Assembly: GCF_022788655.1 (NCBI RefSeq)
Contig: NZ_CP084951.1
Coordinates: 2,852,001 to 2,916,000, forward strand
Origin: Sulfitobacter indolifex
GTDB taxonomy: Bacteria; Pseudomonadota; Alphaproteobacteria; Rhodobacterales; Rhodobacteraceae
Reading direction: 5' to 3'
Length of the DNA stretch: 64,000 nucleotides
The notes under the pieces were generated by a model. That model was not told where the DNA came from, did not search any database, and saw only the letters and a program-made list of their open reading frames with translations. Numbering within the stretch: the first letter of the stretch is position 1; every line of letters begins with the position of its first letter. This document shows positions 1 to 64,000 of the stretch, piece after piece. A program made the translations under genes and the position numbers.

Positions 1-372
1 GGTCAGCGTGACGCGAAGCCGCGTTGGGTCCAGCACCTCTAGCTTTGCCTCGCCCAAAAACTGCCGCCAGACGGCGGGCGCGCCTAAGGTATAGCCCTTG
101 TCCTCCCGTGCCATGCGCTCAAGCGAGGCAGCCACAGCAGCAGCATCGCAGGGCGTTCCATCGTGGAACTGCACGTCCGGCTCTAGCGAGAAAGTCCAAA
201 CCTTCGCATCCTCCGACACCTCCCAAGACCGCGCCAGCGCCGGGACAAAGCCCTGCCCCTCGCGTTTCACCAGCGTGTCATAGACCGCGTGCAACACCGT
301 CAACTCATCCGTCGCATCGGTGCAGTCATGCGGGTCATGCAACCCCAGCCGTGCCTGTGCGATAATGGTCAT
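1..372 (-). CDS. ABC transporter substrate-binding protein, family 5, no signal peptide (partial)
   Basis: The reading frame opens at the ATG whose complement is at 370-372 and runs off the left edge after 124 codons. The visible part holds typical SBP_bac_5 N-terminal features: a TLVKREGQGFVPALARSWEV stretch, then KVWTFSLEPDVQFHDGTP, matching the family pattern of a 'W-F-L-V-FHDGTP' loop. It starts MTIIAQARLGLHDPHD and has no hydrophobic signal segment, which is unusual for a periplasmic binding protein. Its ATG overlaps the TGA of the upstream ATPase gene (ATGA), so it is translationally coupled to the ABC operon, which also encodes a normal exported binding protein. Whether it binds ligand in the cytoplasm or is exported by another route is not visible here. 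Confidence 0.8.
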   Translation of the reverse strand, partial: MTIIAQARLGLHDPHDCTDATDELTVLHAVYDTLVKREGQGFVPALARSWEVSEDAKVWTFSLEPDVQFHDGTPCDAAAVAASLERMAREDKGYTLGAPAVWRQFLGEAKLEVLDPTRLRVTLT

Positions 373-1403
373 GCGACATCCCTTTCCGGCTCATCAATCA
401 AGTGGCAGGCGACGGTTTGCCCTTCGCCCACATCGCGCAAGGCAGGCCGCTCGGCGGCACAGCGGTCCCATGCAAAGGGGCAGCGGGTGCGGAAACAACA
501 GCCCGAAGGCAGTGACAGTGCCGAGGGCACCTCGCCTGAAAGCTCAATCTCCTCCTTGTCGCGCTTTTCCTTGATGCTGGGCGCGGCAGAGAGCAGCGCG
601 CGGGTGTAGGGGTGGCGCGGACGCGAGAAGAGCACGTCGCGCGGGGCGTTCTCCACCATGAAGCCCAAGTACATGACGCCGATTTTATCGGCGATGTGAT
701 GCACCACCGAGAGGTCATGGCTGATGAAGAGGTAGGCGAGGCCGAATTCATCGCGCAGGTCTTTCATCAGGTTGAGGATCTGCGCCTGAATCGACACATC
801 CAGCGCCGAGACCGGCTCATCCGCGATGATCAGCCCCGGCGTGACCGACAGCGCGCGGGCGATGCCAATCCGTTGACGCTGCCCGCCCGAGAACTGGTGC
901 GGATAGCGCCCGGCGTGTTCCGCGTTCAGGCCAACGCGGGCCAGAAGCGCTTCGATCTTCGCCGGAACCTCGCGCCGCTCGGCGGCAGTCGCGGTCTGCT
1001 GAAGCAGAGGTTCGGCCACGATGTCGCGCACCTTTTGGCGCGGGTTGAGCGAGGCATAGGGGTCTTGAAAAATCATCTGCATCTTGGCGCGAACTGGCAA
1101 CATCTGCGCGAAACCATGGTCGGCTACATCTTCGCCGTCGATCCGCAACGCACCGCCAGTGGGTTTGTAAATCCGCGCAATGGTCTTGGCGACGGTCGAT
1201 TTCCCGCAGCCGCTTTCGCCGACCAACGCCATGATCTCTCCGCGGTTGATGCTGAAGCTGACACCGTTCACCGCCCGCACCACCGGACGATCAAGTCGCG
1301 GCCCCTTTTTGCCAAAGCGCAGCCTGTCAAGCACCGAGCCGCCAAGGGAGAAATGCATCTCAAGATTGCGCACCTCGAGCATCGGTGCGGTGGCGTCGGT
1401 CAT
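369..1403 (-). CDS. Peptide/nickel-type ABC transporter ATP-binding protein (OppF/DppF-like)
   Basis: This 344-residue ATPase energises import of an oligopeptide-like ligand together with the other genes of this operon. Walker A (GESGCGKST) is at residues 62-70, followed by a Q-loop in IFQDPY, an ABC signature in FSGGQRQR, and Walker B plus D-loop in LIIADEPVSALD. The C-terminus has the Cys-containing oligo_HPY region (GCCFRTRC...), typical of OppD/OppF subunits. The start is the ATG at 1403 ([11 protein letters not shown]), because it overlaps the upstream TGA as ATGA; a longer upstream frame lies inside the preceding gene. A ligand cannot be named from sequence. Confidence 0.93.
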   Translation of the reverse strand: MTDATAPMLEVRNLEMHFSLGGSVLDRLRFGKKGPRLDRPVVRAVNGVSFSINRGEIMALVGESGCGKSTVAKTIARIYKPTGGALRIDGEDVADHGFAQMLPVRAKMQMIFQDPYASLNPRQKVRDIVAEPLLQQTATAAERREVPAKIEALLARVGLNAEHAGRYPHQFSGGQRQRIGIARALSVTPGLIIADEPVSALDVSIQAQILNLMKDLRDEFGLAYLFISHDLSVVHHIADKIGVMYLGFMVENAPRDVLFSRPRHPYTRALLSAAPSIKEKRDKEEIELSGEVPSALSLPSGCCFRTRCPFAWDRCAAERPALRDVGEGQTVACHLIDEPERDVA

Positions 1404-2395
1404 GCGGAATCTCCGGGGCTCAAGGGGAAGTGGCAGGCGGCGGAAAGCGATCCCCGCTGCGCGGAGAGGCTTGGCTCGACCTCGGCGCAAAGCGCCTGCG
1501 CGCGAGGGCAGCGGTCGCGGAAGTTGCAGCCTTTGGGCAGGTTGCGAATGTCCGGCACGGTGCCGGGGATCTGGGTCAGCCGTTCGTGGCGGTTCGACAG
1601 ATCGGGGATGCTGTCGATCAGCCCGCGGGTATAGGGATGCGCGGGGGCTTCGATCAGCTCGCGGGTGCGCCCACGTTCGACCACATTGCCGCAGTAGAGC
1701 ACCGTAATGTGGTCGGCCATTTCCGAGACCACGGCCAGGTCGTGAGTGACAAGGATCATCGAAGCGCCCTTCTCGGCGATCTGGCGGCGCATGAGTTTGA
1801 GGATCTGACTTTGAATGGTTACGTCGAGCGCGGTGGTCGGCTCATCTGCGATGATGAGCCGGGGCCGCGCCAGAAGGGCGATGGCGATAACGACTCGTTG
1901 GCGCATGCCGCCGGAGAACTGATGCGGATAGGCCTTGAGCCGCTCTTCGGCCTGACTGATGCCGACGCTTTCCAACATCTCAACACAAGCCGCATGACGC
2001 GCTCTGACGTCAAGATCGCTGTGCAGGCGCAGCACTTCGTCCATCTGCCGACCGACAGAGTGCAGCGGGTTAAGCGAAGTCATCGGGTCTTGGAACACCA
2101 TCGAAATGTCACGCCCCCGGATCTCGCGCAGCCGCGCTTCGCCAGCTTTCACGAGGTCTTCGCCGTCGAGCAGGATCTCCCCGCCTTCGATCTTGCCGGG
2201 GCAGTCGATCAGCCCGAGGATCGAGAAACCGACGACAGACTTGCCGCCACCGCTCTCGCCCACCAGTCCCATGACCTCGCCCGCCGCGATGTCAAAGCTG
2301 ACGCCGTTCACGGCCTTTACGGTGCCCGCGAAGGTGTGGAAATGGGTCCGCAAATCGCGCACTTCGAGCAGTTTTTTCGGTGCTGTGTCCGCCAT
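1400..2395 (-). CDS. Peptide/nickel-type ABC transporter ATP-binding protein (OppD/DppD-like)
   Basis: This is the second ATPase of the importer, 331 residues. Walker A is GESGGGKS at residues 46-53, with Gly where Ser is more usual, which is tolerated. It has the FSGGMRQR signature, [12 protein letters not shown]alker B and an oligo_HPY C-terminus ([12 protein letters not shown]). Its ATG shares one base with the TAA of the upstream permease (TAATG), so the two are coupled. Paired OppD and OppF-type ATPases plus two permeases are the standard layout for this transporter class. Confidence 0.93.
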
Positions 2396-3267
2396 TATTT
2401 CAACCTTGGATTCAGTTCGTCGCGCAGGAAATCACCAAAGAGGTTGATGCCGAAGACCAGCATCATGATTGCGACGCCGGGGAAGACGCTGGTCCACCAA
2501 AGGCCCGAAAACAGTACGTCAAACCCGTTTTTGATCAGCAGCCCCAGCGATGGCTGGGTGATCGGCACGCCCACGCCGAGGAAGGACAGCGAGGCTTCGA
2601 TCAACACGAAGGTACCGACCTGAATGGTGGCGATAACGATGAGCGGCGTGAGCACATTAGGCAGCACATGTTTGCGGATGATCTTGGCATTGGGCAGGCC
2701 CGCGACCTTGGCCGCCTGCACATATTCCTTTTCGATCTCCGACAGGGTCGAGCCGCGCACGGTGCGGGCATAGACCACCCAACCCACCGCCGTCAGCGCG
2801 ATCAGCACCTTATCGACGCCGGTGCCCACGGCGGACATGAGAAACAGAGCGATCAGGATCGACGGGAAGGACAATTGGATGTCGGCAATCCGCATGATCA
2901 CGCTATCGACCAAGCCACCATAAAACCCGGCGATCAGCCCCAGCAGCGTGCCGATGACACAGGACGCAACCATCGCCACCAACCCGATGAACAGCGAAAT
3001 CCGCGCGCCATAGAGGATCGACGCCCAAACGTCGCGCCCCTGCCCGTCGGTGCCGAGCCAGAACTGCGGGTCGCCACCGTCGAGCCAGACGGGCGGCTTG
3101 TAGCTGTCCATCAGGTTCAGCGCCGCAATGTCATAAGGGTTCTGGCTCACAACAAAGGGGCCGACCAGCACCGCCAGCGCAAAGAACGCCATCAGTGCGC
3201 TGCCGATCATTGCCGAGGAACTGCGCCGGTAGTTGTAGAAAAATTCGGATTGGAAGAATGCCGTCAT
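2395..3267 (-). CDS. Peptide/nickel-type ABC transporter permease (DppC/OppC-like)
   Basis: This is a 290-residue inner-membrane permease. After an amphipathic start and a first membrane span (around residues 20-40) comes a periplasmic segment containing the GTDGQGRDVWASILYGAR motif characteristic of DppC/OppC proteins. Five further hydrophobic segments and the EAA-type loop (YVQAAKVAGLPNAKIIRKH) that contacts the ATPases follow. It lies 10 bases downstream of the DppB-like permease in the same operon. Confidence 0.93.
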   Translation of the reverse strand: MTAFFQSEFFYNYRRSSSAMIGSALMAFFALAVLVGPFVVSQNPYDIAALNLMDSYKPPVWLDGGDPQFWLGTDGQGRDVWASILYGARISLFIGLVAMVASCVIGTLLGLIAGFYGGLVDSVIMRIADIQLSFPSILIALFLMSAVGTGVDKVLIALTAVGWVVYARTVRGSTLSEIEKEYVQAAKVAGLPNAKIIRKHVLPNVLTPLIVIATIQVGTFVLIEASLSFLGVGVPITQPSLGLLIKNGFDVLFSGLWWTSVFPGVAIMMLVFGINLFGDFLRDELNPRLK

Positions 3268-3277
3268 GTCACCGCCC

Positions 3278-4243
3278 TCATTTCAGCGTGATGCGCGGGT
3301 CGATCAGCGTGTAGACGATGTCGACAAGGAAATTGATCACCACAAAGATCAGTGCGACCAGCATCAGGTAGACCACGATCACCGGGCGGTCGGCGCGGTA
3401 GATGCTGTCGATCAAGAGCTTGCCCATACCGGGCCAAGAAAAGATCGTCTCGGTGATGGTGGCAAAGGCGATGAGGTCGCCCAGTTGCAGGCCAAAGATG
3501 GTGATAACCGGAATGAGTGCGTTTTTCAGCCCGTGTTTATAAAGCACATCGCGGCGCGTTGCCCCTTTGGCGCGAGCGAACTTCATGAAGTCCTGCCGCC
3601 CGACCTCCATCATGCCTGCGCGGGTCATGCGCAGCAGGATCGCCATGGTGGCGAGTGAAAGAGTCACAGCGGGCAGAATGATGTGATGCCAGCCGTCTGC
3701 GGTCAGCAGACTGATGCGCAGGCCGAAAATCTCGGCAGTGTCGCCCCTGCCCGAGGAGGGAAAAATGCCCCAATGCACGGCAAAGAGAAAGATCAGCACC
3801 ATGCCGACCCAGAAACCCGGCAGCGAAATACCCAAGAGCGAGCCTGCCATGATGGTGCGGCTGATGCGGCTGTCGGGGTTCGCCCCGGCATAGACGCCAA
3901 GCGGAATGGCCACCGCGAGGGCCAACGCCATGGCGACCAGCACCATCTCGACGGTTGCGGGAAGGCGTTCGAGGATCAGCGTCATCGCGGGCTGGCGGAA
4001 GACATAGGAGTTGCCAAAATCGCCCTGCAACAGACTGGTGATAAACCGCCAGTATTGCACCAGCAGCGACTGATCGAGCCCGAGGATACGCCGCGCCTGC
4101 GCGATCTCGGCATCGGTGGCGTCGATGGGCACGACCATGAACACCGGGTCGCCGGTGAAACTCATCATCAAAAAGACGATCACAGAGACGACCCAGAGCA
4201 CGAGGCTCATCTGGATCAGGCGTTTCAGCAGATATCCGAACAT
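3278..4243 (-). CDS. Peptide/nickel-type ABC transporter permease (DppB/OppB-like)
   Basis: This is a 321-residue inner-membrane permease of the DppB type. It starts MFGYLLKRLIQMSLVLWVVS, the usual N-terminal span, and carries the LGLDQSLLVQYWRF segment and an EAA loop (FARAKGATRRDVLYKHGLKN). Several later hydrophobic spans complete the fold. It is the first permease of the operon, separated from the binding-protein gene by 74 bases that contain a strong hairpin. Confidence 0.93.
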   Translation of the reverse strand: MFGYLLKRLIQMSLVLWVVSVIVFLMMSFTGDPVFMVVPIDATDAEIAQARRILGLDQSLLVQYWRFITSLLQGDFGNSYVFRQPAMTLILERLPATVEMVLVAMALALAVAIPLGVYAGANPDSRISRTIMAGSLLGISLPGFWVGMVLIFLFAVHWGIFPSSGRGDTAEIFGLRISLLTADGWHHIILPAVTLSLATMAILLRMTRAGMMEVGRQDFMKFARAKGATRRDVLYKHGLKNALIPVITIFGLQLGDLIAFATITETIFSWPGMGKLLIDSIYRADRPVIVVYLMLVALIFVVINFLVDIVYTLIDPRITLK

Positions 4244-4275
4244 CGGCGGCTACAGTCTTTCGGCAAGGGGAGGAA

Positions 4276-4304
4276 GACCCCGGCAGCGCTTGGCCGCCGG
4301 GGTC
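4276..4304 (-). promoter_or_regulatory. Intercistronic hairpin between binding-protein and permease genes
   Basis: GACCCCGGC at 4276-4284 pairs perfectly with GCCGGGGTC at 4296-4304, with an 11-base loop. There is no T-run after it in the direction of transcription, so it is probably not a full terminator. Hairpins at this place commonly stabilise the upstream binding-protein mRNA or reduce read-through, giving more binding protein than permease. The function is inferred; the pairing is directly visible. Confidence 0.6.
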
Positions 4305-4317
4305 GCGGGGGCGTGGC

Positions 4318-5877
4318 TTATTCGGCCACGTCCATGTCGTAGGCCCAGATGAACTTATCCACGCGCGGCGAAAGGCTGACACCATCGCGTTTGGCATAGA
4401 TGTCCTGCTCGTAGTGGACCGGGATCATCGGAATATCGGCCAGCAGGATTTTCGAGGCTTCCTGTAGATACTGGTCCCGTTCTTCGATGCTGGGCGTGGC
4501 GTCGGCCTTATCGACCAGCGCATCCAGTTCCGGGTTGGAGTAGGAGCCGCGGTTGACCTGCCCGTAGCCTTCTTTCTTGTCGCGGGTGTAGAACAGCGCG
4601 CCATACATCGAGCCCGCATCGCCCGCCGGCACATCCCAGCCCGACATGATAAAGCTCGATTGCTCCGTCGGCACGCGGATGTAGCCCCAGAAATTCGATT
4701 TGGGCATGATGTTCAGCTGCAGATCGATGTTGATCTTGGCCAGCATCGACGCCAGCGCCTGCGCGATCTGCGCGTCGTTGACGTAGCGGTTGTTGGTGGC
4801 GTCGAGCGTCATGGTGAAGCCGTCGGCATAGCCCGCCTCGGCCATCAGTTCCTTGGCCTTTTCGATGTCCACGGGGTACATCTCGCGGAAGCTCATGCCG
4901 TCGGCATAGCCGATGTGGCTTTCTGGAACGAATTGGTCACTGGGTGTCGCGAGCCCGTTCATGACGATCTTGTTGATCGCATCGGTGTCGACCGCGCGGG
5001 CGATGGCTTCGCGCACCCGCTGGTCAACCATCGGGTTGTCACCCTCAATGGTGGGCGATTTGGCACGGGTGTCCATCGCAAGCACGACGTTCAAGAGGCT
5101 CGGGCGGGTGACGACCTCAAAACCCTCTTCGCGTTTGACCCGGTCCACGTCGCGTACGGCGAGGTCTTGAATCACGTCCACCTCGCCGGTCAACAGCGCG
5201 GCAGTGCGGGTCGCCGGATTGGTGATCGGGCGGAAGGTCACCGTGTCGATCTTAGGCGCGCCGGCCCAGTAGCCGTCAAAGGCATTCAGGGTCAGTTTCT
5301 CTTCCTTGATCCACTCACCAAGTTTGTAAGGCCCGGTGCCCATCGGCTCGAGGTCCATCTTCTCGTCGCCGGTGGCTTCGGTGTATTCACTGTCGAGGAT
5401 CAGCAATTCGGCCAAATCGTTGGGCAGCACCGCATAGGGCTTTGGCGTTGTGATTTCGACTGTCAGATCATCCACGGCGGTAATAGAGGCGATATTCGCG
5501 ACCAGATCGGGGCGGATCGACTCTCGGGCTTTTTCGACAGTGAAAACCACGTCTTCGGCAGTGAAATCATTGCCGTTGTGGAATTTCACCCCCGCGCGCA
5601 GCTTGAACCGCCAAGTCGTGTCATCGACGTTTTCCCAGCTTTCCGCGAGGCCGGGACCAAAGGACAGATCGGCGCTGCGTTTCACCAGCGGATCATAGAG
5701 GTGGTAATACATGATGTTCGAGGACAGCTCTTCGCCCGCCAGCGGGTAAAGGTGGCTGGGGTCGGACGTCAGGCCGATGGTTACGGCCTTTTCGGCCAGC
5801 GCCACGCCCGCCGTGGTGGCCATCAAGGCCAGACCGAGGGCAGCGACACGCAGCGCGGTTTCACTCAGGTATTTCAT
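4318..5877 (-). CDS. ABC transporter substrate-binding protein, family 5 (peptide/nickel type)
   Basis: This is a 519-residue periplasmic binding protein. The chosen ATG at 5877 gives MKYLSETALRVAALGLALMA followed by a signal-peptidase I type site near GVALA-EK; upstream GGAGAAA serves as ribosome binding site. The mature part has the family features LAESWENVDDTTWRFKLR and FHNGNDFTAEDVVFTV. It is the first transporter gene of the operon, followed by two permeases, two ATPases and a second binding protein lacking a signal sequence. Substrate is unknown; the shared GntR-type operators suggest a link to the hydantoinase-like gene at 7224. Confidence 0.93.
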   Translation of the reverse strand: MKYLSETALRVAALGLALMATTAGVALAEKAVTIGLTSDPSHLYPLAGEELSSNIMYYHLYDPLVKRSADLSFGPGLAESWENVDDTTWRFKLRAGVKFHNGNDFTAEDVVFTVEKARESIRPDLVANIASITAVDDLTVEITTPKPYAVLPNDLAELLILDSEYTEATGDEKMDLEPMGTGPYKLGEWIKEEKLTLNAFDGYWAGAPKIDTVTFRPITNPATRTAALLTGEVDVIQDLAVRDVDRVKREEGFEVVTRPSLLNVVLAMDTRAKSPTIEGDNPMVDQRVREAIARAVDTDAINKIVMNGLATPSDQFVPESHIGYADGMSFREMYPVDIEKAKELMAEAGYADGFTMTLDATNNRYVNDAQIAQALASMLAKINIDLQLNIMPKSNFWGYIRVPTEQSSFIMSGWDVPAGDAGSMYGALFYTRDKKEGYGQVNRGSYSNPELDALVDKADATPSIEERDQYLQEASKILLADIPMIPVHYEQDIYAKRDGVSLSPRVDKFIWAYDMDVAE

Positions 5878-5965
5878 CGCAGGTTTCTCCACTGTTGGAT
5901 GGGGGACGGGGCCGCTTTTTCGGCCCTCTTTCATTGTTGTCTTGAGAATTTCATGAAAGCGCCGT

Positions 5966-6358
5966 TCAGTGCCCCGGGCGCGCGGTCTGGACCTCAATCT
6001 GGTAACCTTCGGGGTCGTTCATCGCGAAGGCGCGGATGCCCAGCTCGTCGCTGTCGAACATCTGGGTCAGACCGGGGACGGCATTGGCCTCGGCCCAAGC
6101 ATACCAAGCATCCACATCCGGCACCCGCAGGCAAAGCTGCACGGTCTTTTTGTCCTGCCATTTCTGCATGCCGCGGGTTTCATCCACGAGGCCGACATGG
6201 GCTTGACCGTCAATGCGGTAGATCTTGGACCAGCCCTGATCGATGGCGAGCGTGAGACCCAACACGTCTTCGTAAAAGCGCATCGCTGTCGGCAGATCAC
6301 GGTAGTACTGGAAGGTGATCGCCAGAACAATACCGCCCTCAGGTCGTTGCGCCTGCAT
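5966..6358 (-). CDS. VOC-family (glyoxalase/bleomycin-resistance fold) protein
   Basis: This is a 130-residue single-domain protein of the vicinal oxygen chelate fold. It shows the beta-alpha-beta pattern ITFQYYRDLPTAMRFYEDVLGL at residues 14-35 and the C-terminal AFAMNDPEGYQIEV strand, with a Glu at the usual metal-ligand position. The exact enzymatic activity (isomerase, dioxygenase or binding) cannot be told. It sits between the GntR gene and the ABC operon on the same strand, about 90 bases upstream of the binding-protein start, and has a GGTAT-repeat operator candidate just before it. Confidence 0.85.
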   Translation of the reverse strand: MQAQRPEGGIVLAITFQYYRDLPTAMRFYEDVLGLTLAIDQGWSKIYRIDGQAHVGLVDETRGMQKWQDKKTVQLCLRVPDVDAWYAWAEANAVPGLTQMFDSDELGIRAFAMNDPEGYQIEVQTARPGH

Positions 6359-6381
6359 AGAGTCCCCACTGCGTTCCTAAT

Positions 6382-6400
6382 TGGTATCCATACGGTATAC
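6382..6400. promoter_or_regulatory. Candidate GntR operator upstream of VOC/ABC operon
   Basis: TGGTATCCATACGGTATAC contains two GGTAT(A/C)C repeats 11 bases apart. It lies 24-42 bases before the VOC gene start. The same repeat unit occurs at 7151-7170 in the divergent GntR/hydantoinase intergenic region. FadR-subfamily regulators commonly bind TGGTATACCA-like sequences, so this is a plausible site for the GntR protein encoded at 6452-7099. Confidence 0.6.
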
Positions 6401-6451
6401 ACTCGGAATGCTGAGTCAACCACCTTTGCGGTGGCGCTGCTTCAAGCGGGA

Positions 6452-7099
6452 TCAGAATGGGTGATAAATGTGCGAAATGATCGATTTTCGAACATTACTG
6501 AGATGCAGCTTCATCGCAGCGCTGGCTGCTTCGGGTTCCCCGGCGATAACCGCGTCGATCAAAGCGATATGTTCCTCGCAACCCGGGACCAGACGATCGG
6601 GGATGGAACCTTGATCATACATACCGGTTTTGACCTTAAGACTTTCGATCAGCTCGAGCAAAAGATTGGAGCCAGCCATCTCGGCAAGGATGAAGTGAAG
6701 CCGCATATCGAGGGCCGAATGCTCTGCCGCCGTGGGGCGCGGGCCATCTATAAACCCTTGCATTTTATTGCGAATATCGCTCAATTCGGCGGTGGACTTG
6801 CCCGAAGACGCGGCTTTGCGTGACGCCTCACATTCCAGCAAGCTACGCACGTGGAGGATCTCCATAATCTCATTTAAAGACACGCTCGAAACAACCGGCG
6901 CGCTGCCCGCACTGCGCTTGGCAAGGCCCTCGCTGACCAATTGGCCGATCGCCTCGCGCACTGGTGTGCGCGACACGCCCAGATGGTCCGCAAATTTCTT
7001 CTCGCTCAACCGGGTGCCCGGCTCTAACGTTCCATCAAGGATCATCGCCTTCAGCCGCTTAAAGGTGGTATCCCCCAGCGTCTCTGTCTTATCGGCCAT
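6452..7099 (-). CDS. GntR family (FadR/FCD subfamily) transcriptional regulator
   Basis: This is a 215-residue regulator. The N-terminal winged helix-turn-helix covers about residues 10-75, with TRLSEKKFADHLGVSRTPVR being the classic GntR recognition region. The rest is an all-helical FCD ligand-binding domain including a His in HFILAEMAG. A strong GGGAGGTGAC ribosome binding site precedes the ATG. It diverges from the hydantoinase-like gene at 7224. GGTATAC repeats lie between the two and again before the VOC/ABC operon, so it probably controls both and itself. Confidence 0.93.
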   Translation of the reverse strand: MADKTETLGDTTFKRLKAMILDGTLEPGTRLSEKKFADHLGVSRTPVREAIGQLVSEGLAKRSAGSAPVVSSVSLNEIMEILHVRSLLECEASRKAASSGKSTAELSDIRNKMQGFIDGPRPTAAEHSALDMRLHFILAEMAGSNLLLELIESLKVKTGMYDQGSIPDRLVPGCEEHIALIDAVIAGEPEAASAAMKLHLSNVRKSIISHIYHPF

Positions 7100-7150
7100 G
7101 TCACCTCCCTTTGGCGTCTAATACGCCGCCCCACGCAATATGTCTTTAAA

Positions 7151-7170
7151 CGGTATACCAAATGGTATAC
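7151..7170. promoter_or_regulatory. Candidate GntR operator in divergent intergenic region
   Basis: CGGTATACCAAATGGTATAC holds two GGTATAC units, each overlapping a GTATAC palindrome. It sits almost midway between the GntR start (7099) and the hydantoinase-like start (7224), so a single bound regulator could control both promoters. It is the same element as the one at 6382-6400. Confidence 0.65.
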
Positions 7171-7223
7171 GCACGGCATAACTATTTTCAACGTCGTTGA
7201 CACAGCATATCGTCGAGGTCGCC

Positions 7224-8615
7224 ATGCAAAGCAAACAGATTGATACCATCATTCGCGGCGGCACTGTTGTGACCCCATCTGGTAAGGCGGTTCGGGACAT
7301 CGCCATTTCGGAGGGCAAGATCGCAAAGCTGGGCGAGGCCATTGCCTCTTCGGCCCCTATTGAAATTGATGCCCGCGGGCTGCTTGTCCTACCGGGCGGC
7401 GTCGACACCCACTGCCATATCGAACAGATGTCCGGCGCCGGGCTGATGAACGCCGACACATTCCGCAGTGCCACCCGTTCCGCCGCGATGGGCGGGACGA
7501 CGACGACCGTCTCATTCGCGGCACAACATGCGGGCCAGAAAATGCGGCAGGTGGTCGGGGACTATGCCGCGCTGGCTGAAAAGGGCGCGGTAATCGACCA
7601 TGCCTTTCACATGATTGTCGCCGATACCGGCAACGGCAACCTGGCACAGGACATTCCCACATTGATCGCCGAGGGGCATCGTTCAATCAAGATTTTCACG
7701 ACCTACGCAAAAGTGCGCCAAGATGACAAATCAATCCTCGACATCCTCGCCTTGGCCCGCGACGCGGGCGCGCTGGTTTGCTTCCACGCTGAGAATGACG
7801 GGCTGATCGGCCATATGACCGAAAAGCTACTGGCCGAGGGCAAGATCGCGCCGAAATACCACGCTGCCTCCCACCCCCGCGCGGCCGAGGTTGAGGCCAT
7901 CGACCGGATGTGCCGCTTTGCCGAATTCACCGGGGCGCGGATAATGATCTTTCACGTCTCGACCCGCGAAGGGGCCGAGATCATCCGCGCGGCCCGTGCC
8001 CGTGGCGTAAAGGTGCAGGCCGAGACCTGCCCGCATTACCTGTTTATGACCGAGGACATTTTGGAGCGCGAGAACCCGGCCCGCTTCATGTGCTCCCCCC
8101 CGCAACGTAGCCTCGACGACCAAGAGGCGCTTTGGGACGCCATGGCCGATGGCACGATTGAGCTCATCACCTCGGACCATGCGCCCTACCGCATGGATGC
8201 GAGCGGCAAGTTCGCCCATGGCAAGGACGCCCCCTTTAATCAAATCGCCAATGGGATGCCGGGGTTGGAAACGCGCTTGCCGCTGATGTTCAACGCTATG
8301 GTGAGCGAGGGGCGCATGGGGGTTGAGGCTTTCGCACAGCTGACCGCCACCGCCCCTGCTCGGGCCTTTGGTTTGGCCGGCAAAGGTGCGATTGTCGAAG
8401 GGTTCGACGCGGATCTGGCGGTATGGGATCCGGAACTGTCATATACCTATGGCGCCGATGATCTTCATGACAACACAGGGTACAATCCCTTTAAGGGCAC
8501 CACTGTCAAAGGCCTTCCGCGCCATGTCTTCTCACGCGGGGAAATGCTGGTGCGCAATCGGACCCTTATGACAGAAGCGCCTCGTGGGTGCTGGCAGCCG
8601 ATGAGCGCCGGATAG
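7224..8615 (+). CDS. Dihydropyrimidinase/hydantoinase-family cyclic amidohydrolase
   Basis: This is a 463-residue member of the amidohydrolase superfamily that hydrolyses cyclic ureides or related amides. Metal ligands are visible: DTHCH at residues 61-65, the lysine to be carboxylated in SIKIFTTY near 152, His in VCFHAEND, His in IFHVST, and Asp in TSDHAP. The start is the ATG at 7224, with GAGG six bases upstream. It diverges from a GntR regulator and shares an operator region with the peptide-type ABC operon, so it probably acts on the imported compound. It differs clearly from the dihydropyrimidinase at 48147, and no M20-type carbamoylase lies beside it. Confidence 0.9.
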   Translation: MQSKQIDTIIRGGTVVTPSGKAVRDIAISEGKIAKLGEAIASSAPIEIDARGLLVLPGGVDTHCHIEQMSGAGLMNADTFRSATRSAAMGGTTTTVSFAAQHAGQKMRQVVGDYAALAEKGAVIDHAFHMIVADTGNGNLAQDIPTLIAEGHRSIKIFTTYAKVRQDDKSILDILALARDAGALVCFHAENDGLIGHMTEKLLAEGKIAPKYHAASHPRAAEVEAIDRMCRFAEFTGARIMIFHVSTREGAEIIRAARARGVKVQAETCPHYLFMTEDILERENPARFMCSPPQRSLDDQEALWDAMADGTIELITSDHAPYRMDASGKFAHGKDAPFNQIANGMPGLETRLPLMFNAMVSEGRMGVEAFAQLTATAPARAFGLAGKGAIVEGFDADLAVWDPELSYTYGADDLHDNTGYNPFKGTTVKGLPRHVFSRGEMLVRNRTLMTEAPRGCWQPMSAG

Positions 8616-8636
8616 GGGCGCCTTCGCAGCGCCCCT
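8614..8636 (+). terminator. Rho-independent terminator of the hydantoinase-like gene
   Basis: AGGGGCGC and GCGCCCCT form a perfect 8-bp stem around a 7-base loop, overlapping the TAG stop and followed shortly by CTTTT. It lies between the convergent ends of this gene and the TRAP binding-protein gene. Confidence 0.7.
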
Positions 8637-8659
8637 GCCCTTTTGCGTAGTCTTGAGGC

Positions 8660-9772
8660 TTAGTTCATGCCGTAGGTTGCACGGTCCAGCTTGTCGTAGA
8701 TCTCTGCCTTCGCCAGCGCGGCCAACGCATCGGTGTCGCTGTGATCCACATCTGCCAGCAGCTCGGCCCAGCGGTCCACAATGCGCTTGTAGTCTTCCAG
8801 CAGCGCTTCGGGGTTCTCGATACCGCGGCCCTTGGCGTTTTCAATCAGCACAGCTTCATCCGCTTTCACGAATTCCGCCAGCGCATCTTTGAGCGCCTGA
8901 TCCGGCTCGAAGACTTCTAGGCCGCCTTCTTTGGCAGCAGAGACGGCTTTTTCGACATCCTTGTCGAACTCAACCCGGTGCTGGGCCAAGTAATAGGCCA
9001 TCTGGTCAAACAAAACGTCGCGCGACTCTCGCGACAGACCCTGCCAGAACGTCGGATTATAGCCCCATTCAAAACCCGCGTAGTAGTTTCCCACGGCCAG
9101 CATGTTCAGATGCGTGACCACATCGGAAAGAGAGAAGGAATCCAGCGCATCGGCAGCCGCCACGGCACAGTCGAGCGACCCTGTGTCGAGGCCGGTGTAC
9201 ATCTCGCTTGAGGGGATCGACACGGGCACGGCGCCCACATGCTCGGCAAAACGCGACCATGCGCCGCCCGCCATACGCAAACGCTTGCCTTGGATGTCCT
9301 CATAGGTGGCCACGGGCGTGTTGCACATCATGTAATATTCCGAGGTCGAATAGCCGCCGCCAAAGACCACACCGTTGTCTTTCCACTCGGCCAGCGCGGC
9401 CTCGTTGGTCAGGCCAAATTCGGTCGAGGCAAAGGCCATGACCATCGGGTCAGTATTGTAGAAGGCAAAGTTGCCGATCAGGTTCGCGACCGGAAGCTCG
9501 GACGGGGTGTAGGTGCCTGCGTGATAGGTCACCTGCGCCACGCCGTCGCGCACACCCTGCAAAGAGGCGGCGGGCGGCAGCAGCGAGCCGCCGGCGAAGA
9601 CGGTGAAGTTCACGTCACCCTTGGTTTCTTCAGCCACGCGCTCGGCGAATTCCACATAGGGCCCGCGGACCATCGAATGGCGCTCTGCAAAGAAATGGTT
9701 CGCGTTCTGGGCTGCGGCAACGGTGCCAAGGCCACAGGCCGCGAGGGCCAAAAGGGATGTGTTCAGTTTCAT
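8660..9772 (-). CDS. dctP: TRAP transporter solute-binding protein (DctP family)
   Basis: This is a 370-residue periplasmic binding protein with signal peptide MKLNTSLLALAACGLGTVAAA. The mature chain has the DctP hallmarks: GGSLLPPAASLQGVRDGVAQ early on, and the RLRMAGGAWSRFAEHVGA region that contains the conserved carboxylate-binding Arg. It is the last gene of a DctQ-DctM-DctP operon. TRAP systems import mostly carboxylates using an ion gradient; the exact ligand is not evident. Confidence 0.93.
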   Translation of the reverse strand: MKLNTSLLALAACGLGTVAAAQNANHFFAERHSMVRGPYVEFAERVAEETKGDVNFTVFAGGSLLPPAASLQGVRDGVAQVTYHAGTYTPSELPVANLIGNFAFYNTDPMVMAFASTEFGLTNEAALAEWKDNGVVFGGGYSTSEYYMMCNTPVATYEDIQGKRLRMAGGAWSRFAEHVGAVPVSIPSSEMYTGLDTGSLDCAVAAADALDSFSLSDVVTHLNMLAVGNYYAGFEWGYNPTFWQGLSRESRDVLFDQMAYYLAQHRVEFDKDVEKAVSAAKEGGLEVFEPDQALKDALAEFVKADEAVLIENAKGRGIENPEALLEDYKRIVDRWAELLADVDHSDTDALAALAKAEIYDKLDRATYGMN

Positions 9773-9800
9773 AGTGTCGTCTCCTCCGGTTGAAATTGCG

Positions 9801-11111
9801 TCACTGCGCCATGAGCGAGGGCAGGAACAGGCTGATCGCGGGAAAGGCGATCAGGATAAAAAGTGTCACGATGTCCATGGCGATGAACCACGTCGTGCCC
9901 GAGATAATGTCGCGCAGCTTTACCTCGCCCGAGAGCGCGCTGTGCAGGACGTAGAGGTTCAGCCCAACTGGCGGTGTTACCAAACCGATCTCCAAAAGCT
10001 TGATACAGATGATACCGAACCAGATTAGGTTGATGTCTGCGGCTTCTAGCACCGGGAGCAGGATCGGCAGGGTCAGCAGGATCAGACCAATTGAGTCGAT
10101 TACCATGCCCAAGATTATGAAAAGTGCTGCGATCATAAGAATGATCACGATCTGATTGTCAGAGACCGCCAACATCGCGTCTGTCAGCGCACGCGGTACG
10201 CCCGACAGGCCCATGAATCGGGTGAACATCACTGCCCCAATTGACAGAAAGAAGATTGAAGATGTCGCCAGCGTCGTCTGGCGGATCGCCTCGGCCAGTG
10301 CTTTGCGGGTCAGCGAGCGGCGCAGCAAAGCGACCGTCGCGGCGAGGAAAGCGCCCACGGCACCGGCCTCGGTCGGGGTGAAGAATCCGCCGAAAATGCC
10401 ACCCAAGACGCCCAGCACAAGCACCGGGAACGGCCAGACCGACCAGATCAGACGGAACAGCTGCGCACGGTCGATCCGCTCAACAAGGGGCGGTGCCAAC
10501 GACGGCGTGATGGTGGCCCGCACGGTGATCATCGCCATGTAAACGAGCGCAGAGAGCACACCGGGAATGACACCCGCAATGAACAGCTGGCCAATCGATT
10601 GCTCGGTGAAAATGCCATAAAGGACCATCAGGATCGACGGCGGAATGAGCGAGCCAAGCGTGCCCGAGGCCGCGACCACGCCGGTGGCCAGCGACGGGTG
10701 GTACTTCGCCTTCAACATTTCTGGCACGGCGATTTTCGACATGGCCGCCGTCGTTGCGATGGACGAGCCGGAGGCGGCAGCAAACAGGCCACAAGCCCCG
10801 ACGCTGGCCGACGCCAGCCCGCCCGGCACCCGCGCCAGCATCACGCGCAGCAGATCGAAAGCGCCTGCTGTCAGCCCGGTGTTGGCGGCGATAAAGCCCA
10901 TAAAGAGGAACATCGGGATCGCGGTTAGCGACCAGTCCCCAATTAGGTTGAACGGCATGGCGCTGACGATGCCAAGCGCGGCTTGCAGATTGAACATGAT
11001 GGTGATGCCGACAAAGGACACCGCCATCAGCGCTGTGCCGATGGACATGCGAAAGGCCAGCAGACCAAACAGAGCGCCAACACCGATCCAACCAATGACA
11101 AGATTGCTCAT
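9801..11111 (-). CDS. dctM: TRAP transporter large permease (DctM)
   Basis: This is a 436-residue membrane protein with about 12 hydrophobic spans. It includes GDWSLTAIPMFLFMG, ASGTLGSLIPPSILMVLYGIFTEQSIGQLF and the C-terminal VTPPVGLNLYVL motif diagnostic of DctM. Its ATG overlaps the DctQ stop (ATGA), so both are made together and form the integral membrane complex. Confidence 0.95.
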   Translation of the reverse strand: MSNLVIGWIGVGALFGLLAFRMSIGTALMAVSFVGITIMFNLQAALGIVSAMPFNLIGDWSLTAIPMFLFMGFIAANTGLTAGAFDLLRVMLARVPGGLASASVGACGLFAAASGSSIATTAAMSKIAVPEMLKAKYHPSLATGVVAASGTLGSLIPPSILMVLYGIFTEQSIGQLFIAGVIPGVLSALVYMAMITVRATITPSLAPPLVERIDRAQLFRLIWSVWPFPVLVLGVLGGIFGGFFTPTEAGAVGAFLAATVALLRRSLTRKALAEAIRQTTLATSSIFFLSIGAVMFTRFMGLSGVPRALTDAMLAVSDNQIVIILMIAALFIILGMVIDSIGLILLTLPILLPVLEAADINLIWFGIICIKLLEIGLVTPPVGLNLYVLHSALSGEVKLRDIISGTTWFIAMDIVTLFILIAFPAISLFLPSLMAQ

Positions 11112-11620
11112 GACATGCCCCCATCAAGGTCGGACTGGGTGACAGGCTGTCCGCGCAGCACCAAACCGGCACGCAGCAAAGCGGCAAAGCTGGCAAGGCC
11201 AAAGCCAAGCGGTAGAACCATGCGCGACGGCCAAACGATGACCTCGCGCCCGCCCATCACCACTTCGCCCACACGCAGCGCCCGCATGGCATCAAGCCCC
11301 GTGCGCCATGTCATCACGGCAAGAATGGCAGCAGCGGCAAGGCAGCTAAAGATCAGCGCGAGTTTTTGAAGCCAGTCCGGGAAGTGATTGAACAGAAGGT
11401 CGACCGAAATCTGCTGGTCCTGCATTTCAACAAAGGCCATCGGCAGCATGACCAGCGCGACCATATAGTAATAGGACGACATCTCGACCGTGCCTTGAAT
11501 AGGCGCGTTCCACACAAGCTTTGCTACGACATCGGCCACGATATTCAGCATCATTGCGATGACGCCAAAGCCGCCGATGAACATCAGCCATGAGCATATT
11601 CTGTTAAACAGCGTCAGCAT
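11108..11620 (-). CDS. dctQ: TRAP transporter small permease (DctQ)
   Basis: This is a 170-residue protein with four membrane spans: a first span near residues 12-35, the WNAPIQGTVEMSSYYYM motif typical of DctQ, and two further spans. It is the first gene of the TRAP operon and diverges from the LysR regulator at 11754. Confidence 0.93.
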   Translation of the reverse strand: MLTLFNRICSWLMFIGGFGVIAMMLNIVADVVAKLVWNAPIQGTVEMSSYYYMVALVMLPMAFVEMQDQQISVDLLFNHFPDWLQKLALIFSCLAAAAILAVMTWRTGLDAMRALRVGEVVMGGREVIVWPSRMVLPLGFGLASFAALLRAGLVLRGQPVTQSDLDGGMS

Positions 11621-11709
11621 CGGGCCTCCTCCCCCATACCAAGACGGGATCTGGGCCCGTTATTCCGATTCAACCTCACCGCTCGGGGGTCAGTTGACAA
11701 ATAGCGATG

Positions 11710-11740
11710 GTTGATCGAGTGATAACGAAACGCGATCAAC
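11710..11740. promoter_or_regulatory. Inverted repeat, candidate LysR operator
   Basis: GTTGATCG at 11710-11717 and CGATCAAC at 11733-11740 form a perfect 8-bp inverted repeat with a 15-base spacer. It lies just before the LysR start and about 90 bases before the divergent TRAP operon start, a typical place for LysR autoregulation and control of the divergent target. LysR sites are often interrupted dyads of this size. The link to this particular protein is inferred from position. Confidence 0.55.
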
Positions 11741-11753
11741 TAGGATGAGGCGC

Positions 11754-12650
11754 ATGAACGACAGCATTAAGCCCACGCGGCTCGACCTTCGGCATCTGCG
11801 CTATGCGCTAGCCGTGGCCGATGCCAGCGGGTTCCGCGCCGCCGCAGAGACGCTCAATATCGCGCAGCCCGCGATTTCGAAAGCTGTAAAGGACACGGAA
11901 ACCGATCTGGGCTTTCGCATTTTTGACCGCAGTGGCCCGCGCGTTGTGCCCACCCCCGAAGGCGCGGTTTTCCTTGAAGATGCACGCCAGACGGTCGCGC
12001 AGTTCGAGCGCACGATCCGCGCCTCGCGCAGAAATGCTGCTGGCGCGCGCGGGCATATCATCGTCGGTTACTCAGCCCTTGCCACCTCGCGGCAAATCTC
12101 TGAAGCGCTGGATGCATTTCATCGTAGTGTGCCGGGTGTGCAGGTTGAGATGCATGTGATGTCTACTGATAACATGCTGAAAAACTTGAAGTCTGGCCAG
12201 ATCGACCTCGGTTTTCTGCTCTCTCATCCCACCGTCGGCGCGCCGGGTATAGACCAGATGCCGGTCTGGCGCTCGCGCATCGGTGTGGTCGCTCCCGCTG
12301 GTGAGATGCCTTCAGAAGTCAAGGATTTGGAGAGCACGCCCTTTGTCATGGGACTGCGGGAAAACTGGCGCTCTTGGCGCGCCCTTCTGGACAGCGCATG
12401 TGATCAGGTCAACCTCGCCCCTGTAGTGGTAGATGAGGCTTGGGACGTGCAGGTGATCTTGCAACGCGTGGCCGAGCGCCGCGGTATGACGTTTTTTCCG
12501 ATGAGCATGGCCGACAGCCTGCCCGCCGCCTTAACATTGGCGCCGGTTGCCGGGCTCGACGCAGAGGCAACGATCTCCATGGCGTGGAGCCTCAAGGCGG
12601 ATACCGGGCTGCTGCGCCAATTCCGCAATCACTTCCCGCCCTTGGGCTGA
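11754..12650 (+). CDS. LysR family transcriptional regulator
   Basis: This is about 298 residues. The N-terminal winged helix-turn-helix has the family pattern RHLRYALAVADASGFRAAAE, LNIAQPAISKAVKDTE and FDRSGPRVVPTPEG. The remainder is a periplasmic-binding-protein-like effector domain. The ATG at 11754 is preferred, with GGATGAGG just upstream, over the ATG nine bases earlier, which lacks spacing for a ribosome binding site. It is divergent from the TRAP operon, which is its likely target; the effector is probably the transported carboxylate. Confidence 0.9.
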   Translation: MNDSIKPTRLDLRHLRYALAVADASGFRAAAETLNIAQPAISKAVKDTETDLGFRIFDRSGPRVVPTPEGAVFLEDARQTVAQFERTIRASRRNAAGARGHIIVGYSALATSRQISEALDAFHRSVPGVQVEMHVMSTDNMLKNLKSGQIDLGFLLSHPTVGAPGIDQMPVWRSRIGVVAPAGEMPSEVKDLESTPFVMGLRENWRSWRALLDSACDQVNLAPVVVDEAWDVQVILQRVAERRGMTFFPMSMADSLPAALTLAPVAGLDAEATISMAWSLKADTGLLRQFRNHFPPLG

Positions 12651-12721
12651 TCGCGTTCGGTTATCGCACGATACCGCAAGTCTATTTGCGTCTCCGCCCC
12701 ATAGCGCGATTTTATGCGCCT

Positions 12722-13519
12722 ATGGAACAAACACCGATTGCACCCTTCGACCTGCCAGAAGCGCAGCCTTTTTTTCTCGAAGGGAGCAAAACCGGTTTCC
12801 TCTTCTTCCATGGGTTCACCAGCACGCCGCAAAGCGTACGAGAGGTCGCTCATCAGGTTCACGCGACGAGCGGTGCCACCGTATATTGCCCGCTGCTGGC
12901 GGGGCATGGTGAGACCCCTGCGGTCTTGGCAAAGACGGGACAAGCCGACTGGGTGGCCTCCGCCGAAGCGGCTCTCGAAACCCTGTGGTCCCGCTGCACG
13001 CAGGTGATCGTTGGCGGCCTTTCGTTGGGGGCGACGCTGTCGCTCAACCTCGCGGCCCGGTTCCCAGAAAAGATACACGGCGTGGTTAGCATCAATGGCT
13101 CAACTGGCCTCTATCGTCCTGAGGTGGTCGCGCCGCTATACGAAACGAAAGGGACCAGTTTTATCGCTGGGATCGGATCCGATATCGCCGAGCCGGGTAT
13201 GACCGAGGTCTGCTATGACCGCATTCCCCAAATAACGCTGAAAGAGCGCTTTCTCTTGACCAATGCCACCGGTGCGCTGCTGCCATTGATACGACAGCCT
13301 ATCTTAATACAGCAATCGCGCCGCGATAACGTTGTAGACCCCAAAAACGCGCCTCGCATTGCCACATCGGTGGGGTCGAGCGAGATCCATCTCCTCTGGT
13401 TAGAGCGATCTTATCACGTCGCAACATTAGATTATGACCGACGGCTAATCGCTGATCGGATTAGTGAATTCCTGAGCCAGTCGAAGTTTGGCCATTTCGG
13501 GACACAAACTCCAGCGTGA
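12722..13519 (+). CDS. Alpha/beta-hydrolase carboxylesterase
   Basis: This is a 265-residue alpha/beta hydrolase resembling small carboxylesterases and monoacylglycerol lipases. It shows the oxyanion region FFHGFTSTPQS near residues 28-37, nucleophile Ser101 in GGLSLGA, acidic residue in SRRDNVVD and catalytic His in SYHVATLD. The first in-frame ATG after the LysR stop is at 12722; an upstream open frame overlaps LysR and is not used. It lies 71 bases after lysR on the same strand and may be co-transcribed. The substrate is unknown. Confidence 0.88.
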   Translation: MEQTPIAPFDLPEAQPFFLEGSKTGFLFFHGFTSTPQSVREVAHQVHATSGATVYCPLLAGHGETPAVLAKTGQADWVASAEAALETLWSRCTQVIVGGLSLGATLSLNLAARFPEKIHGVVSINGSTGLYRPEVVAPLYETKGTSFIAGIGSDIAEPGMTEVCYDRIPQITLKERFLLTNATGALLPLIRQPILIQQSRRDNVVDPKNAPRIATSVGSSEIHLLWLERSYHVATLDYDRRLIADRISEFLSQSKFGHFGTQTPA

Positions 13520-14019
13520 TTCTTTGTTCAAGGTAGCCTGAGATGCTACTGGACATATCGCCTCCAAGACGCGCGGCGATTAAAGATCACAAACTTAGCG
13601 CTCGCTGACATTGAAAGTTGCTGACATTTGCACGTTCCGATCTTTACTGCGGGTCGAAGGGCCTCAGCGAGTTACTGACCTGATATTTTGCGTTCGCAAA
13701 CGATCGCGTTTCCACAGGATGGACAGGAAGGAGCCATTCGCTGCACGAGCGCGGTAAGATTGGGCCGAAGGCACCAGCCGACATTCAAACGGTAACGACT
13801 TGAAGATCCCTTCTGCGGTGCGGCAGGCAGTTCTGAGCCCACTTTACCGGATGCTGCGATCCGCACCAGCGAACGCTTAGGCCGACGGCTTTCTGGAGAG
13901 ATTCGAAATAAAACGTCCGTCCATTACCGCAAAACCCAATGAGACAATGGCAGAGCTAATCCATGCTTCAGGCCCCATTGGTTAGCCACGGAACTGCACC
14001 CCAAACCTATCGCGAAAGA
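13520..14019. other. Intergenic decayed DNA, no supported gene
   Basis: No convincing gene is seen in these 500 bases. Short open frames lack ribosome binding sites and recognisable sequence. The stretch 13600-13880 (alternating GC-rich motifs such as GGAGCCATTCGCTGC and GGATGCTGCGATCCG) has the look of the non-coding repeat family scattered in roseobacter intergenic regions, but this is from memory and could not be checked by alignment. Confidence 0.4.
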
Positions 14020-14164
14020 TGGAATAGGCAAGGTGACCAGCAATGGATTAGCTGTCCCAACTCGAACAAGAATGGCAAATTACGAAATGTATGCCAGTGC
14101 CGTCGGCAATGCGGCCATGCCCAGTAGCATGCTGCTGGTTCGTTCATGTCGTTCATGCCTGCCA

Positions 14165-14613
14165 TGCCCAACACACCGATCCGTTTGCCGCGAACTTCAT
14201 AAGCGTCACATATCGGGCAATAGCGGATAAGCCCGCGCGACAGACCGAGGTCATGATCCTGTTTTGAAAGTGGCGGGCCATGGTTGATCACGCCGGAGGC
14301 CAATATAACGGTCCGTGCAGTGGTGGTGCCATTTGCGGTCGTCACACGGAATGCGCCATCTTTTTTTGGGAATCTCCAGCACCTCATCATTGATGATCTC
14401 TGCGCCATAAATTTCGGCATGGGATTGCATCCATCCAAGCAGGTCCTCGCCCGAAATGCCGTCAGGAAAGGGAGCGAGATTGTGCGTCTTGGGTATTTTC
14501 AGCGCCCGTCCTTCGCGCGCATCGAAGACCATGACCTCGCGCAGAAAGCGGGCAAGGTAAAGTGCGGCGGTAAGACCCGCTGGCCCGCCACCGATGATGA
14601 GGCAGTCCTTCAT
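14165..14613 (-). pseudogene. Truncated, frameshifted thioredoxin-reductase-like FAD oxidoreductase
   Basis: From the ATG at 14613 the frame reads a clear FAD-binding start (IIGGGPAGLTAALYLARF) and continues to about residue 80 (NDEVLEIPKK). At a run of seven T near 14360-14366 the family sequence moves to another frame, KDGAFRVTTANGTTTARTVI, through the CPICDAYE motif of thioredoxin-reductase-like proteins and KRIGVLG. It then loses all similarity. The NADPH domain and C-terminus are missing, so about half the gene remains and it also carries a frameshift. It lies just downstream of the complex-I-like operon and may once have been linked with it. Confidence 0.8.
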
Positions 14614-14658
14614 CTCGTTTATCCTATGAAATCTTGTTAAATTTGCCACATGATGCAG

Positions 14659-16071
14659 TTATCCCGGCAATAGCTGGCTGAGTTGAAAGGCTGTGAACGC
14701 GCTTCCAGCCAACACGGCTCCGCCGATCACGAAAATGCCCCCGATCAACACTGCCACACCACTTGAGCGATCAAGCACAGCGATCTCCTCAGGCGGCGCG
14801 TTGAAATATGCGCGACCCATCACCCGCGCATAGTAGAACAGCGACGCAACGGTATTGGCAGCTGCAACCACCGCGAGCCAACTATAGCCGCCGTCGATCG
14901 TGGTCATGAACAGCGCCAGTTTGCCCAGAAATCCGACTGTTGGCGGAATGCCCACCAGAGACAGGAAAGAGACCACCAGTACTGTCGCCACGATAGGGCG
15001 CCGCTTGGCCAAGCCGTCGTAGTCGGCGATAGCCGTGCGCCCGCGTAGGTATGCCACGACTGCGAAGGCAGCGAGATTGCCTATCGCATAGCTGGCTATG
15101 AAGGCCAGCAGGGCACTCAGCGCATCTGGACTAAGCCCCAGAACGGTGACGGCCATCAATACGTAGCCTGCCTGTGCCACCGAGGACCAGCCGATTAGCC
15201 GGCGGATATCATCCTGCCAAAACGCGGCCAGATTGCCCAAGGTCATTGTCGCTGCGGCTAAAATCGCGATCAGCGGGCGCAGGCCAAGAAATTCCGGGGG
15301 CACAAGCTGTACGAGGCGAGCCAATGCGATGGCCGCGCCGATCTTGGGCACGACCGTCAGGAATGCGGCTGAAGGGACCGGTGCGCCTTCGGCCACATCG
15401 GGCAACCATGCATGCGCGGGTACTGCACCCAGTTTGAACGCGACGCCGGTTAGGGTTAGCGCAAATCCGACGAAGAGCAGCGGGGAATGCCCAGTGCCGA
15501 GCCTTAATGAAGCAGCAATATCTGCGTATCCAGTGCTCCCCAAGAGTCCCAGCATTAAGGTGACCCCGGTAATCAGCAATGCGTTTGCCAGCGCGCCCAT
15601 GAGGAAATATTTCATGCCAGCTTCGACGGACAGCGCCCAGTCGCGGTGCCACGCGGCCAGCGTGTAGCCGGTGACAGAAGACAGCAGCACCGCGATAGTG
15701 AGTTGTAACAGGTCTCCGGCACCGGCCATTGCCATAGCCCCAAGCGCACCAAGCAGGAGGATCGTATAATATTCTCCATGGCGTGGATCGGTGCGGAACC
15801 AGCCCGGTGCCAGGAGAATACAAAAGGCCGTGCCCAACAGGATCATCAATCGCGCCCAAAGGCTGGCTCCGTCCAGCGCCCAAGTTCCTGAAAAGGTGAA
15901 CCGGGTTTCCCCCAATTGCCCCAGAACCAAAACAATGGCGACGGCAATGCCTGCGAGGGCGATGAGTGCCGACCCCGCCTGCATCCGGCGGGGCGCAAAG
16001 GCCGCAAACAGCAGCGCCAACACTGCCGCCACGATGATCGCGATCTCAGGGGATACGTCGCCGATTGGCAC
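14659..16071 (-). CDS. nuoN: NuoN-like antiporter subunit of a complex-I-like membrane module
   Basis: This is a 470-residue polytopic membrane protein of the NuoN/Mrp antiporter family. It retains the channel lysine region VAFKLGAVPAHAWLPDVAEG (around residues 210-230), a membrane Lys in GMKYFLMGALANALLI, and a further Lys in VVPKIGAA. It is the last gene of the operon and starts 3 bases after NuoM. Canonical complex I genes for NADH oxidation (NuoE, F, G, I) are absent around it, so the partner that would drive proton movement is not obvious. Confidence 0.9.
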   Translation of the reverse strand: MPIGDVSPEIAIIVAAVLALLFAAFAPRRMQAGSALIALAGIAVAIVLVLGQLGETRFTFSGTWALDGASLWARLMILLGTAFCILLAPGWFRTDPRHGEYYTILLLGALGAMAMAGAGDLLQLTIAVLLSSVTGYTLAAWHRDWALSVEAGMKYFLMGALANALLITGVTLMLGLLGSTGYADIAASLRLGTGHSPLLFVGFALTLTGVAFKLGAVPAHAWLPDVAEGAPVPSAAFLTVVPKIGAAIALARLVQLVPPEFLGLRPLIAILAAATMTLGNLAAFWQDDIRRLIGWSSVAQAGYVLMAVTVLGLSPDALSALLAFIASYAIGNLAAFAVVAYLRGRTAIADYDGLAKRRPIVATVLVVSFLSLVGIPPTVGFLGKLALFMTTIDGGYSWLAVVAAANTVASLFYYARVMGRAYFNAPPEEIAVLDRSSGVAVLIGGIFVIGGAVLAGSAFTAFQLSQLLPG

Positions 16072-16074
16072 CGG

Positions 16075-17562
16075 TCAGCTCCCTATTATGGCAGAGGAGG
16101 CGCTGCCGATCAGATCAAGCAACCAGCGCGGATAGATGCCGATCAGAATGACCAGCGCCAAGATCGCTGCGAGAATGCTGCCTTCACGCAAGCTGACATC
16201 GGCAAACCCCTCGCGCGCTTTTGGCAGGTCACCAAAGAACACCTGTTGCAACAGCCGCAGAAAGAGTGCGGCAGTAATGAGAATGCCCAGCAGACCAATC
16301 GCAGCGATCACCGGAAAGACGGCAAAGGTGCCGACAAAAATCTGCACTTCCGCTACAAAACCGGCCAACCCCGGCAACCCGAGGCTGGCAAAAGCCGCAA
16401 TCACGGCAGCGACTGTCAGTCGAGGAGCCACTTTAGCCAGCCCGCCGTAAGCATCCATGTCATAGGTCCCACTGCGCGCCCAGAAGCCACCGGCAATCAA
16501 GAAGAGCGCGCCGGTGATTAACCCGTGCGCGACCATTTCGACCACCGCACCGGTCAAAGCCATTTCGCGCGCGCCTTCTGCGCCGTTCAACAAGGCTCCT
16601 GCGGCGGCGATGCCCAAGACGGTATAGCCCATATGATTGACCGACGTGTAGGCGATGCGCCGTTTTAGGTCGGTTTGCCCCAAGGCGACAATGGCCCCCC
16701 ACAGGATAGAAGCGAGTGCCACGATCGCCAGTGGCAATGCATAATCGGCGAAGGTTTCGCGCATCATCTGAAAGGGGATCCGCACAAGCCCATAGGTCCC
16801 CATCTTCAGCAAGACGCCAGCGAGGATGGCCGACACCGGCCCCGGTGCCATGACGTGCGCAGGTGGCAACCATGTGTGAACCGGAAACAGCGGGGCTTTG
16901 ACGGCAAACCCCAGAACGAAGCCCAAAAGGATCAAACCGCCCCGCAAATCCATCTCTGCCAATGGCTGCGCAGCAATCAAAGCGCGCATGTCAAACGTGA
17001 TTGGGTCAACTGTCAGCACCAGCCCGATAATCGCCAGCAAAATCGCGAGGGACCCCGCCAACGTGTAGATAAAGAACTTGAGCGCCGCACCTTGGGCGTC
17101 ACCATGGCCCCACCGTCCGATAAGGAAGAACATCCCGACGAGGCTGAGATCAAAGAAGACATAGAAGATCAGCAAATCGAGGACCATGAACAGGCCCAGC
17201 GACACCGACTCCAGAAACAGAAACCATGCATAGTAGGCGCGGGGACGTTCAGGGTTCTCCATCGGCCATGCAATGCAAGCGATAAAGAGGACGCCGCTCA
17301 TCAACGAGAGCGCCAATGACATGCCATCCACGCCCACGCGCCAGAAGACACCGAGCGCGGGTATCCAAGGGGCCTCCGCATAGGCCTGAAAGGCAGGGGC
17401 CGCTGAGCTTGTGTCAAACTGGTACCAGACGATTAGAAGCAGCAAGAACGACAATGTCGAGGTTGCGACCGCGATGATGCGGGCAGCGGCATGGCCGAGA
17501 CTGGGCAGAACGGTCAGAGCCAGGGCGCCCAGCATCGGGATTAGGATGGTGAGTGTCAGCAT
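16075..17562 (-). CDS. nuoM: NuoM-like antiporter subunit of a complex-I-like membrane module
   Basis: This is a 495-residue polytopic membrane protein. It keeps the NuoM signature FAVKAPLFPVHTWLPPAHVMAP with the channel Lys, and the LKRRIAYTSVNHMGYTVLG region. In TM5 the family motif with a functional Glu (FFxE-LVPM-FLIG) reads FFDLSLVGMFFLIG here, so Asp replaces the Glu that matters for proton pumping in E. coli NuoM. It is one base downstream of NuoL and is likely one of three proton or cation channels of the module. Confidence 0.9.
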   Translation of the reverse strand: MLTLTILIPMLGALALTVLPSLGHAAARIIAVATSTLSFLLLLIVWYQFDTSSAAPAFQAYAEAPWIPALGVFWRVGVDGMSLALSLMSGVLFIACIAWPMENPERPRAYYAWFLFLESVSLGLFMVLDLLIFYVFFDLSLVGMFFLIGRWGHGDAQGAALKFFIYTLAGSLAILLAIIGLVLTVDPITFDMRALIAAQPLAEMDLRGGLILLGFVLGFAVKAPLFPVHTWLPPAHVMAPGPVSAILAGVLLKMGTYGLVRIPFQMMRETFADYALPLAIVALASILWGAIVALGQTDLKRRIAYTSVNHMGYTVLGIAAAGALLNGAEGAREMALTGAVVEMVAHGLITGALFLIAGGFWARSGTYDMDAYGGLAKVAPRLTVAAVIAAFASLGLPGLAGFVAEVQIFVGTFAVFPVIAAIGLLGILITAALFLRLLQQVFFGDLPKAREGFADVSLREGSILAAILALVILIGIYPRWLLDLIGSASSAIIGS

Positions 17563-17563
17563 G

Positions 17564-19474
17564 TCATGCTCCTGCAGCGAGAATGGCGATCACGGCGATG
17601 ACGCCGCCGATAATGTAAGCGTAATAGTGGTGAGAGAGCCCGGTTTGCAGGCGGCGAATGTCGCGGCCTAACATACCGGTCAGGCGCGCACTGCCTTCGG
17701 GTATGCCATCAGAGATCGTCTCCCCGAAACGGTCGCTGACCTGAGCGAGCCAGTCGCCAAATGCAGCAGTGTTCCGGATACCCTGATCAACAACACGGTT
17801 GTCCACCTCCGCGATAAAAGCCGCCCCTTTGCGGCCCATGAAAGCGACCCCACGAGGCCCCGCGTCAATGAGAGTGTCGTCAATCCAAGCCGCTGTTCGG
17901 GCAAGCGCATCTATGGGGCGCACAACGTCGATGGTGATCAACTTGGGCAGCCCGAGCCAATCTGAGGCGGCAGCAGTGGCACCGCTTGTTCCGAGCGTAG
18001 GGTGCCGCCGCACCAGATAGACGCCGCCCAAGACACCGGCGGCGACAAAGGCCAGCGAAAGGCCAAGCATCAAAGGGCTGCCTTTGGGGAGCGTCATGGC
18101 CAATAGGGCGGCAAGTGCCTCAGCCAGGGGCGGATACCACAGAAGGCTTGTTGTCAGCGTTAATGCAGCGAGGATACCCAGTCCGATGGTTTCCACCCTG
18201 TCAGGCACCTCGATTGACCGCTCGTCATCGCCGCGCCAGCTAAATGCCAGCAACAAGAAGCGCGTCGTATAGGCCGCGCTCAGTGCGCCGCCGAGCATCA
18301 CTGCGATTGGCAGCCAATACCCAGTATGTTCAACCGCTTTAATGATTTCTTCTTTACTCCAACCGCCGCCCGCGGGTGGCATCCCGGCAAGCCCGACGGC
18401 TGCTATAGCTGTAAGCCCCCCGACGATTGGCATCGTTTGGCCCAGCATCATTTTATCCAGGCGGTAGCTCCCCGCAGCATCCCCTGCGAGGCCCGCCGAA
18501 AGGAAAAGCGGCGCTTTGAATGTGGCGTGGACAATCAAGTGCAGTACCGCGATCCCCGGATACCCCGCACCGACTGCAACGAACATAAATCCGAGATGGG
18601 CTGAGGTGGACGCCGCAAGCAGCCGTTTGGCGTGGTTCTGCAAAACCCCGGTGACCCCTCCCGCCAGAGCAGTGATCAAGCCGATCAAGATCGCCGCGAC
18701 GCTAAACCCGGGAGCGAGGGACAAGGATGGCTCAAGACGCGCGATGATATAGGCACCGGCTGCCACCAGCGTCGCCGCATGGAGAAGCGCCGAGACCGAA
18801 CTGGGGCCAGCCATCGCCCGAAACAGCCAGGGCGAGAAGGGAACCTGTCCGGCTTTCGAGGCCGCCGAAAGAAGGATTCCAAAGGCTACGATCCACTGAA
18901 ACGTGCCTTCGAGCGTTGCGATGCCGGCATAATCGAAAGACCCCGTGGCGGAGTAGAGCGCCATTGCAGCGGCAAAAAGTCCAAGGTCACCGAAGCGCGT
19001 CATCACGAAAGCATAAAGGCCCGAACGCGGATTTTCGATGTCGCGCCACTTGTGCGAGATCAGCGCCCAGGAACAGGCGCCAATTAGCTCCCAGCCGATA
19101 AGCAGCGTCAAAAGATCATCGGCGACGACAACCAATTCCATACCGCCTGTGAACAGGATCATGATGCCAGTTAGCCGCCCCAGCCCATGCGCTTGTTCAT
19201 GCTGTGTGGCATGAAAGACAACAGCAAGTGCTATGGCGGGAACCATGAGAGCCACCGCCGCTGAGATCGGCGTGAGAGAGGCGGTAAGCCGGAGTGCATC
19301 CGACCAGATCAAGTACGCGGTCCATTCTTGTGCGACGGCAGCTAACGCCAAGACGAAAGTTCCGCCAAGCACGGCCACTGCCAACCCTCCAAGCCAGCCG
19401 CGCGACCGATCACCCATCACCGCAATGAACACGCCTGACAAAATCGGTAGAAGGGGGAGTAGCCAAAGCGTCAT
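17564..19474 (-). CDS. nuoL: NuoL-like antiporter subunit of a complex-I-like membrane module
   Basis: This is a 636-residue polytopic membrane protein. It retains TM5 Glu in LIGWELIGACSW, TM7 Lys in SAASKAGQVPFSPWLF, the GPSSVSALLHAATLVAAG motif and the later Lys in ATFKAPLFLSAG. The C-terminal part is long and ends in a membrane span (YIIGGVIAVIAILAAGA), like the lateral helix and last span of NuoL. The ATG overlaps the NuoK stop as ATGA. Conserved channel residues argue for an active ion-translocating subunit. Confidence 0.92.
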   Translation of the reverse strand: MTLWLLPLLPILSGVFIAVMGDRSRGWLGGLAVAVLGGTFVLALAAVAQEWTAYLIWSDALRLTASLTPISAAVALMVPAIALAVVFHATQHEQAHGLGRLTGIMILFTGGMELVVVADDLLTLLIGWELIGACSWALISHKWRDIENPRSGLYAFVMTRFGDLGLFAAAMALYSATGSFDYAGIATLEGTFQWIVAFGILLSAASKAGQVPFSPWLFRAMAGPSSVSALLHAATLVAAGAYIIARLEPSLSLAPGFSVAAILIGLITALAGGVTGVLQNHAKRLLAASTSAHLGFMFVAVGAGYPGIAVLHLIVHATFKAPLFLSAGLAGDAAGSYRLDKMMLGQTMPIVGGLTAIAAVGLAGMPPAGGGWSKEEIIKAVEHTGYWLPIAVMLGGALSAAYTTRFLLLAFSWRGDDERSIEVPDRVETIGLGILAALTLTTSLLWYPPLAEALAALLAMTLPKGSPLMLGLSLAFVAAGVLGGVYLVRRHPTLGTSGATAAASDWLGLPKLITIDVVRPIDALARTAAWIDDTLIDAGPRGVAFMGRKGAAFIAEVDNRVVDQGIRNTAAFGDWLAQVSDRFGETISDGIPEGSARLTGMLGRDIRRLQTGLSHHYYAYIIGGVIAVIAILAAGA

Positions 19475-19776
19475 TCTTTCAGCGCCCCGAGCGCTTCAAT
19501 CACGTCCGCTTGACGCTTGCGATAGACGGCAACAACCAAGGCAAAGCCGATTGCCAGTTCGACTGCCATCACCGCCATGATCAGGATCGCAAGCAATTGT
19601 CCCTCAGGCGCACCTTCAAGGGTAAAGGCCCAAAATCCGACAGCCGCGAGTAGGGTGCCATTTAGCATCAACTCCAAGCCCATCATCAGCATTACAAAGG
19701 ATTTCTGTGACAACGCACCGAACAGACCGATGCCAAAGAGCGCCGACGCGACAATCAATATGGCTGTTAACGTCAT
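19471..19776 (-). CDS. nuoK: NuoK-like subunit of a complex-I-like membrane module
   Basis: This is a 101-residue protein with three membrane spans, the normal NuoK length. Both functionally important membrane glutamates are present: one in GLELMLNG (equivalent of E36) and one in MAVELAIGFAL (equivalent of E72). It starts one base after the NuoJ stop and overlaps the NuoL start. It is the best-conserved member of the operon. Confidence 0.93.
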   Translation of the reverse strand: MTLTAILIVASALFGIGLFGALSQKSFVMLMMGLELMLNGTLLAAVGFWAFTLEGAPEGQLLAILIMAVMAVELAIGFALVVAVYRKRQADVIEALGALKE

Positions 19777-19777
19777 A

Positions 19778-20617
19778 TCAATGCTCCTTCATCGGCCTGG
19801 TGCCGTGACCTTCATGCCGGTCCGGTGCTGGCTCTTGTCTGGGCTTCTCTGGATCGGCGCCTTCGGGGTCAGCGCCGGTTGTGTGTCCTACGTGACCCGT
19901 ATGCCCTGCTGACAACGCCGGGTCGTCGTCGGCCATCTCGTGACCCATATGGCCAGTGCCTTGGGCGCCGTCCTTCTTGTTAGTCATCTTGTCATGACCA
20001 CCATGACCACCATGCCCTCCGTGGCCTCCGTGGCCTCCGTGGCCACCGCCTTCCTCCACCTTGCGCCCCGCAGGTGTTCCGCCCGGATGAAGCCCTGGGG
20101 GGACAGCACCCTCGTCCGACACGCCAAACCGGCCACGGCGGCTCGATAAGATGACAGCGCCGAGCATGGTCGCCAATAGCGTCACCCCGGCGGTCTCGAA
20201 TATCAGCATCGAGCTGCCCAGCAGGTTGATGCCCAGATCACGCATGGTATCCCGACCCGCAGGCAGGGGATTATGCGGTAGGTCAGTTGCCAGCACCGCG
20301 ACTGTGAGGCCGATGAAAGCTACAATGCCCGCTCCTATCGACAGGCGGTATTGATGCACCATCTGCATCGGGTTCAGGCCTGCCGGGTTCATCATGAACA
20401 TCACCATGAAAAGACCCATGACCATCATCTCGACCGCCATCATAAATACCGTGGCGACGCCGATGTAATCGGCAGACATCAATAGCGCGATGGCACCGAC
20501 ACAGATGAACGATACCATCAGCGCGAATGTTGCACGGATCATCGAGTCGACCCGAAACACCCGCCAGCCGCTCCAGATGGCGATCGCCGAGAGGATATAG
20601 AAAGCAATATCCGTCAT
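19778..20617 (-). CDS. nuoJ: NuoJ-like subunit with a long His-rich C-terminal tail
   Basis: This is 279 residues, against about 170-200 for ordinary NuoJ. Residues 1 to about 175 are the five-span NuoJ domain, including YIGVATVFMMAVEMMVMGLF in place of the usual VGAIAVLFLFVVMML span. After ILSSRRGRFG comes an extra tail of roughly 100 residues with six His in an H-G-G repeat, then GHMGHEM, AGHTGHVGH and RHEGH; about 14 His in total. Such a tail would be expected to bind Cu, Ni or Zn. The ATG overlaps the NuoH stop (ATGA). Confidence 0.88.
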   Translation of the reverse strand: MTDIAFYILSAIAIWSGWRVFRVDSMIRATFALMVSFICVGAIALLMSADYIGVATVFMMAVEMMVMGLFMVMFMMNPAGLNPMQMVHQYRLSIGAGIVAFIGLTVAVLATDLPHNPLPAGRDTMRDLGINLLGSSMLIFETAGVTLLATMLGAVILSSRRGRFGVSDEGAVPPGLHPGGTPAGRKVEEGGGHGGHGGHGGHGGHGGHDKMTNKKDGAQGTGHMGHEMADDDPALSAGHTGHVGHTTGADPEGADPEKPRQEPAPDRHEGHGTRPMKEH

Positions 20618-21528
20618 GCCAGCGCCACCAGTCCGGCCAGCAACAAGTCCAAGAAGGCAATTGGCAGCAGGACCTTCCAGATCAGCCCGAGCATCCGTGC
20701 TACGGGCATACGCGCCAGCAGATGAGACTGGGCGATAATGACAGCCATGATGGTTAGTGTTTTGAACGCGAGCCAGACAACACCCGGAAGAACCGGGCCG
20801 AGATAGCCGCCCAGAAATGCCGAGGCGGCCACGGCAGAAAAGCCAACTAACATGGACATTCTTGCCACCTGCCAACCAGCCCGATTAGCGCCTGAATCTT
20901 CGATGGACGTGCCGCCTGCAAGGTCAGCACTGTCGGCGTAGTCGAGTGGTCCGCGCAGCGTAAGTGACAATCCCAACAGTATGAAGAGGGGCAGCCCAAG
21001 CGGTTGGCGGATCACATTCCATAGGTCTTCTTGCGACGTCACGATAGCGCGCAGATCAAGCGACTCTGCAGGCAGTGCGGCGGCGATCAGGACAAACATG
21101 CTAAGCAGCATGATCGGCAGCCCAATAGCGACGTAGCGATAGGCCCCGATCAGGGCGAGTGGGGAATTGGGTGACCAGCCGTGCAAAAACACAAGCACAA
21201 CCACGAGGGACTCGCACGCCCCCCACAGCACCACACTGGTTTCGAGGCCAATCACCGCAGACTGTGGCCCAAGCGGTACGACAGCGAGACCAATCGCACC
21301 GAGCGTCAGAAAACCCGAGATGGACAGGAACCAGTTCATTCTGTCTGGCGCCTCGGTCGAAATGCGTTGCCGAGACACTTCCGCCGCAGCGGCATAGAGC
21401 GGCGTTAGCAAACTGCCCCCAGTGCGTCCGGCCAGCCATCGGTAGAAAAACGTGTCCAGAACCGCAGCGATAAGTATGCCGACGGTCATGAATACGAGCA
21501 TTATCATCAGGGTGAGGGCGACGCTCAT
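20614..21528 (-). CDS. nuoH: NuoH-like subunit, strongly diverged
   Basis: This is a 304-residue protein with about eight membrane spans, in the position and with the topology of NuoH. The conserved ERK-type quinone-gate loop of classic NuoH is replaced (YRWLAGRTGGSLLTPLYAAA). The acidic loop usually reading APFDLPEAESEL becomes RGPLDYADSADLAGG, and HGWSPNSPLALIGAYR stands for the usual GWSSNSKY-LLGALR. Loss of these residues suggests that quinone is bound differently or not at all. Its ATG overlaps the preceding stop (ATGA). Confidence 0.82.
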   Translation of the reverse strand: MSVALTLMIMLVFMTVGILIAAVLDTFFYRWLAGRTGGSLLTPLYAAAAEVSRQRISTEAPDRMNWFLSISGFLTLGAIGLAVVPLGPQSAVIGLETSVVLWGACESLVVVLVFLHGWSPNSPLALIGAYRYVAIGLPIMLLSMFVLIAAALPAESLDLRAIVTSQEDLWNVIRQPLGLPLFILLGLSLTLRGPLDYADSADLAGGTSIEDSGANRAGWQVARMSMLVGFSAVAASAFLGGYLGPVLPGVVWLAFKTLTIMAVIIAQSHLLARMPVARMLGLIWKVLLPIAFLDLLLAGLVALA

Positions 21529-22547
21529 GACATGTGCCCTGCATGGACGCCGTGATCCATGCCGCCCGCCATGGCATCGGGCTCAGGATTAGAGGTATTG
21601 GCGCAGATGGCGCGCAGCGATGCGTTGTCAAAGCTGTTCAAAACCAGCATGGCTTCGTGCCATTCCAGACCGATCAATAGATCATCAAGGCCTGTTTGCT
21701 GGACGTGCAGGGTAAAAATGGGTTCTGAGGTGCCGGTCAGCAGGTCAAAGCGCGTGCGTACGTCCGATCCGTCATGGGTGCGGCCCAACCCTTCGGGGAT
21801 TGCTGCCCGCGCGCCCGATAAGCGGATCAGCCGTTTGAGGGTCGCATTGCCGATGTTGGTGGCGCGTAACATCCGTTCGGCCAGTGCGGGCAGTCCAAGA
21901 AGATTGAGTAGAACCCAACCGCGTTGTTCCTGGGTTTCGAACGGCGGATGCGCAACCGCAACGTTCTGTATCATGTCACCTTGGAGAGTGAGGGTCAGGA
22001 CGAGCCCGGGCGGGAGCATGGGGAGAAAAGGACCGAAATCTGCGGTGTAGGCATCAAGCTCCAGCCCATCCCGCAGATCGGCGGCTGTCATCGCCATTGG
22101 CCTTCCATAAGGCGTGCCGCCCATCATGCCTTTACCGCCCTGACCATGTGGACCAATCCCACGCCACTCGTTTGGCGGGGCATCTGGCAAAAAATCGGGC
22201 TCGGTCTTGAGACTGCCAACCAGCAGATCTCTGTGAATTGCCCTCAGCAAAACGCTGATTTTCGCTATTTCTTCTATTCTCGTCGCGCCTGACAACTCAT
22301 TCCGTGAATGCCAGAGAGCGCTGGCGCGGGGGTGCGGCAACTGGTCATGCAGGCGGTGTAGTTGAGGAATAAGAGCCTCTGGTATCGTGCCTACAACCAA
22401 CAAAACCGCTGCGGCTCGCGGCGTCTCAACAACGCGCAATCCAGGGGATTTAGCCAGCACGCTCGCAGCATCAGCAGGGGCACCTTCACCAAAGGCTACA
22501 AACACCGGCACTTCGGCCAGCCCTGCCATTTTTGCAAGCCAGCTCAT
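21525..22547 (-). CDS. NuoB/NuoD-like fusion protein without Fe-S ligands
   Basis: This is a 341-residue soluble protein. Residues 1 to about 85 resemble the NuoB/hydrogenase small-subunit core (VPVFVAFGEG..., VVETPRAAAVLLVVGTIPEA, LHRLHDQLPHPR) but contain none of the four cysteines that hold cluster N2; the whole protein has one Cys, near the end. From about residue 130 it resembles NuoD-type large subunits: GPHGQGGKGMMGGTPYGRPM, RDGLELD and GPFLPMLPPGLVLTLTLQGD. The C-terminus, MAGGMDHGVHAGHMS, is Met/His-rich. It lies between NuoA and NuoH exactly where NuoB-C-D would be, so it probably forms the peripheral stub of the module without electron transfer through N2. Confidence 0.75.
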   Translation of the reverse strand: MSWLAKMAGLAEVPVFVAFGEGAPADAASVLAKSPGLRVVETPRAAAVLLVVGTIPEALIPQLHRLHDQLPHPRASALWHSRNELSGATRIEEIAKISVLLRAIHRDLLVGSLKTEPDFLPDAPPNEWRGIGPHGQGGKGMMGGTPYGRPMAMTAADLRDGLELDAYTADFGPFLPMLPPGLVLTLTLQGDMIQNVAVAHPPFETQEQRGWVLLNLLGLPALAERMLRATNIGNATLKRLIRLSGARAAIPEGLGRTHDGSDVRTRFDLLTGTSEPIFTLHVQQTGLDDLLIGLEWHEAMLVLNSFDNASLRAICANTSNPEPDAMAGGMDHGVHAGHMS

Positions 22548-22885
22548 TCCCACCGAAAAATACCCTCCCGCCAGCCATAGACGATCCCGACCGATAGAAT
22601 GACCAAGAACATACCCATCTCTGCCAGCGCCTTGGGGCCTTCCTCTACGAAAACCACGGCCCAAGGATACATGAACATCATCTCCATCTCGAAGGCGACG
22701 AACAGCAGCGTCATCGTGTAGTACCGGACGTGGAAACGTTGCCATGCATGGGTCTCAGGATCACTGCCACCGAGTATAGGGCGCTTCTGAGGATAGGTGC
22801 TCGGACCCGTACCGCCTGCCCGCAATGCTGCGGTGAACAGCATTGAGAATGCAAAGATCAAAATGATGGCGATCAATGTCGTCAT
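22544..22885 (-). CDS. nuoA: NuoA-like subunit of a complex-I-like membrane module
   Basis: This is a 113-residue, three-span membrane protein. It retains the family loop with QKR-PILGG-D and the RYYTMTLLFVAFEMEMMFMYPWAV segment with the conserved acidic residues of NuoA. The stop overlaps the start of the NuoB/D-like gene. It is the first nuo-type gene of the operon; 163 bases separate it from the upstream DUF305 gene on the same strand. Confidence 0.9.
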   Translation of the reverse strand: MTTLIAIILIFAFSMLFTAALRAGGTGPSTYPQKRPILGGSDPETHAWQRFHVRYYTMTLLFVAFEMEMMFMYPWAVVFVEEGPKALAEMGMFLVILSVGIVYGWREGIFRWE

Positions 22886-23048
22886 GAATTTTGGTATCCC
22901 TTATGCCCAAGCAAGGTTACCTATCGGTGCGAACTATAAAAGCCTTCTTCCTGCTGGAGCCTTGCACTTTTTCTGAGGCCTGCGCGTCCAGTGGCTGTGA
23001 CATCAAACAGTAGACCAGATCACAGGAAGGCTATCTTGCTGGCAAAAT

Positions 23049-23555
23049 TCAGCCCTTTTCACCGTACCAGCTATGGCGCCAGTCGATCATTTTGCCGATC
23101 TCTTGGGCCTGAGCATCGATAATGCTCCTCGAAAGCTTCTTGATGTCGCTGTTGGAGCTCTGTTTCAGAGCGACCGCTGCCATTTCAATTGCAGAGGCAT
23201 GGTGCGGCAGTTGTGAATCGATGAATGCTTTGTCGAAGGGTGTCTTTTTTGCGAGTTCTTCTGGGCTGTCCATCCCGAGCATGCTGCGCTCATGGGGATG
23301 GGTTTCCGTCGCGACTTCATCAGGACCATCAAGGTCTTCGATTATGCCATCGAGCGTTTTGATTTCTTTCTTCTGATCTTCGATCATGGTCTTTGCGAAC
23401 TGGACGAGTTCGCTGTGCTCGCCTTTTTCCACCGCAACCTCGGCCATTGATACCGCCATCGCATGATGTGCAGACATCATATTGACGAACCGTAGATCGG
23501 AATATTCTCCATTGTGAACCAAATTTGCAGTCGCTTGGCGCTGTGACGTCATCAT
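23049..23555 (-). CDS. DUF305 (ferritin-like four-helix) protein
   Basis: This is 168 residues with two DUF305-type repeats: MMSAHHAMAVSMAEVAVE with ...MIEDQKKEI in the first half, and DSQLPHHASAIEMAAVALKQ with ...IIDAQAQEIGKMIDW in the second. The HH-A-M-E and Q-EI positions are the family hallmark and suggest metal binding. No signal peptide is present, so it is probably cytoplasmic, unlike most DUF305 proteins. AGGAG precedes two adjacent ATGs at 23555 and 23552. DUF305 genes often accompany copper-handling loci; here it leads the complex-I-like operon with its His-rich subunits. Confidence 0.88.
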   Translation of the reverse strand: MMTSQRQATANLVHNGEYSDLRFVNMMSAHHAMAVSMAEVAVEKGEHSELVQFAKTMIEDQKKEIKTLDGIIEDLDGPDEVATETHPHERSMLGMDSPEELAKKTPFDKAFIDSQLPHHASAIEMAAVALKQSSNSDIKKLSRSIIDAQAQEIGKMIDWRHSWYGEKG

Positions 23556-23812
23556 CGTTCTCCTTTGGTTAGTGTTGGAAACGCGGAATAGCCGCTATGG
23601 TTCCGGTCGGATAAGTTGCGCCACGGGAAGAGGCCTACCTTTCCACGTCAGATTTTCGCTGAAGCATGCGCTTCTTAACCGAAGGTCTGAAAGCTAAGCA
23701 CGGCGCACTGGGCTTAGCCGGAACATTCATCAGACAGTTTGAGTTATGGGTAAAAGACGCCTGAAGCCAAACAGCCGTGGGCTCTGCCCGCCAATAGATA
23801 ATGGAGCACCCG

Positions 23813-23959
23813 ATGCCAAACGAACCAGACTACGCCAAAGAAAAGCGCCCGCCGCACCGCAAGCGGCATAATGCACAAGACGATCACGAGGGAGCCGCTC
23901 ACAGTCCTGAAGAGTTCGATTCAAAGAATCCACAGAAAGTGCTCAAGGAGGACGACTAA
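23813..23959 (+). CDS. Small, highly charged hypothetical protein (48 aa)
   Basis: A 48-residue frame runs from ATG 23813 to TAA 23959, preceded by GGAG with a 6-base spacer. The peptide starts MPNEPDYAKEKRPPHRKRHN and ends KVLKEDD; it is rich in Lys, Arg, His, Asp and Glu with no hydrophobic core, so it is probably disordered. It diverges from the DUF305 gene. I do not recognise a family. Good ribosome binding site and codon choice make it plausible but not certain. Confidence 0.5.
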   Translation: MPNEPDYAKEKRPPHRKRHNAQDDHEGAAHSPEEFDSKNPQKVLKEDD

Positions 23960-24419
23960 GCCTCATGAGTTGATGCTGCTATCTAATGCTCGGATGCCAT
24001 GCAAGGCACGGGTCCGCTCTGCAAACCTGCACCCGCTGAAAATTCTGCAAGATGGACGAATGGCCGGTCTGGTGAAGCTGCACCGCAGCGCTCAGCCACG
24101 AGGCGAACGGCAGGTCAGGGCCGTGTGCGCCGATGTAGCAATACCTATCCGGCGGGCCTGGTTTTTTTGGCCCCCATAAAGCATCTCGGGTCAATGCTGG
24201 GCAGAACTTTAGCGTTCATATGACGCCCGGTTTCTTCCTTGCACCGGTGTCATAACTGTTTGGTAGTGAGTTTATCTCGGAATTGAGCCGCCTTACCATG
24301 CAGCCCTCCCCAATACGACATACACAAAATATCGCCACCATCCGGCGACACGACGCTAAACATAGACCTCGGGAAAAACTCAGCCTTCCACGGGAAAATC
24401 CTAGATATGTCTTACACCC
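23960..24419. other. Intergenic region, no supported gene
   Basis: There are 460 bases without a convincing gene, promoter or RNA. Small open frames on both strands lack ribosome binding sites. A short GC-rich dyad around 24148-24174 (CCGGCGGGCC ... GGCCCCC) flanks a seven-T run but fits no clear terminator. Confidence 0.5.
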
Positions 24420-24731
24420 TCAGTGCGTCCAAGCTCCACGACGCCCGGTTGCAAAATTCTCACCGTAGCCGCCGGCGCGGATGTTTGGCTTGCGCTTGTT
24501 CGGCAGTTGCACCTGCGCATCGATGCCATGATCGCGGGCATATTCCTCGGCGGCTTCGCGGGTGTCGAACTCCAAGCGCACTTGGCTTTGCGTATCGTCC
24601 GACGAGGTCCAACCCATCAGAGGATCAACGCTGCGTGCTTCCGCTGGCGAAAACTCAAGCAGCCAGACACGGGTCTTGGCCGTGCCGGAGGACATCGCTG
24701 TACGGGCGGGTTGGTAGATACGTGCGCGCAT
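24420..24731 (-). CDS. AQDQ/NDUFS4-type NADH dehydrogenase (complex I) accessory subunit
   Basis: This is a 103-residue soluble protein matching the ETC complex I subunit family (18 kDa AQDQ subunit of mitochondria, present in alphaproteobacteria). Visible features are [24 protein letters not shown], then [33 protein letters not shown], which are the central conserved blocks. In alphaproteobacteria this is an accessory subunit of the main complex I. Its closeness to the complex-I-like operon at 14659-22885 may be chance, as it is a separate transcription unit. Confidence 0.9.
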
Positions 24732-24872
24732 TTCGGGACTCTCGCTTCAGGAACCTCGCGCTTTATCTAATATTCCGCGCCAAGGGGCAAGGGAATGCAA
24801 GACAGCGCAAATAAACCCTACCATGCTGCAGTGCAGAGACTACATGAGGATAACCCCATTGGAGCACTCCAC

Positions 24873-25157
24873 ATGAACCCCTTCGCCCTATTCGCCATGC
24901 AAAGCCAACTGGCCTCGCTGGCAGTTGAAACCCAGATTGTCATGTCATTGCGCATTCTGGCCATGGCCGGTGCGCTCCCCGCGCGACCCGGCGAGAATAA
25001 CCGCATGGTTGCCGAAAAAGGCCCCGCCATGGCCAAGGCTTTCCACGCTGGTACGCAGGCGGCGATGTCGGGCAAAAGCCCTGACCAAATCATGAACGCC
25101 TCGCTTGCGCCCTTGGCCCGAAAAGTACGTCAGAACCGCAAACGGCTGATGAAGTAG
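24873..25157 (+). CDS. Conserved hypothetical protein (94 aa)
   Basis: This is a short protein starting MNPFALFAMQSQLASLAVE with an amphipathic, Met/Ala-rich helix, followed by a helical basic C-terminus (KVRQNRKRLMK). The ATG at 24873 has GGAG 8 bases upstream and is preferred to an earlier ATG at 24795. No known domain is recognised; the helical Ala/Met-rich character recalls phasin-like or so-called antifreeze-annotated small proteins. It lies just upstream of uvrB on the same strand. Confidence 0.65.
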   Translation: MNPFALFAMQSQLASLAVETQIVMSLRILAMAGALPARPGENNRMVAEKGPAMAKAFHAGTQAAMSGKSPDQIMNASLAPLARKVRQNRKRLMK

Positions 25158-25192
25158 AGGCAAAAGCGACCTTCACGGCCCCCTGCCCCTTG

Positions 25193-25207
25193 AACCGAGC
25201 GTGAAAG
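25193..25207 (+). promoter_or_regulatory. Possible LexA (SOS) box before uvrB
   Basis: GAAC-CGAGCGT-GAAA differs by one base from the alphaproteobacterial LexA box GAAC-N7-GAAC. It lies about 40 bases before the uvrB start, an appropriate position for repression. uvrB is a common SOS gene, but the site is imperfect. Confidence 0.4.
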
Positions 25208-25244
25208 AGGGCACCTATGGGGAGCCCGACGAAGGATACCCGCG

Positions 25245-27449
25245 ATGCCCTATGCCCAGACCGATAAATCGGAAGGTATGCCGCTTTTGGCAAACCCCGC
25301 CCCCGATGTCCGCACCCGCCCTAAGCTGGAGGGCGGGCATAGCTTTAAATTGGTCACTGAGTTTGCCCCGGCAGGCGATCAGCCGACAGCGATCAAGGAA
25401 CTGACCGAGGGCGTGAACTCAGGCGAACGCGATCAGGTGCTTTTGGGGGCGACCGGTACAGGTAAGACCTTTACCATGGCCAAGGTCATCGAAGAGACGC
25501 AGCGCCCGGCGATCATCCTTGCGCCGAACAAGACGCTCGCGGCGCAGCTTTACGGAGAGTTCAAAGGCTTCTTCCCAGACAACGCCGTGGAATATTTCGT
25601 TTCCTACTACGATTACTACCAGCCCGAAGCCTATGTCGCGCGCTCCGACACCTTCATCGAGAAGGAATCACAAATCAACGAGCAGATCGACCGGATGCGC
25701 CACTCCGCCACACGCGCGCTCCTGGAACGGGATGATGTGATTATCGTGGCCTCTGTGTCGTGCATCTACGGCATCGGTAGTGTTGAGACCTACGGCGCGA
25801 TGACCCAAGACCTGAAGGCCGGCGAAAGCTATGACCAGCGTAAGGTCATCGCCGATCTGGTGGCCCAACAGTACAAACGCAATGACGCGGCCTTCCAGCG
25901 CGGCTCCTTTCGGGTGCGCGGTGACAGCCTTGAGATTTTCCCGGCTCACCTTGATGACCGCGCTTGGCGGCTCAGCTTCTTCGGCGAGGAGCTGGAAAGC
26001 ATCACCGAGTTCGATCCGCTCACCGGAGAGAAGACCGACACCTTCGACCAGATCCGCGTCTACGCGAACAGCCACTATGTGACGCCCAAACCAACGATGT
26101 CGCAGGCGATCATCGGCATCAAGAAAGAGCTGCGCACGCGGCTTGATCAACTGGTTGCAGACGGCAAATTGCTGGAGGCGCAGCGGCTGGAGCAACGGAC
26201 GAACTTCGATATCGAGATGCTAGAGGCCACCGGCGTCTGCAACGGGATCGAGAACTATTCACGCTACCTCACCGGCCGCGCGCCCGGTGAGCCACCCCCT
26301 ACCCTGTTCGAGTTCATCCCCGACAATGCGATCGTCTTCGCGGATGAATCCCACGTCTCGGTCCCGCAGATTGGCGGCATGTACAAGGGCGACTATCGAC
26401 GCAAATTCACGCTGGCCGAACACGGCTTCCGCCTGCCGTCCTGCATGGACAACCGCCCGCTGAAGTTCGAGGAATGGGATGCCATGCGCCCGCAATCGGT
26501 CTTTGTGTCGGCCACGCCCGCAGCGTGGGAGATCGAGCAAACGGGCGGCGTTTTCACCGAACAAATCATTCGCCCGACCGGCCTGATCGACCCATATATT
26601 GAGATCCGCCCCGTGGAAATGCAGGTCGACGATCTGCTGGATGAGGTGCGCAAAGTCGCCGCCGATGGCTACCGCACGCTGTGCACCGTACTGACCAAGC
26701 GCATGGCCGAAGACCTGACCGAATACATGCACGAACAGGGCATCCGCGTGCGCTACATGCACTCGGACATTGACACGATCGAGCGGATCGAGATTCTGCG
26801 CGATCTCCGGCTGGGTGCATTCGACGTGCTGATCGGGATTAACCTGCTGCGCGAGGGGCTCGATATCCCTGAATGCGGACTGGTGGCCATTCTGGATGCG
26901 GACAAAGAAGGCTTCCTGCGCTCGGAAACCTCGCTGATCCAGACCATCGGTCGTGCGGCGCGTAACGCCGATGGGCGCGTCATCATGTATGCCGACCGCA
27001 TCACCGGCAGCATGGAACGGGCGATGGGCGAAACCGACCGCCGCCGCGCCAAGCAGATGGCCTATAACGAGGAACACGGTATCACGCCTGCAACGGTCAA
27101 GAAGAACGTCGATGACATTCTGGCCGGACTTTACAAAGGCGATGTCGATATGAACCGCGTGACAGCCAAGGTCGATAATCCGCTGGCCGGGGGCAACCTT
27201 CAAACCGTGCTGGACGGACTTCGCACGGACATGCGCAAAGCGGCAGAAAACCTCGAGTTTGAGGAGGCCGCGAGGCTGCGAGATGAGGTCAAGCGTTTGG
27301 AAGCTGTTGACTTGGCAGTGGCCGATGACCCGATGGCCCGACAGCAGGCCGTGGATCGGGCGGTGGATGCGGCACAGAAAGCGTCAGGGCGCAGCACCTC
27401 TGGCCGTGGCGGGATGCGCGGCGGCAATGTAAAGCGCCGCAAGCGCTGA
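25245..27449 (+). CDS. uvrB: UvrABC excision nuclease subunit B
   Basis: This is a 734-residue nucleotide-excision repair helicase-like subunit that receives damaged DNA from UvrA and recruits UvrC. Walker A GATGTGKT is near residue 66, the beta-hairpin region [12 protein letters not shown] follows, then [17 protein letters not shown], the helicase motif QTIGRAARN, and the C-terminal UVR domain ([19 protein letters not shown]) for UvrC binding. A basic tail (GGNVKRRKR) ends the protein. AAGGA lies upstream of the ATG. Confidence 0.97.
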
Positions 27450-27457
27450 ATGAAAAA

Positions 27458-27481
27458 GGGCCGCCCCTTAGGGGGTGGCCC
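27458..27481 (-). terminator. Terminator between uvrB and the small membrane protein gene
   Basis: GGGCC-CCCC and GGGG-GGCCC form a long GC stem around a TTA loop. On the minus strand it is followed by five T (27453-27457), so it terminates the leftward gene at 27511; the stem may also act on uvrB transcripts. Confidence 0.7.
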
Positions 27482-27510
27482 GTGCATCCGGTATAGGGAT
27501 TTAACCCAAA

Positions 27511-27780
27511 CTATCGTCGCAGCGCGGCGACAAGGGCCAGTACCAGCCCCGCACCAATGGCGGCCACAACCAGCAGCAAAAGCAATCCTCCGGCGGCTAC
27601 AACCGTAACACCAAGCGCGGCTAGGATAAACGGCAGGGCCACAGCGCCGACCACCCCCAGAATGAGGTAGAGCAGCTTGTTTCGGCCTGCCACGGCCCCG
27701 GCAATTGCCCCGGCCACAAGCCCGACCACCACAAGCGCAATCAGCGCTACTGCGCCAAGCGTATCAAGAAAGGCTTCCAT
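27511..27780 (-). CDS. Small Gly/Ala/Val-rich membrane protein (89 aa)
   Basis: This 89-residue protein has three hydrophobic segments: residues about 8-33 with small-residue packing (GLVAGAIAGAVAG), 37-60 and 62-86, and an RR end. ATG at 27780 has AGGAG 9 bases upstream. The small-residue-rich helices resemble GlsB/YeaQ-type membrane proteins, but I cannot assign it firmly. A short lipoprotein-like gene lies 21 bases upstream on the same strand. Confidence 0.7.
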   Translation of the reverse strand: MEAFLDTLGAVALIALVVVGLVAGAIAGAVAGRNKLLYLILGVVGAVALPFILAALGVTVVAAGGLLLLLVVAAIGAGLVLALVAALRR

Positions 27781-27801
27781 CAAACGGGTCTCCTAGATTA
27801 A

Positions 27802-27876
27802 TCAGATGAATGGCACAAACGGCACGCCACAACCGGCAAGGGTAAGCAGCAGGCCAAGAGCGATCAAACGGTACAT
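27802..27876 (-). CDS. Very small lipoprotein-like peptide (24 aa)
   Basis: The 24-codon frame reads MYRLIALGLLLTLAGCGVPF followed by VPFI and a stop. It has a basic start, a hydrophobic stretch and a lipobox LAGC at residues 13-16, so a mature lipopeptide of nine residues would result. AAGGGAA lies upstream of the ATG. It resembles entericidin-like tiny lipoproteins in form only. Too short for statistical support, but start signal and lipobox agree. Confidence 0.5.
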   Translation of the reverse strand: MYRLIALGLLLTLAGCGVPFVPFI

Positions 27877-28025
27877 CGAAAGTTCCCTTTCCAGTCACGG
27901 CCCAATCGCCGCGCCTTCTAAGAGACCCGATCCGCGCCGCAAAAACAATGGGCTGCGCAGGATATCGCCCGCGAGAAAAAGGGGGAGGCGCTGCCGCCAC
28001 CCCTCGCAAATTTTCAGAATACGCA

Positions 28026-28382
28026 TCACAGCCAGTAGTAAGGCACCCCGTAGTGGTCGAAGGTCCGCTCTTGCCACGCGCGGTCGCTGTCCCAGCGGTC
28101 GGTCCGCTCCGGTGCACCTTTTACCGTGGCTTCATCAATGTTTGTCATGAAGCCATCGCGGGCCGGATCATAGTCGAGCGCGTTCCACGGCACGGGGTAA
28201 TGTTCCTCACCCATGCCCAAAAAGCCTCCGAAACCCATAACGGCATAGGCAACTTTGCCGGATTTCTTGTCGATCATCAGGTGATCGATATGGCCGATTT
28301 CGGTCCCATCCGCGCTGAAAACGGCGGTGCCGTTCACATTGTCAGAAGAAACCAGCGATGCCGGTGTTGTCTGGTCAGTCAT
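28026..28382 (-). CDS. PRC-barrel domain protein
   Basis: This is a 118-residue soluble protein with one PRC-barrel: VNGTAVFSADGTEIGHIDHL, then MIDKKSGKVAYAVMGFGGF and the HYPVPWNALDYD strand. PRC-barrels occur in photosynthetic reaction-centre H subunits and RimM-like proteins; stand-alone versions like this are common in alphaproteobacteria and usually stress-linked. AGGA precedes the ATG at 28382. It diverges from the small membrane protein gene at 28566. Confidence 0.88.
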   Translation of the reverse strand: MTDQTTPASLVSSDNVNGTAVFSADGTEIGHIDHLMIDKKSGKVAYAVMGFGGFLGMGEEHYPVPWNALDYDPARDGFMTNIDEATVKGAPERTDRWDSDRAWQERTFDHYGVPYYWL

Positions 28383-28565
28383 GGCCTGTTCCTCTTGTAA
28401 GTGCTGTGACGGTAGAACCCGAGGCAAGGGTTGCCGGTTCCCGTATGACGGGCAGGATGGCAAGTTCTGGCTTATCCACTTCGCAACACGGTCACGGGAA
28501 CCAAACGGATCGTCGTGGGGTTGAGCATCCAATAGGAAATGCACGCACCTTAAAGGAGACACACA

Positions 28566-28751
28566 ATGGAATATGGACTTCTCGGGCTTATCGTCCTCAT
28601 CGCCGACATCTATGCCATCTATCAGGTTTTCACCTCCGGCGCCTCTGGCGCGGCCAAGATTGCTTGGATTTTAGGCATCATCATCCTGCCGGTCTTGGGC
28701 TTCATCGTCTGGCTGATCGCGGGCCCGCGTGGCAACAAAGCTCACGTGTAA
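28566..28751 (+). CDS. Small two-span membrane protein (PLDc_N-type)
   Basis: This is a 61-residue protein with two membrane spans: MEYGLLGLIVLIADIYAIYQ and, after a short GASGAAK loop, IAWILGIIILPVLGFIVWLI. It ends in GPRGNKAHV. The pattern W-lgiiilPvlGfivWli-GpR is that of the phospholipase D N-terminal membrane segment (PLDc_N), here alone. AAGGAG lies upstream. Function unknown, probably envelope stress related. Confidence 0.8.
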   Translation: MEYGLLGLIVLIADIYAIYQVFTSGASGAAKIAWILGIIILPVLGFIVWLIAGPRGNKAHV

Positions 28752-28774
28752 ACAGACTGACCTAGACGAAGACA

Positions 28775-28803
28775 AAAACCCGGTGCCCTTGGTGCCGGGT
28801 TTT
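28775..28803 (+). terminator. Rho-independent terminator
   Basis: AAAACCCGG pairs with CCGGGTTTT, with inner CC/GG pairs and a CTT loop. The T-run is part of the stem, and the reverse strand also ends in T, so it can work in both directions. It follows the small membrane protein gene. Confidence 0.75.
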
Positions 28804-28871
28804 CATTTACCACTCTTACAACGAAACGATTTGTTAACCCAAATTAACCAAGATCGCGGCAGGAGCCTGCC

Positions 28872-29543
28872 ATGCGATCTGTATTTTTTCTTACCCTACT
28901 AGCCTGCCAGCTCTGCGCCACAACTGGCCAAGCCGGGCCGTGGCTGCGTGACAAAGGGACCAGCTTCGTCTCCTCATCCTTCTCTGCCACCTACTTCTAC
29001 GACCTCACCCAAAGCACGTATATTGAGTATGGCCTGCGCGAGAAGCTCACCTTAGGATTTGACCTAAACACAGCGCAAAGCCGGTTTGGCCTGCAAAGCG
29101 GCAGCGCAACCGCGTTTCTGCGTTTTCCATTGGGAGATCCAACCGAATGGGGACGCTGGGCCTATGACCTTGGCGCCGGGGCAAGCTGGACAGATGCGTT
29201 CATCTCCCCCCATGTCAGGGCCGGGCTGTCATGGGGCCGTGGCTTTACCCTTGGCGCGCGGAACGGGTGGCTGACCGTCGATGCCACGGCGCAATGGGAG
29301 TTTGGAGTGTCGCAGGAGGTTATCAAACTTGATGCCACTGCCGGGTTCGACTTTACCGAAGCAACCACCGGCATGGCGCAGATTTTCATCACCTACACCG
29401 AGGGCGAAACCTACGCTAATTTTGCGCCCTCCATCGTTCTCTCGCCCCGCTTCAGTAAATACCGTGTGCAGCTCGGCAGCGAAGTTCCCTTCGACGCGCC
29501 TGAAAACACTGCCCTTACCCTTAGCCTTTGGCGGGAGTTCTAA
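28872..29543 (+). CDS. Predicted outer-membrane beta-barrel-like protein
   Basis: This is a 223-residue protein with a signal peptide (MRSVFFLTLLACQLCATTGQ, cut near QAG). The mature part has alternating strands rich in aromatic and polar residues (FVSSSFSATYFYDL, EYGLREKLTLGFDLN, TAFLRFPLG, LTVDATAQWEFG) and a C-terminal Phe after WRE, as expected for an outer-membrane barrel. AGGAG lies before the ATG. No named family is recognised. Confidence 0.75.
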   Translation: MRSVFFLTLLACQLCATTGQAGPWLRDKGTSFVSSSFSATYFYDLTQSTYIEYGLREKLTLGFDLNTAQSRFGLQSGSATAFLRFPLGDPTEWGRWAYDLGAGASWTDAFISPHVRAGLSWGRGFTLGARNGWLTVDATAQWEFGVSQEVIKLDATAGFDFTEATTGMAQIFITYTEGETYANFAPSIVLSPRFSKYRVQLGSEVPFDAPENTALTLSLWREF

Positions 29544-29551
29544 TGCAAACA

Positions 29552-29575
29552 GCCCCACCGGATCATCGGCGGGGC
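29552..29575. terminator. Hairpin between convergent genes
   Basis: GCCCC-A-CCG and CGG-C-GGGGC form a stem with one mismatch around GATCAT. It lies between the convergent ends of the genes at 28872 and 29604. T-runs are weak on both sides, so its strength is uncertain. Confidence 0.45.
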
Positions 29576-29603
29576 CGTTCATTGCTATATCATTGAGTGG
29601 GGG

Positions 29604-31892
29604 CTACCGGCTGTCCATCCGCACCATGACCGAGACTTTCCCCTTCACCGGCGTGGGCCAAACCAAATGGATCTGATCCCGATCAGCCCCTTCAGCATGT
29701 GTGACGTAAGGCATGTCAAACTGCGCTACATTGTTGCTGTTGCGGATCGCGCCATGGGCCATCACGGCATCGGTATTCAGCGCCTGCCCCTCAAACGGTA
29801 GGTGCCCGGAAGTATTAATGACCCATGTCTCCGAAGGCGTGGACTGATTGAACTCAATCTCGGCCATATTCTCCACTTGCGTCGTAACAGCGTGAAAAGA
29901 ATTGCCTTTCATCACCACGTTCTTGCAACGCGACATATCGAGGTCAGCAAAAGTCGTGTCCACCCGCTCTGCCCGGTCGATGCTGCCGTTCAAACTGCGG
30001 AAGCGGTTGCTGGTGATGCTTACCCCGCTCAGGAAATGCCCCGCCCCATGCGGCTTCACCACGATATAGCTGAACCATGGCGCGACCTCTCCTGACAGGA
30101 AGATATTGTCGCTAATGCTGAGCGCGCTGAACGAATAGCCTGAGGTGAAAGCCGGTGTCGGGTCTTGCTCATTCGTCCATTCGATAAAGCAATTATCGAC
30201 GTAATTGCCCGTCACCACCGCGCTGGTATGGGCCGAGGCAAGGATCAGACCCGCCGAACGCACGCCGTTGTCGACCTCATCCCCTTGGAAGAAGTGATTG
30301 CCCGTCACGATGCTATTGCCGCCCGCCAGAAGCGCGAAGTGGCGGAACTTCGTCGCACGGCAATCGCGAAGCTTCACGTCGTTGGCGTTGGTGTTCAGCG
30401 CGATACTGCTGCGGTTCGGCACGGTCAGCGCATCTTCAGCCGACAGGAACTGACAGCGGTCAATCAACATGCCCTGACAGCCCCCACCGATTGAGGTGAT
30501 GCCCCGGTTCTTGGGGCGGCTGACAAAACAATCGCGCAGGTGAAAGATCAGCCCCGCAGGCGCAAGATTGATAGCGCTGCAGCGGTCGTTGCACTGGAAT
30601 TCGACATCCGCCATCACGAATTTTGACAGCGAGGCGAAACCGCTGAAATCCACCATGTACTGAAACTTACGGAAGGTAAAATTCTGCGTCCCCGCCGCGT
30701 CATACAGCGGTGCATTCAGGGTAATCTCTTGCGTTGCAACATTCTTGGAACGGACATAGATCTCGCGCCCCACCCCAGTGCCTTCAACCAGCGCGCCCAC
30801 GGGCACATTGGCGATATTGGTCACATTGGTCAGCTTGCGACTATCCGAGGTGGCGTAGCTCGCCTGTGAAGTCACCACCACAGTGTCCCAGCTACTGCTC
30901 GATGCCGCCTCAAGCTGGCCGTTGCGGATCACCCGGCGCGTGGCATAGCTAGATTTATCCGGCACCGCCGCTTGCATATCCAGCGGTCCGGTCACATTCA
31001 CCTTGCGCCCACCCATATCCAGCGAGTCGTGATCCGCGTTGTTCAGCAGCGCCTGAAAGGCCTTAAGGAAAGCGGTCTCTTCATTTTCAAACGCCTCAAT
31101 ATAGCTGGGCAGGTCGAAATTACGGCGCAGCAGCAGGACCGCCGCCACAGGCATGGTCACATGGCCCTCAAACTTAACTGGCGTGTCGAACGTGACATCA
31201 CCGTTCAACAGGTAGTTCCCTGCAGGCACCAGCACCGTGCGCCCATCGGCGGCAGTATTTGCAGCCTCGAACGCGGCGGTGTCGTCGGTCACGCCATTGC
31301 CCACCGCGCCAAAGTCGCGCACATCAACCTGCGCCAGCATGTCCCGCAGGAACACCGCCGTGACATCTTCGATCTCAATATCGTCGATCCGCACCACGCC
31401 GCCCGTCGGCCCAGTCAGATCAAGCCCCAGATGCCCGTAAGCCGCCCCCGCGCCCCAAACCATATCGACCCCGCCGCGGGCGCCACTGCCGATGATCGCG
31501 CTGACCTCGACCACGTCGCCATAAGCGGCGAGCGTGGTAGACGGACCGAATTCCGGCACGCCGCTCACCCTGCCCCCGCCTGATTGCGCCGGATATCCCG
31601 CGATGCGCACCGTTGGTAGATTGCCGCTTATGGCCTTCACTCGCGCCGTCACGCGCAGGTAACACCCCGGCAACAGCGTGGTCTGCCCCATATAGCGCAG
31701 CCGCTGCGTGGACTGCGTCTTGAGCAACTCCAGCGCCCCGCCGAAATCCTGATCCGCCGGGACAAAGGCCGCATTGGCCGCGTTTTCGTAGGTGTCGGAC
31801 CCCGGCGTGCCATCGCCGCTAGACCAGACATCCAGCCCCGCCGCAAAGGGCGTCGGCATCAACACCAAACCGTCGGTAATCGCCTTGTTCAT
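29604..31892 (-). CDS. Parallel beta-helix protein, pectate-lyase-3/GH28-related
   Basis: This is a 762-residue protein. A beta-sandwich-like N-terminal region (to about residue 185) is followed by a Pectate_lyase_3 segment (VDVRDFGAVGNGVTDDTAAFEAA) and then a long right-handed beta-helix with repeated N-rich turns (TGNHF, TGNYVDN, SDNIF, TSNRF, KGNSF). No signal peptide is visible, so export would need a non-Sec route or the protein is intracellular. Such proteins cut or epimerise polysaccharides, and some are phage tailspike-like. No phage genes are nearby. AAAGGAA lies upstream of the ATG. Confidence 0.82.
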   Translation of the reverse strand: MNKAITDGLVLMPTPFAAGLDVWSSGDGTPGSDTYENAANAAFVPADQDFGGALELLKTQSTQRLRYMGQTTLLPGCYLRVTARVKAISGNLPTVRIAGYPAQSGGGRVSGVPEFGPSTTLAAYGDVVEVSAIIGSGARGGVDMVWGAGAAYGHLGLDLTGPTGGVVRIDDIEIEDVTAVFLRDMLAQVDVRDFGAVGNGVTDDTAAFEAANTAADGRTVLVPAGNYLLNGDVTFDTPVKFEGHVTMPVAAVLLLRRNFDLPSYIEAFENEETAFLKAFQALLNNADHDSLDMGGRKVNVTGPLDMQAAVPDKSSYATRRVIRNGQLEAASSSSWDTVVVTSQASYATSDSRKLTNVTNIANVPVGALVEGTGVGREIYVRSKNVATQEITLNAPLYDAAGTQNFTFRKFQYMVDFSGFASLSKFVMADVEFQCNDRCSAINLAPAGLIFHLRDCFVSRPKNRGITSIGGGCQGMLIDRCQFLSAEDALTVPNRSSIALNTNANDVKLRDCRATKFRHFALLAGGNSIVTGNHFFQGDEVDNGVRSAGLILASAHTSAVVTGNYVDNCFIEWTNEQDPTPAFTSGYSFSALSISDNIFLSGEVAPWFSYIVVKPHGAGHFLSGVSITSNRFRSLNGSIDRAERVDTTFADLDMSRCKNVVMKGNSFHAVTTQVENMAEIEFNQSTPSETWVINTSGHLPFEGQALNTDAVMAHGAIRNSNNVAQFDMPYVTHAEGADRDQIHLVWPTPVKGKVSVMVRMDSR

Positions 31893-32039
31893 CGCATTTC
31901 CTTTCCCCGGCCCGCACCTCTCACCAAGGCGCGCCGCTCAACTGCTCTGGCTCGGAGATGCCGAACCGCGAGGTCAGGGAAATATCAACGATGTGTTAAT
32001 CATGACTGTGATCGCCGCGCGTATGGGCCGCAACAGACC

Positions 32040-32453
32040 TCACACATTCGCGCCCGGCGCATCGAGGATTTGCACCGCGCCAATGCGCCAGCCTTCCTCG
32101 GTCTGCTCCATCAGATAGCCCAGCAGATGCGTGAAGCCCTTGGGGTCAACGACCTGCACCACTTGGAAGAACCGCGTACCATCCGCGCGGCGATCCAGAA
32201 ACCGCACCTCAGCGGGGTTCTGCACCATTGGGTAGCCATTGCTGACCATGCTGCGAAAATTTTCGGGGGTCTGGAAAAAGCGCTGCAAGTTCGGCGTGGC
32301 GAACTCCAAAGCAGCGGCGAAATCATCCGCGCGAAAGGCGTCAAACTGGCTGTTGATCGTCTCTTCGATCTCAGCCTGCTGCGCCGCTGCGCCAAAACTC
32401 AGGAGGGCCGAAAGCACCAGCCCTCCGAAAAACGTAAGTACCGCGTTGCGCAT
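32040..32453 (-). CDS. DUF4864 family exported protein
   Basis: This is a 137-residue protein with signal peptide MRNAVLTFFGGLVLSALLSFGAAA cut near AQQ. The mature domain (INSQFDAFRADDFAAALEFA, NFRSMVSNGYPMVQNP, FFQVVQVVDPKGFTHLLGYLM) matches DUF4864, a cystatin/NTF2-like fold of unknown role. It lies just after lysK on the same strand and may share its transcript. Confidence 0.88.
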   Translation of the reverse strand: MRNAVLTFFGGLVLSALLSFGAAAQQAEIEETINSQFDAFRADDFAAALEFATPNLQRFFQTPENFRSMVSNGYPMVQNPAEVRFLDRRADGTRFFQVVQVVDPKGFTHLLGYLMEQTEEGWRIGAVQILDAPGANV

Positions 32454-32513
32454 TGCCTTTCCCCCTTGCCCTTGCTGAATGATCTAAGTCACGCAGGGCA
32501 AGAGGCAAAAGTT

Positions 32514-34094
32514 TCACGCGGCGGTCAGCTTGCCCGCAAGCGCATCATCGATCAGCGCCACGGTCTCATCCACGCCGTAAAGCGCGATAAACCCGCCGAA
32601 ACGCGGCCCTTGGCTGGCACCCAGCAGCACTTCGTAAAGCGCGGTAAACCAGTCGCGCAGCGGATCGAAACGCTCTTTGCCGACCGCAAAAACCATGCTT
32701 TGCAAGGCTTCGGCGTCCAAGCCTCCATCCCACACCTTCAACCGATCGCGCAGGTCTTCCAGTGCTTCACGCTCCAGCTCAGTTGGCGCGCGGAACACCT
32801 TTTGCGGTTTCACGAAGTCATTGAAATAATGCACCGCATGGCCTGCGGCCTGATCCATCCCGGGGTTGGTCTCGGGCGTGGCCTCTGGCGCATAGCGCTG
32901 GATAAAGCCCCAAAGCTGCGATTTGTCCTCGGCACTCGACACGCTCGCGAGGTTCAGCAGCATCGAGAACGGCACAACCATATCCGATTTGGGCACATCA
33001 CCACCGTGAATATGCCAAACCGGGTTGTTCAACCGCCCCTTGGCATCCTGCGTCTCATAAGCCCGCAGCTGCTGGTGGTACTCATCAACCGCCTTGGGGA
33101 TCACGTCAAAATGCATGCGCTTGGCCGTCTTGGGCTTAAGGAACATGAAATACGACAGGCTCTCGGTGCTGGCATAGGTCAACCACTGGTCAATCGAGAT
33201 ACCGTTGCCGCTGGATTTCGAGATCTTCTGCCCGTTCTCATCAAGGAACAGTTCATAGCTGAAATGCTCGGGCTTCTTGCCGCCCAAAATCTCACAAATC
33301 CGGTCATAGATCGCCGTGTTCGTCGCGTGCTCCTTGCCGTACATCTCGAAATCGACATCCAACGCGGCCCAACGCGCGCCGAAATCAGGCTTCCACTGTA
33401 GCTTTACATTGCCGCCAGTCACCGGGAGCGTCATCTCTGTGCCGTCTTCATCGTCAAAGGTGATCGTGCCGTCTTTGGCGTTGACCTCCTTCATCGGCAC
33501 ATACATCACGCGGCCCGTTTCAGGATGAATTGGCAGGAAGATCGAATAGGTCTGCGCCCGCTCTTCGCGCAGCGATTTCAGCATCACCGCCATGATCTCA
33601 TCATACTTTTCGCAGGCGCGCAGCAGCACCTCGTCAAACTGGCCCGATCGGTAGAATTCGCGGGCCGAGTAAAACTCATACTCAAAACCAAAAGTATCAA
33701 GGAAGCGGCGCAGCATGGCGTTGTTGTGGTGGCCAAAGCTCTCATGCGTGCCAAAAGGATCCGGCACCGAAGTCAGCGGGCGGTGCATATGCTCAGCCAG
33801 CATCTCCTGCTGCGGCACATTGCCCGGCACTTTGCGCATGCCGTCGAGATCATCCGAAAAGCACACCAGCTTGGTCGGAATGTCGCTGATCTCCTCAAAG
33901 GCGCGCTTGATCATCGTAGTGCGCAGCACTTCGCCAAAAGTGCCGATATGCGGCAGACCAGAGGGGCCATAGCCCGTCTCAAACAGCACATAGCCCTTCT
34001 CTGGCGGCTTCTTCGCATAACGTTTGAGCACCCGGCGCGCTTCTTCAAAGGGCCATGCTTTGCTGCTAAGTGCCGCGTCTCGGGTCTCGGACAT
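32514..34094 (-). CDS. lysK: Class I lysyl-tRNA synthetase
   Basis: This is a 526-residue enzyme that charges tRNA-Lys in the cytoplasm. It is the class I type: HIGT motif at about residues 50-53 ([13 protein letters not shown]) and KISKSSGNG as the KMSKS loop. Class I LysRS replaces the usual class II enzyme in archaea and most alphaproteobacteria, which fits the suggested host. It diverges from a TerB-like gene. Confidence 0.96.
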
Positions 34095-34216
34095 GTCAGA
34101 TCATCCATCTTTTGGCGCCCCTGCGCCCAATGCGCACGGGGTCGCCCGTTCCTATTGCTTCGCACCCTGAGGGTCAATATTCTGCGCCGCAACATACCTG
34201 TTCAAAGGATTTCCCG

Positions 34217-34639
34217 ATGCCCGACACATCTTCTCTCTCGCTCAGCGCTCAAGACTGCCTTGTCGCGCTGATGATCGCGGTCTCGGCCTCGGACGAAGAC
34301 ATTCGTACTGCCGAACTGGTGAAAATCGAATCCGCGCTGAACCTGCTGCCGGTATTTTCCGGCTATGACAACGACCGCGTCGCGACAATCAGCAAAACCG
34401 TCTTTGACCTGTTTGAGCAAGAAGACGGGCTTGATGCCCTCTTTGGCCTGATCCGCGAAGCCCTGCCCGAGCGCTTGAATGAGACTGCCTATGCGCTGGC
34501 CTGTGACGTGGCCGCCGCCGATGGCACGCTCGACGAAGCCGAGCTGCGCCTGCTCGAAGAAATCCGCTATGAGCTTAACATCGACCGGCTCCACGCCGCC
34601 GCGATTGAGCGCGGCGCGCGGGCGCGGCATCTGACCTAA
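34217..34639 (+). CDS. TerB-family (tellurite resistance B-like) protein
   Basis: This is a 140-residue all-helical protein with the TerB pattern: ALMIAVSASDEDIRTAELVKIE in the first half, and ACDVAAADGTLDEAELRLLEEI in the second, with DGxLDxxE acidic loops that may bind metal. It stands alone, without the other ter genes, so a direct role in tellurite resistance is unlikely. Start at 34217 is preferred with AAAGGA upstream. Confidence 0.85.
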   Translation: MPDTSSLSLSAQDCLVALMIAVSASDEDIRTAELVKIESALNLLPVFSGYDNDRVATISKTVFDLFEQEDGLDALFGLIREALPERLNETAYALACDVAAADGTLDEAELRLLEEIRYELNIDRLHAAAIERGARARHLT

Positions 34640-34646
34640 ATAGGCT

Positions 34647-36230
34647 TTAGGAGTCTTCCAAAACGGCTTCCGCTTCCGGCTGGACTTCGGGCGTGGTGTC
34701 AGCTTCAGGCGCTGCCGCAGCTTCTGGCTCTGGTTCGACCGCCGCATTATAAAGCAGCCCCCAACGCTCCAACAGGCCACGCTGCACACGTTTGGCCCGC
34801 CCATTCCACGTCCGGGCACCCGGCGGACGCTCACGCTCTGCACGGGGGATCTTGGCCCGCTGGTCCATGTTTGCAGTCAAAATCGCAAAGGCAAGCACAC
34901 GGTCTTCAGGTGTGGTGAGGAACCCCGCCAGCGCAGAAACGAAATTTAGCGTCCCGGTTTTTGCGTCAATCTTTATCGGACCGTTGGTCTGCGGTCGGCC
35001 ACGGTCATCACGCAGATACACAGGCTTTAAAATTGGCCGCAGCCCCGTCCCGTGAATGCGCGCCAGCCCCCCGGCCATGTCATGCACAGTCATCTTGCTG
35101 TCATCGCCGAGGCCGGAGTGGTCAACCATCGCCGGGTTTTCCATGCCCAGTTCTTCGACTGCCCATTTGTTCATTTCTGCCGCCGAAGCGCGTAGGCTTG
35201 CCACCGTCCCTAGCCGCTTAGAGCTGGCCGCCATACCGACCATCTCTGCCGTAAGGTTCGTAGAATATTCCAGCATATCTTTCAGGATCGGCTGCAGTTT
35301 CGCGCTGCGATGGGTGACGAGGGTCTCGCCTTCGGGCAGCGCTTCGGCCAGCTCTGCATCGCCCAGTTTAATGCCGTGGCTGCGGGCAATCGTCGCGAAA
35401 AGATCGCCCGCGTAAACGCCGGGCCGGCGGATTGGCAGCCAACGCGCGCCACCCGAGCCCAAGGCAGACTTCGCCACGGTCCAGACATCGCGGTCGGGCC
35501 TGTTTTCGTAAGTGTAGACCGGCCCGCTGCGGTCCACGACCTCCATCGAGGCCGCACGCACCGCTGGCGCATAACGCGCCGCGCGGCCCTCCATCGTCAC
35601 GTCATAGCCGTTGCCGTCGCGCTTCCATTCGAAATGCACCCGGTTGTAGTTCAGCGCGATGCCTGAGACGCCGGGGTTATATCCCACATGATCGGGCTGT
35701 TCGGGATCAATGGCAAAAGTCGAAGGCAAAGACCCTTCATAGACCTTGAACTTGCCCTTCACCCCAATGATGCCCGCCTCTTTCAACTCTTCGGCCATCT
35801 TGCCTAGGTTGTCACTGTCGAGCGTCGGGTCGCCCCCACCGACAAGGATCAGATCGCCCTGCACTTCTCCATTGACCACGCCGCCGGTCGCCAGCAACCG
35901 CGTCTCAAACACATGATCCGGCCCTAGTTGATCCAGCGCATAAAGCGCGGTGATCGCCTTGATACTACTCGCAGGCGGAATGCCGTCAGTGGCGTTGGAC
36001 GCCTCCAGCCAGATGCCGCTTTCGACATCGATCACGGCAAAGGCGACCGTGCCGGTGATCCCGCTGTCCGCGATGATCTCGGACACATTGGGAATGGCCT
36101 GTTTATATAGATCGGCATCGCGCCCAATCGGGCGCAATGAAGTTGTCGGTGCCTCGGCCCAAGCGGAGACCGCTGCCATCGCAGCAGCAGCCGTTCCAAG
36201 GAATATGCGTCGTGTAAATCTCTGGCTCAT
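34647..36230 (-). CDS. dacB: D-alanyl-D-alanine carboxypeptidase/endopeptidase (PBP4 family)
   Basis: This is a 527-residue periplasmic enzyme that trims or cleaves peptidoglycan cross-links. Serine-peptidase S13 motifs are present: SSIK at residues 88-91 (catalytic Ser and Lys), STN in EYSTNLTAE, and KTG in DAKTGTLNF. The signal (SQRFTRRIFLGTAAAA) contains a twin-arginine motif, suggesting Tat export. An acidic, Pro/Glu/Ala-rich tail of about 50 residues follows the enzyme domain. It diverges from the EamA transporter. Confidence 0.93.
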   Translation of the reverse strand: MSQRFTRRIFLGTAAAAMAAVSAWAEAPTTSLRPIGRDADLYKQAIPNVSEIIADSGITGTVAFAVIDVESGIWLEASNATDGIPPASSIKAITALYALDQLGPDHVFETRLLATGGVVNGEVQGDLILVGGGDPTLDSDNLGKMAEELKEAGIIGVKGKFKVYEGSLPSTFAIDPEQPDHVGYNPGVSGIALNYNRVHFEWKRDGNGYDVTMEGRAARYAPAVRAASMEVVDRSGPVYTYENRPDRDVWTVAKSALGSGGARWLPIRRPGVYAGDLFATIARSHGIKLGDAELAEALPEGETLVTHRSAKLQPILKDMLEYSTNLTAEMVGMAASSKRLGTVASLRASAAEMNKWAVEELGMENPAMVDHSGLGDDSKMTVHDMAGGLARIHGTGLRPILKPVYLRDDRGRPQTNGPIKIDAKTGTLNFVSALAGFLTTPEDRVLAFAILTANMDQRAKIPRAERERPPGARTWNGRAKRVQRGLLERWGLLYNAAVEPEPEAAAAPEADTTPEVQPEAEAVLEDS

Positions 36231-36330
36231 AGGGCTGATATAAACCGCATGCGGCGTTCGGCCACAACCTGTCTGACGCCCTCCCCCCTTTCGCGGTTGC
36301 ACAAAACCGCCGACCTGCTAACCCCACGTC

Positions 36331-37164
36331 ATGCAACGCGCTATTCCCATCATGTTTATCGCCATGTCGCTGATCCCCGCCGGGGACAGCGCGGGCAAGA
36401 TTTTGACCACCGGAATGGGCGTGGCGCCGGTCTTCGTTGCGTGGTCGCGATTTGCCATCGGCGCGCTGATGGTCCTGCCGTTCCTGCCGCGCGGGACATG
36501 GGCGTTGATGCGCGACTGGCGGCTCTGGTTGCGGGCAGCAACGCTGGCGTCGGGGATCACATGTATTCAAACCGCGCTCCAGACCGAAGCCATCGCCAAT
36601 GTCTTTGCCGCCTTCTTTATCGGGCCGATGATCAGCTACCTGTTGGCTGCGCTTTTCCTACGAGAGCGGATCACCCTGCTGCGCAGCGCGCTGATCCTGC
36701 TGGGGTTCTGCGGCGTGTTGCTGGTCGTGCGTCCTGGCATGGGCGGCGGCTCAGGCGGGCCGGGTCTGCTCTTTGCTGTAGCGGCGGGGCTCTTCTATGG
36801 CGTGTTTCTCACCATGTCACGCTGGCTGTCAGATGTGGCTGCCCCCTTGGCGCTGACCTTCACCCAACTGGCGATGAGCGCGGTGATGCTGCTGCCCTTG
36901 GGCCTAATGAACCTGCCATACGCGACCTTGGCTGTGGCCGGGCTTGCCACCACCAGCGCGCTGTTTTCCATGCTGGGCAATCTGCTACTGCTCTATGCCT
37001 ATCGCCGTGCGCCCGCAACACGACTGGCGCCGCTGGTCTACTTCCAACTGATTGCGGCGGTGCTGCTGGGGCTGTTCCTGTTCAGTACCCTGCCCGACGC
37101 GCTTACATGGGCGGGCCTTGCGGTGATCATCGCCGCTGGCATCACCTCGGCCCGGCTACGCTGA
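36331..37164 (+). CDS. EamA/DMT-family transporter
   Basis: This is a 277-residue inner-membrane protein with ten predicted spans in two EamA halves. The first half includes [18 protein letters not shown] and [33 protein letters not shown]; the second ends [29 protein letters not shown]. The substrate (metabolite or amino-acid efflux) cannot be told. The 3' end overlaps the convergent nadD gene by 9 bases. Confidence 0.9.
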
Positions 37165-37749
37165 GCGCCAGCCCCCCGCCGCCCGCAGCGCGGTTGACGA
37201 CACATCAACCATCGGCACATTCACAAAACACCACGCGGGCGCTGTGGCATGGGCCAGCAGTTGACTGTTCCGCCCCGCAATCCGGTAGGGCGCATAAAGC
37301 GCCGCCGCCCGGCTCATTCGTGCCGAGATACGCTGTCCGGGCCGCGCGAGCACGCCAACCGGCACCGTCTCCATAATCTGCCGCCAGTCTTGCCACAGAT
37401 GAAACTGCGCAAGGTTATCGGCCCCCATTAGCCAGACAAACCGCACGCCGGGATAGTGCCGCCGCAGGGCGCCGAGTGTCTGCGCCGTATAGCGCGTGCC
37501 AAGCTGCGCCTCGATATCCGTGATCTCGACCCGCGGGTGATCCATCACCGCCCGCGCCCGCGCCATGCGCTGCGCCATGGGCGCCGGTCCGTGCTCTTTC
37601 AGCGGGTTGCCGGGGCTCAGCAGCCACCACACGCGGTCCAGCCCAAACCGCTTTATTGCCTCGCGGGTGATATGCGCATGCCCTTCATGCGCCGGGTCAA
37701 ACGACCCGCCCAACAGGCCGATGACCTGCCCCTTGGTGGCGAATGGCAT
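37156..37749 (-). CDS. nadD: Nicotinate-nucleotide adenylyltransferase
   Basis: This is a 197-residue enzyme that adenylates nicotinate mononucleotide in NAD synthesis. It shows the nucleotidyltransferase motif [11 protein letters not shown] at the N-terminus, [14 protein letters not shown] and the C-terminal VSSTALR. The ATG at 37749 (MPFATKGQ) is chosen; a non-ATG start four codons earlier is less likely. It overlaps the convergent EamA gene. Confidence 0.95.
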
Positions 37750-37766
37750 GGTATTGCGCAAGAAAA

Positions 37767-37793
37767 TGGCCCCCGATCAGAAATCAGGGGCCA
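37767..37793 (-). terminator. Terminator of the AGCS symporter gene
   Basis: TGGCCCC-GAT pairs with ATC-GGGGCCA around CAGAA. On the minus strand it is followed by TTTT. It lies between the symporter stop and the nadD start. Confidence 0.7.
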
Positions 37794-37831
37794 AAGGAGG
37801 GGCATCGCGGCCCTTTGTCAATGCAAGGCGC

Positions 37832-39379
37832 TTACTTGTGCTTCACGATCTCGCCCGAGCGCAGCCGTGCAACATAGCTGTTCAGCTCGCGTTTCACGAT
37901 CGGCATCAGGAAGTAGAGCGCAATGATGTTCACAATCGCCATCGAGAACAGCATCGCATCGCTGAAGTCGATCACCGGCCCAAGGCTTGCGGCCGCACCA
38001 ATCACGATGAAGACGCAGAAGATGATCTTAAAGATCAACTCTTTCACCGCCCCTTCGCCGAACAGATAGGTCCAAGCCTTGAGGCCGTAGTAGGACCAGC
38101 TGATCATCGTCGAGAAGGCAAAGAGCACCACCGCGATCATCAGCAGGATCGGGAACCAAGAGAACGCCCGCGCGTAGGCCGCCGAGGTCAGCGCCACGCC
38201 GCTCACACCACCTTCGGTCGCGATCCGGCCCGCCTCGGCGTTCCAGATATACAGACCGGTTTCTGGGTCTTGGTTCAACACACCGCTGATGACGATCACA
38301 AGCGCGGTCATCGTGCAGATGACCACCGTGTCGATGAACGGCTCCAGCAGTGCGACATAGCCTTCAGTCACCGGCTCTTTGGTCCGCACGGCAGAGTGGG
38401 CAATCGCAGCCGAACCGATGCCCGCCTCATTGGAGAATGCCGCCCGACGGAAGCCCTGGATCAGCGCCCCGGTAAAGCCGCCAACGACACCGAGACCAGT
38501 GAAGGCCCCCATGAAGATTTGGCCAAAGGCCCAGCCGATCATATCCCAGTTGATGATCAGGATCAGCAGCGACACCAGCACATAGAAGACACCCATGAAC
38601 GGCACGACCTTTTCAGTCACCCGCGCAATGGATTTCAGGCCACCCGCGATCACCGCAAAGGTCACACCAGCAAGAACGACGCCTGTGATCCAGCCCGGAT
38701 AATCCCCCAGCACGCCCGCAAGCTGCGCGTGCGCTTGGTTGGCTTGGAACATGTTGCCGCCGCCAAGTGCGCCCAGAATGGTGAAGATCGAAAACAGCAC
38801 CGCCATGAACCCGCCCAGCGGCAGGCCGCGTTCGGCGAAGCCCTTAACGATGTAATACATCGGCCCGCCCGAGACATGGCCGTCGGGGAATTCATTGCGG
38901 TATTTCACGCCCAGCGTACATTCGGTGAACTTGGTCGCCATGCCGAACAGGCCCGCAACCACCATCCAGAATGTCGCGCCCGGCCCGCCGATGCTGACAG
39001 CCACGGCCACGCCCGCGATGTTGCCCAGACCCACGGTGCCCGACAGCGCCGTCGCCAGCGCCTGAAAGTGGCTCACTTCGCCCGCATCGTCCGGATCAGA
39101 ATAATCGCCCCGCACCAGTTGGATCGAATGCCAAAACCCTTTGACCTGAATGGCACCGAAATAGACGGTGAAGACCACCGCACCCACGACCAGCCACAGC
39201 GCGATCCATGAGAAATTCGTGCCCGGCAGCGGGGCGAAGATGAATGAAACGTACCAGCCGGTGTAATCGGCAAAAATCTGGTTGATACGCTGGTCGATGC
39301 CGACAGCCTCTTGCGCAGAGGCAAGGCCCGGCAGCAATGACGCAAAAATGGCCATCGCAAAGGTAAATAGCTTATTCAT
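37832..39379 (-). CDS. Alanine/glycine:cation symporter (AGCS family)
   Basis: This is a 515-residue inner-membrane Na+-coupled amino acid transporter. After an unusual extra N-terminal signal-like segment (MNKLFTFAMAIFASLLPGLA) come about 11 spans. Family motifs are visible: ALSGTVGLGNIAGVAVAVSIGGPGATFW, the GGPMYYI region and FSNEAGIGSAAIAHSAV. It is probably cotranscribed after, or close to, the universal stress protein gene lying 11 bases upstream. Confidence 0.93.
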   Translation of the reverse strand: MNKLFTFAMAIFASLLPGLASAQEAVGIDQRINQIFADYTGWYVSFIFAPLPGTNFSWIALWLVVGAVVFTVYFGAIQVKGFWHSIQLVRGDYSDPDDAGEVSHFQALATALSGTVGLGNIAGVAVAVSIGGPGATFWMVVAGLFGMATKFTECTLGVKYRNEFPDGHVSGGPMYYIVKGFAERGLPLGGFMAVLFSIFTILGALGGGNMFQANQAHAQLAGVLGDYPGWITGVVLAGVTFAVIAGGLKSIARVTEKVVPFMGVFYVLVSLLILIINWDMIGWAFGQIFMGAFTGLGVVGGFTGALIQGFRRAAFSNEAGIGSAAIAHSAVRTKEPVTEGYVALLEPFIDTVVICTMTALVIVISGVLNQDPETGLYIWNAEAGRIATEGGVSGVALTSAAYARAFSWFPILLMIAVVLFAFSTMISWSYYGLKAWTYLFGEGAVKELIFKIIFCVFIVIGAAASLGPVIDFSDAMLFSMAIVNIIALYFLMPIVKRELNSYVARLRSGEIVKHK

Positions 39380-39390
39380 GGCTTATCCTT

Positions 39391-39828
39391 TCAGGGAATA
39401 ATCGTGACCGGCACGCTGGAGCCCGCGACCAACCGGCCCGTCACCCCACCAAAAAGCCGCTTGAGCCCGCGCTCACCGACCCGACCGACGACGATCTGGA
39501 TCGCACCGCGCTTTTTGGCGACACCTTCAAGGATATCGGCCACATCACCGTGTCGCACGATCCCCTCGACCTCCACGCCCGAGGCTTTGGCCTCTGCCAC
39601 CGCCGGATCAAGCACCACGTCATGGGCGCGCTGCAACTCCTGCTCGCGCCGCATATGGCGCTGCTCGTTCTCTTCCTTGGTCTGAAAGGTGAAAGGCGAC
39701 CATTCGATCACGAAGCAAACCGTGATCGAACAGTCCCCGATCTGTTTGGCCTGAGCTTGAGCAAAGGCCAAAGCACGCGCGCCGGCCTCTGATCCGTCCA
39801 GACCCACAACGATTGTGGATTTTGACAT
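39391..39828 (-). CDS. Universal stress protein (UspA family)
   Basis: This is a 145-residue cytoplasmic protein. It starts KSTIVVGLDGSEAGARALAF and has the ATP-binding motif GRVGERGLKRLFGGVTGRLV followed by AGSSVPV. This G-2x-G-9x-G pattern marks the nucleotide-binding class. The ATG at 39828 is preferred with AGGGAAA upstream; longer frames reach into non-coding DNA. It precedes the symporter gene by 11 bases, indicating an operon. Confidence 0.93.
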   Translation of the reverse strand: MSKSTIVVGLDGSEAGARALAFAQAQAKQIGDCSITVCFVIEWSPFTFQTKEENEQRHMRREQELQRAHDVVLDPAVAEAKASGVEVEGIVRHGDVADILEGVAKKRGAIQIVVGRVGERGLKRLFGGVTGRLVAGSSVPVTIIP

Positions 39829-40184
39829 GAGTATTTCCCTGTTTTTATGACTGCCAGCCGATGCACCGCGAAGGGTGAGCACCGCTTTCAGCCTGCCTAC
39901 TCCACGATGGCCGAAAATCGCCGCCCAATCGCAGATTGAAAGAATCCTAGCGCGAAAACCGCAGAAAAGTCGACTGAATTTCGCCTGCTGGCTATGTAGA
40001 TCGCCTGCCAAACCATTGTAAAACCGCACAATCGCCCGCTGACCTCCTCCTTGGGCGCACCCACTGGGCAGATTTCGCAAGGCTCCGCCGGGCGACTGGC
40101 CCCGGATATACAGAGTGTTTGATATTGCCCCGCCCGGGCGATATGGCACTGCAAACCCCAAATCGCGTTTCGAGGATTCTCCAA
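39829..40184. other. Divergent intergenic region between usp and ettA
   Basis: There are 356 bases without a gene. It contains a 9-bp dyad at 40122-40144 (ATATTGCCC and GGGCGATAT with one G-T pair, 5-base loop) 41 bases before the ettA start; this could be an operator or leader hairpin. No other structure stands out. Confidence 0.5.
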
Positions 40185-41840
40185 ATGGCTGCCTATCAAT
40201 ACGTCTATCACATGTCCGGCGTCTCCAAGACCTACCCCGGGGGCAAGAAGACATTCGAAAACATCCACCTGAACTTTTTGCCCGGCGTGAAGATCGGTGT
40301 CGTCGGCGTCAACGGCGCGGGTAAATCCACCCTGCTCAAGATCATGGCCGGGCTCGACAAGGATTTCACCGGCGAAGCATGGGCCGCTGAGGGGGCCAAA
40401 GTCGGCTACCTGCCACAGGAACCCAAGCTCGACCCGACCAAGACCGTGCGTGAAAACGTCATGGAAGGTGTGGCTGCGAAGAAGGCGATCCTTGATCGCT
40501 ACAACGAACTGGCGATGAACTACTCAGACGAGACCGCCGATGAGATGGCCAAGCTGCAAGACGACATCGACGCCCAAGACCTTTGGGATCTCGACAGCCA
40601 GATCGACGTTTCCATGGAAGCGCTGCGCTGCCCGCCGGATGACGCGATGCCGGAAAACCTCTCGGGCGGTGAAGCGCGCCGCGTGGCGCTGTGTAAACTG
40701 CTGCTCGAAGCGCCCGACATGCTGCTGCTCGATGAACCGACCAACCACCTCGACGCGGAAACCATCGCGTGGCTGCAACAGCACTTGATCGACTACAAAG
40801 GCACGATCCTTGCCGTCACCCACGACCGTTACTTCCTTGATGACATCACCAGCTGGATCCTTGAGTTGGACCGCGGCCGCGGCATCCCTTACGAGGGCAA
40901 CTACTCGGATTGGCTGGAACAGAAGGCCAAGCGCCTGAGCCAAGAGGCCCGCGAGGACAAATCCAAGCAAAAGACGCTTGAGCGCGAACTTGAGTGGATG
41001 CGCCAAGGTGCGAAAGCCCGTCAGGCGAAATCCAAAGCGCGGATCGCGGCCTATAACGAGATGGCCGAAACCTCCGAGCGCGAAAAACTTGCCCGCGCCC
41101 AGATCGTCATCCCCAACGGCCCGCGCCTTGGCAACAAGGTGATCGAGGTCGAAGGCCTGAAAAAGCACATGGGCGACAAGCAGTTGATCGATGGGCTGAA
41201 CTTTAGCCTACCGCCCGGCGGTATCGTCGGTGTGATCGGCCCCAACGGCGCGGGTAAGTCGACGCTGTTCAAGATGCTCACCGGGCATGAACAACCCGAC
41301 GAAGGCACCATCGAATACGGCGACACGGTTGATCTGTCTTATGTCGATCAGTCCCGCGATGATCTGAACCATGACGACACCGTCTGGCAGGCGATCACCG
41401 GCGGTGCCGAGATCATCAAGCTGGGTGATGCCGAGGTGAACAGCCGCGCCTATTGCTCATCGTTTAACTTCAAGGGCGGCGACCAGCAGAAGAAGGTCGG
41501 CCTGCTGTCGGGCGGTGAACGCAACCGCGTGCACATGGCGCGGCTTCTGAAAGAAGGCGGCAACGTGCTGCTGCTCGATGAACCGACCAACGATCTGGAC
41601 GTCGAAACCCTCCGCGCACTCGAAGACGCGCTGGTCGATTTCGCGGGCTGCGCCGTGGTCATCTCGCACGACCGCTTCTTCCTTGACCGGATCTGTACCC
41701 ACATCATGGCCTTCGAAGGCGAAGCGCATGTGGAATGGTTCGAGGGTAACTTTGAAGACTACGAAGAAGACAAGAAGCGCCGTCTGGGTGCCGATGCGCT
41801 GGAACCAAAGCGCCTGAAGCATAAGAAATTTGCACGGTAA
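40185..41840 (+). CDS. ettA: Energy-dependent translational throttle ABC-F protein
   Basis: This is a 551-residue soluble twin-ATPase that acts on the ribosome E site. Walker A motifs GVNGAGKST (residues 41-49) and GPNGAGKST in the second half, signatures NLSGGEARR and LLSGGERNR, and the charged linker between the domains (LSQEAREDKSKQKTLERELEW) are visible. The EttA hallmarks are YQYVYHMSGVSKTY and the ending RLKHKKFAR. GAGG lies upstream of the ATG at 40185. Confidence 0.96.
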   Translation: MAAYQYVYHMSGVSKTYPGGKKTFENIHLNFLPGVKIGVVGVNGAGKSTLLKIMAGLDKDFTGEAWAAEGAKVGYLPQEPKLDPTKTVRENVMEGVAAKKAILDRYNELAMNYSDETADEMAKLQDDIDAQDLWDLDSQIDVSMEALRCPPDDAMPENLSGGEARRVALCKLLLEAPDMLLLDEPTNHLDAETIAWLQQHLIDYKGTILAVTHDRYFLDDITSWILELDRGRGIPYEGNYSDWLEQKAKRLSQEAREDKSKQKTLERELEWMRQGAKARQAKSKARIAAYNEMAETSEREKLARAQIVIPNGPRLGNKVIEVEGLKKHMGDKQLIDGLNFSLPPGGIVGVIGPNGAGKSTLFKMLTGHEQPDEGTIEYGDTVDLSYVDQSRDDLNHDDTVWQAITGGAEIIKLGDAEVNSRAYCSSFNFKGGDQQKKVGLLSGGERNRVHMARLLKEGGNVLLLDEPTNDLDVETLRALEDALVDFAGCAVVISHDRFFLDRICTHIMAFEGEAHVEWFEGNFEDYEEDKKRRLGADALEPKRLKHKKFAR

Positions 41841-41865
41841 GCTTTCTTAGTACCCAGTAAACAGA

Positions 41866-41887
41866 GGGCGGCGGATTTCCGTCGCCC
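41866..41887 (+). terminator. Terminator of ettA
   Basis: GGGCGGCGG pairs with CCGTCGCCC (one G-T pair) around ATTT and is followed by TTTTT. Confidence 0.8.
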
Positions 41888-41990
41888 TTTTTCGTACCCC
41901 CTTCCGGCCAGTCGCAATCCGCAAATCAAAACGCCCGCCCTACCTTTCGGCAGGAGGGACGTCTTTCACCCCTGAGAACGAGCAGAGCCC

Positions 41991-42968
41991 TCAGCGATCG
42001 TCGTCGATAGCGGTTTCCAACTGGGCAAACAGGTTGTCTTCGTCATGCCGCGCCAAACCGTGCAGCGGATCCCAGCCCTGCAGATATTCGCGCAGCTTGT
42101 TGCTGGCAGAAAGCCCCGACCAGAGGCGCTGCTCGGTCACCGAATGCACCTGCAAAGACGGCGCGAGCCCACCGTTCATGCCTTTTCCGTCCCAGTTCTC
42201 TTGCAGGTGCGCGCGCATTCTCTCGGCCATGGACGCCGTGTTCAGCCGCGCGCGGCTCATGACCACACCGATAAAACGGCCACTGCCTGCATAGGCCAGA
42301 TGAAAGCGCATCCCCTCCAGCGAATGCACGGAGGCGCGAGCGACCTGCTCCATCTGACGGCGGAACGCGGGTGCCTTGACCGCGCGATAGATGCCGCGGG
42401 CACCATCGACCGAGATCGAAAAGAGGCTCATCGAGAAACAACCGCTCGGCAAGCGCAGCAGGTAATTCTCCAACGCTGACACGTCGCTACAGGCCGACAC
42501 ATCGAGGTCGAAATCCTCATCAAAGCGGATTTGCATCATCTGCGTCATCTCAGCCAGCGTATGCTGCGCCTCACGCTCCCGCAGGAGGGAGGCGTTGAGC
42601 ATGCTGGCCGAATTGATCCGCGCGCTGAGCTCGACGCCGTCCAAAGGCTTGCACAAGAAATCAGTTGCCCCCGCATCAAAGGCCCGCTGCATCATTGCAG
42701 GCTCTTTGCTGGCGGTGATCATAATGATCGGCACCGCCCGGTAGTAAGGCACATCACGGATCATCTCACATAGGCTGATCCCGTTGATGCCCGGCATCAT
42801 GATATCGAGGAGGAATGAATCGAAAGGCTGGTTCGACTCTTGCATGATATCAAGCGCCTCCTCCGAACTTTCGCAGCAGGTCAGCTCGTAATTGTCATTT
42901 TCGGTCAGACAGCCGGTAAGAAGGTCGAGAATGACCGGGTCATCGTCTACAGCAAGGATACGCATCAT
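41991..42968 (-). CDS. Response regulator with REC domain and unclassified output domain
   Basis: This is 325 residues. Residues 1-120 are a receiver domain with acidic DDD near 8-10, phospho-acceptor Asp55 in FLLDIMMPG, Thr in MITAS and Lys in FLCKPLDG. The remaining 200 residues do not form a DNA-binding domain. The stretch SMSLFSISVDGARGIYRAVK, followed by AYAGSGRFIGVVMSRARLN, looks like a very diverged GGDEF/cyclase fold without the active-site motif. No histidine kinase lies nearby, so it is an orphan. Two ATGs (42968, 42965) are possible. Confidence 0.85.
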   Translation of the reverse strand: MMRILAVDDDPVILDLLTGCLTENDNYELTCCESSEEALDIMQESNQPFDSFLLDIMMPGINGISLCEMIRDVPYYRAVPIIMITASKEPAMMQRAFDAGATDFLCKPLDGVELSARINSASMLNASLLREREAQHTLAEMTQMMQIRFDEDFDLDVSACSDVSALENYLLRLPSGCFSMSLFSISVDGARGIYRAVKAPAFRRQMEQVARASVHSLEGMRFHLAYAGSGRFIGVVMSRARLNTASMAERMRAHLQENWDGKGMNGGLAPSLQVHSVTEQRLWSGLSASNKLREYLQGWDPLHGLARHDEDNLFAQLETAIDDDR

Positions 42969-43344
42969 GTCTCATTTCTCCGCATGAGGGGCGCGCTGGC
43001 AGGCGCACTTGGGGCTTTCTGGCAAGAAACCACCTATGCCGGGCAGCAATGAGACAGGTTTTAGACAAACTTGAGACAGTCAATTTGAGGGTTTTCCCTA
43101 TGAATCAGAGGTTTTCGGGGAATTTATGGCAGTAATTTGCCGATAATCAGAGTAGCGGCACGGTCGTTGCGGTCTAATATGCGTTGCCCCTTGAACGAAT
43201 CCCCTCCCAATGCAATATAGGCGCTGCAGACGTTATCTTTTTCGACCCACTGTCTCCCTCATACGGCGCTCAGTCTATCGATCCAGACCAACAACGCCGG
43301 GCCATCGCACTTAAGCGGATGGCATAAATATGGAGACTACGGAT
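42969..43344. other. Divergent intergenic region and cspA leader
   Basis: There are 376 bases between the response regulator and the cold-shock gene. No gene is seen. The half nearest cspA presumably holds its promoter and long 5' leader, which in cold-shock genes has a regulatory role; I see no clear hairpin to annotate. Confidence 0.5.
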
Positions 43345-43551
43345 ATGGCCACTGGCACCGTAAAATGGTTCAACACAACTAAAGGCTTCGGCTTCATTGC
43401 TCCCGATGGCGGCAGCAAAGACGTTTTCGTTCACATTTCCGCTGTTGAGCGCGCTGGCCTGACCGGCCTGGCCGACAACCAGAAAGTGACCTTCGACATC
43501 GAAGCAGGCCGTGACGGCCGCGAGTCCGCGACCAACATCGCGCTGGCCTAA
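43345..43551 (+). CDS. Cold-shock protein (CspA family)
   Basis: This is a 68-residue single cold-shock domain that binds single-stranded RNA/DNA. RNP1 KGFGFIAP and RNP2 VFVHISAV are visible. The ATG at 43345 is preferred with GGAG 9 bases upstream; an ATG five codons earlier is in frame but covers that ribosome binding site. A close paralog is at 55052, and their first codons are almost identical in DNA. Confidence 0.95.
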
Positions 43552-43587
43552 TGGCCGGGGGCTTCGGCCCTGACCCAAGAATTTTAA

Positions 43588-43620
43588 CCGACCTGCTGGC
43601 AACGGCAGGTCGGTTTTTTT
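43588..43620 (+). terminator. Terminator of the first cold-shock gene
   Basis: CCGACCTGC and GCAGGTCGG form a perfect 9-bp stem with an 8-base loop, followed by seven T. This is a textbook rho-independent terminator. Confidence 0.9.
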
Positions 43621-43694
43621 ATGTCCAGCCTTGCTAAAATGTGCCGCCGTGGCACAATGTGCGGCAAAACACCGACATCCAGATGGAGCCCGCC

Positions 43695-44246
43695 ATGCGC
43701 CGCCGTACCTTTCTGACCAGCACCGTGGCAGCCGCCGCCCTCCCCCTCATGGCGCAGGCCCGCACCGCCGCCTATGATCCCAAACCGCAGGCCGTGCCGG
43801 TGAAAGCGCAATATGCGCCCGGTCAATTGCTCATCCTGCCGCGCAGTCACTACCTCTATCTGGTGACCGCCCCCGGGCAAGCGATGCGCTATGGCGTGGG
43901 TGTCGGCAAAGCGGGGCTGGAGTTCACCGGCACCGCAACCATCGATGTCAAAAAAGAATGGCCCACATGGCGCCCGACCAATGAGATGATTGAACGTGAG
44001 CCGCAGGCCTACCGACGTTTCATCGGCAATACCGACGCCCAGCCCGGCGGCCCCGGCAATCCACTTGGCGCGCGGGCGCTTTACCTGTTCCAAAACGGAC
44101 GCGATACCTATTTCCGCATTCATGGCACGACCCAGCCGAATTCGATCGGGCGCTCGGTCTCTAACGGCTGTATCCGCATGTTGAACGAACATGTGGTCGA
44201 TCTGTACCAACGCGTGCCGATTGGGACGAATGTTACGGTGCTTTAA
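43695..44246 (+). CDS. L,D-transpeptidase (YkuD family)
   Basis: This is a 183-residue periplasmic enzyme that forms or remodels 3-3 peptidoglycan cross-links or attaches proteins. The signal MRRRTFLTSTVAAAALPLMA includes a twin-arginine RRxFL motif, suggesting Tat export. The catalytic region is HGTTQPNSIGRSVSNGCIRM with Cys159. GGAG with a 6-base spacer precedes the ATG at 43695. It follows the cold-shock gene but is separated by its terminator. Confidence 0.93.
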   Translation: MRRRTFLTSTVAAAALPLMAQARTAAYDPKPQAVPVKAQYAPGQLLILPRSHYLYLVTAPGQAMRYGVGVGKAGLEFTGTATIDVKKEWPTWRPTNEMIEREPQAYRRFIGNTDAQPGGPGNPLGARALYLFQNGRDTYFRIHGTTQPNSIGRSVSNGCIRMLNEHVVDLYQRVPIGTNVTVL

Positions 44247-44436
44247 GCAACCATCTAAGGGTGAGCAAAAGCGAGGTTTAAACCCGGCCTTCTTTGATCA
44301 ACCCACTTAGCGTCTACATCAGCTCCAGATGAGAGGGGCAGCGCCTGCCCGTGGGGTGGCGATTACAACAGAGTGCATTGCCACTTTATGGCGCAGCTTT
44401 GTTGTGCGCTAGCAAAAGCAGAGCCAGCCTCATCAA

Positions 44437-44466
44437 ATCGCCTACCCGCCGGGACGGGCAGGCGAT
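44437..44466. repeat. Palindromic intergenic repeat element
   Basis: ATCGCCTACCCG at 44437-44448 and CGGGCAGGCGAT at 44455-44466 form a 12-bp dyad with one mismatch and a 6-base loop. A related sequence, GCGCCTGCCCGTGGGGTGGC, lies at 44341-44360. The pair resembles short palindromic repeats scattered between genes; copy number in the genome is unknown. Confidence 0.5.
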
Positions 44467-44529
44467 GGCCCGGCGCCTGCGGCTTGATTCCGGGCCAAGC
44501 GACTATCTCGACCTAGCACAAACAAAAAG

Positions 44530-44554
44530 GGGCCAGCGCATTGCGCCAGCCCCT
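44530..44554 (-). terminator. Terminator of the pyrimidine ABC transporter operon
   Basis: GGGGC-CA-GCGC-ATT-GCGC-CA-GCCCC forms a stem with a small symmetric internal loop. On the minus strand it is followed by TTTTTGTTT. It lies 24 bases after the binding-protein stop. Confidence 0.8.
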
Positions 44555-44577
44555 CTCCCTTTTATCGCCAGCAAAGC

Positions 44578-45558
44578 TTACTGAAGCGCTTTATCCGTGA
44601 TGTCGTGGGTCCACGCGCCCTCGGGCGCTTTGGTGATCATCCCACCTTCCATGGTGATATCCGCACTCCGGTCAAACGCGGCCTCATCCAAACGACCATC
44701 GCTGCCCATCGTCAGCTTGGCAATCTCGCCCATCATCCGGGTCTGGTGCTTTTCTGTCTGCGCACCGGTCTGGTCATTCTCCAGCACGATCTCAGCGGCT
44801 TCCTCGACATTTTCCTCGGCGTACTTCCAGCCCTTCATCGAGGCCCGCACAAAACGTGCCAGCTTGTCGACCATCTCTGGGTCTTCAAGGTTTTCCTCGG
44901 TGGTATAAAGACCGTCTTCAAGGGTCGAGATGCCCTCGTCCTCATATTTGAAAACCACCAAGTCTTCAGGCGTCAGCCCGGCGTCAATCACCTGCCAGTA
45001 TTCATTGTAGGTCATGGTGGTCGCGCATTCGACCTGCTTTTGCAGCAGCGGATCAACGTTGAAGTTGATCTTCTGGATGGTCACACCACCGTTTGAGCCG
45101 TCAGTCGAATAGCCCAACTTGCCCATCCAGCTTAGCAGCGGAATTTCATTACCGAAGAACCATGTACCCAGCGTGTTGCCGGGGAAGTCTTCGGGGCTCT
45201 CGATGCCGTGCTCTTTAAGGCAGGTCAGCATCAGGCCGGATTTCGCGAAGGGCTGCGCGATATTCACAATCGGTGCGCCCTTTTCCCGCGCAGCCAGCGC
45301 CGAGGGCAGCCAATCGACCATGACATCAGCACCGCCGCCGAGCAGCACCTGCACCGGCGCGATATCGGGCCCGCCTGGCTTGATTGTGACGTTCAGCCCT
45401 TCTTCTTCGTAAAACCCTTTATCCTTAGCGACGTAATAGCCGCCAAACTGGGCTTGGGTCACCCATTTAAGCTGCAAGGTCAGGTCATCTGCCGCCTGCG
45501 CCATGCCGCCCCAAAGGCCCAAGGCGACCCCTGCGGTGATCTTCGTGATATTTTTCAT
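44578..45558 (-). CDS. ABC transporter substrate-binding protein, NMT1/THI5-like
   Basis: This is a 326-residue periplasmic binding protein with signal MKNITKITAGVALGLWGGMA cut near QAA. The NMT1 fold is visible in LTLQLKWVTQAQFGGYYVAKDKG, YEEEGLNVTIKPGGPDIAPV and GADVMVDWLPSALAARE. Relatives carry thiamine-pyrimidine precursors and, when next to pyrimidine-degradation genes, presumably pyrimidines. Here it is the last gene of an ABC operon that follows dihydropyrimidinase, so uracil/thymine or a related base is the likely ligand (inference). Confidence 0.9.
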   Translation of the reverse strand: MKNITKITAGVALGLWGGMAQAADDLTLQLKWVTQAQFGGYYVAKDKGFYEEEGLNVTIKPGGPDIAPVQVLLGGGADVMVDWLPSALAAREKGAPIVNIAQPFAKSGLMLTCLKEHGIESPEDFPGNTLGTWFFGNEIPLLSWMGKLGYSTDGSNGGVTIQKINFNVDPLLQKQVECATTMTYNEYWQVIDAGLTPEDLVVFKYEDEGISTLEDGLYTTEENLEDPEMVDKLARFVRASMKGWKYAEENVEEAAEIVLENDQTGAQTEKHQTRMMGEIAKLTMGSDGRLDEAAFDRSADITMEGGMITKAPEGAWTHDITDKALQ

Positions 45559-45587
45559 TATTGTTCTCCCTGTTGGTTGGTCGTTAT

Positions 45588-46430
45588 TCAGCTTCGTTGA
45601 CTGGGGTGCCAGAAGGTCACCCGGCCCTCGACCAGGGCCATAATACCATAGAACGCCGATCCGGCGATCGCCGCCACGACAATTTCGGCCCAGACGAGGT
45701 CTAGGGCAAGCTGTCCGACCGAAGTAGAGATGCGGAACCCCATACCAAGCACCGGAGAGCCAAAGAATTCAGCAACAATGGCGCCGATCAAGGCCAAGGT
45801 GGTGCCGATCTTCAACCCGTTGAAGACAAAGGGCATCGCCGCAGGCAGGCGCAGCTTCAGCAGCGTCCGCCAATAGCCCGCCGCATAGGTGCGCATCAGG
45901 TCACGTTGCATCGAATCACTGGCTTGCAACCCCTGCACCGTGTTCACCAGCATCGGGAAAAACACCATCACCACAACAATCGCCGCCTTGGACTGCCAGC
46001 CAAAGCCGAACCACATCACCATGATCGGTGCCATACCGATGATCGGCAGCGCCGCCACGAAGTTGCCCACCGGGAGCAGCCCCCGTTGCAGGAAAGGAAA
46101 ACGATCAATCGCCAGCGCCGTCAGGAAAGCCGCGCCACAGCCGATAATATAGCCGCTCAGCGCGCCCTTGATGACAGTCTGCACAAAGTCGACCCAGAGG
46201 ATGTCCAGCGATGTCGCAAAACGCGCAGCGATCACCGAAGGTGCGGGCAGCAACACTTGGTTGATGTCAAAACCGCGCACCACGCCCTCCCAAACCGCGA
46301 TGAGCGTCAGACCGAAGACAATCGGCGAAGCGAGAGCGGCCCAACGGGACGGTTTTTGCCGCGCAAGCCAGACGTTTATCGAAAGCCCGACCAGCCAAGC
46401 GGCGATGGCGAAAACTACCCAACCCATCAT
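45588..46430 (-). CDS. ABC transporter permease (pyrimidine-type, BPD_transp_1)
   Basis: This is a 280-residue inner-membrane permease with about seven spans, in the SsuC/TauC-like group. The EAA loop reads LMRTYAAGYWRTLLKLRLPAAMPF. The ATG at 46430 overlaps the upstream stop (ATGATG/TGA). It forms a heterodimer with the next permease. Confidence 0.92.
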   Translation of the reverse strand: MMGWVVFAIAAWLVGLSINVWLARQKPSRWAALASPIVFGLTLIAVWEGVVRGFDINQVLLPAPSVIAARFATSLDILWVDFVQTVIKGALSGYIIGCGAAFLTALAIDRFPFLQRGLLPVGNFVAALPIIGMAPIMVMWFGFGWQSKAAIVVVMVFFPMLVNTVQGLQASDSMQRDLMRTYAAGYWRTLLKLRLPAAMPFVFNGLKIGTTLALIGAIVAEFFGSPVLGMGFRISTSVGQLALDLVWAEIVVAAIAGSAFYGIMALVEGRVTFWHPSQRS

Positions 46431-47287
46431 GCCATCCCCATTCGTTTCAGCGTGACACGCTGGATCAACCCGATCAGCCCCACCATCGCCGCCGCCAAAG
46501 CTGCCGCCATGAGAAGCGCGCTCCAAATTTGCACCGTCTGACCATAGTAGCTGCCCGCCAACAGACGCGCGCCCAATCCGGCCACGGCCCCTGTCGGCAT
46601 CTCACCCACAATGGCCCCAACAAGCGACGCGGCCACCCCGACTTTCAGCGAGGTAAAGAAGTACGGCATCGACGAGGGCAGCCGCAGCTTCCAAAACGTC
46701 TGCCACCCGCTCGCGTGCCATGTCCGCATCTGGTCTAGCTGCATCTGGTCCGGGCTACGCAGCCCTTTGACCATGCCCACAACCACCGGGAAAAACGATA
46801 GATACATGCTGATGATCGCCTTTGGCAGCAGGCCCGACAGGCCCACAGCATTCAAAACCACGATAATCATCGGCGCGATGGCCAAGATCGGGATGGTCTG
46901 ACTGGCGATCACCCAAGGCATCACTGACATGTCCATCGTGCGGTTAAACACGATCCCGACCGCCAACAGCGTGCCAAGCGCGGTGCCCATGACAAAGCCA
47001 AGGAAGGTCGCGCTAAACGTGACCCATGTGTGATAGACCAGCGAGCGTTTCGACGTGACCTTCTTCATCACCGTGGTCTCCCACAACTCGGCCCCCACCT
47101 GATGCGGTGCGGGCAGTTTGGGCTTATCTTGCGACCATGTGTCGGCCACCAGTTCCGAGAATGTCAGCGTCTTGTCCGCCCGCGCCGCCACATCCCGCGC
47201 CCATTGCGCGTTCAGCCCGACAGCCGCGCCATACCAAACGACAATCAGCAAGACTACGACCGTTAGAATAGGGAGAATGTTACGCAT
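46427..47287 (-). CDS. ABC transporter permease (pyrimidine-type, BPD_transp_1)
   Basis: This is a 286-residue permease paralogous to its neighbour, with an N-terminal span, a periplasmic segment of about 60 residues and then six spans. The EAA loop is QMRTWHASGWQTFWKLRLPSSMPY. The ATG at 47287 shares one base with the ATPase stop (TGATG), so translation is coupled. Confidence 0.92.
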   Translation of the reverse strand: MRNILPILTVVVLLIVVWYGAAVGLNAQWARDVAARADKTLTFSELVADTWSQDKPKLPAPHQVGAELWETTVMKKVTSKRSLVYHTWVTFSATFLGFVMGTALGTLLAVGIVFNRTMDMSVMPWVIASQTIPILAIAPMIIVVLNAVGLSGLLPKAIISMYLSFFPVVVGMVKGLRSPDQMQLDQMRTWHASGWQTFWKLRLPSSMPYFFTSLKVGVAASLVGAIVGEMPTGAVAGLGARLLAGSYYGQTVQIWSALLMAAALAAAMVGLIGLIQRVTLKRMGMA

Positions 47288-48072
47288 CAATCATCCCCAT
47301 GGCCCGCACGGAGCCCCTCACGGACGCGATGCGCGATTTCAAGGAACTCCGGGCTTTCGCGAATTTCCAAAGGCCGTTCGCGCGGCAGTGGGCTTTCGAT
47401 CACATCGGCGATCCTGCCGGGGCGCGGGCTCATCACCACGATCTTGGTCGACAGATACACCGCCTCAGGGATCGAGTGTGTGACGAAGGCGATGGTCTTT
47501 TCCGTCCGCGCCCAAAGCTTGAGCAGTTGCTCATTCAAATGGTCGCGGACGATTTCGTCCAGCGCGCCAAAGGGTTCGTCCATCAGCAGGATATCGGCAT
47601 CAAAAGACAGCGCCCGCGCGATAGAAGCACGCTGCTGCATCCCGCCCGAAAGCTGCCATGGGAATTTCTTCTCAAACCCGCTGAGTTCGACCAGTTCCAG
47701 CACCCGCTGCACCCGCTCGGCCTGCTCGGCGCGGGGGATGCCCATGATCTCAAGCGGCAAACGGATGTTGCCGCCGATCGTGCGCCACGGGTAAAGCCCC
47801 GCGGCTTGGAATACATACCCGTAAGCCCGCGATTTGCGCGCTTCTTCGGGCGAGACACCGTTGATGGTGACCTGCCCGCCGGTGGGCTGTTCAAGGTCGG
47901 CCATGACCCTCAGAAAGGTCGTCTTGCCACAGCCCGACGGGCCGATAAAGCTAACGAAATCCCCCTTATGGATATCAAGGTTCACGTCTTTCAACGCATG
48001 AACCGGCCCGTCATTGGTCTCAAACGTCAGATCTAGATTGCTGGCGCTGATCACGCTCTGGCTGTCATTCAC
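47287..48072 (-). CDS. ABC transporter ATP-binding protein (nitrate/taurine/pyrimidine type)
   Basis: This is a 261-residue ATPase with Walker A GPSGCGKT (residues 44-51), signature LSGGMQQRASIARAL and Walker B ILLMDEPFGALDEIVR. The start codon is GTG at 48072 (read as Met), with GGAAG upstream; no nearer ATG is in frame. It powers the two permeases downstream and is the first gene of the transporter set, 74 bases after the dihydropyrimidinase gene. Confidence 0.93.
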   Translation of the reverse strand: MNDSQSVISASNLDLTFETNDGPVHALKDVNLDIHKGDFVSFIGPSGCGKTTFLRVMADLEQPTGGQVTINGVSPEEARKSRAYGYVFQAAGLYPWRTIGGNIRLPLEIMGIPRAEQAERVQRVLELVELSGFEKKFPWQLSGGMQQRASIARALSFDADILLMDEPFGALDEIVRDHLNEQLLKLWARTEKTIAFVTHSIPEAVYLSTKIVVMSPRPGRIADVIESPLPRERPLEIRESPEFLEIAHRVREGLRAGHGDD

Positions 48073-48146
48073 TAATTTAACTTCCCTGTTGGTCGGCCGC
48101 TTTTAGCGCGGCACTTTACCTGATTGTTGGTGTGCTCCTACATCGC

Positions 48147-49607
48147 TTAGATCCCCGCCGGGATGTTCAGCGGATCGCGCTTGATCATCTTGGGGCTGTT
48201 GAGTTCCTTCCACTTGCTCAGCGCAACATTGCCACTGGGGAAGGCTGGCCGCGGCACGAAACGCCCACGTCCCGGTTGCGGCTGGCTGTTCTGGCCCCAA
48301 GCCCAGATCACCTCACCGCGGCTGAGAGTATAACGGCTCTGCGCCTTAACTTCGAACCCTTCAAAGACGTTGTAATCAAGGATCGAATGGTGGTTTGCTG
48401 TGCTAATTGTCTTGGTGATCTTGGGATCCCAAACCACGATATCCGCATCCGCCCCTTCGACGATCGCGCCCTTCTGCGGGTAGATGTTGAGGATTTTAGC
48501 GATATTGGTCGAGGTCGCGGCGACAAATTCATTCGGCGTAAGCCTCCCGGTCTCCACCCCTTCAGTCCAAAGCACGGCAAGCCGTTCCTCCAACCCGTTC
48601 GAGCCGTTGGGGATGATGCGGAAATCATCGCGGCCCGCGCGTTTTTGTTCGGTGCTGAAGGCCGCGTGGTCCGTCGCCACCACCTGCAAGCTGCCCGCCT
48701 GCAAGCCCGCCCAAAGGCTGTCTTGGTGATCCTTGCTGCGGAAGGGCGGCGACATCACGCGGCGGGCGGCGTGGTCCCAATCCTTGTTGAAATACTCGGA
48801 TTCATCCAGCGTCAGGAACTGGATCAACGGCTCGCCATAAACCCGCATCCCTTTTTGACGTGCCCGGCGAATCGCCTCATGGGTCTGCTCGCAGGAAACG
48901 TGCACGATATAAAGCGGCACGCCGGCAGTGTCGGCGATGGTGATCGCGCGGTTTGCCGCCTCACCTTCCAACTCCGGCGGGCGCGAATAGGCGTGCCCCT
49001 CAGGCCCGGTGATCCCCTGATCGAAATACTTCTGCTGCAACTCGGCGACCAGATCGCCATTCTCGGCATGGACCATCGGCAGCGCGCCCAGCTCAGCACA
49101 GCGTTTGAACGACGCGAACATCTCGTCGTCTTCAATCATCAACGCCCCTTTGTAGGCCATGAAGTGTTTAAAGCTGTTCACCCCCATGTCGACGGCGTCT
49201 TTCATCTCGTTAAAGACGGTCTCATCCCAGCCGGTGATCGCCATGTGATAGCCGATGTCGCTGCAAATCTGCGGCGCGGATTTGCGGTGCCACTCGTTGA
49301 TCGCGTTCTTGATCGAGCCATCCGCGCCCGGCAGACAGAAATCCACCACCATCGTGGTGCCGCCACAGGCCGCCGCCCAGGTGCCCGTCTCAAAGGTTTC
49401 AGCCGCTGTGGTGCCCATAAAGGGCATCTCAAGGTGCGTATGCGGATCGATCCCGCCGGGGATCACATAGGCGCCTTCCGCGTCGATATATTCGTCACCT
49501 TTCAGGTCTTCGCCAATCTGCTTGATCTTCTCTCCCTCAATCAAGACATCGGCTTTCCATGTGCGGTCTGCGGTTACGACCGTGCCGCCTTTGATTACCT
49601 TGCTCAT
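48147..49607 (-). CDS. hydA: Dihydropyrimidinase (D-hydantoinase)
   Basis: This is a 486-residue enzyme that opens dihydrouracil or dihydrothymine to N-carbamoyl-beta-amino acids. Ligands are complete: HTH at residues 56-58, the carboxylated Lys in FKHFMAYKG, His in MVHAENGD, His in IVHVSCE and Asp in ATDHAAF. The C-terminal extension (AFPSGNVALSKWKEL) is typical of bacterial PydB/HydA. It lies between the beta-ureidopropionase gene and the ABC genes, all on one strand. Confidence 0.95.
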   Translation of the reverse strand: MSKVIKGGTVVTADRTWKADVLIEGEKIKQIGEDLKGDEYIDAEGAYVIPGGIDPHTHLEMPFMGTTAAETFETGTWAAACGGTTMVVDFCLPGADGSIKNAINEWHRKSAPQICSDIGYHMAITGWDETVFNEMKDAVDMGVNSFKHFMAYKGALMIEDDEMFASFKRCAELGALPMVHAENGDLVAELQQKYFDQGITGPEGHAYSRPPELEGEAANRAITIADTAGVPLYIVHVSCEQTHEAIRRARQKGMRVYGEPLIQFLTLDESEYFNKDWDHAARRVMSPPFRSKDHQDSLWAGLQAGSLQVVATDHAAFSTEQKRAGRDDFRIIPNGSNGLEERLAVLWTEGVETGRLTPNEFVAATSTNIAKILNIYPQKGAIVEGADADIVVWDPKITKTISTANHHSILDYNVFEGFEVKAQSRYTLSRGEVIWAWGQNSQPQPGRGRFVPRPAFPSGNVALSKWKELNSPKMIKRDPLNIPAGI

Positions 49608-49682
49608 CTTATTCTCCCCATCTTTCTTTGGCTGATCATATCCGGGGGTCCGGGGCTTGGCCCCACACCGCCGCCCGAACGC

Positions 49683-50933
49683 TCAGCTTTCGATTTCTGC
49701 CGTTTCCAGCACCGCATGCAGCAGCACATCCGCCCCAGCTTTGGCCCAGTCTTTGGTGATTTCTTCCGCCTCGTTATGGCTTAGCCCATCGACACAGGGG
49801 CACATCACCATTGCAGTCGGCGCCACGGCGTTAATCCAACAGGCGTCATGCCCAGCACCAGAGATCAGGTTCATATGGCTATAGCCAAGCCGTTCGGCTG
49901 CGTTGCGCACTGCCGTAACACAGCCCTCGTCAAAGGCCACGGGATCAAAGCCGCCGACCTTTTCAAACTCGATCTGCAATTCCATATCATCGGCGATCTT
50001 CTGGCCATCTTCGCGCAGACGCTTCTCCATATCTTCAATCACCGACAAGTCTGGCGAACGGAAATCCACGGTAAAGACCGTCTTGCCCGGAATCACGTTG
50101 CGGCTGTTCGGATAGACTTCGATATGGCCCGCAGCACCCACCGCATGCGGCGCATGGCTCCAGGCGATCTCACTAACCTTTTCCAGCACCCGCGCCATGC
50201 CCAGCCCCGCATCGCGGCGCATTGGCATGGGGGTTGAGCCGGTGTGGCTGTCCTTGCCGGTGATCGTCACCTGCGTCCAGCTCAGGCCCTGCCCGTGGGT
50301 AACCACGCCGATATCCTTGCCCTCGGCCTCCAAAATCGGCCCCTGCTCGATGTGCAGCTCAAAGAAAGCATGCATCTTGCGCGCGCCGACCTCTTCTTCG
50401 CCGCGCCAGCCGATCCGCTTTAGCTCATCGCCAAAGCTTTTGCCCTCGGCATCGGTGCGCTCGTAAGCCCAGTCTTGCGTGTGGATACCCGCAAAAACCC
50501 CCGACGACAGCATCGCGGGGGCGTATCGGGTGCCTTCTTCGTTGGTGAAATTGGTCACAACGATCGGGTGTTTGGTCTTGATACCCAGATCATTCATGGT
50601 CCGCAGGATCTCAAGCCCGCCCAGCACGCCGAGGATGCCATCATATTTCCCGCCCGTCGGCTGGGTGTCGAGGTGGCTGCCCACATAGACCGGCAGCGCC
50701 TCAGGGTCGGTGCCGTCACGCTGGGCAAACATGTTGCCCATCTGATCAAGGCCCATGGTGCAGCCCGCCTCTTCGCACCATTTCTGGAACAGCGCGCGGC
50801 CTTCGGCATCTTCGTCGGTCAGCGTCTGTCGATTATTCCCCCCCGCCACGCCGGGGCCGATCTTGGCCATTTCCATCAAGGAATCCCACAGGCGATCAGG
50901 ATCAATCTTGAGGTTCTCTCCGGGCGCGGGCAT
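49683..50933 (-). CDS. Beta-ureidopropionase / N-carbamoyl amidohydrolase (M20 family)
   Basis: This is a 416-residue Zn-dependent hydrolase (allantoate amidohydrolase/HyuC group). Metal and catalytic residues are visible in GSHLDTQPTGGKYDGILGVL, TNEEGTRY and FELHIEQGP, with a late His in GAGHDACWI. In this locus it most likely hydrolyses N-carbamoyl-beta-alanine and N-carbamoyl-beta-aminoisobutyrate to beta-amino acids, CO2 and ammonia. It begins the operon that leads into dihydropyrimidinase and the ABC importer, under a palindromic operator at 50973. Confidence 0.92.
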   Translation of the reverse strand: MPAPGENLKIDPDRLWDSLMEMAKIGPGVAGGNNRQTLTDEDAEGRALFQKWCEEAGCTMGLDQMGNMFAQRDGTDPEALPVYVGSHLDTQPTGGKYDGILGVLGGLEILRTMNDLGIKTKHPIVVTNFTNEEGTRYAPAMLSSGVFAGIHTQDWAYERTDAEGKSFGDELKRIGWRGEEEVGARKMHAFFELHIEQGPILEAEGKDIGVVTHGQGLSWTQVTITGKDSHTGSTPMPMRRDAGLGMARVLEKVSEIAWSHAPHAVGAAGHIEVYPNSRNVIPGKTVFTVDFRSPDLSVIEDMEKRLREDGQKIADDMELQIEFEKVGGFDPVAFDEGCVTAVRNAAERLGYSHMNLISGAGHDACWINAVAPTAMVMCPCVDGLSHNEAEEITKDWAKAGADVLLHAVLETAEIES

Positions 50934-50972
50934 AGGTCACTCCTCTGTCATCGGCTTTGGCCGTGTTGTTTT

Positions 50973-50988
50973 TTTACCATTTGGTAAA
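50973..50988. promoter_or_regulatory. Palindromic operator, candidate RutR-like site
   Basis: TTTACCATTTGGTAAA is a perfect 7+2+7 palindrome. E. coli RutR binds TTGACCANNTGGTCAA, so this site differs only in the third/fourth bases of each arm. It lies 40 bases before the amidase start and about 100 before the divergent TetR gene. A near copy stands before preT at 54776. Confidence 0.75.
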
Positions 50989-51089
50989 TCCACGATTGCG
51001 ATTAGGTTAGGCTCTGTCAAGAACTGGTTTGAAACAACCCGCCGCCGATCCGGCAAACGCCTTTTTAAGCAGCACCAAGGATCATTGCC

Positions 51090-51716
51090 TTGCCCGAAAG
51101 CACCGCCAAACAACCCAGCCGCATCCAGCAGCGCAACCGCCGGGTGATTCTAGATGCCGCGCTCGAAGTCTTCTCAAAGCACGGCTACCGGGGTGCCACG
51201 CTGGATCAAATCGCGGCCGAAGCTGGGTTGAGCAAACCGAATATTCTCTATTACTTCAATGGCAAAGAAGACATTCACGTCACTTTGTTGTCGCACCTTA
51301 TGGAGACATGGCTCGACCCGCTGGTGGAGCTCGACCCCGATGGCGACCCGCGGCGCGAGATTTTGGACTATGTCGAACGCAAACTGACCATGTCGCGCGA
51401 ATTGCCGCGCGAAAGCCGCCTTTTCGCCAATGAAATCCTGCAGGGCGCGCCGCGGATTGAGCCAGAGTTGCGCCGCCACCTCAAACCCCTATTCGACGAA
51501 AAATGCGCCGTGATCGCGGGCTGGGTGAGCGAGGGGAAGCTGCCCCCGCTGGACCCGCAGCATCTGATATTTTCCATCTGGGCCACGACGCAGCACTACG
51601 CGGATTTCGAGGCGCAGGCGCAAATCCTGCTCGGGCCTGAGACCGATCCCAGCCCCCGCGCCCTGGCGCATCTTCAAGCGATGTTTGGCGCGCTTTTGGA
51701 CCTTCCAGCGCAGTAA
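51090..51716 (+). CDS. TetR-family regulator, RutR-like
   Basis: This is a 208-residue regulator. The N-terminal TetR helix-turn-helix is ILDAALEVFSKHGYRGATLD, then QIAAEAGLSKPNILYYFNGK; the rest resembles the RutR C-terminal domain (LFANEILQGAPRIEPELRRH). The start is TTG at 51090, with AAGGA eight bases upstream; no ATG exists before the DNA-binding domain. It diverges from the amidase gene. RutR-type regulators sense uracil or thymine and release DNA, which fits this locus. Confidence 0.88.
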   Translation: MPESTAKQPSRIQQRNRRVILDAALEVFSKHGYRGATLDQIAAEAGLSKPNILYYFNGKEDIHVTLLSHLMETWLDPLVELDPDGDPRREILDYVERKLTMSRELPRESRLFANEILQGAPRIEPELRRHLKPLFDEKCAVIAGWVSEGKLPPLDPQHLIFSIWATTQHYADFEAQAQILLGPETDPSPRALAHLQAMFGALLDLPAQ

Positions 51717-51825
51717 ACGGGCCGTTAACCTTAACCGCCGAAACGGGCATCGCTTAACGGCTTGTTATCACGTTTCGCGCAGTCTGCCCGTGGGTGTGGG
51801 CTCCTTGAGATGAAAAGGGGCAGTG

Positions 51826-52026
51826 ATGAATGTAGGTTTTTTGAACGGCGCAAAGGCTGCGCAACAAACTACGGGGTCTGATGAGGCGGCGGGTGACCGA
51901 ACCAGAAAGCACGACCAGATGGCACTCGATGCGGCCATGGCGCTGCTTGCCGCGCGGCGTAATATGGCAGAGATGAGCCTGCCACCGGCCACGCATTCCG
52001 CCGCCCCGACGCTCAGGAAATCCTGA
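51826..52026 (+). CDS. Small hypothetical protein (66 aa)
   Basis: A 66-codon frame begins at ATG 51826 with AGGGG upstream (an adjacent GTG is also possible). The peptide is rich in Ala, Met and charged residues (ALDAAMALLAARRNMAEMSL) and has no membrane segment. It is not recognised. It sits between the TetR gene and the convergent preA, ending 22 bases before preA's stop. Confidence 0.4.
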   Translation: MNVGFLNGAKAAQQTTGSDEAAGDRTRKHDQMALDAAMALLAARRNMAEMSLPPATHSAAPTLRKS

Positions 52027-52048
52027 ACGCGGGGCGACGGGGCGTGTC

Positions 52049-53362
52049 TTACTCCGCTGGCTCAACTGCCTTGGCAGATGGGTTATTGGGATGCGTGGTC
52101 CAGTTGGCATAGTCCGGCGTGACTGTCTTGCCGGTGCGCAGGTCGGTGGCACCCGCGGCCAGTGGCTCCATCGAGATACAATCCTCGACCGGGCAGACAT
52201 TGACGCAAAGATTACAGGCCACGCATTCTTCGTCGATTACCGTGAATGTACGATCCTCCGACATGGCAATCGCTTGGTGGCTGGTGTCTTCGCAGGCGGC
52301 AAAGCAGCGGCCACAGGAAATACAGAGATCCTGATCAATCTTCGCCTTGGCGACGTAGTTCAGGTTCAACTGGTTCCAGTCGGTGACGTTCGGCACCGCG
52401 CGGCCCACAAGCTCATCGACCGAGGTCATGCCCTTCTCGTCCATATACTCCGACAGGCCCGAGATCATTTCCTGCACAACCTTGAAGCCATAGGTCATGG
52501 CCGCCGTGCAAACCTGCACATTGCCCGCGCCGAGAGCCAAGAACTCCGCCGCGTCGCGCCATGTGGTGACGCCGCCAATGCCGCTGATTGGCAGGCCATG
52601 TGTCTCTGGATTGCGCGCAATCTCCGCCACCATATTGAGAGCAATCGGCTTCACCGCCGGGCCGCAATAGCCGCCGTGGGTGCCTTTGCCGTCGATCATC
52701 GGCTCTGGCGAGAAGAGGTCCAGATCGACCGATGTGATCGAGTTGATCGTGTTGATCAGGCTCACCGCATCCGCGCCACCGCGCTTGGCGGCTTCGGCGG
52801 GGTAGAGCACGTTCGTGATGTTCGGCGTCAGTTTCACGATCACCGGCATGCGGGTGTACATCTTGCACCAGCGAGTGACCATTTCGATATATTCCGGCAC
52901 CTGCCCCACGGCAGAGCCCATACCGCGCTCAGCCATCCCATGCGGGCAGCCGAAGTTCAGCTCGATCCCGTCGGCACCAGTTTCCTCGACATGCGGCAGG
53001 ATCGCCTTCCAAGCTTCCTCCTCACAGGGCACCATGATCGAGGCGATCAGCGCCCGGTCCGGGTAGTCGCGTTTGACCGCCTTCATCTCGCGCAGGTTCA
53101 CCTCCAGCGGGCGGTCGGTAATCAACTCGATGTTGTTCAGCCCCAGCAACCGCCGGTCCGCGCCATAGATCGCGCCATACCGCGGACCGTTAACGTTGAC
53201 GACAGGCGGGCCTTCCATGCCGAGAGTCTTCCAGACCACCCCGCCCCAACCCGCTTCATAGGCGCGGCGCACGTTATATTCCTTGTCCGTCGGCGGTGCG
53301 GAGGCCAGCCAGAACGGGTTGGGGGATTTGATCCCGATGAATTCGCTTCTCAGATCAGCCAT
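52049..53362 (-). CDS. preA: NAD-dependent dihydropyrimidine dehydrogenase, subunit PreA
   Basis: This is a 437-residue catalytic subunit that reduces uracil/thymine using electrons from PreT. It contains a dihydroorotate-dehydrogenase-like barrel with the active-site loop ELNFGCPHGMAERGMG (catalytic Cys), flavin-site elements ISGIGGVTTWRDA, and two C-terminal 4Fe-4S motifs, CISCGRCFAAC and CVACNLCVNVCP. It is downstream of preT by 25 bases. Confidence 0.96.
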   Translation of the reverse strand: MADLRSEFIGIKSPNPFWLASAPPTDKEYNVRRAYEAGWGGVVWKTLGMEGPPVVNVNGPRYGAIYGADRRLLGLNNIELITDRPLEVNLREMKAVKRDYPDRALIASIMVPCEEEAWKAILPHVEETGADGIELNFGCPHGMAERGMGSAVGQVPEYIEMVTRWCKMYTRMPVIVKLTPNITNVLYPAEAAKRGGADAVSLINTINSITSVDLDLFSPEPMIDGKGTHGGYCGPAVKPIALNMVAEIARNPETHGLPISGIGGVTTWRDAAEFLALGAGNVQVCTAAMTYGFKVVQEMISGLSEYMDEKGMTSVDELVGRAVPNVTDWNQLNLNYVAKAKIDQDLCISCGRCFAACEDTSHQAIAMSEDRTFTVIDEECVACNLCVNVCPVEDCISMEPLAAGATDLRTGKTVTPDYANWTTHPNNPSAKAVEPAE

Positions 53363-53387
53363 GTTGTGTCTCCCTGTCGGCGCGGCC

Positions 53388-54719
53388 TCAGCCCGCCGCC
53401 CCCATCAATGTGGTGTGAATGTCGATCGCCGCATCGCGGCCCTCGGCCACAGCGGTCACGGTCAGGTCATCGCCGCCGCTGGCGCAGTCGCCGCCCGCCC
53501 AGACCCGGTCAAGGCTGGTGCGTCCTGTGCCATCGACCTTGATCTTACGCCCGTCGAGTTCCGGTAGCCCGTCGCCCAACAGCGTCTGACCGATGGCCTT
53601 GAACACCTGATCGGCCTGCAAGCGCAGAGTCTGCCCGGTGCCTTTCATGGCCTCATCGACATATTCAAACTCAATCTCACGCACCGACCCGTTGCCATGC
53701 ACCGCAATCGGCACCGCATGGGTCACGATCCGCACGCCCTTGGAGGCAGCAAGGTCCTGCTCAAACACACTCGCGTTCATCCGGTCCCGTCCGCGGCGAT
53801 AAACCAGCGTCACGTTCAGCGCGCCCAAAAGCGTGGCCTGAACCGCGGCATCCACCGCCGTCATACCACCACCGATCACCACCACGTCGCGGCCAATTGG
53901 CACGCTGGACATGTCGCCCGACTGGCGCAGTTCCGAGATGAAATCGACCGCATTGGTGACCCCGGCCTTGTCCTCGCCATCGGCACCCAGAGCGTTCACG
54001 CCCACCAGCCCCATGCCAAGGAAGACCGCATCATAGTCGTCCTTCAGCTCAGCCAAAGTGACATCGCGACCCACGGCTGTTTCATGGCGGAACGTGATGC
54101 CGCCAATCTGCATCAGCCAATCCACCTCAGCCTGCGCAAAGCCGTTGGGTGTCTTATAGGCAGCAATGCCATATTCGTTCAGCCCGCCCGGCTTGGGCCG
54201 CGCATCGAGGATTTCAACGTCATGGCCCAGCATCGCCAAACGGTGCGCACAGGACAGACCCGCCGGGCCCGCACCAACGACAGCAACACGCTTGCCGGTC
54301 ACGGCAGCACGCTCAAAAGGGTGCACACCCTGCACCTGCAAGTGATCCGTCGCATAACGCTGCAACTGACCGATCAGCACCGGCTTGCCCTCGGCGATCT
54401 CCCGCACGCAGACCTCTTCGCAAAGGGTCTCTGTCGGACAAACACGGGCGCACATGCCGCCCAGAATGTTCTGGCTCAGGATCGTCTTGGCCGCAGCATC
54501 CGGCGTGCCGGTGGCGATCTGCCGGATGAACAGCGGAATGTCGATGTCGGTCGGACAGGCCGTCATGCAAGGCGCATCATGGCAGAAGTAGCAGCGGTCG
54601 GCCGCGACCAATGCCTCATGCTCATCCAAGGGCGGATGCAAATCCGAAAACCCTTCATCGTAGTTCTGCGGCGCCAGCCGCCCCGGTACGATCCCCGGCT
54701 CAAAGACATCACGTGCCAT
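53388..54719 (-). CDS. preT: NAD-dependent dihydropyrimidine dehydrogenase, subunit PreT
   Basis: This is a 443-residue electron-transfer subunit. The N-terminal Cys-rich region (CYFCHDAPCMTACP, then MCARVCPTETLCEEVC) holds two Fe-S clusters. FAD and NAD(P) Rossmann motifs follow: VAVVGAGPAGLSCAHRLA and VVVIGGGMTAVDAAVQA. Together with PreA it forms the first step of reductive pyrimidine breakdown. A palindromic operator candidate lies about 57 bases upstream. Confidence 0.95.
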   Translation of the reverse strand: MARDVFEPGIVPGRLAPQNYDEGFSDLHPPLDEHEALVAADRCYFCHDAPCMTACPTDIDIPLFIRQIATGTPDAAAKTILSQNILGGMCARVCPTETLCEEVCVREIAEGKPVLIGQLQRYATDHLQVQGVHPFERAAVTGKRVAVVGAGPAGLSCAHRLAMLGHDVEILDARPKPGGLNEYGIAAYKTPNGFAQAEVDWLMQIGGITFRHETAVGRDVTLAELKDDYDAVFLGMGLVGVNALGADGEDKAGVTNAVDFISELRQSGDMSSVPIGRDVVVIGGGMTAVDAAVQATLLGALNVTLVYRRGRDRMNASVFEQDLAASKGVRIVTHAVPIAVHGNGSVREIEFEYVDEAMKGTGQTLRLQADQVFKAIGQTLLGDGLPELDGRKIKVDGTGRTSLDRVWAGGDCASGGDDLTVTAVAEGRDAAIDIHTTLMGAAG

Positions 54720-55051
54720 ATCAAATTCCCTGTCGTTTTCTTGGTGTTTTGAAAATGCTCACACGGAATCATTTTTTTATCAACTGGTAAATTTTTAGAA
54801 ATGCACGCTTGAGGAAAAACCAAGAACCGCTGCCCGTTTTGTAACAGGTAGATGATATTCGATGGGCGTATCCTTGCCTGCTGGCCCTGCGGCAGGAAAA
54901 ATCCTTGATTTTAAAACTGGAGATTCCAATATCGCAACTGCGACGCGAATACTTTTCGACCCGGCTGCCCCAAGGCTCCAGCGATCACGAATTCGACCGA
55001 GCCACGCTGCCGCATGTTGCGGGCAGATCTGACAAAAGGGAGACAGGGGTC
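54720..55051. other. Divergent intergenic region between preT and the second cold-shock gene
   Basis: There are 332 bases without a gene. It holds the RutR-like palindrome at 54776-54791 near preT, and the leader of the cold-shock gene. AT-rich tracts around 54770-54800 probably include the preT promoter. Confidence 0.55.
54776..54791. promoter_or_regulatory. Palindromic operator before preT, candidate RutR-like site
   Basis: TTTATCAACTGGTAAA differs in one arm position from the perfect palindrome TTTACCA-NN-TGGTAAA at 50973. Its position about 57-72 bases before the preT start suits control of the preTA operon by the same TetR regulator. Confidence 0.65.
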
Positions 55052-55258
55052 ATGGCTACTGGCACTGTAAAATGGTTCAACACAACTAAAGGCTTCGGCT
55101 TCATCGCGCCGGACACCGGCGGCAAGGACATCTTTGTTCATATTTCTGCGGTAGAGCGCGCCGGCCTGACCGGACTTGCCGACAATCAGAAAGTGACTTT
55201 CGATGTCGAAGCAGGCCGCGACGGTCGCGAAAGCGCGAGCAACATCGCACTGGCCTGA
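55052..55258 (+). CDS. Cold-shock protein (CspA family), second copy
   Basis: This is a 68-residue cold-shock domain protein with RNP1 KGFGFIAP and RNP2 IFVHISAV. It differs from the 43345 copy at only a few positions (for example DTGGKDI for DGGSKDV). The ATG at 55052 follows an AGGGG ribosome binding site; an upstream open frame is not used. A terminator follows. Confidence 0.94.
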
Positions 55259-55280
55259 TCTGGCCAATTCATAGGTTTGA

Positions 55281-55305
55281 AACGGACGCTGCGGCGTCCG
55301 TTTTC
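55281..55305 (+). terminator. Terminator of the second cold-shock gene
   Basis: AACGGACGC pairs perfectly with GCGTCCGTT around TGCG and is followed by a short T-rich run (TTTTCGTTT). Convergent tesA ends just beyond, at 55308. Confidence 0.8.
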
Positions 55306-55307
55306 GT

Positions 55308-55967
55308 TTAGCGGTCTTGGTCTATGACCTGCGCCGTCAATGCGGCCACCGAGGGGCCGATATCCCCAACAATCAACGACACGCCTTCCGCATTCGGGTG
55401 GATGCCATCGCCTTGAAAATAACGCTGTATCGTTTCGCTCCGCGCGGTGGCTGCCCCCTTTTCCTCAGCCAGCAGACCGGTGAAGAAGTCGGGGTAGAAA
55501 AGCGTTTCATATTGCGCGGCCAAAGCAGGATAGAGCCCTTCAAAATCAGCCTTATAGCCTGCCCCGTAATTGCCCGGTGCAGACATGCCAACCAACAGTA
55601 CATCTACCTTGGCCTGCTCTGCCGCCGCCAAGATCCCGTCGATGTTGCCCCGCGCCTGCGCCGGATCAAGCCCGCGCAGCATGTCATTGCCGCCCAGCGT
55701 CACGATCATCGCGTCCACCTCAGGCGTCAGCGTCCAATCGACCCGCGCCAAACCACCCGCTGTCGTGTCGCCCGAGACACCCGCGTTCACGACCGTTGCT
55801 TCGACGCCTTCGGCGTCCAGCCATGCCTGCAACTGCGGTACAAACCCTTCTTCAGCGGGCAACCCATAGCCTTGGGTCAGGCTGTCGCCCAAGGCCGCGA
55901 TCACCACCTCTTCGGCCTGTGCGGTGCTGCCTAAAATAAAGGCAAAACAGATCAATACCTTGCGCAT
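55308..55967 (-). CDS. tesA: Arylesterase / lysophospholipase (TesA-like, GDSL family)
   Basis: This is a 219-residue exported SGNH hydrolase with signal MRKVLICFAFILGSTAQAEE. It shows block I ALGDSLTQGYGL with Ser29, block III GGNDMLRG, and block V GDGIHPNAEG with catalytic Asp and His. It diverges from an ABC transporter of the YbbA/YbbP type by 49 bases, the same arrangement as tesA-ybbAP in E. coli. Confidence 0.94.
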   Translation of the reverse strand: MRKVLICFAFILGSTAQAEEVVIAALGDSLTQGYGLPAEEGFVPQLQAWLDAEGVEATVVNAGVSGDTTAGGLARVDWTLTPEVDAMIVTLGGNDMLRGLDPAQARGNIDGILAAAEQAKVDVLLVGMSAPGNYGAGYKADFEGLYPALAAQYETLFYPDFFTGLLAEEKGAATARSETIQRYFQGDGIHPNAEGVSLIVGDIGPSVAALTAQVIDQDR

Positions 55968-56016
55968 CCTTCACGGACCTCCATATCCAACTGATACCCT
56001 GAACAAAGGCGGCCCG

Positions 56017-56685
56017 ATGAGCGACCCTGTCTATGACCTTCAAGATGTTACGCTAAGCCTCAAGGGCAATGCCGGAACCGTCGATATTCTGCGCGGCATT
56101 TCGCTGCAGGTCCAGCAGGGGGAGAGCATCGCGCTGACCGGGGCATCGGGATCGGGCAAATCGTCTCTCCTGATGGTCATGGGCGGGCTAGAGCGTGCGA
56201 CGGGCGGCACGGTGATGGCGCTCGGACATGATCTCAGCGCGCTGCGCGAGGACGGATTGGCACAGTTCCGGCAGGGCCGGATGGGAATTGTCTTTCAGTC
56301 CTTTCACCTCATCCCGACCATGACCGCGCTGGAAAATGTCGCCACGCCGCTGGAGCTTTCGGGGGCCGATGACGCCTTTGACCGCGCCCGGGCCGAGCTG
56401 GAGGCCGTAGGCCTTGGCCATCGCCTTAACCAATACCCTGCGCAAATGTCGGGTGGAGAACAGCAGCGTGTGGCCCTCGCCCGCGCCGCTGCACCGCGTC
56501 CGGCGATCCTGCTGGCGGATGAGCCGACAGGCAGCCTCGACAGTCGCAATGGGGCCGCGATCATGGACCTGCTGTTTGAGTTGCGCGACCGCCATGGTGC
56601 GACGCTGGTGCTAGTGACCCATGCTGATGATCTGGCCCAACGCTGCGACCGGGTTGTCGAACTCCGCGACGGACGTCTCGCATGA
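56017..56685 (+). CDS. ABC transporter ATP-binding protein (YbbA/LolD-like)
   Basis: This is a 222-residue ATPase of the MacB/LolD group. Walker A TGASGSGKSS is at residues 41-50, signature MSGGEQQRVALARAA and Walker B ILLADEPTGSLD follow. Start at 56017 has AAAGGCGG upstream; an earlier frame overlaps tesA's promoter region. It overlaps the permease start (ATGA) and pairs with it. Confidence 0.94.
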   Translation: MSDPVYDLQDVTLSLKGNAGTVDILRGISLQVQQGESIALTGASGSGKSSLLMVMGGLERATGGTVMALGHDLSALREDGLAQFRQGRMGIVFQSFHLIPTMTALENVATPLELSGADDAFDRARAELEAVGLGHRLNQYPAQMSGGEQQRVALARAAAPRPAILLADEPTGSLDSRNGAAIMDLLFELRDRHGATLVLVTHADDLAQRCDRVVELRDGRLA

Positions 56686-59213
56686 GCTTGACCCTCGCGG
56701 CCCGCTTCGCCCGCCGGGAAATGCGCGGTGGACTGCGTGGCTTTCGCTTGCTGTTAGCCTGCCTCGCGCTTGGCGTCGCGGCCTTGGCCGCTGTCGGCTC
56801 TGTCCGCGCGGCGATCGAGGCAGGGTTGGAATCCGAAGGTGCAGCGCTTTTGGGCGGCGATGCCGAGCTTGATTTCACCTATCGATTCGCCAACGCGGAT
56901 GAGCGGGACTGGATGGCCGCCCGCGCGACGCATGTGTCCGAGATTGTCGAATTCCGCTCTATGGCTGTGACAGGGCAAGGCGACACATCCGAGCGCGCGC
57001 TGACGCAGGTCAAAGCCGTTGATGATCTCTATCCCCTAATCGGTCAGATGGTGCTGGACCCTGCCATGCCGCTGGCCGACGCCCTTGCGCCCCATACCAA
57101 AGGCCAGCCCGGCGCGGTGATGGAACGGGCGCTGGCGGATCGTCTCGCGCTCACCCCCGGTGATACCTTTGCCCTTGGAGAGGTCGAATTCACCCTCTCT
57201 GCCCTGATCCAACGCGAACCGGATTCCGCCGCCAGCGGCTTTTCTCTCGGCCCGCGTACGCTGGTGCTGCGCGAGGCGCTAGAAGGCTCAGGCCTGCTGG
57301 CCTCTGGCACGCTGTTCAACAGCAAATACCGACTAGAATTGCTCGAGGGCACCGCCCTTGACCCGCTTGAAGCCGAGGCGAAAGAGCGGTTTGCCGATGC
57401 CGGGATGCGCTGGACGGATGCCCGCAACGGCGCCCCTGGCGTGGCGCGGTTTGTTGAACGGCTCAGCGCGTTTCTGGTGCTGGTGGGGCTTTCGGGGCTG
57501 GCAGTTGGCGGGGTCGGTGTGGCCGCTGCCGTGCGCGCCTATCTGCAACGCAAGACCGCCGTGATCGCCACCTTCCGCGCAATGGGGGCAACACGGGCGA
57601 CGATCTTTCAAACCTATTTCATCCAAGTGGGCATTCTGGCCATCATGGGTGTGGCGCTTGGCCTGCTGATCGGCGCAGGGTTGCCGCTGCTGCTGTCGCC
57701 GTTGATCGAGGCCAGCCTGCCCCTGCCCGCCCGTTTTGCAATCTACCCCCTGCCCTTAATCGAAGCCGCGCTCTATGGCCTCATAACCGCCGCGCTCTTC
57801 ACCCTTTGGCCGCTTGCCCGCAGCGCAGATGTGCGTGCCGCGACCTTGTTTCGCGACGACTGGCAGCGCCAATCGCCGTGGCCTGCTGTGCCCTACCTCA
57901 TTGCCATTGCCGCCCTTTTGGCAGCGCTGTTGGCGCTGGCGGGCTGGTTCAACGGGTCATGGTCGCTGACACTTTGGACGCTTGGCGGGCTGGCCGCGAC
58001 GCTGGCCGTTCTGGCGTTCGCCGCTGCCCTGTTGCGCCTCATTTCCCGCGCCGCGGCCCGACGCGCCCGCGGGCATCCACGCTTGCGGTGGGCGCTGGCC
58101 GCGATTGGCGGACCGGGCGAAGGGGCGACAGCCGTGGTGCTGGCGCTTGGGCTGGGGCTGTCGGTGCTCGCCGCCGTGGGCCAGATCGATGGCAATCTGC
58201 GCCGCGCGATCTCGGGCAACCTGCCGGATGTGGCACCGTCTTACTTTTTCGTCGATATTCAGAAAGATCAGATGCCGGGCTATACCGCGCGGCTGGAAGG
58301 TGATCCGGCCGTGTCGCGCATCGAAAGCGCCCCAATGCTGCGCGGCGTAATAACCGAGATCAATGGCCGCCCGGCCCGCGAAGTTGCGGGCGACCACTGG
58401 GTCGTGCGCGGCGATCGGGGCGTGACCTATGCCGCTCTACCAGGCGAAGATACGCGGATCACGGCAGGCGAATGGTGGCCCGAAGATTACAGCGGCGATC
58501 CGCAAATTAGCTTTGCCGCCGAAGAGGCCGAAGAGATCGGCCTTGAGCTGGGCGATACGCTCAGCGTCAACATTCTTGGCCGGGACATCACCGGTACGAT
58601 CACCAGTTTCCGCGAGGTCGATTTTTCGACCGCCGGGATCGGTTTTGTCCTGACGATGAACCCCGCGGCCCTTGCAGGCGCACCGCATAGTTTCATCTCG
58701 ACCGTCTATGCCGAACCCGAGGCCGAAGCGGCAATCCTGCGCGACCTTGCCGGAGAGTACCCCAATATCACCGCAATCCGTGTGCGTGACGCCATCGACC
58801 GCGTGGCGGCAGTGCTGGCCGGGTTGGCCTCGGCGATTTCGTTCGGCGCATTAGCCACGCTGGCAACGGGCTTCATGGTGCTGATCGGTGCCGCCGCCGC
58901 GGGCACCGGGGCGCGCAGCTATGAGGCAGCGCTGCTGAAAACCATGGGTGCATCCCGCCGAGCAATCGCCACCAGCTTTGTGCTGCGCGCCGCCTTGCTC
59001 GGCCTTTTTGCCGGAGCCGTGGCGCTGCTGGCGGGCATCACCGGGGGCTGGGCGGTGAGTCATTACGTCATGGAGACCGATTTCGCCGTGGTCTGGCCGA
59101 ATGCGCTGATGATCATCACAGGCGGGGTGCTGGCCACCGTGCTGGCGGGCTTGGGCTTTGCGCTGAAAGCGCTGAACGCCCGGCCTGCGGATATGCTTAG
59201 GGCGCAGGAATGA
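56682..59213 (+). CDS. ABC transporter permease, FtsX/YbbP-like
   Basis: This is an 843-residue inner-membrane protein with about ten spans: an N-terminal span, three spans around residues 260-370, two more near 410-450, and further ones at the C-terminus. Large periplasmic domains follow the first span and lie in the middle. The FtsX domains are visible near AFLVLVGLSGLAVGGVGVAA and YEAALLKTMGASRRAIATSF. It works with the ATPase at 56017; the substrate (lipid or lipoprotein related) is unknown. Confidence 0.93.
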   Translation: MSLTLAARFARREMRGGLRGFRLLLACLALGVAALAAVGSVRAAIEAGLESEGAALLGGDAELDFTYRFANADERDWMAARATHVSEIVEFRSMAVTGQGDTSERALTQVKAVDDLYPLIGQMVLDPAMPLADALAPHTKGQPGAVMERALADRLALTPGDTFALGEVEFTLSALIQREPDSAASGFSLGPRTLVLREALEGSGLLASGTLFNSKYRLELLEGTALDPLEAEAKERFADAGMRWTDARNGAPGVARFVERLSAFLVLVGLSGLAVGGVGVAAAVRAYLQRKTAVIATFRAMGATRATIFQTYFIQVGILAIMGVALGLLIGAGLPLLLSPLIEASLPLPARFAIYPLPLIEAALYGLITAALFTLWPLARSADVRAATLFRDDWQRQSPWPAVPYLIAIAALLAALLALAGWFNGSWSLTLWTLGGLAATLAVLAFAAALLRLISRAAARRARGHPRLRWALAAIGGPGEGATAVVLALGLGLSVLAAVGQIDGNLRRAISGNLPDVAPSYFFVDIQKDQMPGYTARLEGDPAVSRIESAPMLRGVITEINGRPAREVAGDHWVVRGDRGVTYAALPGEDTRITAGEWWPEDYSGDPQISFAAEEAEEIGLELGDTLSVNILGRDITGTITSFREVDFSTAGIGFVLTMNPAALAGAPHSFISTVYAEPEAEAAILRDLAGEYPNITAIRVRDAIDRVAAVLAGLASAISFGALATLATGFMVLIGAAAAGTGARSYEAALLKTMGASRRAIATSFVLRAALLGLFAGAVALLAGITGGWAVSHYVMETDFAVVWPNALMIITGGVLATVLAGLGFALKALNARPADMLRAQE

Positions 59214-59245
59214 TCCCGCGCCCTTAGGCTGTCTTGGCGGTCTGA

Positions 59246-62092
59246 TTACTCAGCCGCTTCGGCGTAGTCTTCCAGCGGCGGGCAGGTGCAGATCAGGTTG
59301 CGGTCGCCATGCACGTTGTCGACGCGGTTGACCGGCGGCCAGTATTTGTCGACGCGGAAGGCACCCGGAGGGAAGCAGCCCTGCTCGCGGCTGTAGGGCC
59401 GATCGCCCCATTCCACGACCAGATCTTCCACCGTATGTGGCGCATTCTTGAGCGGGTTGTTGGCGCGGTCCATGCGGCCCTCTTCGATCTCGCGAATTTC
59501 TTCGCGGATCGCCAGCATCGCGTCACAGAAGCGGTCGAGCTCGGCCTTAGTCTCCGACTCAGTCGGCTCAACCATCAGCGTACCCGCCACCGGCCAAGAC
59601 ATCGTCGGCGCGTGGAAGCCACAGTCGACCAGACGTTTGGCCACATCTTCGTTGGTGACGCCCGCCGTTTCTTCATAGGGGCGCACGTCGATGATGCACT
59701 CATGCGCCACCCGGCCTGTGGGGCCTTTGTAGAGCACGTCATAGGCCCCTTCGAGGCGCTTGGCGATGTAGTTGGCGTTCAGGATCGCGACCCGTGTGGC
59801 CTGTGTCAGCCCGTCGCCGCCCATCATCAGGCAGTAGGACCAAGAAATCGGCAGCAGGGAGGGCGAACCGTAAGGGGCTGCCGAGACCGCCGTGCCTTCT
59901 TCATTCGGATGGCCCGGCAGATGTGGGATCAAGTGCGATTTGACACCAATTGGCCCCATGCCGGGGCCGCCGCCGCCATGCGGAATGCAGAAGGTCTTGT
60001 GCAGGTTCAGGTGGCTCACGTCGCCGCCCAGATCGCCGGGGCGCGACAGGCCCACCATGGCGTTCATATTTGCGCCGTCGATATAGACCTGACCGCCGTG
60101 ATCGTGGGTGATCTTGGTGACCTCATGCACGGTTTCCTCAAACACGCCGTGGGTCGAGGGGTAGGTGATCATGCAACCGGCGAGGTTTTCGCTGTGCTGC
60201 TCGGCCTTGGCGCGGAAATCATCGAGGTCGATGTCACCGTTGGCGGCAGTTTTGATGACCACAACCTTCCAGCCCACCATCTGCGCCGACGCCGGGTTGG
60301 TGCCATGCGCGCTCATCGGGATCAGACAAATGTTGCGGTGCCCCTGCCCCTGCTCGCGGTGGTACGCGGCGATGGTCAGCAGCCCCGCATATTCCCCCTG
60401 CGCGCCGGAGTTCGGCTGCATGGAGATCGCGTCATAGCCGGTGATGTCGCACAATTTGTCGCTCAGATCGTCGATCATTTCCTTGTAGCCGAGCGCCTGG
60501 TCGGCGGGCACGAAGGGGTGAATGAGCGAGAATTCACGCCATGTCACCGGCATCATTTCCGCCGCCGAGTTCAGCTTCATGGTGCAAGACCCCAGCGGGA
60601 TCATCGCACGGTCCAGCGCCAGATCACGATCCGCAAGGCGGCGCATATAGCGCATCATCTCGGTTTCCGCCCGGTTCATGTGGAAGATCGGGTGCGTGAG
60701 GTACGCGCTGGTGCGGACCATGGCGTCGGGCAAGCGGTACTCGGGGTTAAAGTTGTCATCGGCCTGACGGATGCCAAAGGCGCGCCAGACCGCTTCGATG
60801 GTATCGGGGCGCGTGCGCTCGTCCAGCGAGATGCCGACGCGGGTTTCACCGACGCGGCGCAGGTTGATGCCCTCGTCCACAGCGGATTTCATCACTGCGG
60901 CCTGCAGCGGACCAACATCAACGGTGATCGTGTCGAAATAGGCTTTTGGATCGACCTTGAAGCCCGCCGCTTCCAGCCCTTTGGCCAGACGCACGGTCTT
61001 GCGATGGATACGCTGCGCGATGGCTTTTAGCCCCTCGGGGCCGTGGAAGACAGCATACATCGAGGCCATGACAGCCAACAGCGCCTGCGCGGTACAGACG
61101 TTCGAGGTCGCCTTCTCACGGCGGATGTGCTGCTCGCGGGTTTGGAGCGACAGACGGTAGGCGCGGTTGCCGTGCGTGTCGATCGACACGCCGACAATCC
61201 GCCCCGGCATGGCGCGTTTCATCGCGTCGCGGCAGGCCATATAAGCAGCATGCGGACCGCCGTAGCCCTCGGGCACACCGAACCGCTGTGTCGAACCCAC
61301 GGCAATGTCAGCACCCATCGCGCCCGGCTCTTTCAGGAGGGTCAGCGCCAACGGATCGGCGGTGACGATGCCGATGGCCTTGGCGTCGTGCAGCGCGGTC
61401 ATGTGGTCGGTGAAGTCGCGCACATGGCCGTAGGTGCCGGGGTATTGGAAAATCGCGCCAAAGACCTTGTCGGCCTCCATCTTGTCGGGGTCACCAACAA
61501 TCACTTCGATGCCCAGCGGCTCGGCGCGGGTCTTCATCACGGCGATGTTCTGCGGGTGACAGTCGCGGTCCACGAAGAAGGCCATCGCCTTGGACTTTGA
61601 GCCACGCAGCGCCATGGTCATCGCCTCGGCACAGGCGGTGGCTTCATCCAGCAGCGAGGCATTGGCAATCTCCAGCCCCGTCAGGTCGCTCACCATCGTC
61701 TGGAAGTTCAACAGCGCCTCAAGACGGCCCTGCGAAATCTCAGGCTGGTAGGGCGTATAGGCCGTGTACCACGCCGGGTTCTCCAGAATGTTGCGCTGGA
61801 TCGCCGGGGGCGTCACCGTTCCGTGGTAGCCCTGCCCGATTAGGCTGGTAAGCACCTTGTTCTTGCCCGCGATGGTGCGCATGTGCTCCAGCACTTCGCG
61901 CTCGCTCATCGCCTTGCCGAAATCGAGCGGCTCTTTGGCGCGGATCGCCTTCGGCATCGTGTCGTCAATCAACGCGTCGAGGCTTCCGGCCCCCACGGTT
62001 TCAAGCATCTGCGACATCTCGGAAGGGGACGGGCCAATGTGACGCCGGTTGGCGAAATCATAAGGCAAATAGTCGGTGGGCTTAAAGCTCAT
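59246..62092 (-). CDS. gcvP: Glycine dehydrogenase (decarboxylating), P-protein
   Basis: This is a 948-residue PLP enzyme that decarboxylates glycine and passes the aminomethyl group to GcvH. It has the full two-halved P-protein: [20 protein letters not shown] in the first half and the PLP-lysine site [18 protein letters not shown] in the second. The ATG at 62092 ([12 protein letters not shown]) is chosen; an upstream frame extension is not supported. It is last in the gcvT-gcvH-gcvP operon. Confidence 0.96.
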
Positions 62093-62204
62093 GTCAGGTT
62101 CCTCGTCACGGCGCAGCAGCGGCGCCCCCTGTTTGTGGCGCGCCGCCCAAAGCGGGCGACGCAGATGATCAGCATCATGCCGGTCCCCCGGCACGCGCGG
62201 CGGT

Positions 62205-62564
62205 TTAGCCGATGAATTTCTGGTAAGCGGCTTCGTCCATGAAGTCGTCCATCTGGCTGGCGTCGGTGAACTTCAGCTTAAAGAACCACGCCTCGCCCTG
62301 CGGGTCGTCGTTGACCATGCTGGGATTGTCGGTCAGCGTGCTGTTCACCTCGGTGATTTCTCCGTCGATGGGCGCAAGGATGTCCGACGCCGCCTTGACG
62401 GATTCGATCACAACCACTTCGTCATCTTTGCTGACGGTGGTGCCTTCATCGGGCAATTCGACAAAGACCACGTCGCCCAGTTGCTCAGCCGCGTGACTGG
62501 TGATGCCCACAACCACTTCGTCACCCTCGACGCGCAGCCATTCATGTTCTTCGGTAAATTTCAT
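62205..62564 (-). CDS. gcvH: Glycine cleavage system H protein
   Basis: This is a 119-residue lipoyl carrier protein. The lipoylation site is Lys57 in [11 protein letters not shown], flanked by the usual GDVVFVELP and LNDDPQGE-like WFFKLK elements. It shuttles the aminomethyl intermediate between GcvP and GcvT. It lies 21 bases after gcvT and 112 before gcvP. Confidence 0.97.
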
Positions 62565-62585
62565 CTCAATTATCCCTGTGTAGAT

Positions 62586-63719
62586 TCAGCGTTTGAAGTT
62601 CGCCGCAACGAACGGCATTTTCGTGACAGTCAGTGGCAAGCGCTTGCCGCGTACTTCGCCCCAAAGCGGCGTATCGACCTTCGCATGCTCGGCGGTGACA
62701 TAGCCCATGGCAACCGGGCCGCCAACCGTTGGGCCAAAGCCGCCAGAAGTCACGGTGCCGACTTCATTGCCGCCCTCAGCGGCATCAAAGATCGCCACAC
62801 CTTCGCGCATCGGCGCACGGCCTTCGGGCAGCAGCCCCACGCGTTTGCGCGGCGCACCATCGGCCAGTTGTTGCAAAATCACCCCGGCACCGGGGAAACC
62901 ACCCGCGCGCGCACCATCATTGCGGCGCACCTTCTGGATCGCCCAGTTCAGCGCCGCCTCAACAGGCGTGGTGGTGGTGTCGATGTCATGGCCATACAGA
63001 CAAAGCCCGCCCTCAAGCCGCAGACTGTCGCGCGCGCCAAGGCCGATCGGCTCGACTTCTTCCAGCGCCAGCAACTTGCGCGCCAGCGCTTCGGCGTCGG
63101 CATTTGCGACCGAAATTTCATAGCCGTCTTCGCCAGTATAGCCCGAGCGCGACAGCGTGACGGTGATCCCGTCGATGTCGACATCTTTGGCCACGTCCAT
63201 AAACTTCATATCCGCCACCAAGGGCTGCAACCGCGCCAGTGCGGCTTCGGCCTGCGGCCCTTGCAGTGCCAACAATGCGCGGTCGTCCAGCACCTCGATC
63301 TCACAGGTCTCCGACAGCGCCTCTTTCATCAAGGCAATGTCATCATCCTTACAACCAGCATTCACGACGACAAACAGATGATCGCCCAGATTGGCCAGCA
63401 TCAAATCGTCCAGAATACCGCCGTTGGGATCGGTGAACATCGCATAGCGCTGGCGCATTTCACCCAGACCCAGCACATCAACCGGCACCAGCGTCTCCAT
63501 CGCCAAGGCCGCATCATCATAGCTGCCCGACTTCGCACGCACCACGACCTGCCCCATATGGCTCACATCAAACAACCCAGCGGCGGCGCGGGTGTGCAGG
63601 TGCTCTTTCATCACGCCAAGGGGGTATTGCACGGGCATCGCATAGCCCGCAAAGGGCACCATCTTGGCCCCCAGTTCCACATGCAAATCATGCAATGCCG
63701 TCTGCTTGAGATCGCTCAT
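62586..63719 (-). CDS. gcvT: Aminomethyltransferase (glycine cleavage T protein)
   Basis: This is a 377-residue folate-dependent enzyme. It shows the GcvT motifs MVPFAGYAMPVQYPLGVMKEH, GLFDVSHMGQ, the folate-binding SRSGYTGEDGYEI segment and the C-terminal GGFGPTVGGPVAMGYV. It is the first gene of the operon and lies 80 bases after a tandem glycine riboswitch. AGGAAAGG precedes its ATG. Confidence 0.97.
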   Translation of the reverse strand: MSDLKQTALHDLHVELGAKMVPFAGYAMPVQYPLGVMKEHLHTRAAAGLFDVSHMGQVVVRAKSGSYDDAALAMETLVPVDVLGLGEMRQRYAMFTDPNGGILDDLMLANLGDHLFVVVNAGCKDDDIALMKEALSETCEIEVLDDRALLALQGPQAEAALARLQPLVADMKFMDVAKDVDIDGITVTLSRSGYTGEDGYEISVANADAEALARKLLALEEVEPIGLGARDSLRLEGGLCLYGHDIDTTTTPVEAALNWAIQKVRRNDGARAGGFPGAGVILQQLADGAPRKRVGLLPEGRAPMREGVAIFDAAEGGNEVGTVTSGGFGPTVGGPVAMGYVTAEHAKVDTPLWGEVRGKRLPLTVTKMPFVAANFKR

Positions 63720-63799
63720 CCGGTTCGCCTTTCCTGTCGCTTCCGGATGACCTTTTTGACCATGCCGGCACCTCTGCGCAGCGTCTGCCGCGCATGATG

Positions 63800-63950
63800 C
63801 CCCCTCTGTCCTTCCGCCTGAGATCGTTATCCCTTCGGCGTGCGCATCCGCGCATCTCTCCAGAGTTTTTGGTCACGTCGCGGTCCTGGGGCCTGAGAGT
63901 TTCCGGGGCGGTTGCTCCTTCGGCATCGGTATTAACCGATTCTCCCGTGA
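63800..63950 (-). ncRNA. Tandem glycine riboswitch
   Basis: Read on the minus strand, the leader shows two successive glycine aptamers. The first (about 63950-63884) has ACGGGAGAAT at its start, GCCGAAGGAGCAACCGCCCC and ACTCTCAGG. The second (63865-63800) has CTCTGGAGAG, GCCGAAGGGATAAC, CTCAGGCGGAAGGACAGAGG. The pair is the classic form that binds glycine and activates gcv expression. No strong terminator follows before gcvT, so control of translation initiation is more likely than attenuation. Confidence 0.93.
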
Positions 63951-63962
63951 CGATTGCGCCTT

Positions 63963-63991
63963 TCGTATGCTGCGGCATACCTCTGCGTCAA
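63963..63991 (-). promoter_or_regulatory. Candidate gcv promoter
   Basis: On the minus strand, TTGACG (63991-63986), a 17-base spacer and ATACGA (63968-63963) give a reasonable sigma-70-type promoter just before the riboswitch. A GTATGC-N4-GCATAC dyad at 63965-63980 overlaps the -10 and spacer and might bind a regulator. Confidence 0.5.
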
Positions 63992-64000
63992 GCATGGTTG

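Follow-up and report, generated by a model that had tools for sequence, protein, structure and literature searches.

A complex I-like gene cassette without redox parts, often found among copper genes: a candidate soft-metal machine of the bacterial membrane

The closest described relative of the genes analysed here is a complex I-like cluster lying inside a copper-resistance operon of Marinobacter atlanticus (Eddie et al. 2021; PMC8233155). It was counted as seven genes, six of them called nuoADHJKL, with nuoMN held to be missing. It was called apparently co-regulated with the flanking copper genes (its NuoJ gene goes up with them), and its authors' guess was a pump driven by copper redox (PMC8233155). 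That account treats one genome and, in its passages on the cluster, makes no mention of methionines, metal domains or spread (PMC8233155). The Marinobacter cluster is very probably a member of the cassette family dealt with below, and its description was the only relevant paper met with in a search of open-licence PMC papers for that family. The preliminary description of the present locus, according to which no function had been described for its exact set of genes, was thus nearly right, this cluster being the exception.

The cassette occupies positions 14659-22885, minus strand, of the window (the whole stretch of Sulfitobacter indolifex DNA that was analysed, 64,000 nucleotides). It comprises nuoA-like (22544..22885; 113 aa; Pfam PF00507, E 1.2e-23), a NuoB/D-like fusion here called BD (21525..22547; 340 aa), nuoH-like (20614..21528; 304 aa; PF00146, E 2.8e-34, with E. 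coli NuoH as top PDB match), nuoJ-like (19778..20617; 279 aa; PF00499, E 1.9e-17), nuoK-like (19471..19776; 101 aa; PF00420, E 6.8e-17), nuoL-like (17564..19474; 636 aa; PF00361, E 1.6e-49), nuoM-like (16075..17562; 495 aa; TIGR01972, 466.7 bits against a cut-off of 263.8) and nuoN-like (14659..16071; 470 aa; TIGR01770, 330.4 bits, just below the cut-off of 332.6), all on the minus strand and none of them a redox gene. The eight tightly packed Nuo-type genes of the preliminary description are confirmed in every open reading frame, overlap and gap: four-base overlaps join A to BD, BD to H, H to J and K to L, and gaps of 1, 1 and 3 bases separate J from K, L from M and M from N. Two starts required a choice, ATG 22547 for BD (rejecting the first in-frame start, 22745) and, on the basis of alignment, ATG 20617 for NuoJ (rejecting TTG 20875). 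NuoJ ends in a His-rich tail (about residues 190-279; 19781..20050, minus strand), recognised from sequence and lengths. Nuo A/H/J/K and antiporter families of Pfam match seven of the eight proteins; the eighth, BD, has no Pfam match, and its open reading frame gives a weak NuoB match in NCBIfam (E 6e-4).

Genes for NuoC, E, F, G or I, said to be absent from the operon and its vicinity, are indeed found neither among the eight nor among 22 scanned flanking ORFs (3278-13519, 14007-14649 and 23049-34094; small overlapping ORFs partly scanned). The host's main complex I, which the preliminary description wished to see checked for membrane subunits of its own, has them: a separate stretch encodes NuoB, C, D, F, G, H and J, a NuoI-like Fer4 protein and three antiporter-family genes, and a host NuoA is found as well outside the cassette (NuoE and NuoK of the main operon are not among the genes identified). 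The cassette is therefore a separate set. Two further host antiporter-family genes, at 1.95 Mb, are taken for Mrp genes. The cassette does not stand out from its surroundings in GC content when island borders are looked for, and a phage search gives no match to it. In a genome of the same genus (G154), the uvrB side of the window locus is kept at 77%; the other flank of the cassette is not found there, and a BD search of that genome gives no match.

Trees of the antiporter-type subunits against complex I, Mrp and group 4 hydrogenase, proposed in the preliminary description, pair the cassette with complex I subunits, L more weakly than M and N. Cassette M forms one clade, sister to the sampled canonical NuoM (100/99; a Pseudomonadota set) and apart from 31 NuoM rows; support for the canonical NuoM side is only 84/44 in a second tree. 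Cassette N groups with E. coli NuoN (100/100) and cassette L with NuoL (96/54). By the branching of these three subunits, the cassette belongs to the complex I superfamily by descent. Descent from Mrp or a hydrogenase is not supported by the NuoM trees, in which the host's putative MrpA/MrpD and HyfB/D/F branch away from cassette M.

BD retains the NuoB fold over residues 1-122 (the VIA-align rows of the structure alignment extend over 1-122, to 125, only) together with a NuoD remnant. No Foldseek row for BD reaches E 0.001; the first eight are NuoB-type, headed by HycG of formate hydrogenlyase (E 1.3e-3), and carbon monoxide dehydrogenases are also present. At each of the four columns where host and E. 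coli NuoB share the N2 cysteines, none of 83 cassette N-domains has Cys, and the HPxxHG quinone motif, present in host NuoD, occurs in none of 85 BD proteins. With these ligands gone from BD and no redox gene beside it, the preliminary description's point that no electron donor or quinone reductase is encoded holds. Alignment (hhalign) of the NuoD part of window BD with two canonical NuoD is not significant; PF00346, the NuoD signal, is above cut-off in long BD forms (L070, L081, L084, L248, L249 and L251), with E down to 4e-17 in L248, L249 and L251, where BD also carries a heavy-metal-binding domain (HMBD, PF19335). A Met/Gly loop (GMMGG.PYGRPMAM; residues 131-154; 22086..22157, minus strand) is near-invariant in alignments and has low confidence in the isolated model (pLDDT <50); M-x-M ahead of a DGL motif is present in BD of all 11 further plasmid loci described below.

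Retention of the key pump residues, also claimed at the outset, is true of most, including the NuoK Glu and the NuoL Lys, and fails at two places. NuoL keeps E129, D163, K207, H232, H312, H316 and K374; NuoM keeps K222, K253 and E405, with E144 replaced by D in 79/79 (D138 in the window); NuoN keeps K213, K243 and K384, with E133 replaced by L in 78/78 (L129 in the window). This change in one subunit and break in the other may weaken the coupling of the carboxylate chain to the antiporters. In cassette NuoH, several quinone-side carboxylates are lost or changed.

What has been gained is methionine. Relative to a canonical set of alphaproteobacterial and E. coli A, J, K and H, 126 residues are fixed in the cassette and rare outside it, Met being the commonest (23: J 11, A 6, K 4, H 2). 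In NuoA, J and K, fixed methionines lie around the E-channel carboxylates, at positions mostly taken by V, L, I, A or Y in canonical complex I. The densest stretch is NuoJ TM3 and the following loop, residues 59-88 (20354..20443, minus strand): M59, M60, E63, M64, M67, M71, M73, M75, M76, M84, M86 and H88 are each conserved at 97% or above in 81 loci. At these Met positions 32 canonical NuoJ have Met only at M73 (32) and sometimes M86 (3), and the methionine run is likewise missing from NuoJ of Mycobacterium, Thermus, a cyanobacterium and Paracoccus in PDB alignments. NuoA has M58, M67, M69, M70 and M72 in its TM2 stretch (22670..22714, minus strand), with E66/E68 corresponding to E. coli NuoA D79/E81; NuoK has E35/E73 at the E. 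coli E36/E72 places and new M29, M31, M67 and M70. The 11 NuoJ methionines are retained in all 11 of the further loci, which are independent of their definition and were found by a NuoJ query (favouring NuoJ there, and not NuoA or NuoK); of the residues listed for 59-88, all are present in 11/11 except M73 (10/11). Only M69 and M72 of the NuoA TM2 stretch are kept in 11/11, and several methionines turn out to be clade-specific: NuoA M58 (1/11), M70 (0/11) and M92 (0/11), NuoK M31 (7/11) and M67 (5/11), and NuoH M140 (0/6). A helix-face test of the NuoJ TM3 methionines is weak (P 0.013 for a selected subset and 0.09 for the full set), and gives no signal of a single-face methionine helix in NuoA and NuoK. 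A 2026 study of the E. coli enzyme includes NuoJ V58, Y59 and A62 in the QM region between D79 of NuoA and E36 of NuoK (PMC13324432); the cassette has M, M and E there. Since the E-channel of complex I is described as dry towards both membrane sides (PMC10212512), homology does not supply a metal path across the membrane.

Homologous operons were collected, as had been suggested; of 121 relatives 80 were retained, a genome being represented twice in some cases (fragments below 75% of median length were left out of the residue-conservation alignments). Gene order is identical in 78/78 complete loci; such recurrence means that the cassette is not a chance assembly. By annotation the same order is found in 11 further plasmid loci, 7 of them actinobacterial (12 were fetched from 31 plasmid records, and L252, from Vreelandella, was dropped for fragmentary annotation). 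The hosts span at least two bacterial phyla, and the cassette is often on plasmids amid copper-resistance genes.

Physical linkage of the family to copper genes is above background. Copper markers flank 40 of 81 cassette loci and none of 40 control stretches, the latter drawn from 10 chosen single-contig genomes of the class that are not those of cassette hosts (reference proteins for the search came from L011-L014, outside the 81). Their absence from the searched flanks of the other 41 loci is partly due to the limited length covered, in most cases some 10 kb on the upstream side and 1-3.5 kb on the downstream side; two of ten scanned genes adjoining marker-negative cassettes are copper-related. 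CueR genes above the curated cut-off accompany 7 of 49 loci, 0.14 being expected (49 of the 80 were covered, flank matches being paired if they shared a genome and their coordinates agreed to within 90 bases, irrespective of contig name). Most of the neighbouring genes that were counted are of copper type (CueR, CopA/CopB, multicopper oxidase, DUF411 and also DUF305). Copper or heavy-metal genes are annotated alongside the first plasmid loci opened (4/4) and beside 8 of the 11 further ones, 3 being without. At the window locus the stretch searched contains none of the classical copper markers; what it does have is a DUF305/CopM-family gene (23049..23555, minus strand; PF03713; NF049983, 94.2 bits against a cut-off of 90) 163 bases upstream of nuoA on the same strand; such a gene also lies upstream of nuoA in locus L015. 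Simple consensus patterns, which degenerate sites or a promoter further upstream would escape, find boxes for CueR, CusR, CopR or CsoR in 0/84 nuoA upstreams and a CopY-like box in 2/84. Metal handling, guessed at from the His-rich parts, is favoured further by these neighbourhoods, by the HMBDs of homologous BD and by the fixed NuoA/J/K methionines.

Loss of redox parts together with gain of methionine-rich metal binding suggests that a respiratory engine has been converted to copper handling. The cassette might accordingly be read, with confidence a little short of even, as a non-redox machine for a soft metal, probably Cu+, and perhaps as an exporter of Cu+ that runs on the proton motive force. 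The former quinone module (NuoB plus NuoD) would have become a cytoplasmic metal-capture subunit, equipped with the Met loop, His/Met-rich stretches and, in some lineages, HMBDs; the E-channel region of NuoA/J/K would have acquired a methionine lining around its carboxylates. BD would take Cu+ (or another soft ion, e.g. Ag+) from the cytoplasm and hand it on into the Met-lined A/J/K path, from which it would be freed into the periplasm. Ion influx through NuoL/M/N would provide the drive, so that the machine would amount to a complex I working in reverse, powered by proton motive force and with quinone's role taken by a metal ion. We infer from the sequences that the methionines bind Cu+, and likewise their continuous path, the direction of transport and its driving force. 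The fuller proposal of a new class of copper exporter (quinone module as metal receptor, E-channel as methionine relay, expulsion of cytoplasmic Cu+ by proton motive force, dissemination by plasmids in Pseudomonadota and Actinomycetota) is put forward more tentatively still.

The same features admit other readings. Copper might be sensed and not carried: BD and the Met-lined region would detect Cu+ and switch Mrp-like flow through L/M/N, guarding pH, K+/Na+ or membrane potential when copper stress sets in. Conservation of the antiporter lysines and histidines and a K+-channel-like gene adjoining the cassette in several loci are consistent with such gating, but many fixed methionines in three subunits and repeated HMBDs look like more than a sensor, and we consider it unlikely, though worth keeping in mind. 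Another reading, put forward by Eddie et al. (2021) for Marinobacter, has ion pumping powered by a redox change of copper at the BD/NuoH side; it draws on copper co-localisation and the apparent co-regulation there (PMC8233155). It is also in keeping with the retention of most pump residues and with multicopper oxidases and cytochromes c near several loci; on the other side stand the lack of N2 cysteines and quinone motif in BD and the absence of any haem, flavin or Fe-S protein from the constant eight genes. Moreover, Met-rich sites are suited to Cu+ and are not known to favour redox cycling, which leaves the suggestion improbable.

The metal, too, might be another. Met sites also suit Ag+, and arsenic and organomercury genes are among the plasmid neighbours, so that Ag+, Hg2+ or Au+ might be handled and the copper genes reflect no more than clustering in resistance islands; the predominance of copper-type neighbours makes this distinctly improbable. 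Direction is not readable from sequence, and the multicopper oxidases and cupredoxins near plasmid loci need copper; import, or supply to copper enzymes, is nevertheless very improbable in a neighbourhood that is of resistance type, with P-type ATPases (in Curtobacterium the gene of one lies directly before nuoA). The homology of all eight subunits to complex I would also fit a spare or decaying membrane arm that makes use of the NADH arm of the host, or a relic without function. The altered BD and NuoH interfaces speak against this, as does the order kept in 78/78 loci, which with strict conservation across phyla points to selection; we find it scarcely credible. A backup complex I was likewise held unlikely, given that constant order and the missing HPxxHG of BD. 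If the preferred reading, a non-redox Cu+ machine, is true, a metal ion instead of quinone can run the coupling apparatus of complex I (Q-module, E-channel, antiporters). The cassette would then be a natural experiment on the unsettled coupling of Q site to protons, the same membrane machine working without electrons. It would also be a new, plasmid-borne kind of copper resistance, whose genes currently carry the labels of NADH-quinone oxidoreductase subunits or hypothetical proteins.

Among known systems, the Cu+ exporters (the P1B-type ATPase CopA and the HME-RND system CusCBA) resemble the cassette in proposed task and neighbourhood, and its putative methionine relay can be compared with that of CusA; its proteins are unrelated to theirs, and none of the eight genes encodes an ATPase or RND domain. 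Group 4 energy-converting hydrogenases (Hyf/Mbh) likewise combine a NuoB/D/H-like core with antiporter subunits, but window BD has a single Cys, which makes the two large-subunit CxxC motifs of the NiFe enzymes impossible, and so cannot bind a NiFe site. The Mrp Na+/H+ antiporter, which has NuoL/M/N-type subunits plus NuoJ- and NuoK-like parts and is not known to have NuoA, NuoH or NuoB/D, shares with the cassette a non-redox use of the former; the cassette differs in having A, H and BD, and its M and N branch apart from the host's putative Mrp genes. Seven of the cassette's proteins are homologous to membrane subunits of respiratory complex I (NDH-1) and are encoded in the same order, A..H-J-K-L-M-N, and BD has the NuoB fold. 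Unlike that enzyme the cassette is without NuoC/E/F/G/I, N2 cysteines and HPxxHG, its NuoB and NuoD are fused and truncated, and its NuoA, J and K carry fixed methionines.

The cassette is a non-redox, metal-fitted complex I relative under strict selection. ORFs and profile searches place its eight genes, nuoA, BD (a NuoB/D-like fusion), nuoH, J, K, L, M and N, at 22885 to 14659 on the minus strand, all in the same direction, each overlapping the next by 4 bases or separated from it by 1-3. Genes for NuoC, E, F, G and I are absent from the 22 scanned flanking ORFs of the window. The host's complex I is separate: B, C, D, F, G, H, J and a NuoI-like protein lie within one stretch of the same genome, its further genes are A and three of the antiporter family, and two more antiporter-family genes elsewhere in the genome are taken for Mrp. 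Directly downstream of nuoN, a 132-residue ORF (14251-14649) aligns with FAD oxidoreductase families only over their beginning and looks truncated.

Gene order is rigid. Queried by tblastn with BD, plasmids yielded seven records, of which four were opened (Roseivivax, Acuticoccus, Halomonas, Martelella); among 84,980 species genomes scanned there were 121 relatives, and 80 were kept. Together with the window, the four plasmid loci and the 80 make 85 loci. Our own search finds the eight genes complete in 78/85, in identical order in 78/78. In the incomplete Martelella locus the cassette is broken by a transposase gene (on plasmid pMM259, at L014:14001-16242, a transposase gene of the ISL3 family follows a BD fragment, and the fetched stretch lacks H-J-K-L-M-N). 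In the incomplete plasmid locus L011, A and J are missing in the script search only and are present in the annotation. Five other loci lack some of the eight genes; several of these are short or cut off, which makes a contig end the probable reason there. Distribution is rare and patchy: counting the host genome, the cassette occurs in 5/398 Pseudomonadota genomes and in 8/394 of the host family, Rhodobacteraceae (two of the eight weak-scoring), and the one same-genus genome tested gave no match.

The antiporter subunits keep most of their working residues: NuoL retains E129, D163, K207, K374 and the channel histidines, NuoM retains K222, K253 and E405, and NuoN retains K213, K243 and K384. 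The position of NuoM E144 is D in 79/79 sequences and that of NuoN E133 is L in 78/78. The membrane pump is mostly retained, with its E-channel rebuilt. The small subunits are rich in methionine relative to canonical complex I (31-32 sequences): 8.4 vs 3.1% in NuoA, 10.4 vs 4.6% in NuoJ (computed on its first 165 residues) and 9.2 vs 4.8% in NuoK; NuoH falls below canonical (3.1 vs 4.3%, 27 sequences). Columns with at least 90% Met number 13 vs 3 in J, 7 vs 1 in A and 5 vs 2 in K, and of the 126 A/J/K/H residues that the cassette has fixed but canonical sequences rarely show, 23 are Met, the commonest residue. Mean Met content of NuoL, M and N is 2.3, 3.1 and 3.0%, and most of their Met columns are also Met in E. 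coli or the host. Work on E. coli complex I from 2026 includes NuoJ V58, Y59 and A62 in its quantum region between NuoA D79 and NuoK E36 (PMC13324432); the cassette NuoJ has M, M and E at these places. At that site, according to a passage of a review, bulky ND6 TM3 residues block the proton path in the open state (PMC10212512). The window NuoJ also bears a His/Gly-rich tail (19781-20050, ~90 residues, HGGH repeats) and, at 279 residues, is the longest of 81 script-extracted NuoJ (next 254; the annotated NuoJ of L011 has ~300).

Further plasmid loci, absent from the set that defined the methionine pattern, served to test it. Searching plasmids with a Halomonas cassette NuoJ gave 31 records, including Arthrobacter, Rhodococcus, Gordonia, Mycobacterium, Pseudonocardia, Curtobacterium and Rubrobacter, and a second group in Sulfitobacter, Paracoccus, Thioclava, Nitratireductor and Roseovarius. 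Twelve were fetched and 11 used, seven from Actinomycetota and four from Alphaproteobacteria (L252 was dropped as fragmentary). By annotation the order is A-BD-H-J-K-L-M-N in 11/11; in L248 the NuoB-like part has a gene of its own, and A-BD gaps of ~450-760 bases occur in L250, L255 and L257. NuoJ M26, M59, M60, E63, M64, M67, M71, M75, M76, M84, M86, H88 and M137 are present in 11/11 (the query favors similarity in NuoJ, not in NuoA or K). NuoK has M29 and M70 in 11/11, M31 in 7/11 and M67 in 5/11; NuoA has M69 and M72 in 11/11, M67 in 6/11, M58 in 1/11, and M70 and M92 in 0/11; NuoH, in six loci, has M144 in 3/6, and M140 and M226 in 0/6. Heavy-metal-binding domains (PF19335) occur in BD, five in L248 and two each in L249 and L251, and parts of several actinobacterial BDs are rich in His and Met.

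In the four opened plasmid loci, copper-type genes adjoin BD (cueR, Cu-type P-ATPase, multicopper oxidase, CopC/D, DUF411 or DUF305). The flanks covered contain one or more copper markers at 40/81 loci; for control stretches (13.5 kb each) the count is 0/40 (Fisher P 1.2e-9). Across 49 genomes (207.5 Mb in all), 46 CueR genes exceed the curated cut-off, in 35 genomes; the 621 kb of cassette flanks hold 7, vs 0.14 expected. Among ten genes adjoining marker-negative cassettes, one has CusB-CusF domains, one has DUF326, the mark of a copper-storage protein, and none of the other eight is copper-specific. The window itself counts as one of the 41/81 marker-negative loci, and its sole copper hint is a CopM-family (DUF305) gene, a profile match 163 bases upstream on the cassette's minus strand; CopM of Synechocystis is described as a copper-binding resistance protein (PMC4335983). 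For 8/11 further plasmid loci the annotation of the stretch covered lists copper or heavy-metal genes; it lists none for Rhodococcus, Gordonia and Paracoccus (3/11). Other neighbors are DUF4396 genes in Stakelama (L026:8719-9615) and Rubrobacter (L249:18677-19375), ergothioneine genes egtB/egtD in Halomonas and Jiella loci (L013:22102-24374; also L073, L031) and, just upstream of second-group cassettes, a solitary gene or gene fragment for an antiporter-like protein (proton-conducting transporter), accompanied by DUF6629 and sigma-70 genes (L248:4238-5461, L257:3201-3716).

The 25 cassette NuoM of a 67-row tree cluster in a single clade (100/100) adjoining 31 Pseudomonadota NuoM, E. coli and host included; support is 100/100 for grouping cassette N with NuoN and 96/54 for cassette L with NuoL, and Hyf and presumed Mrp rows fall outside. 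Once the 11 further loci are included, 23 cassette rows from three subclades and two phyla are one clade (100/99), opposite 12 canonical NuoM rows with weak support (84/44); the canonical NuoM all come from Pseudomonadota, and long outgroup branches limit deeper claims. NuoM is identical in an Acuticoccus plasmid (L012) and an Erythrobacter metagenome bin (L057), which suggests either very recent transfer or a binning error, and in a Rhodococcus and a Gordonia plasmid, where the sequence identity points to recent transfer. Five genomes (G302, G308, G311, G314, G317) have a second cluster, distinct from the cassette, of three NuoM-profile matches close together, perhaps a complex I with extra pump subunits.

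By homology with complex I topology, the NuoJ TM3-4 loop methionines, H88 and the C-terminal tails would face the cytoplasm and NuoA M69/M72 would lie towards the periplasm, so that a methionine chain could cross the membrane. We propose that Cu+ would be captured by BD, entering at the former quinone place, with the antiporter subunits drawing on the proton motive force to power the process. The changes at the NuoM and NuoN glutamates make coupling less certain and export slightly less likely; copper-gated ion flow is a possible alternative, as is pumping driven by copper redox. We recognised relevant literature, mainly among non-subscription papers, only in one study and possibly a second. 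The latter mentions 'hydrogenase genes', which may or may not be the cassette, adjoining a copA cluster on an Alteromonas plasmid island (PMC8478169). The former, Eddie et al. 2021, describes in the relevant passages a complex I-like cassette that interrupts a copper operon of Marinobacter atlanticus, is apparently co-regulated with it, and is suggested to be a pump powered by copper redox (PMC8233155).
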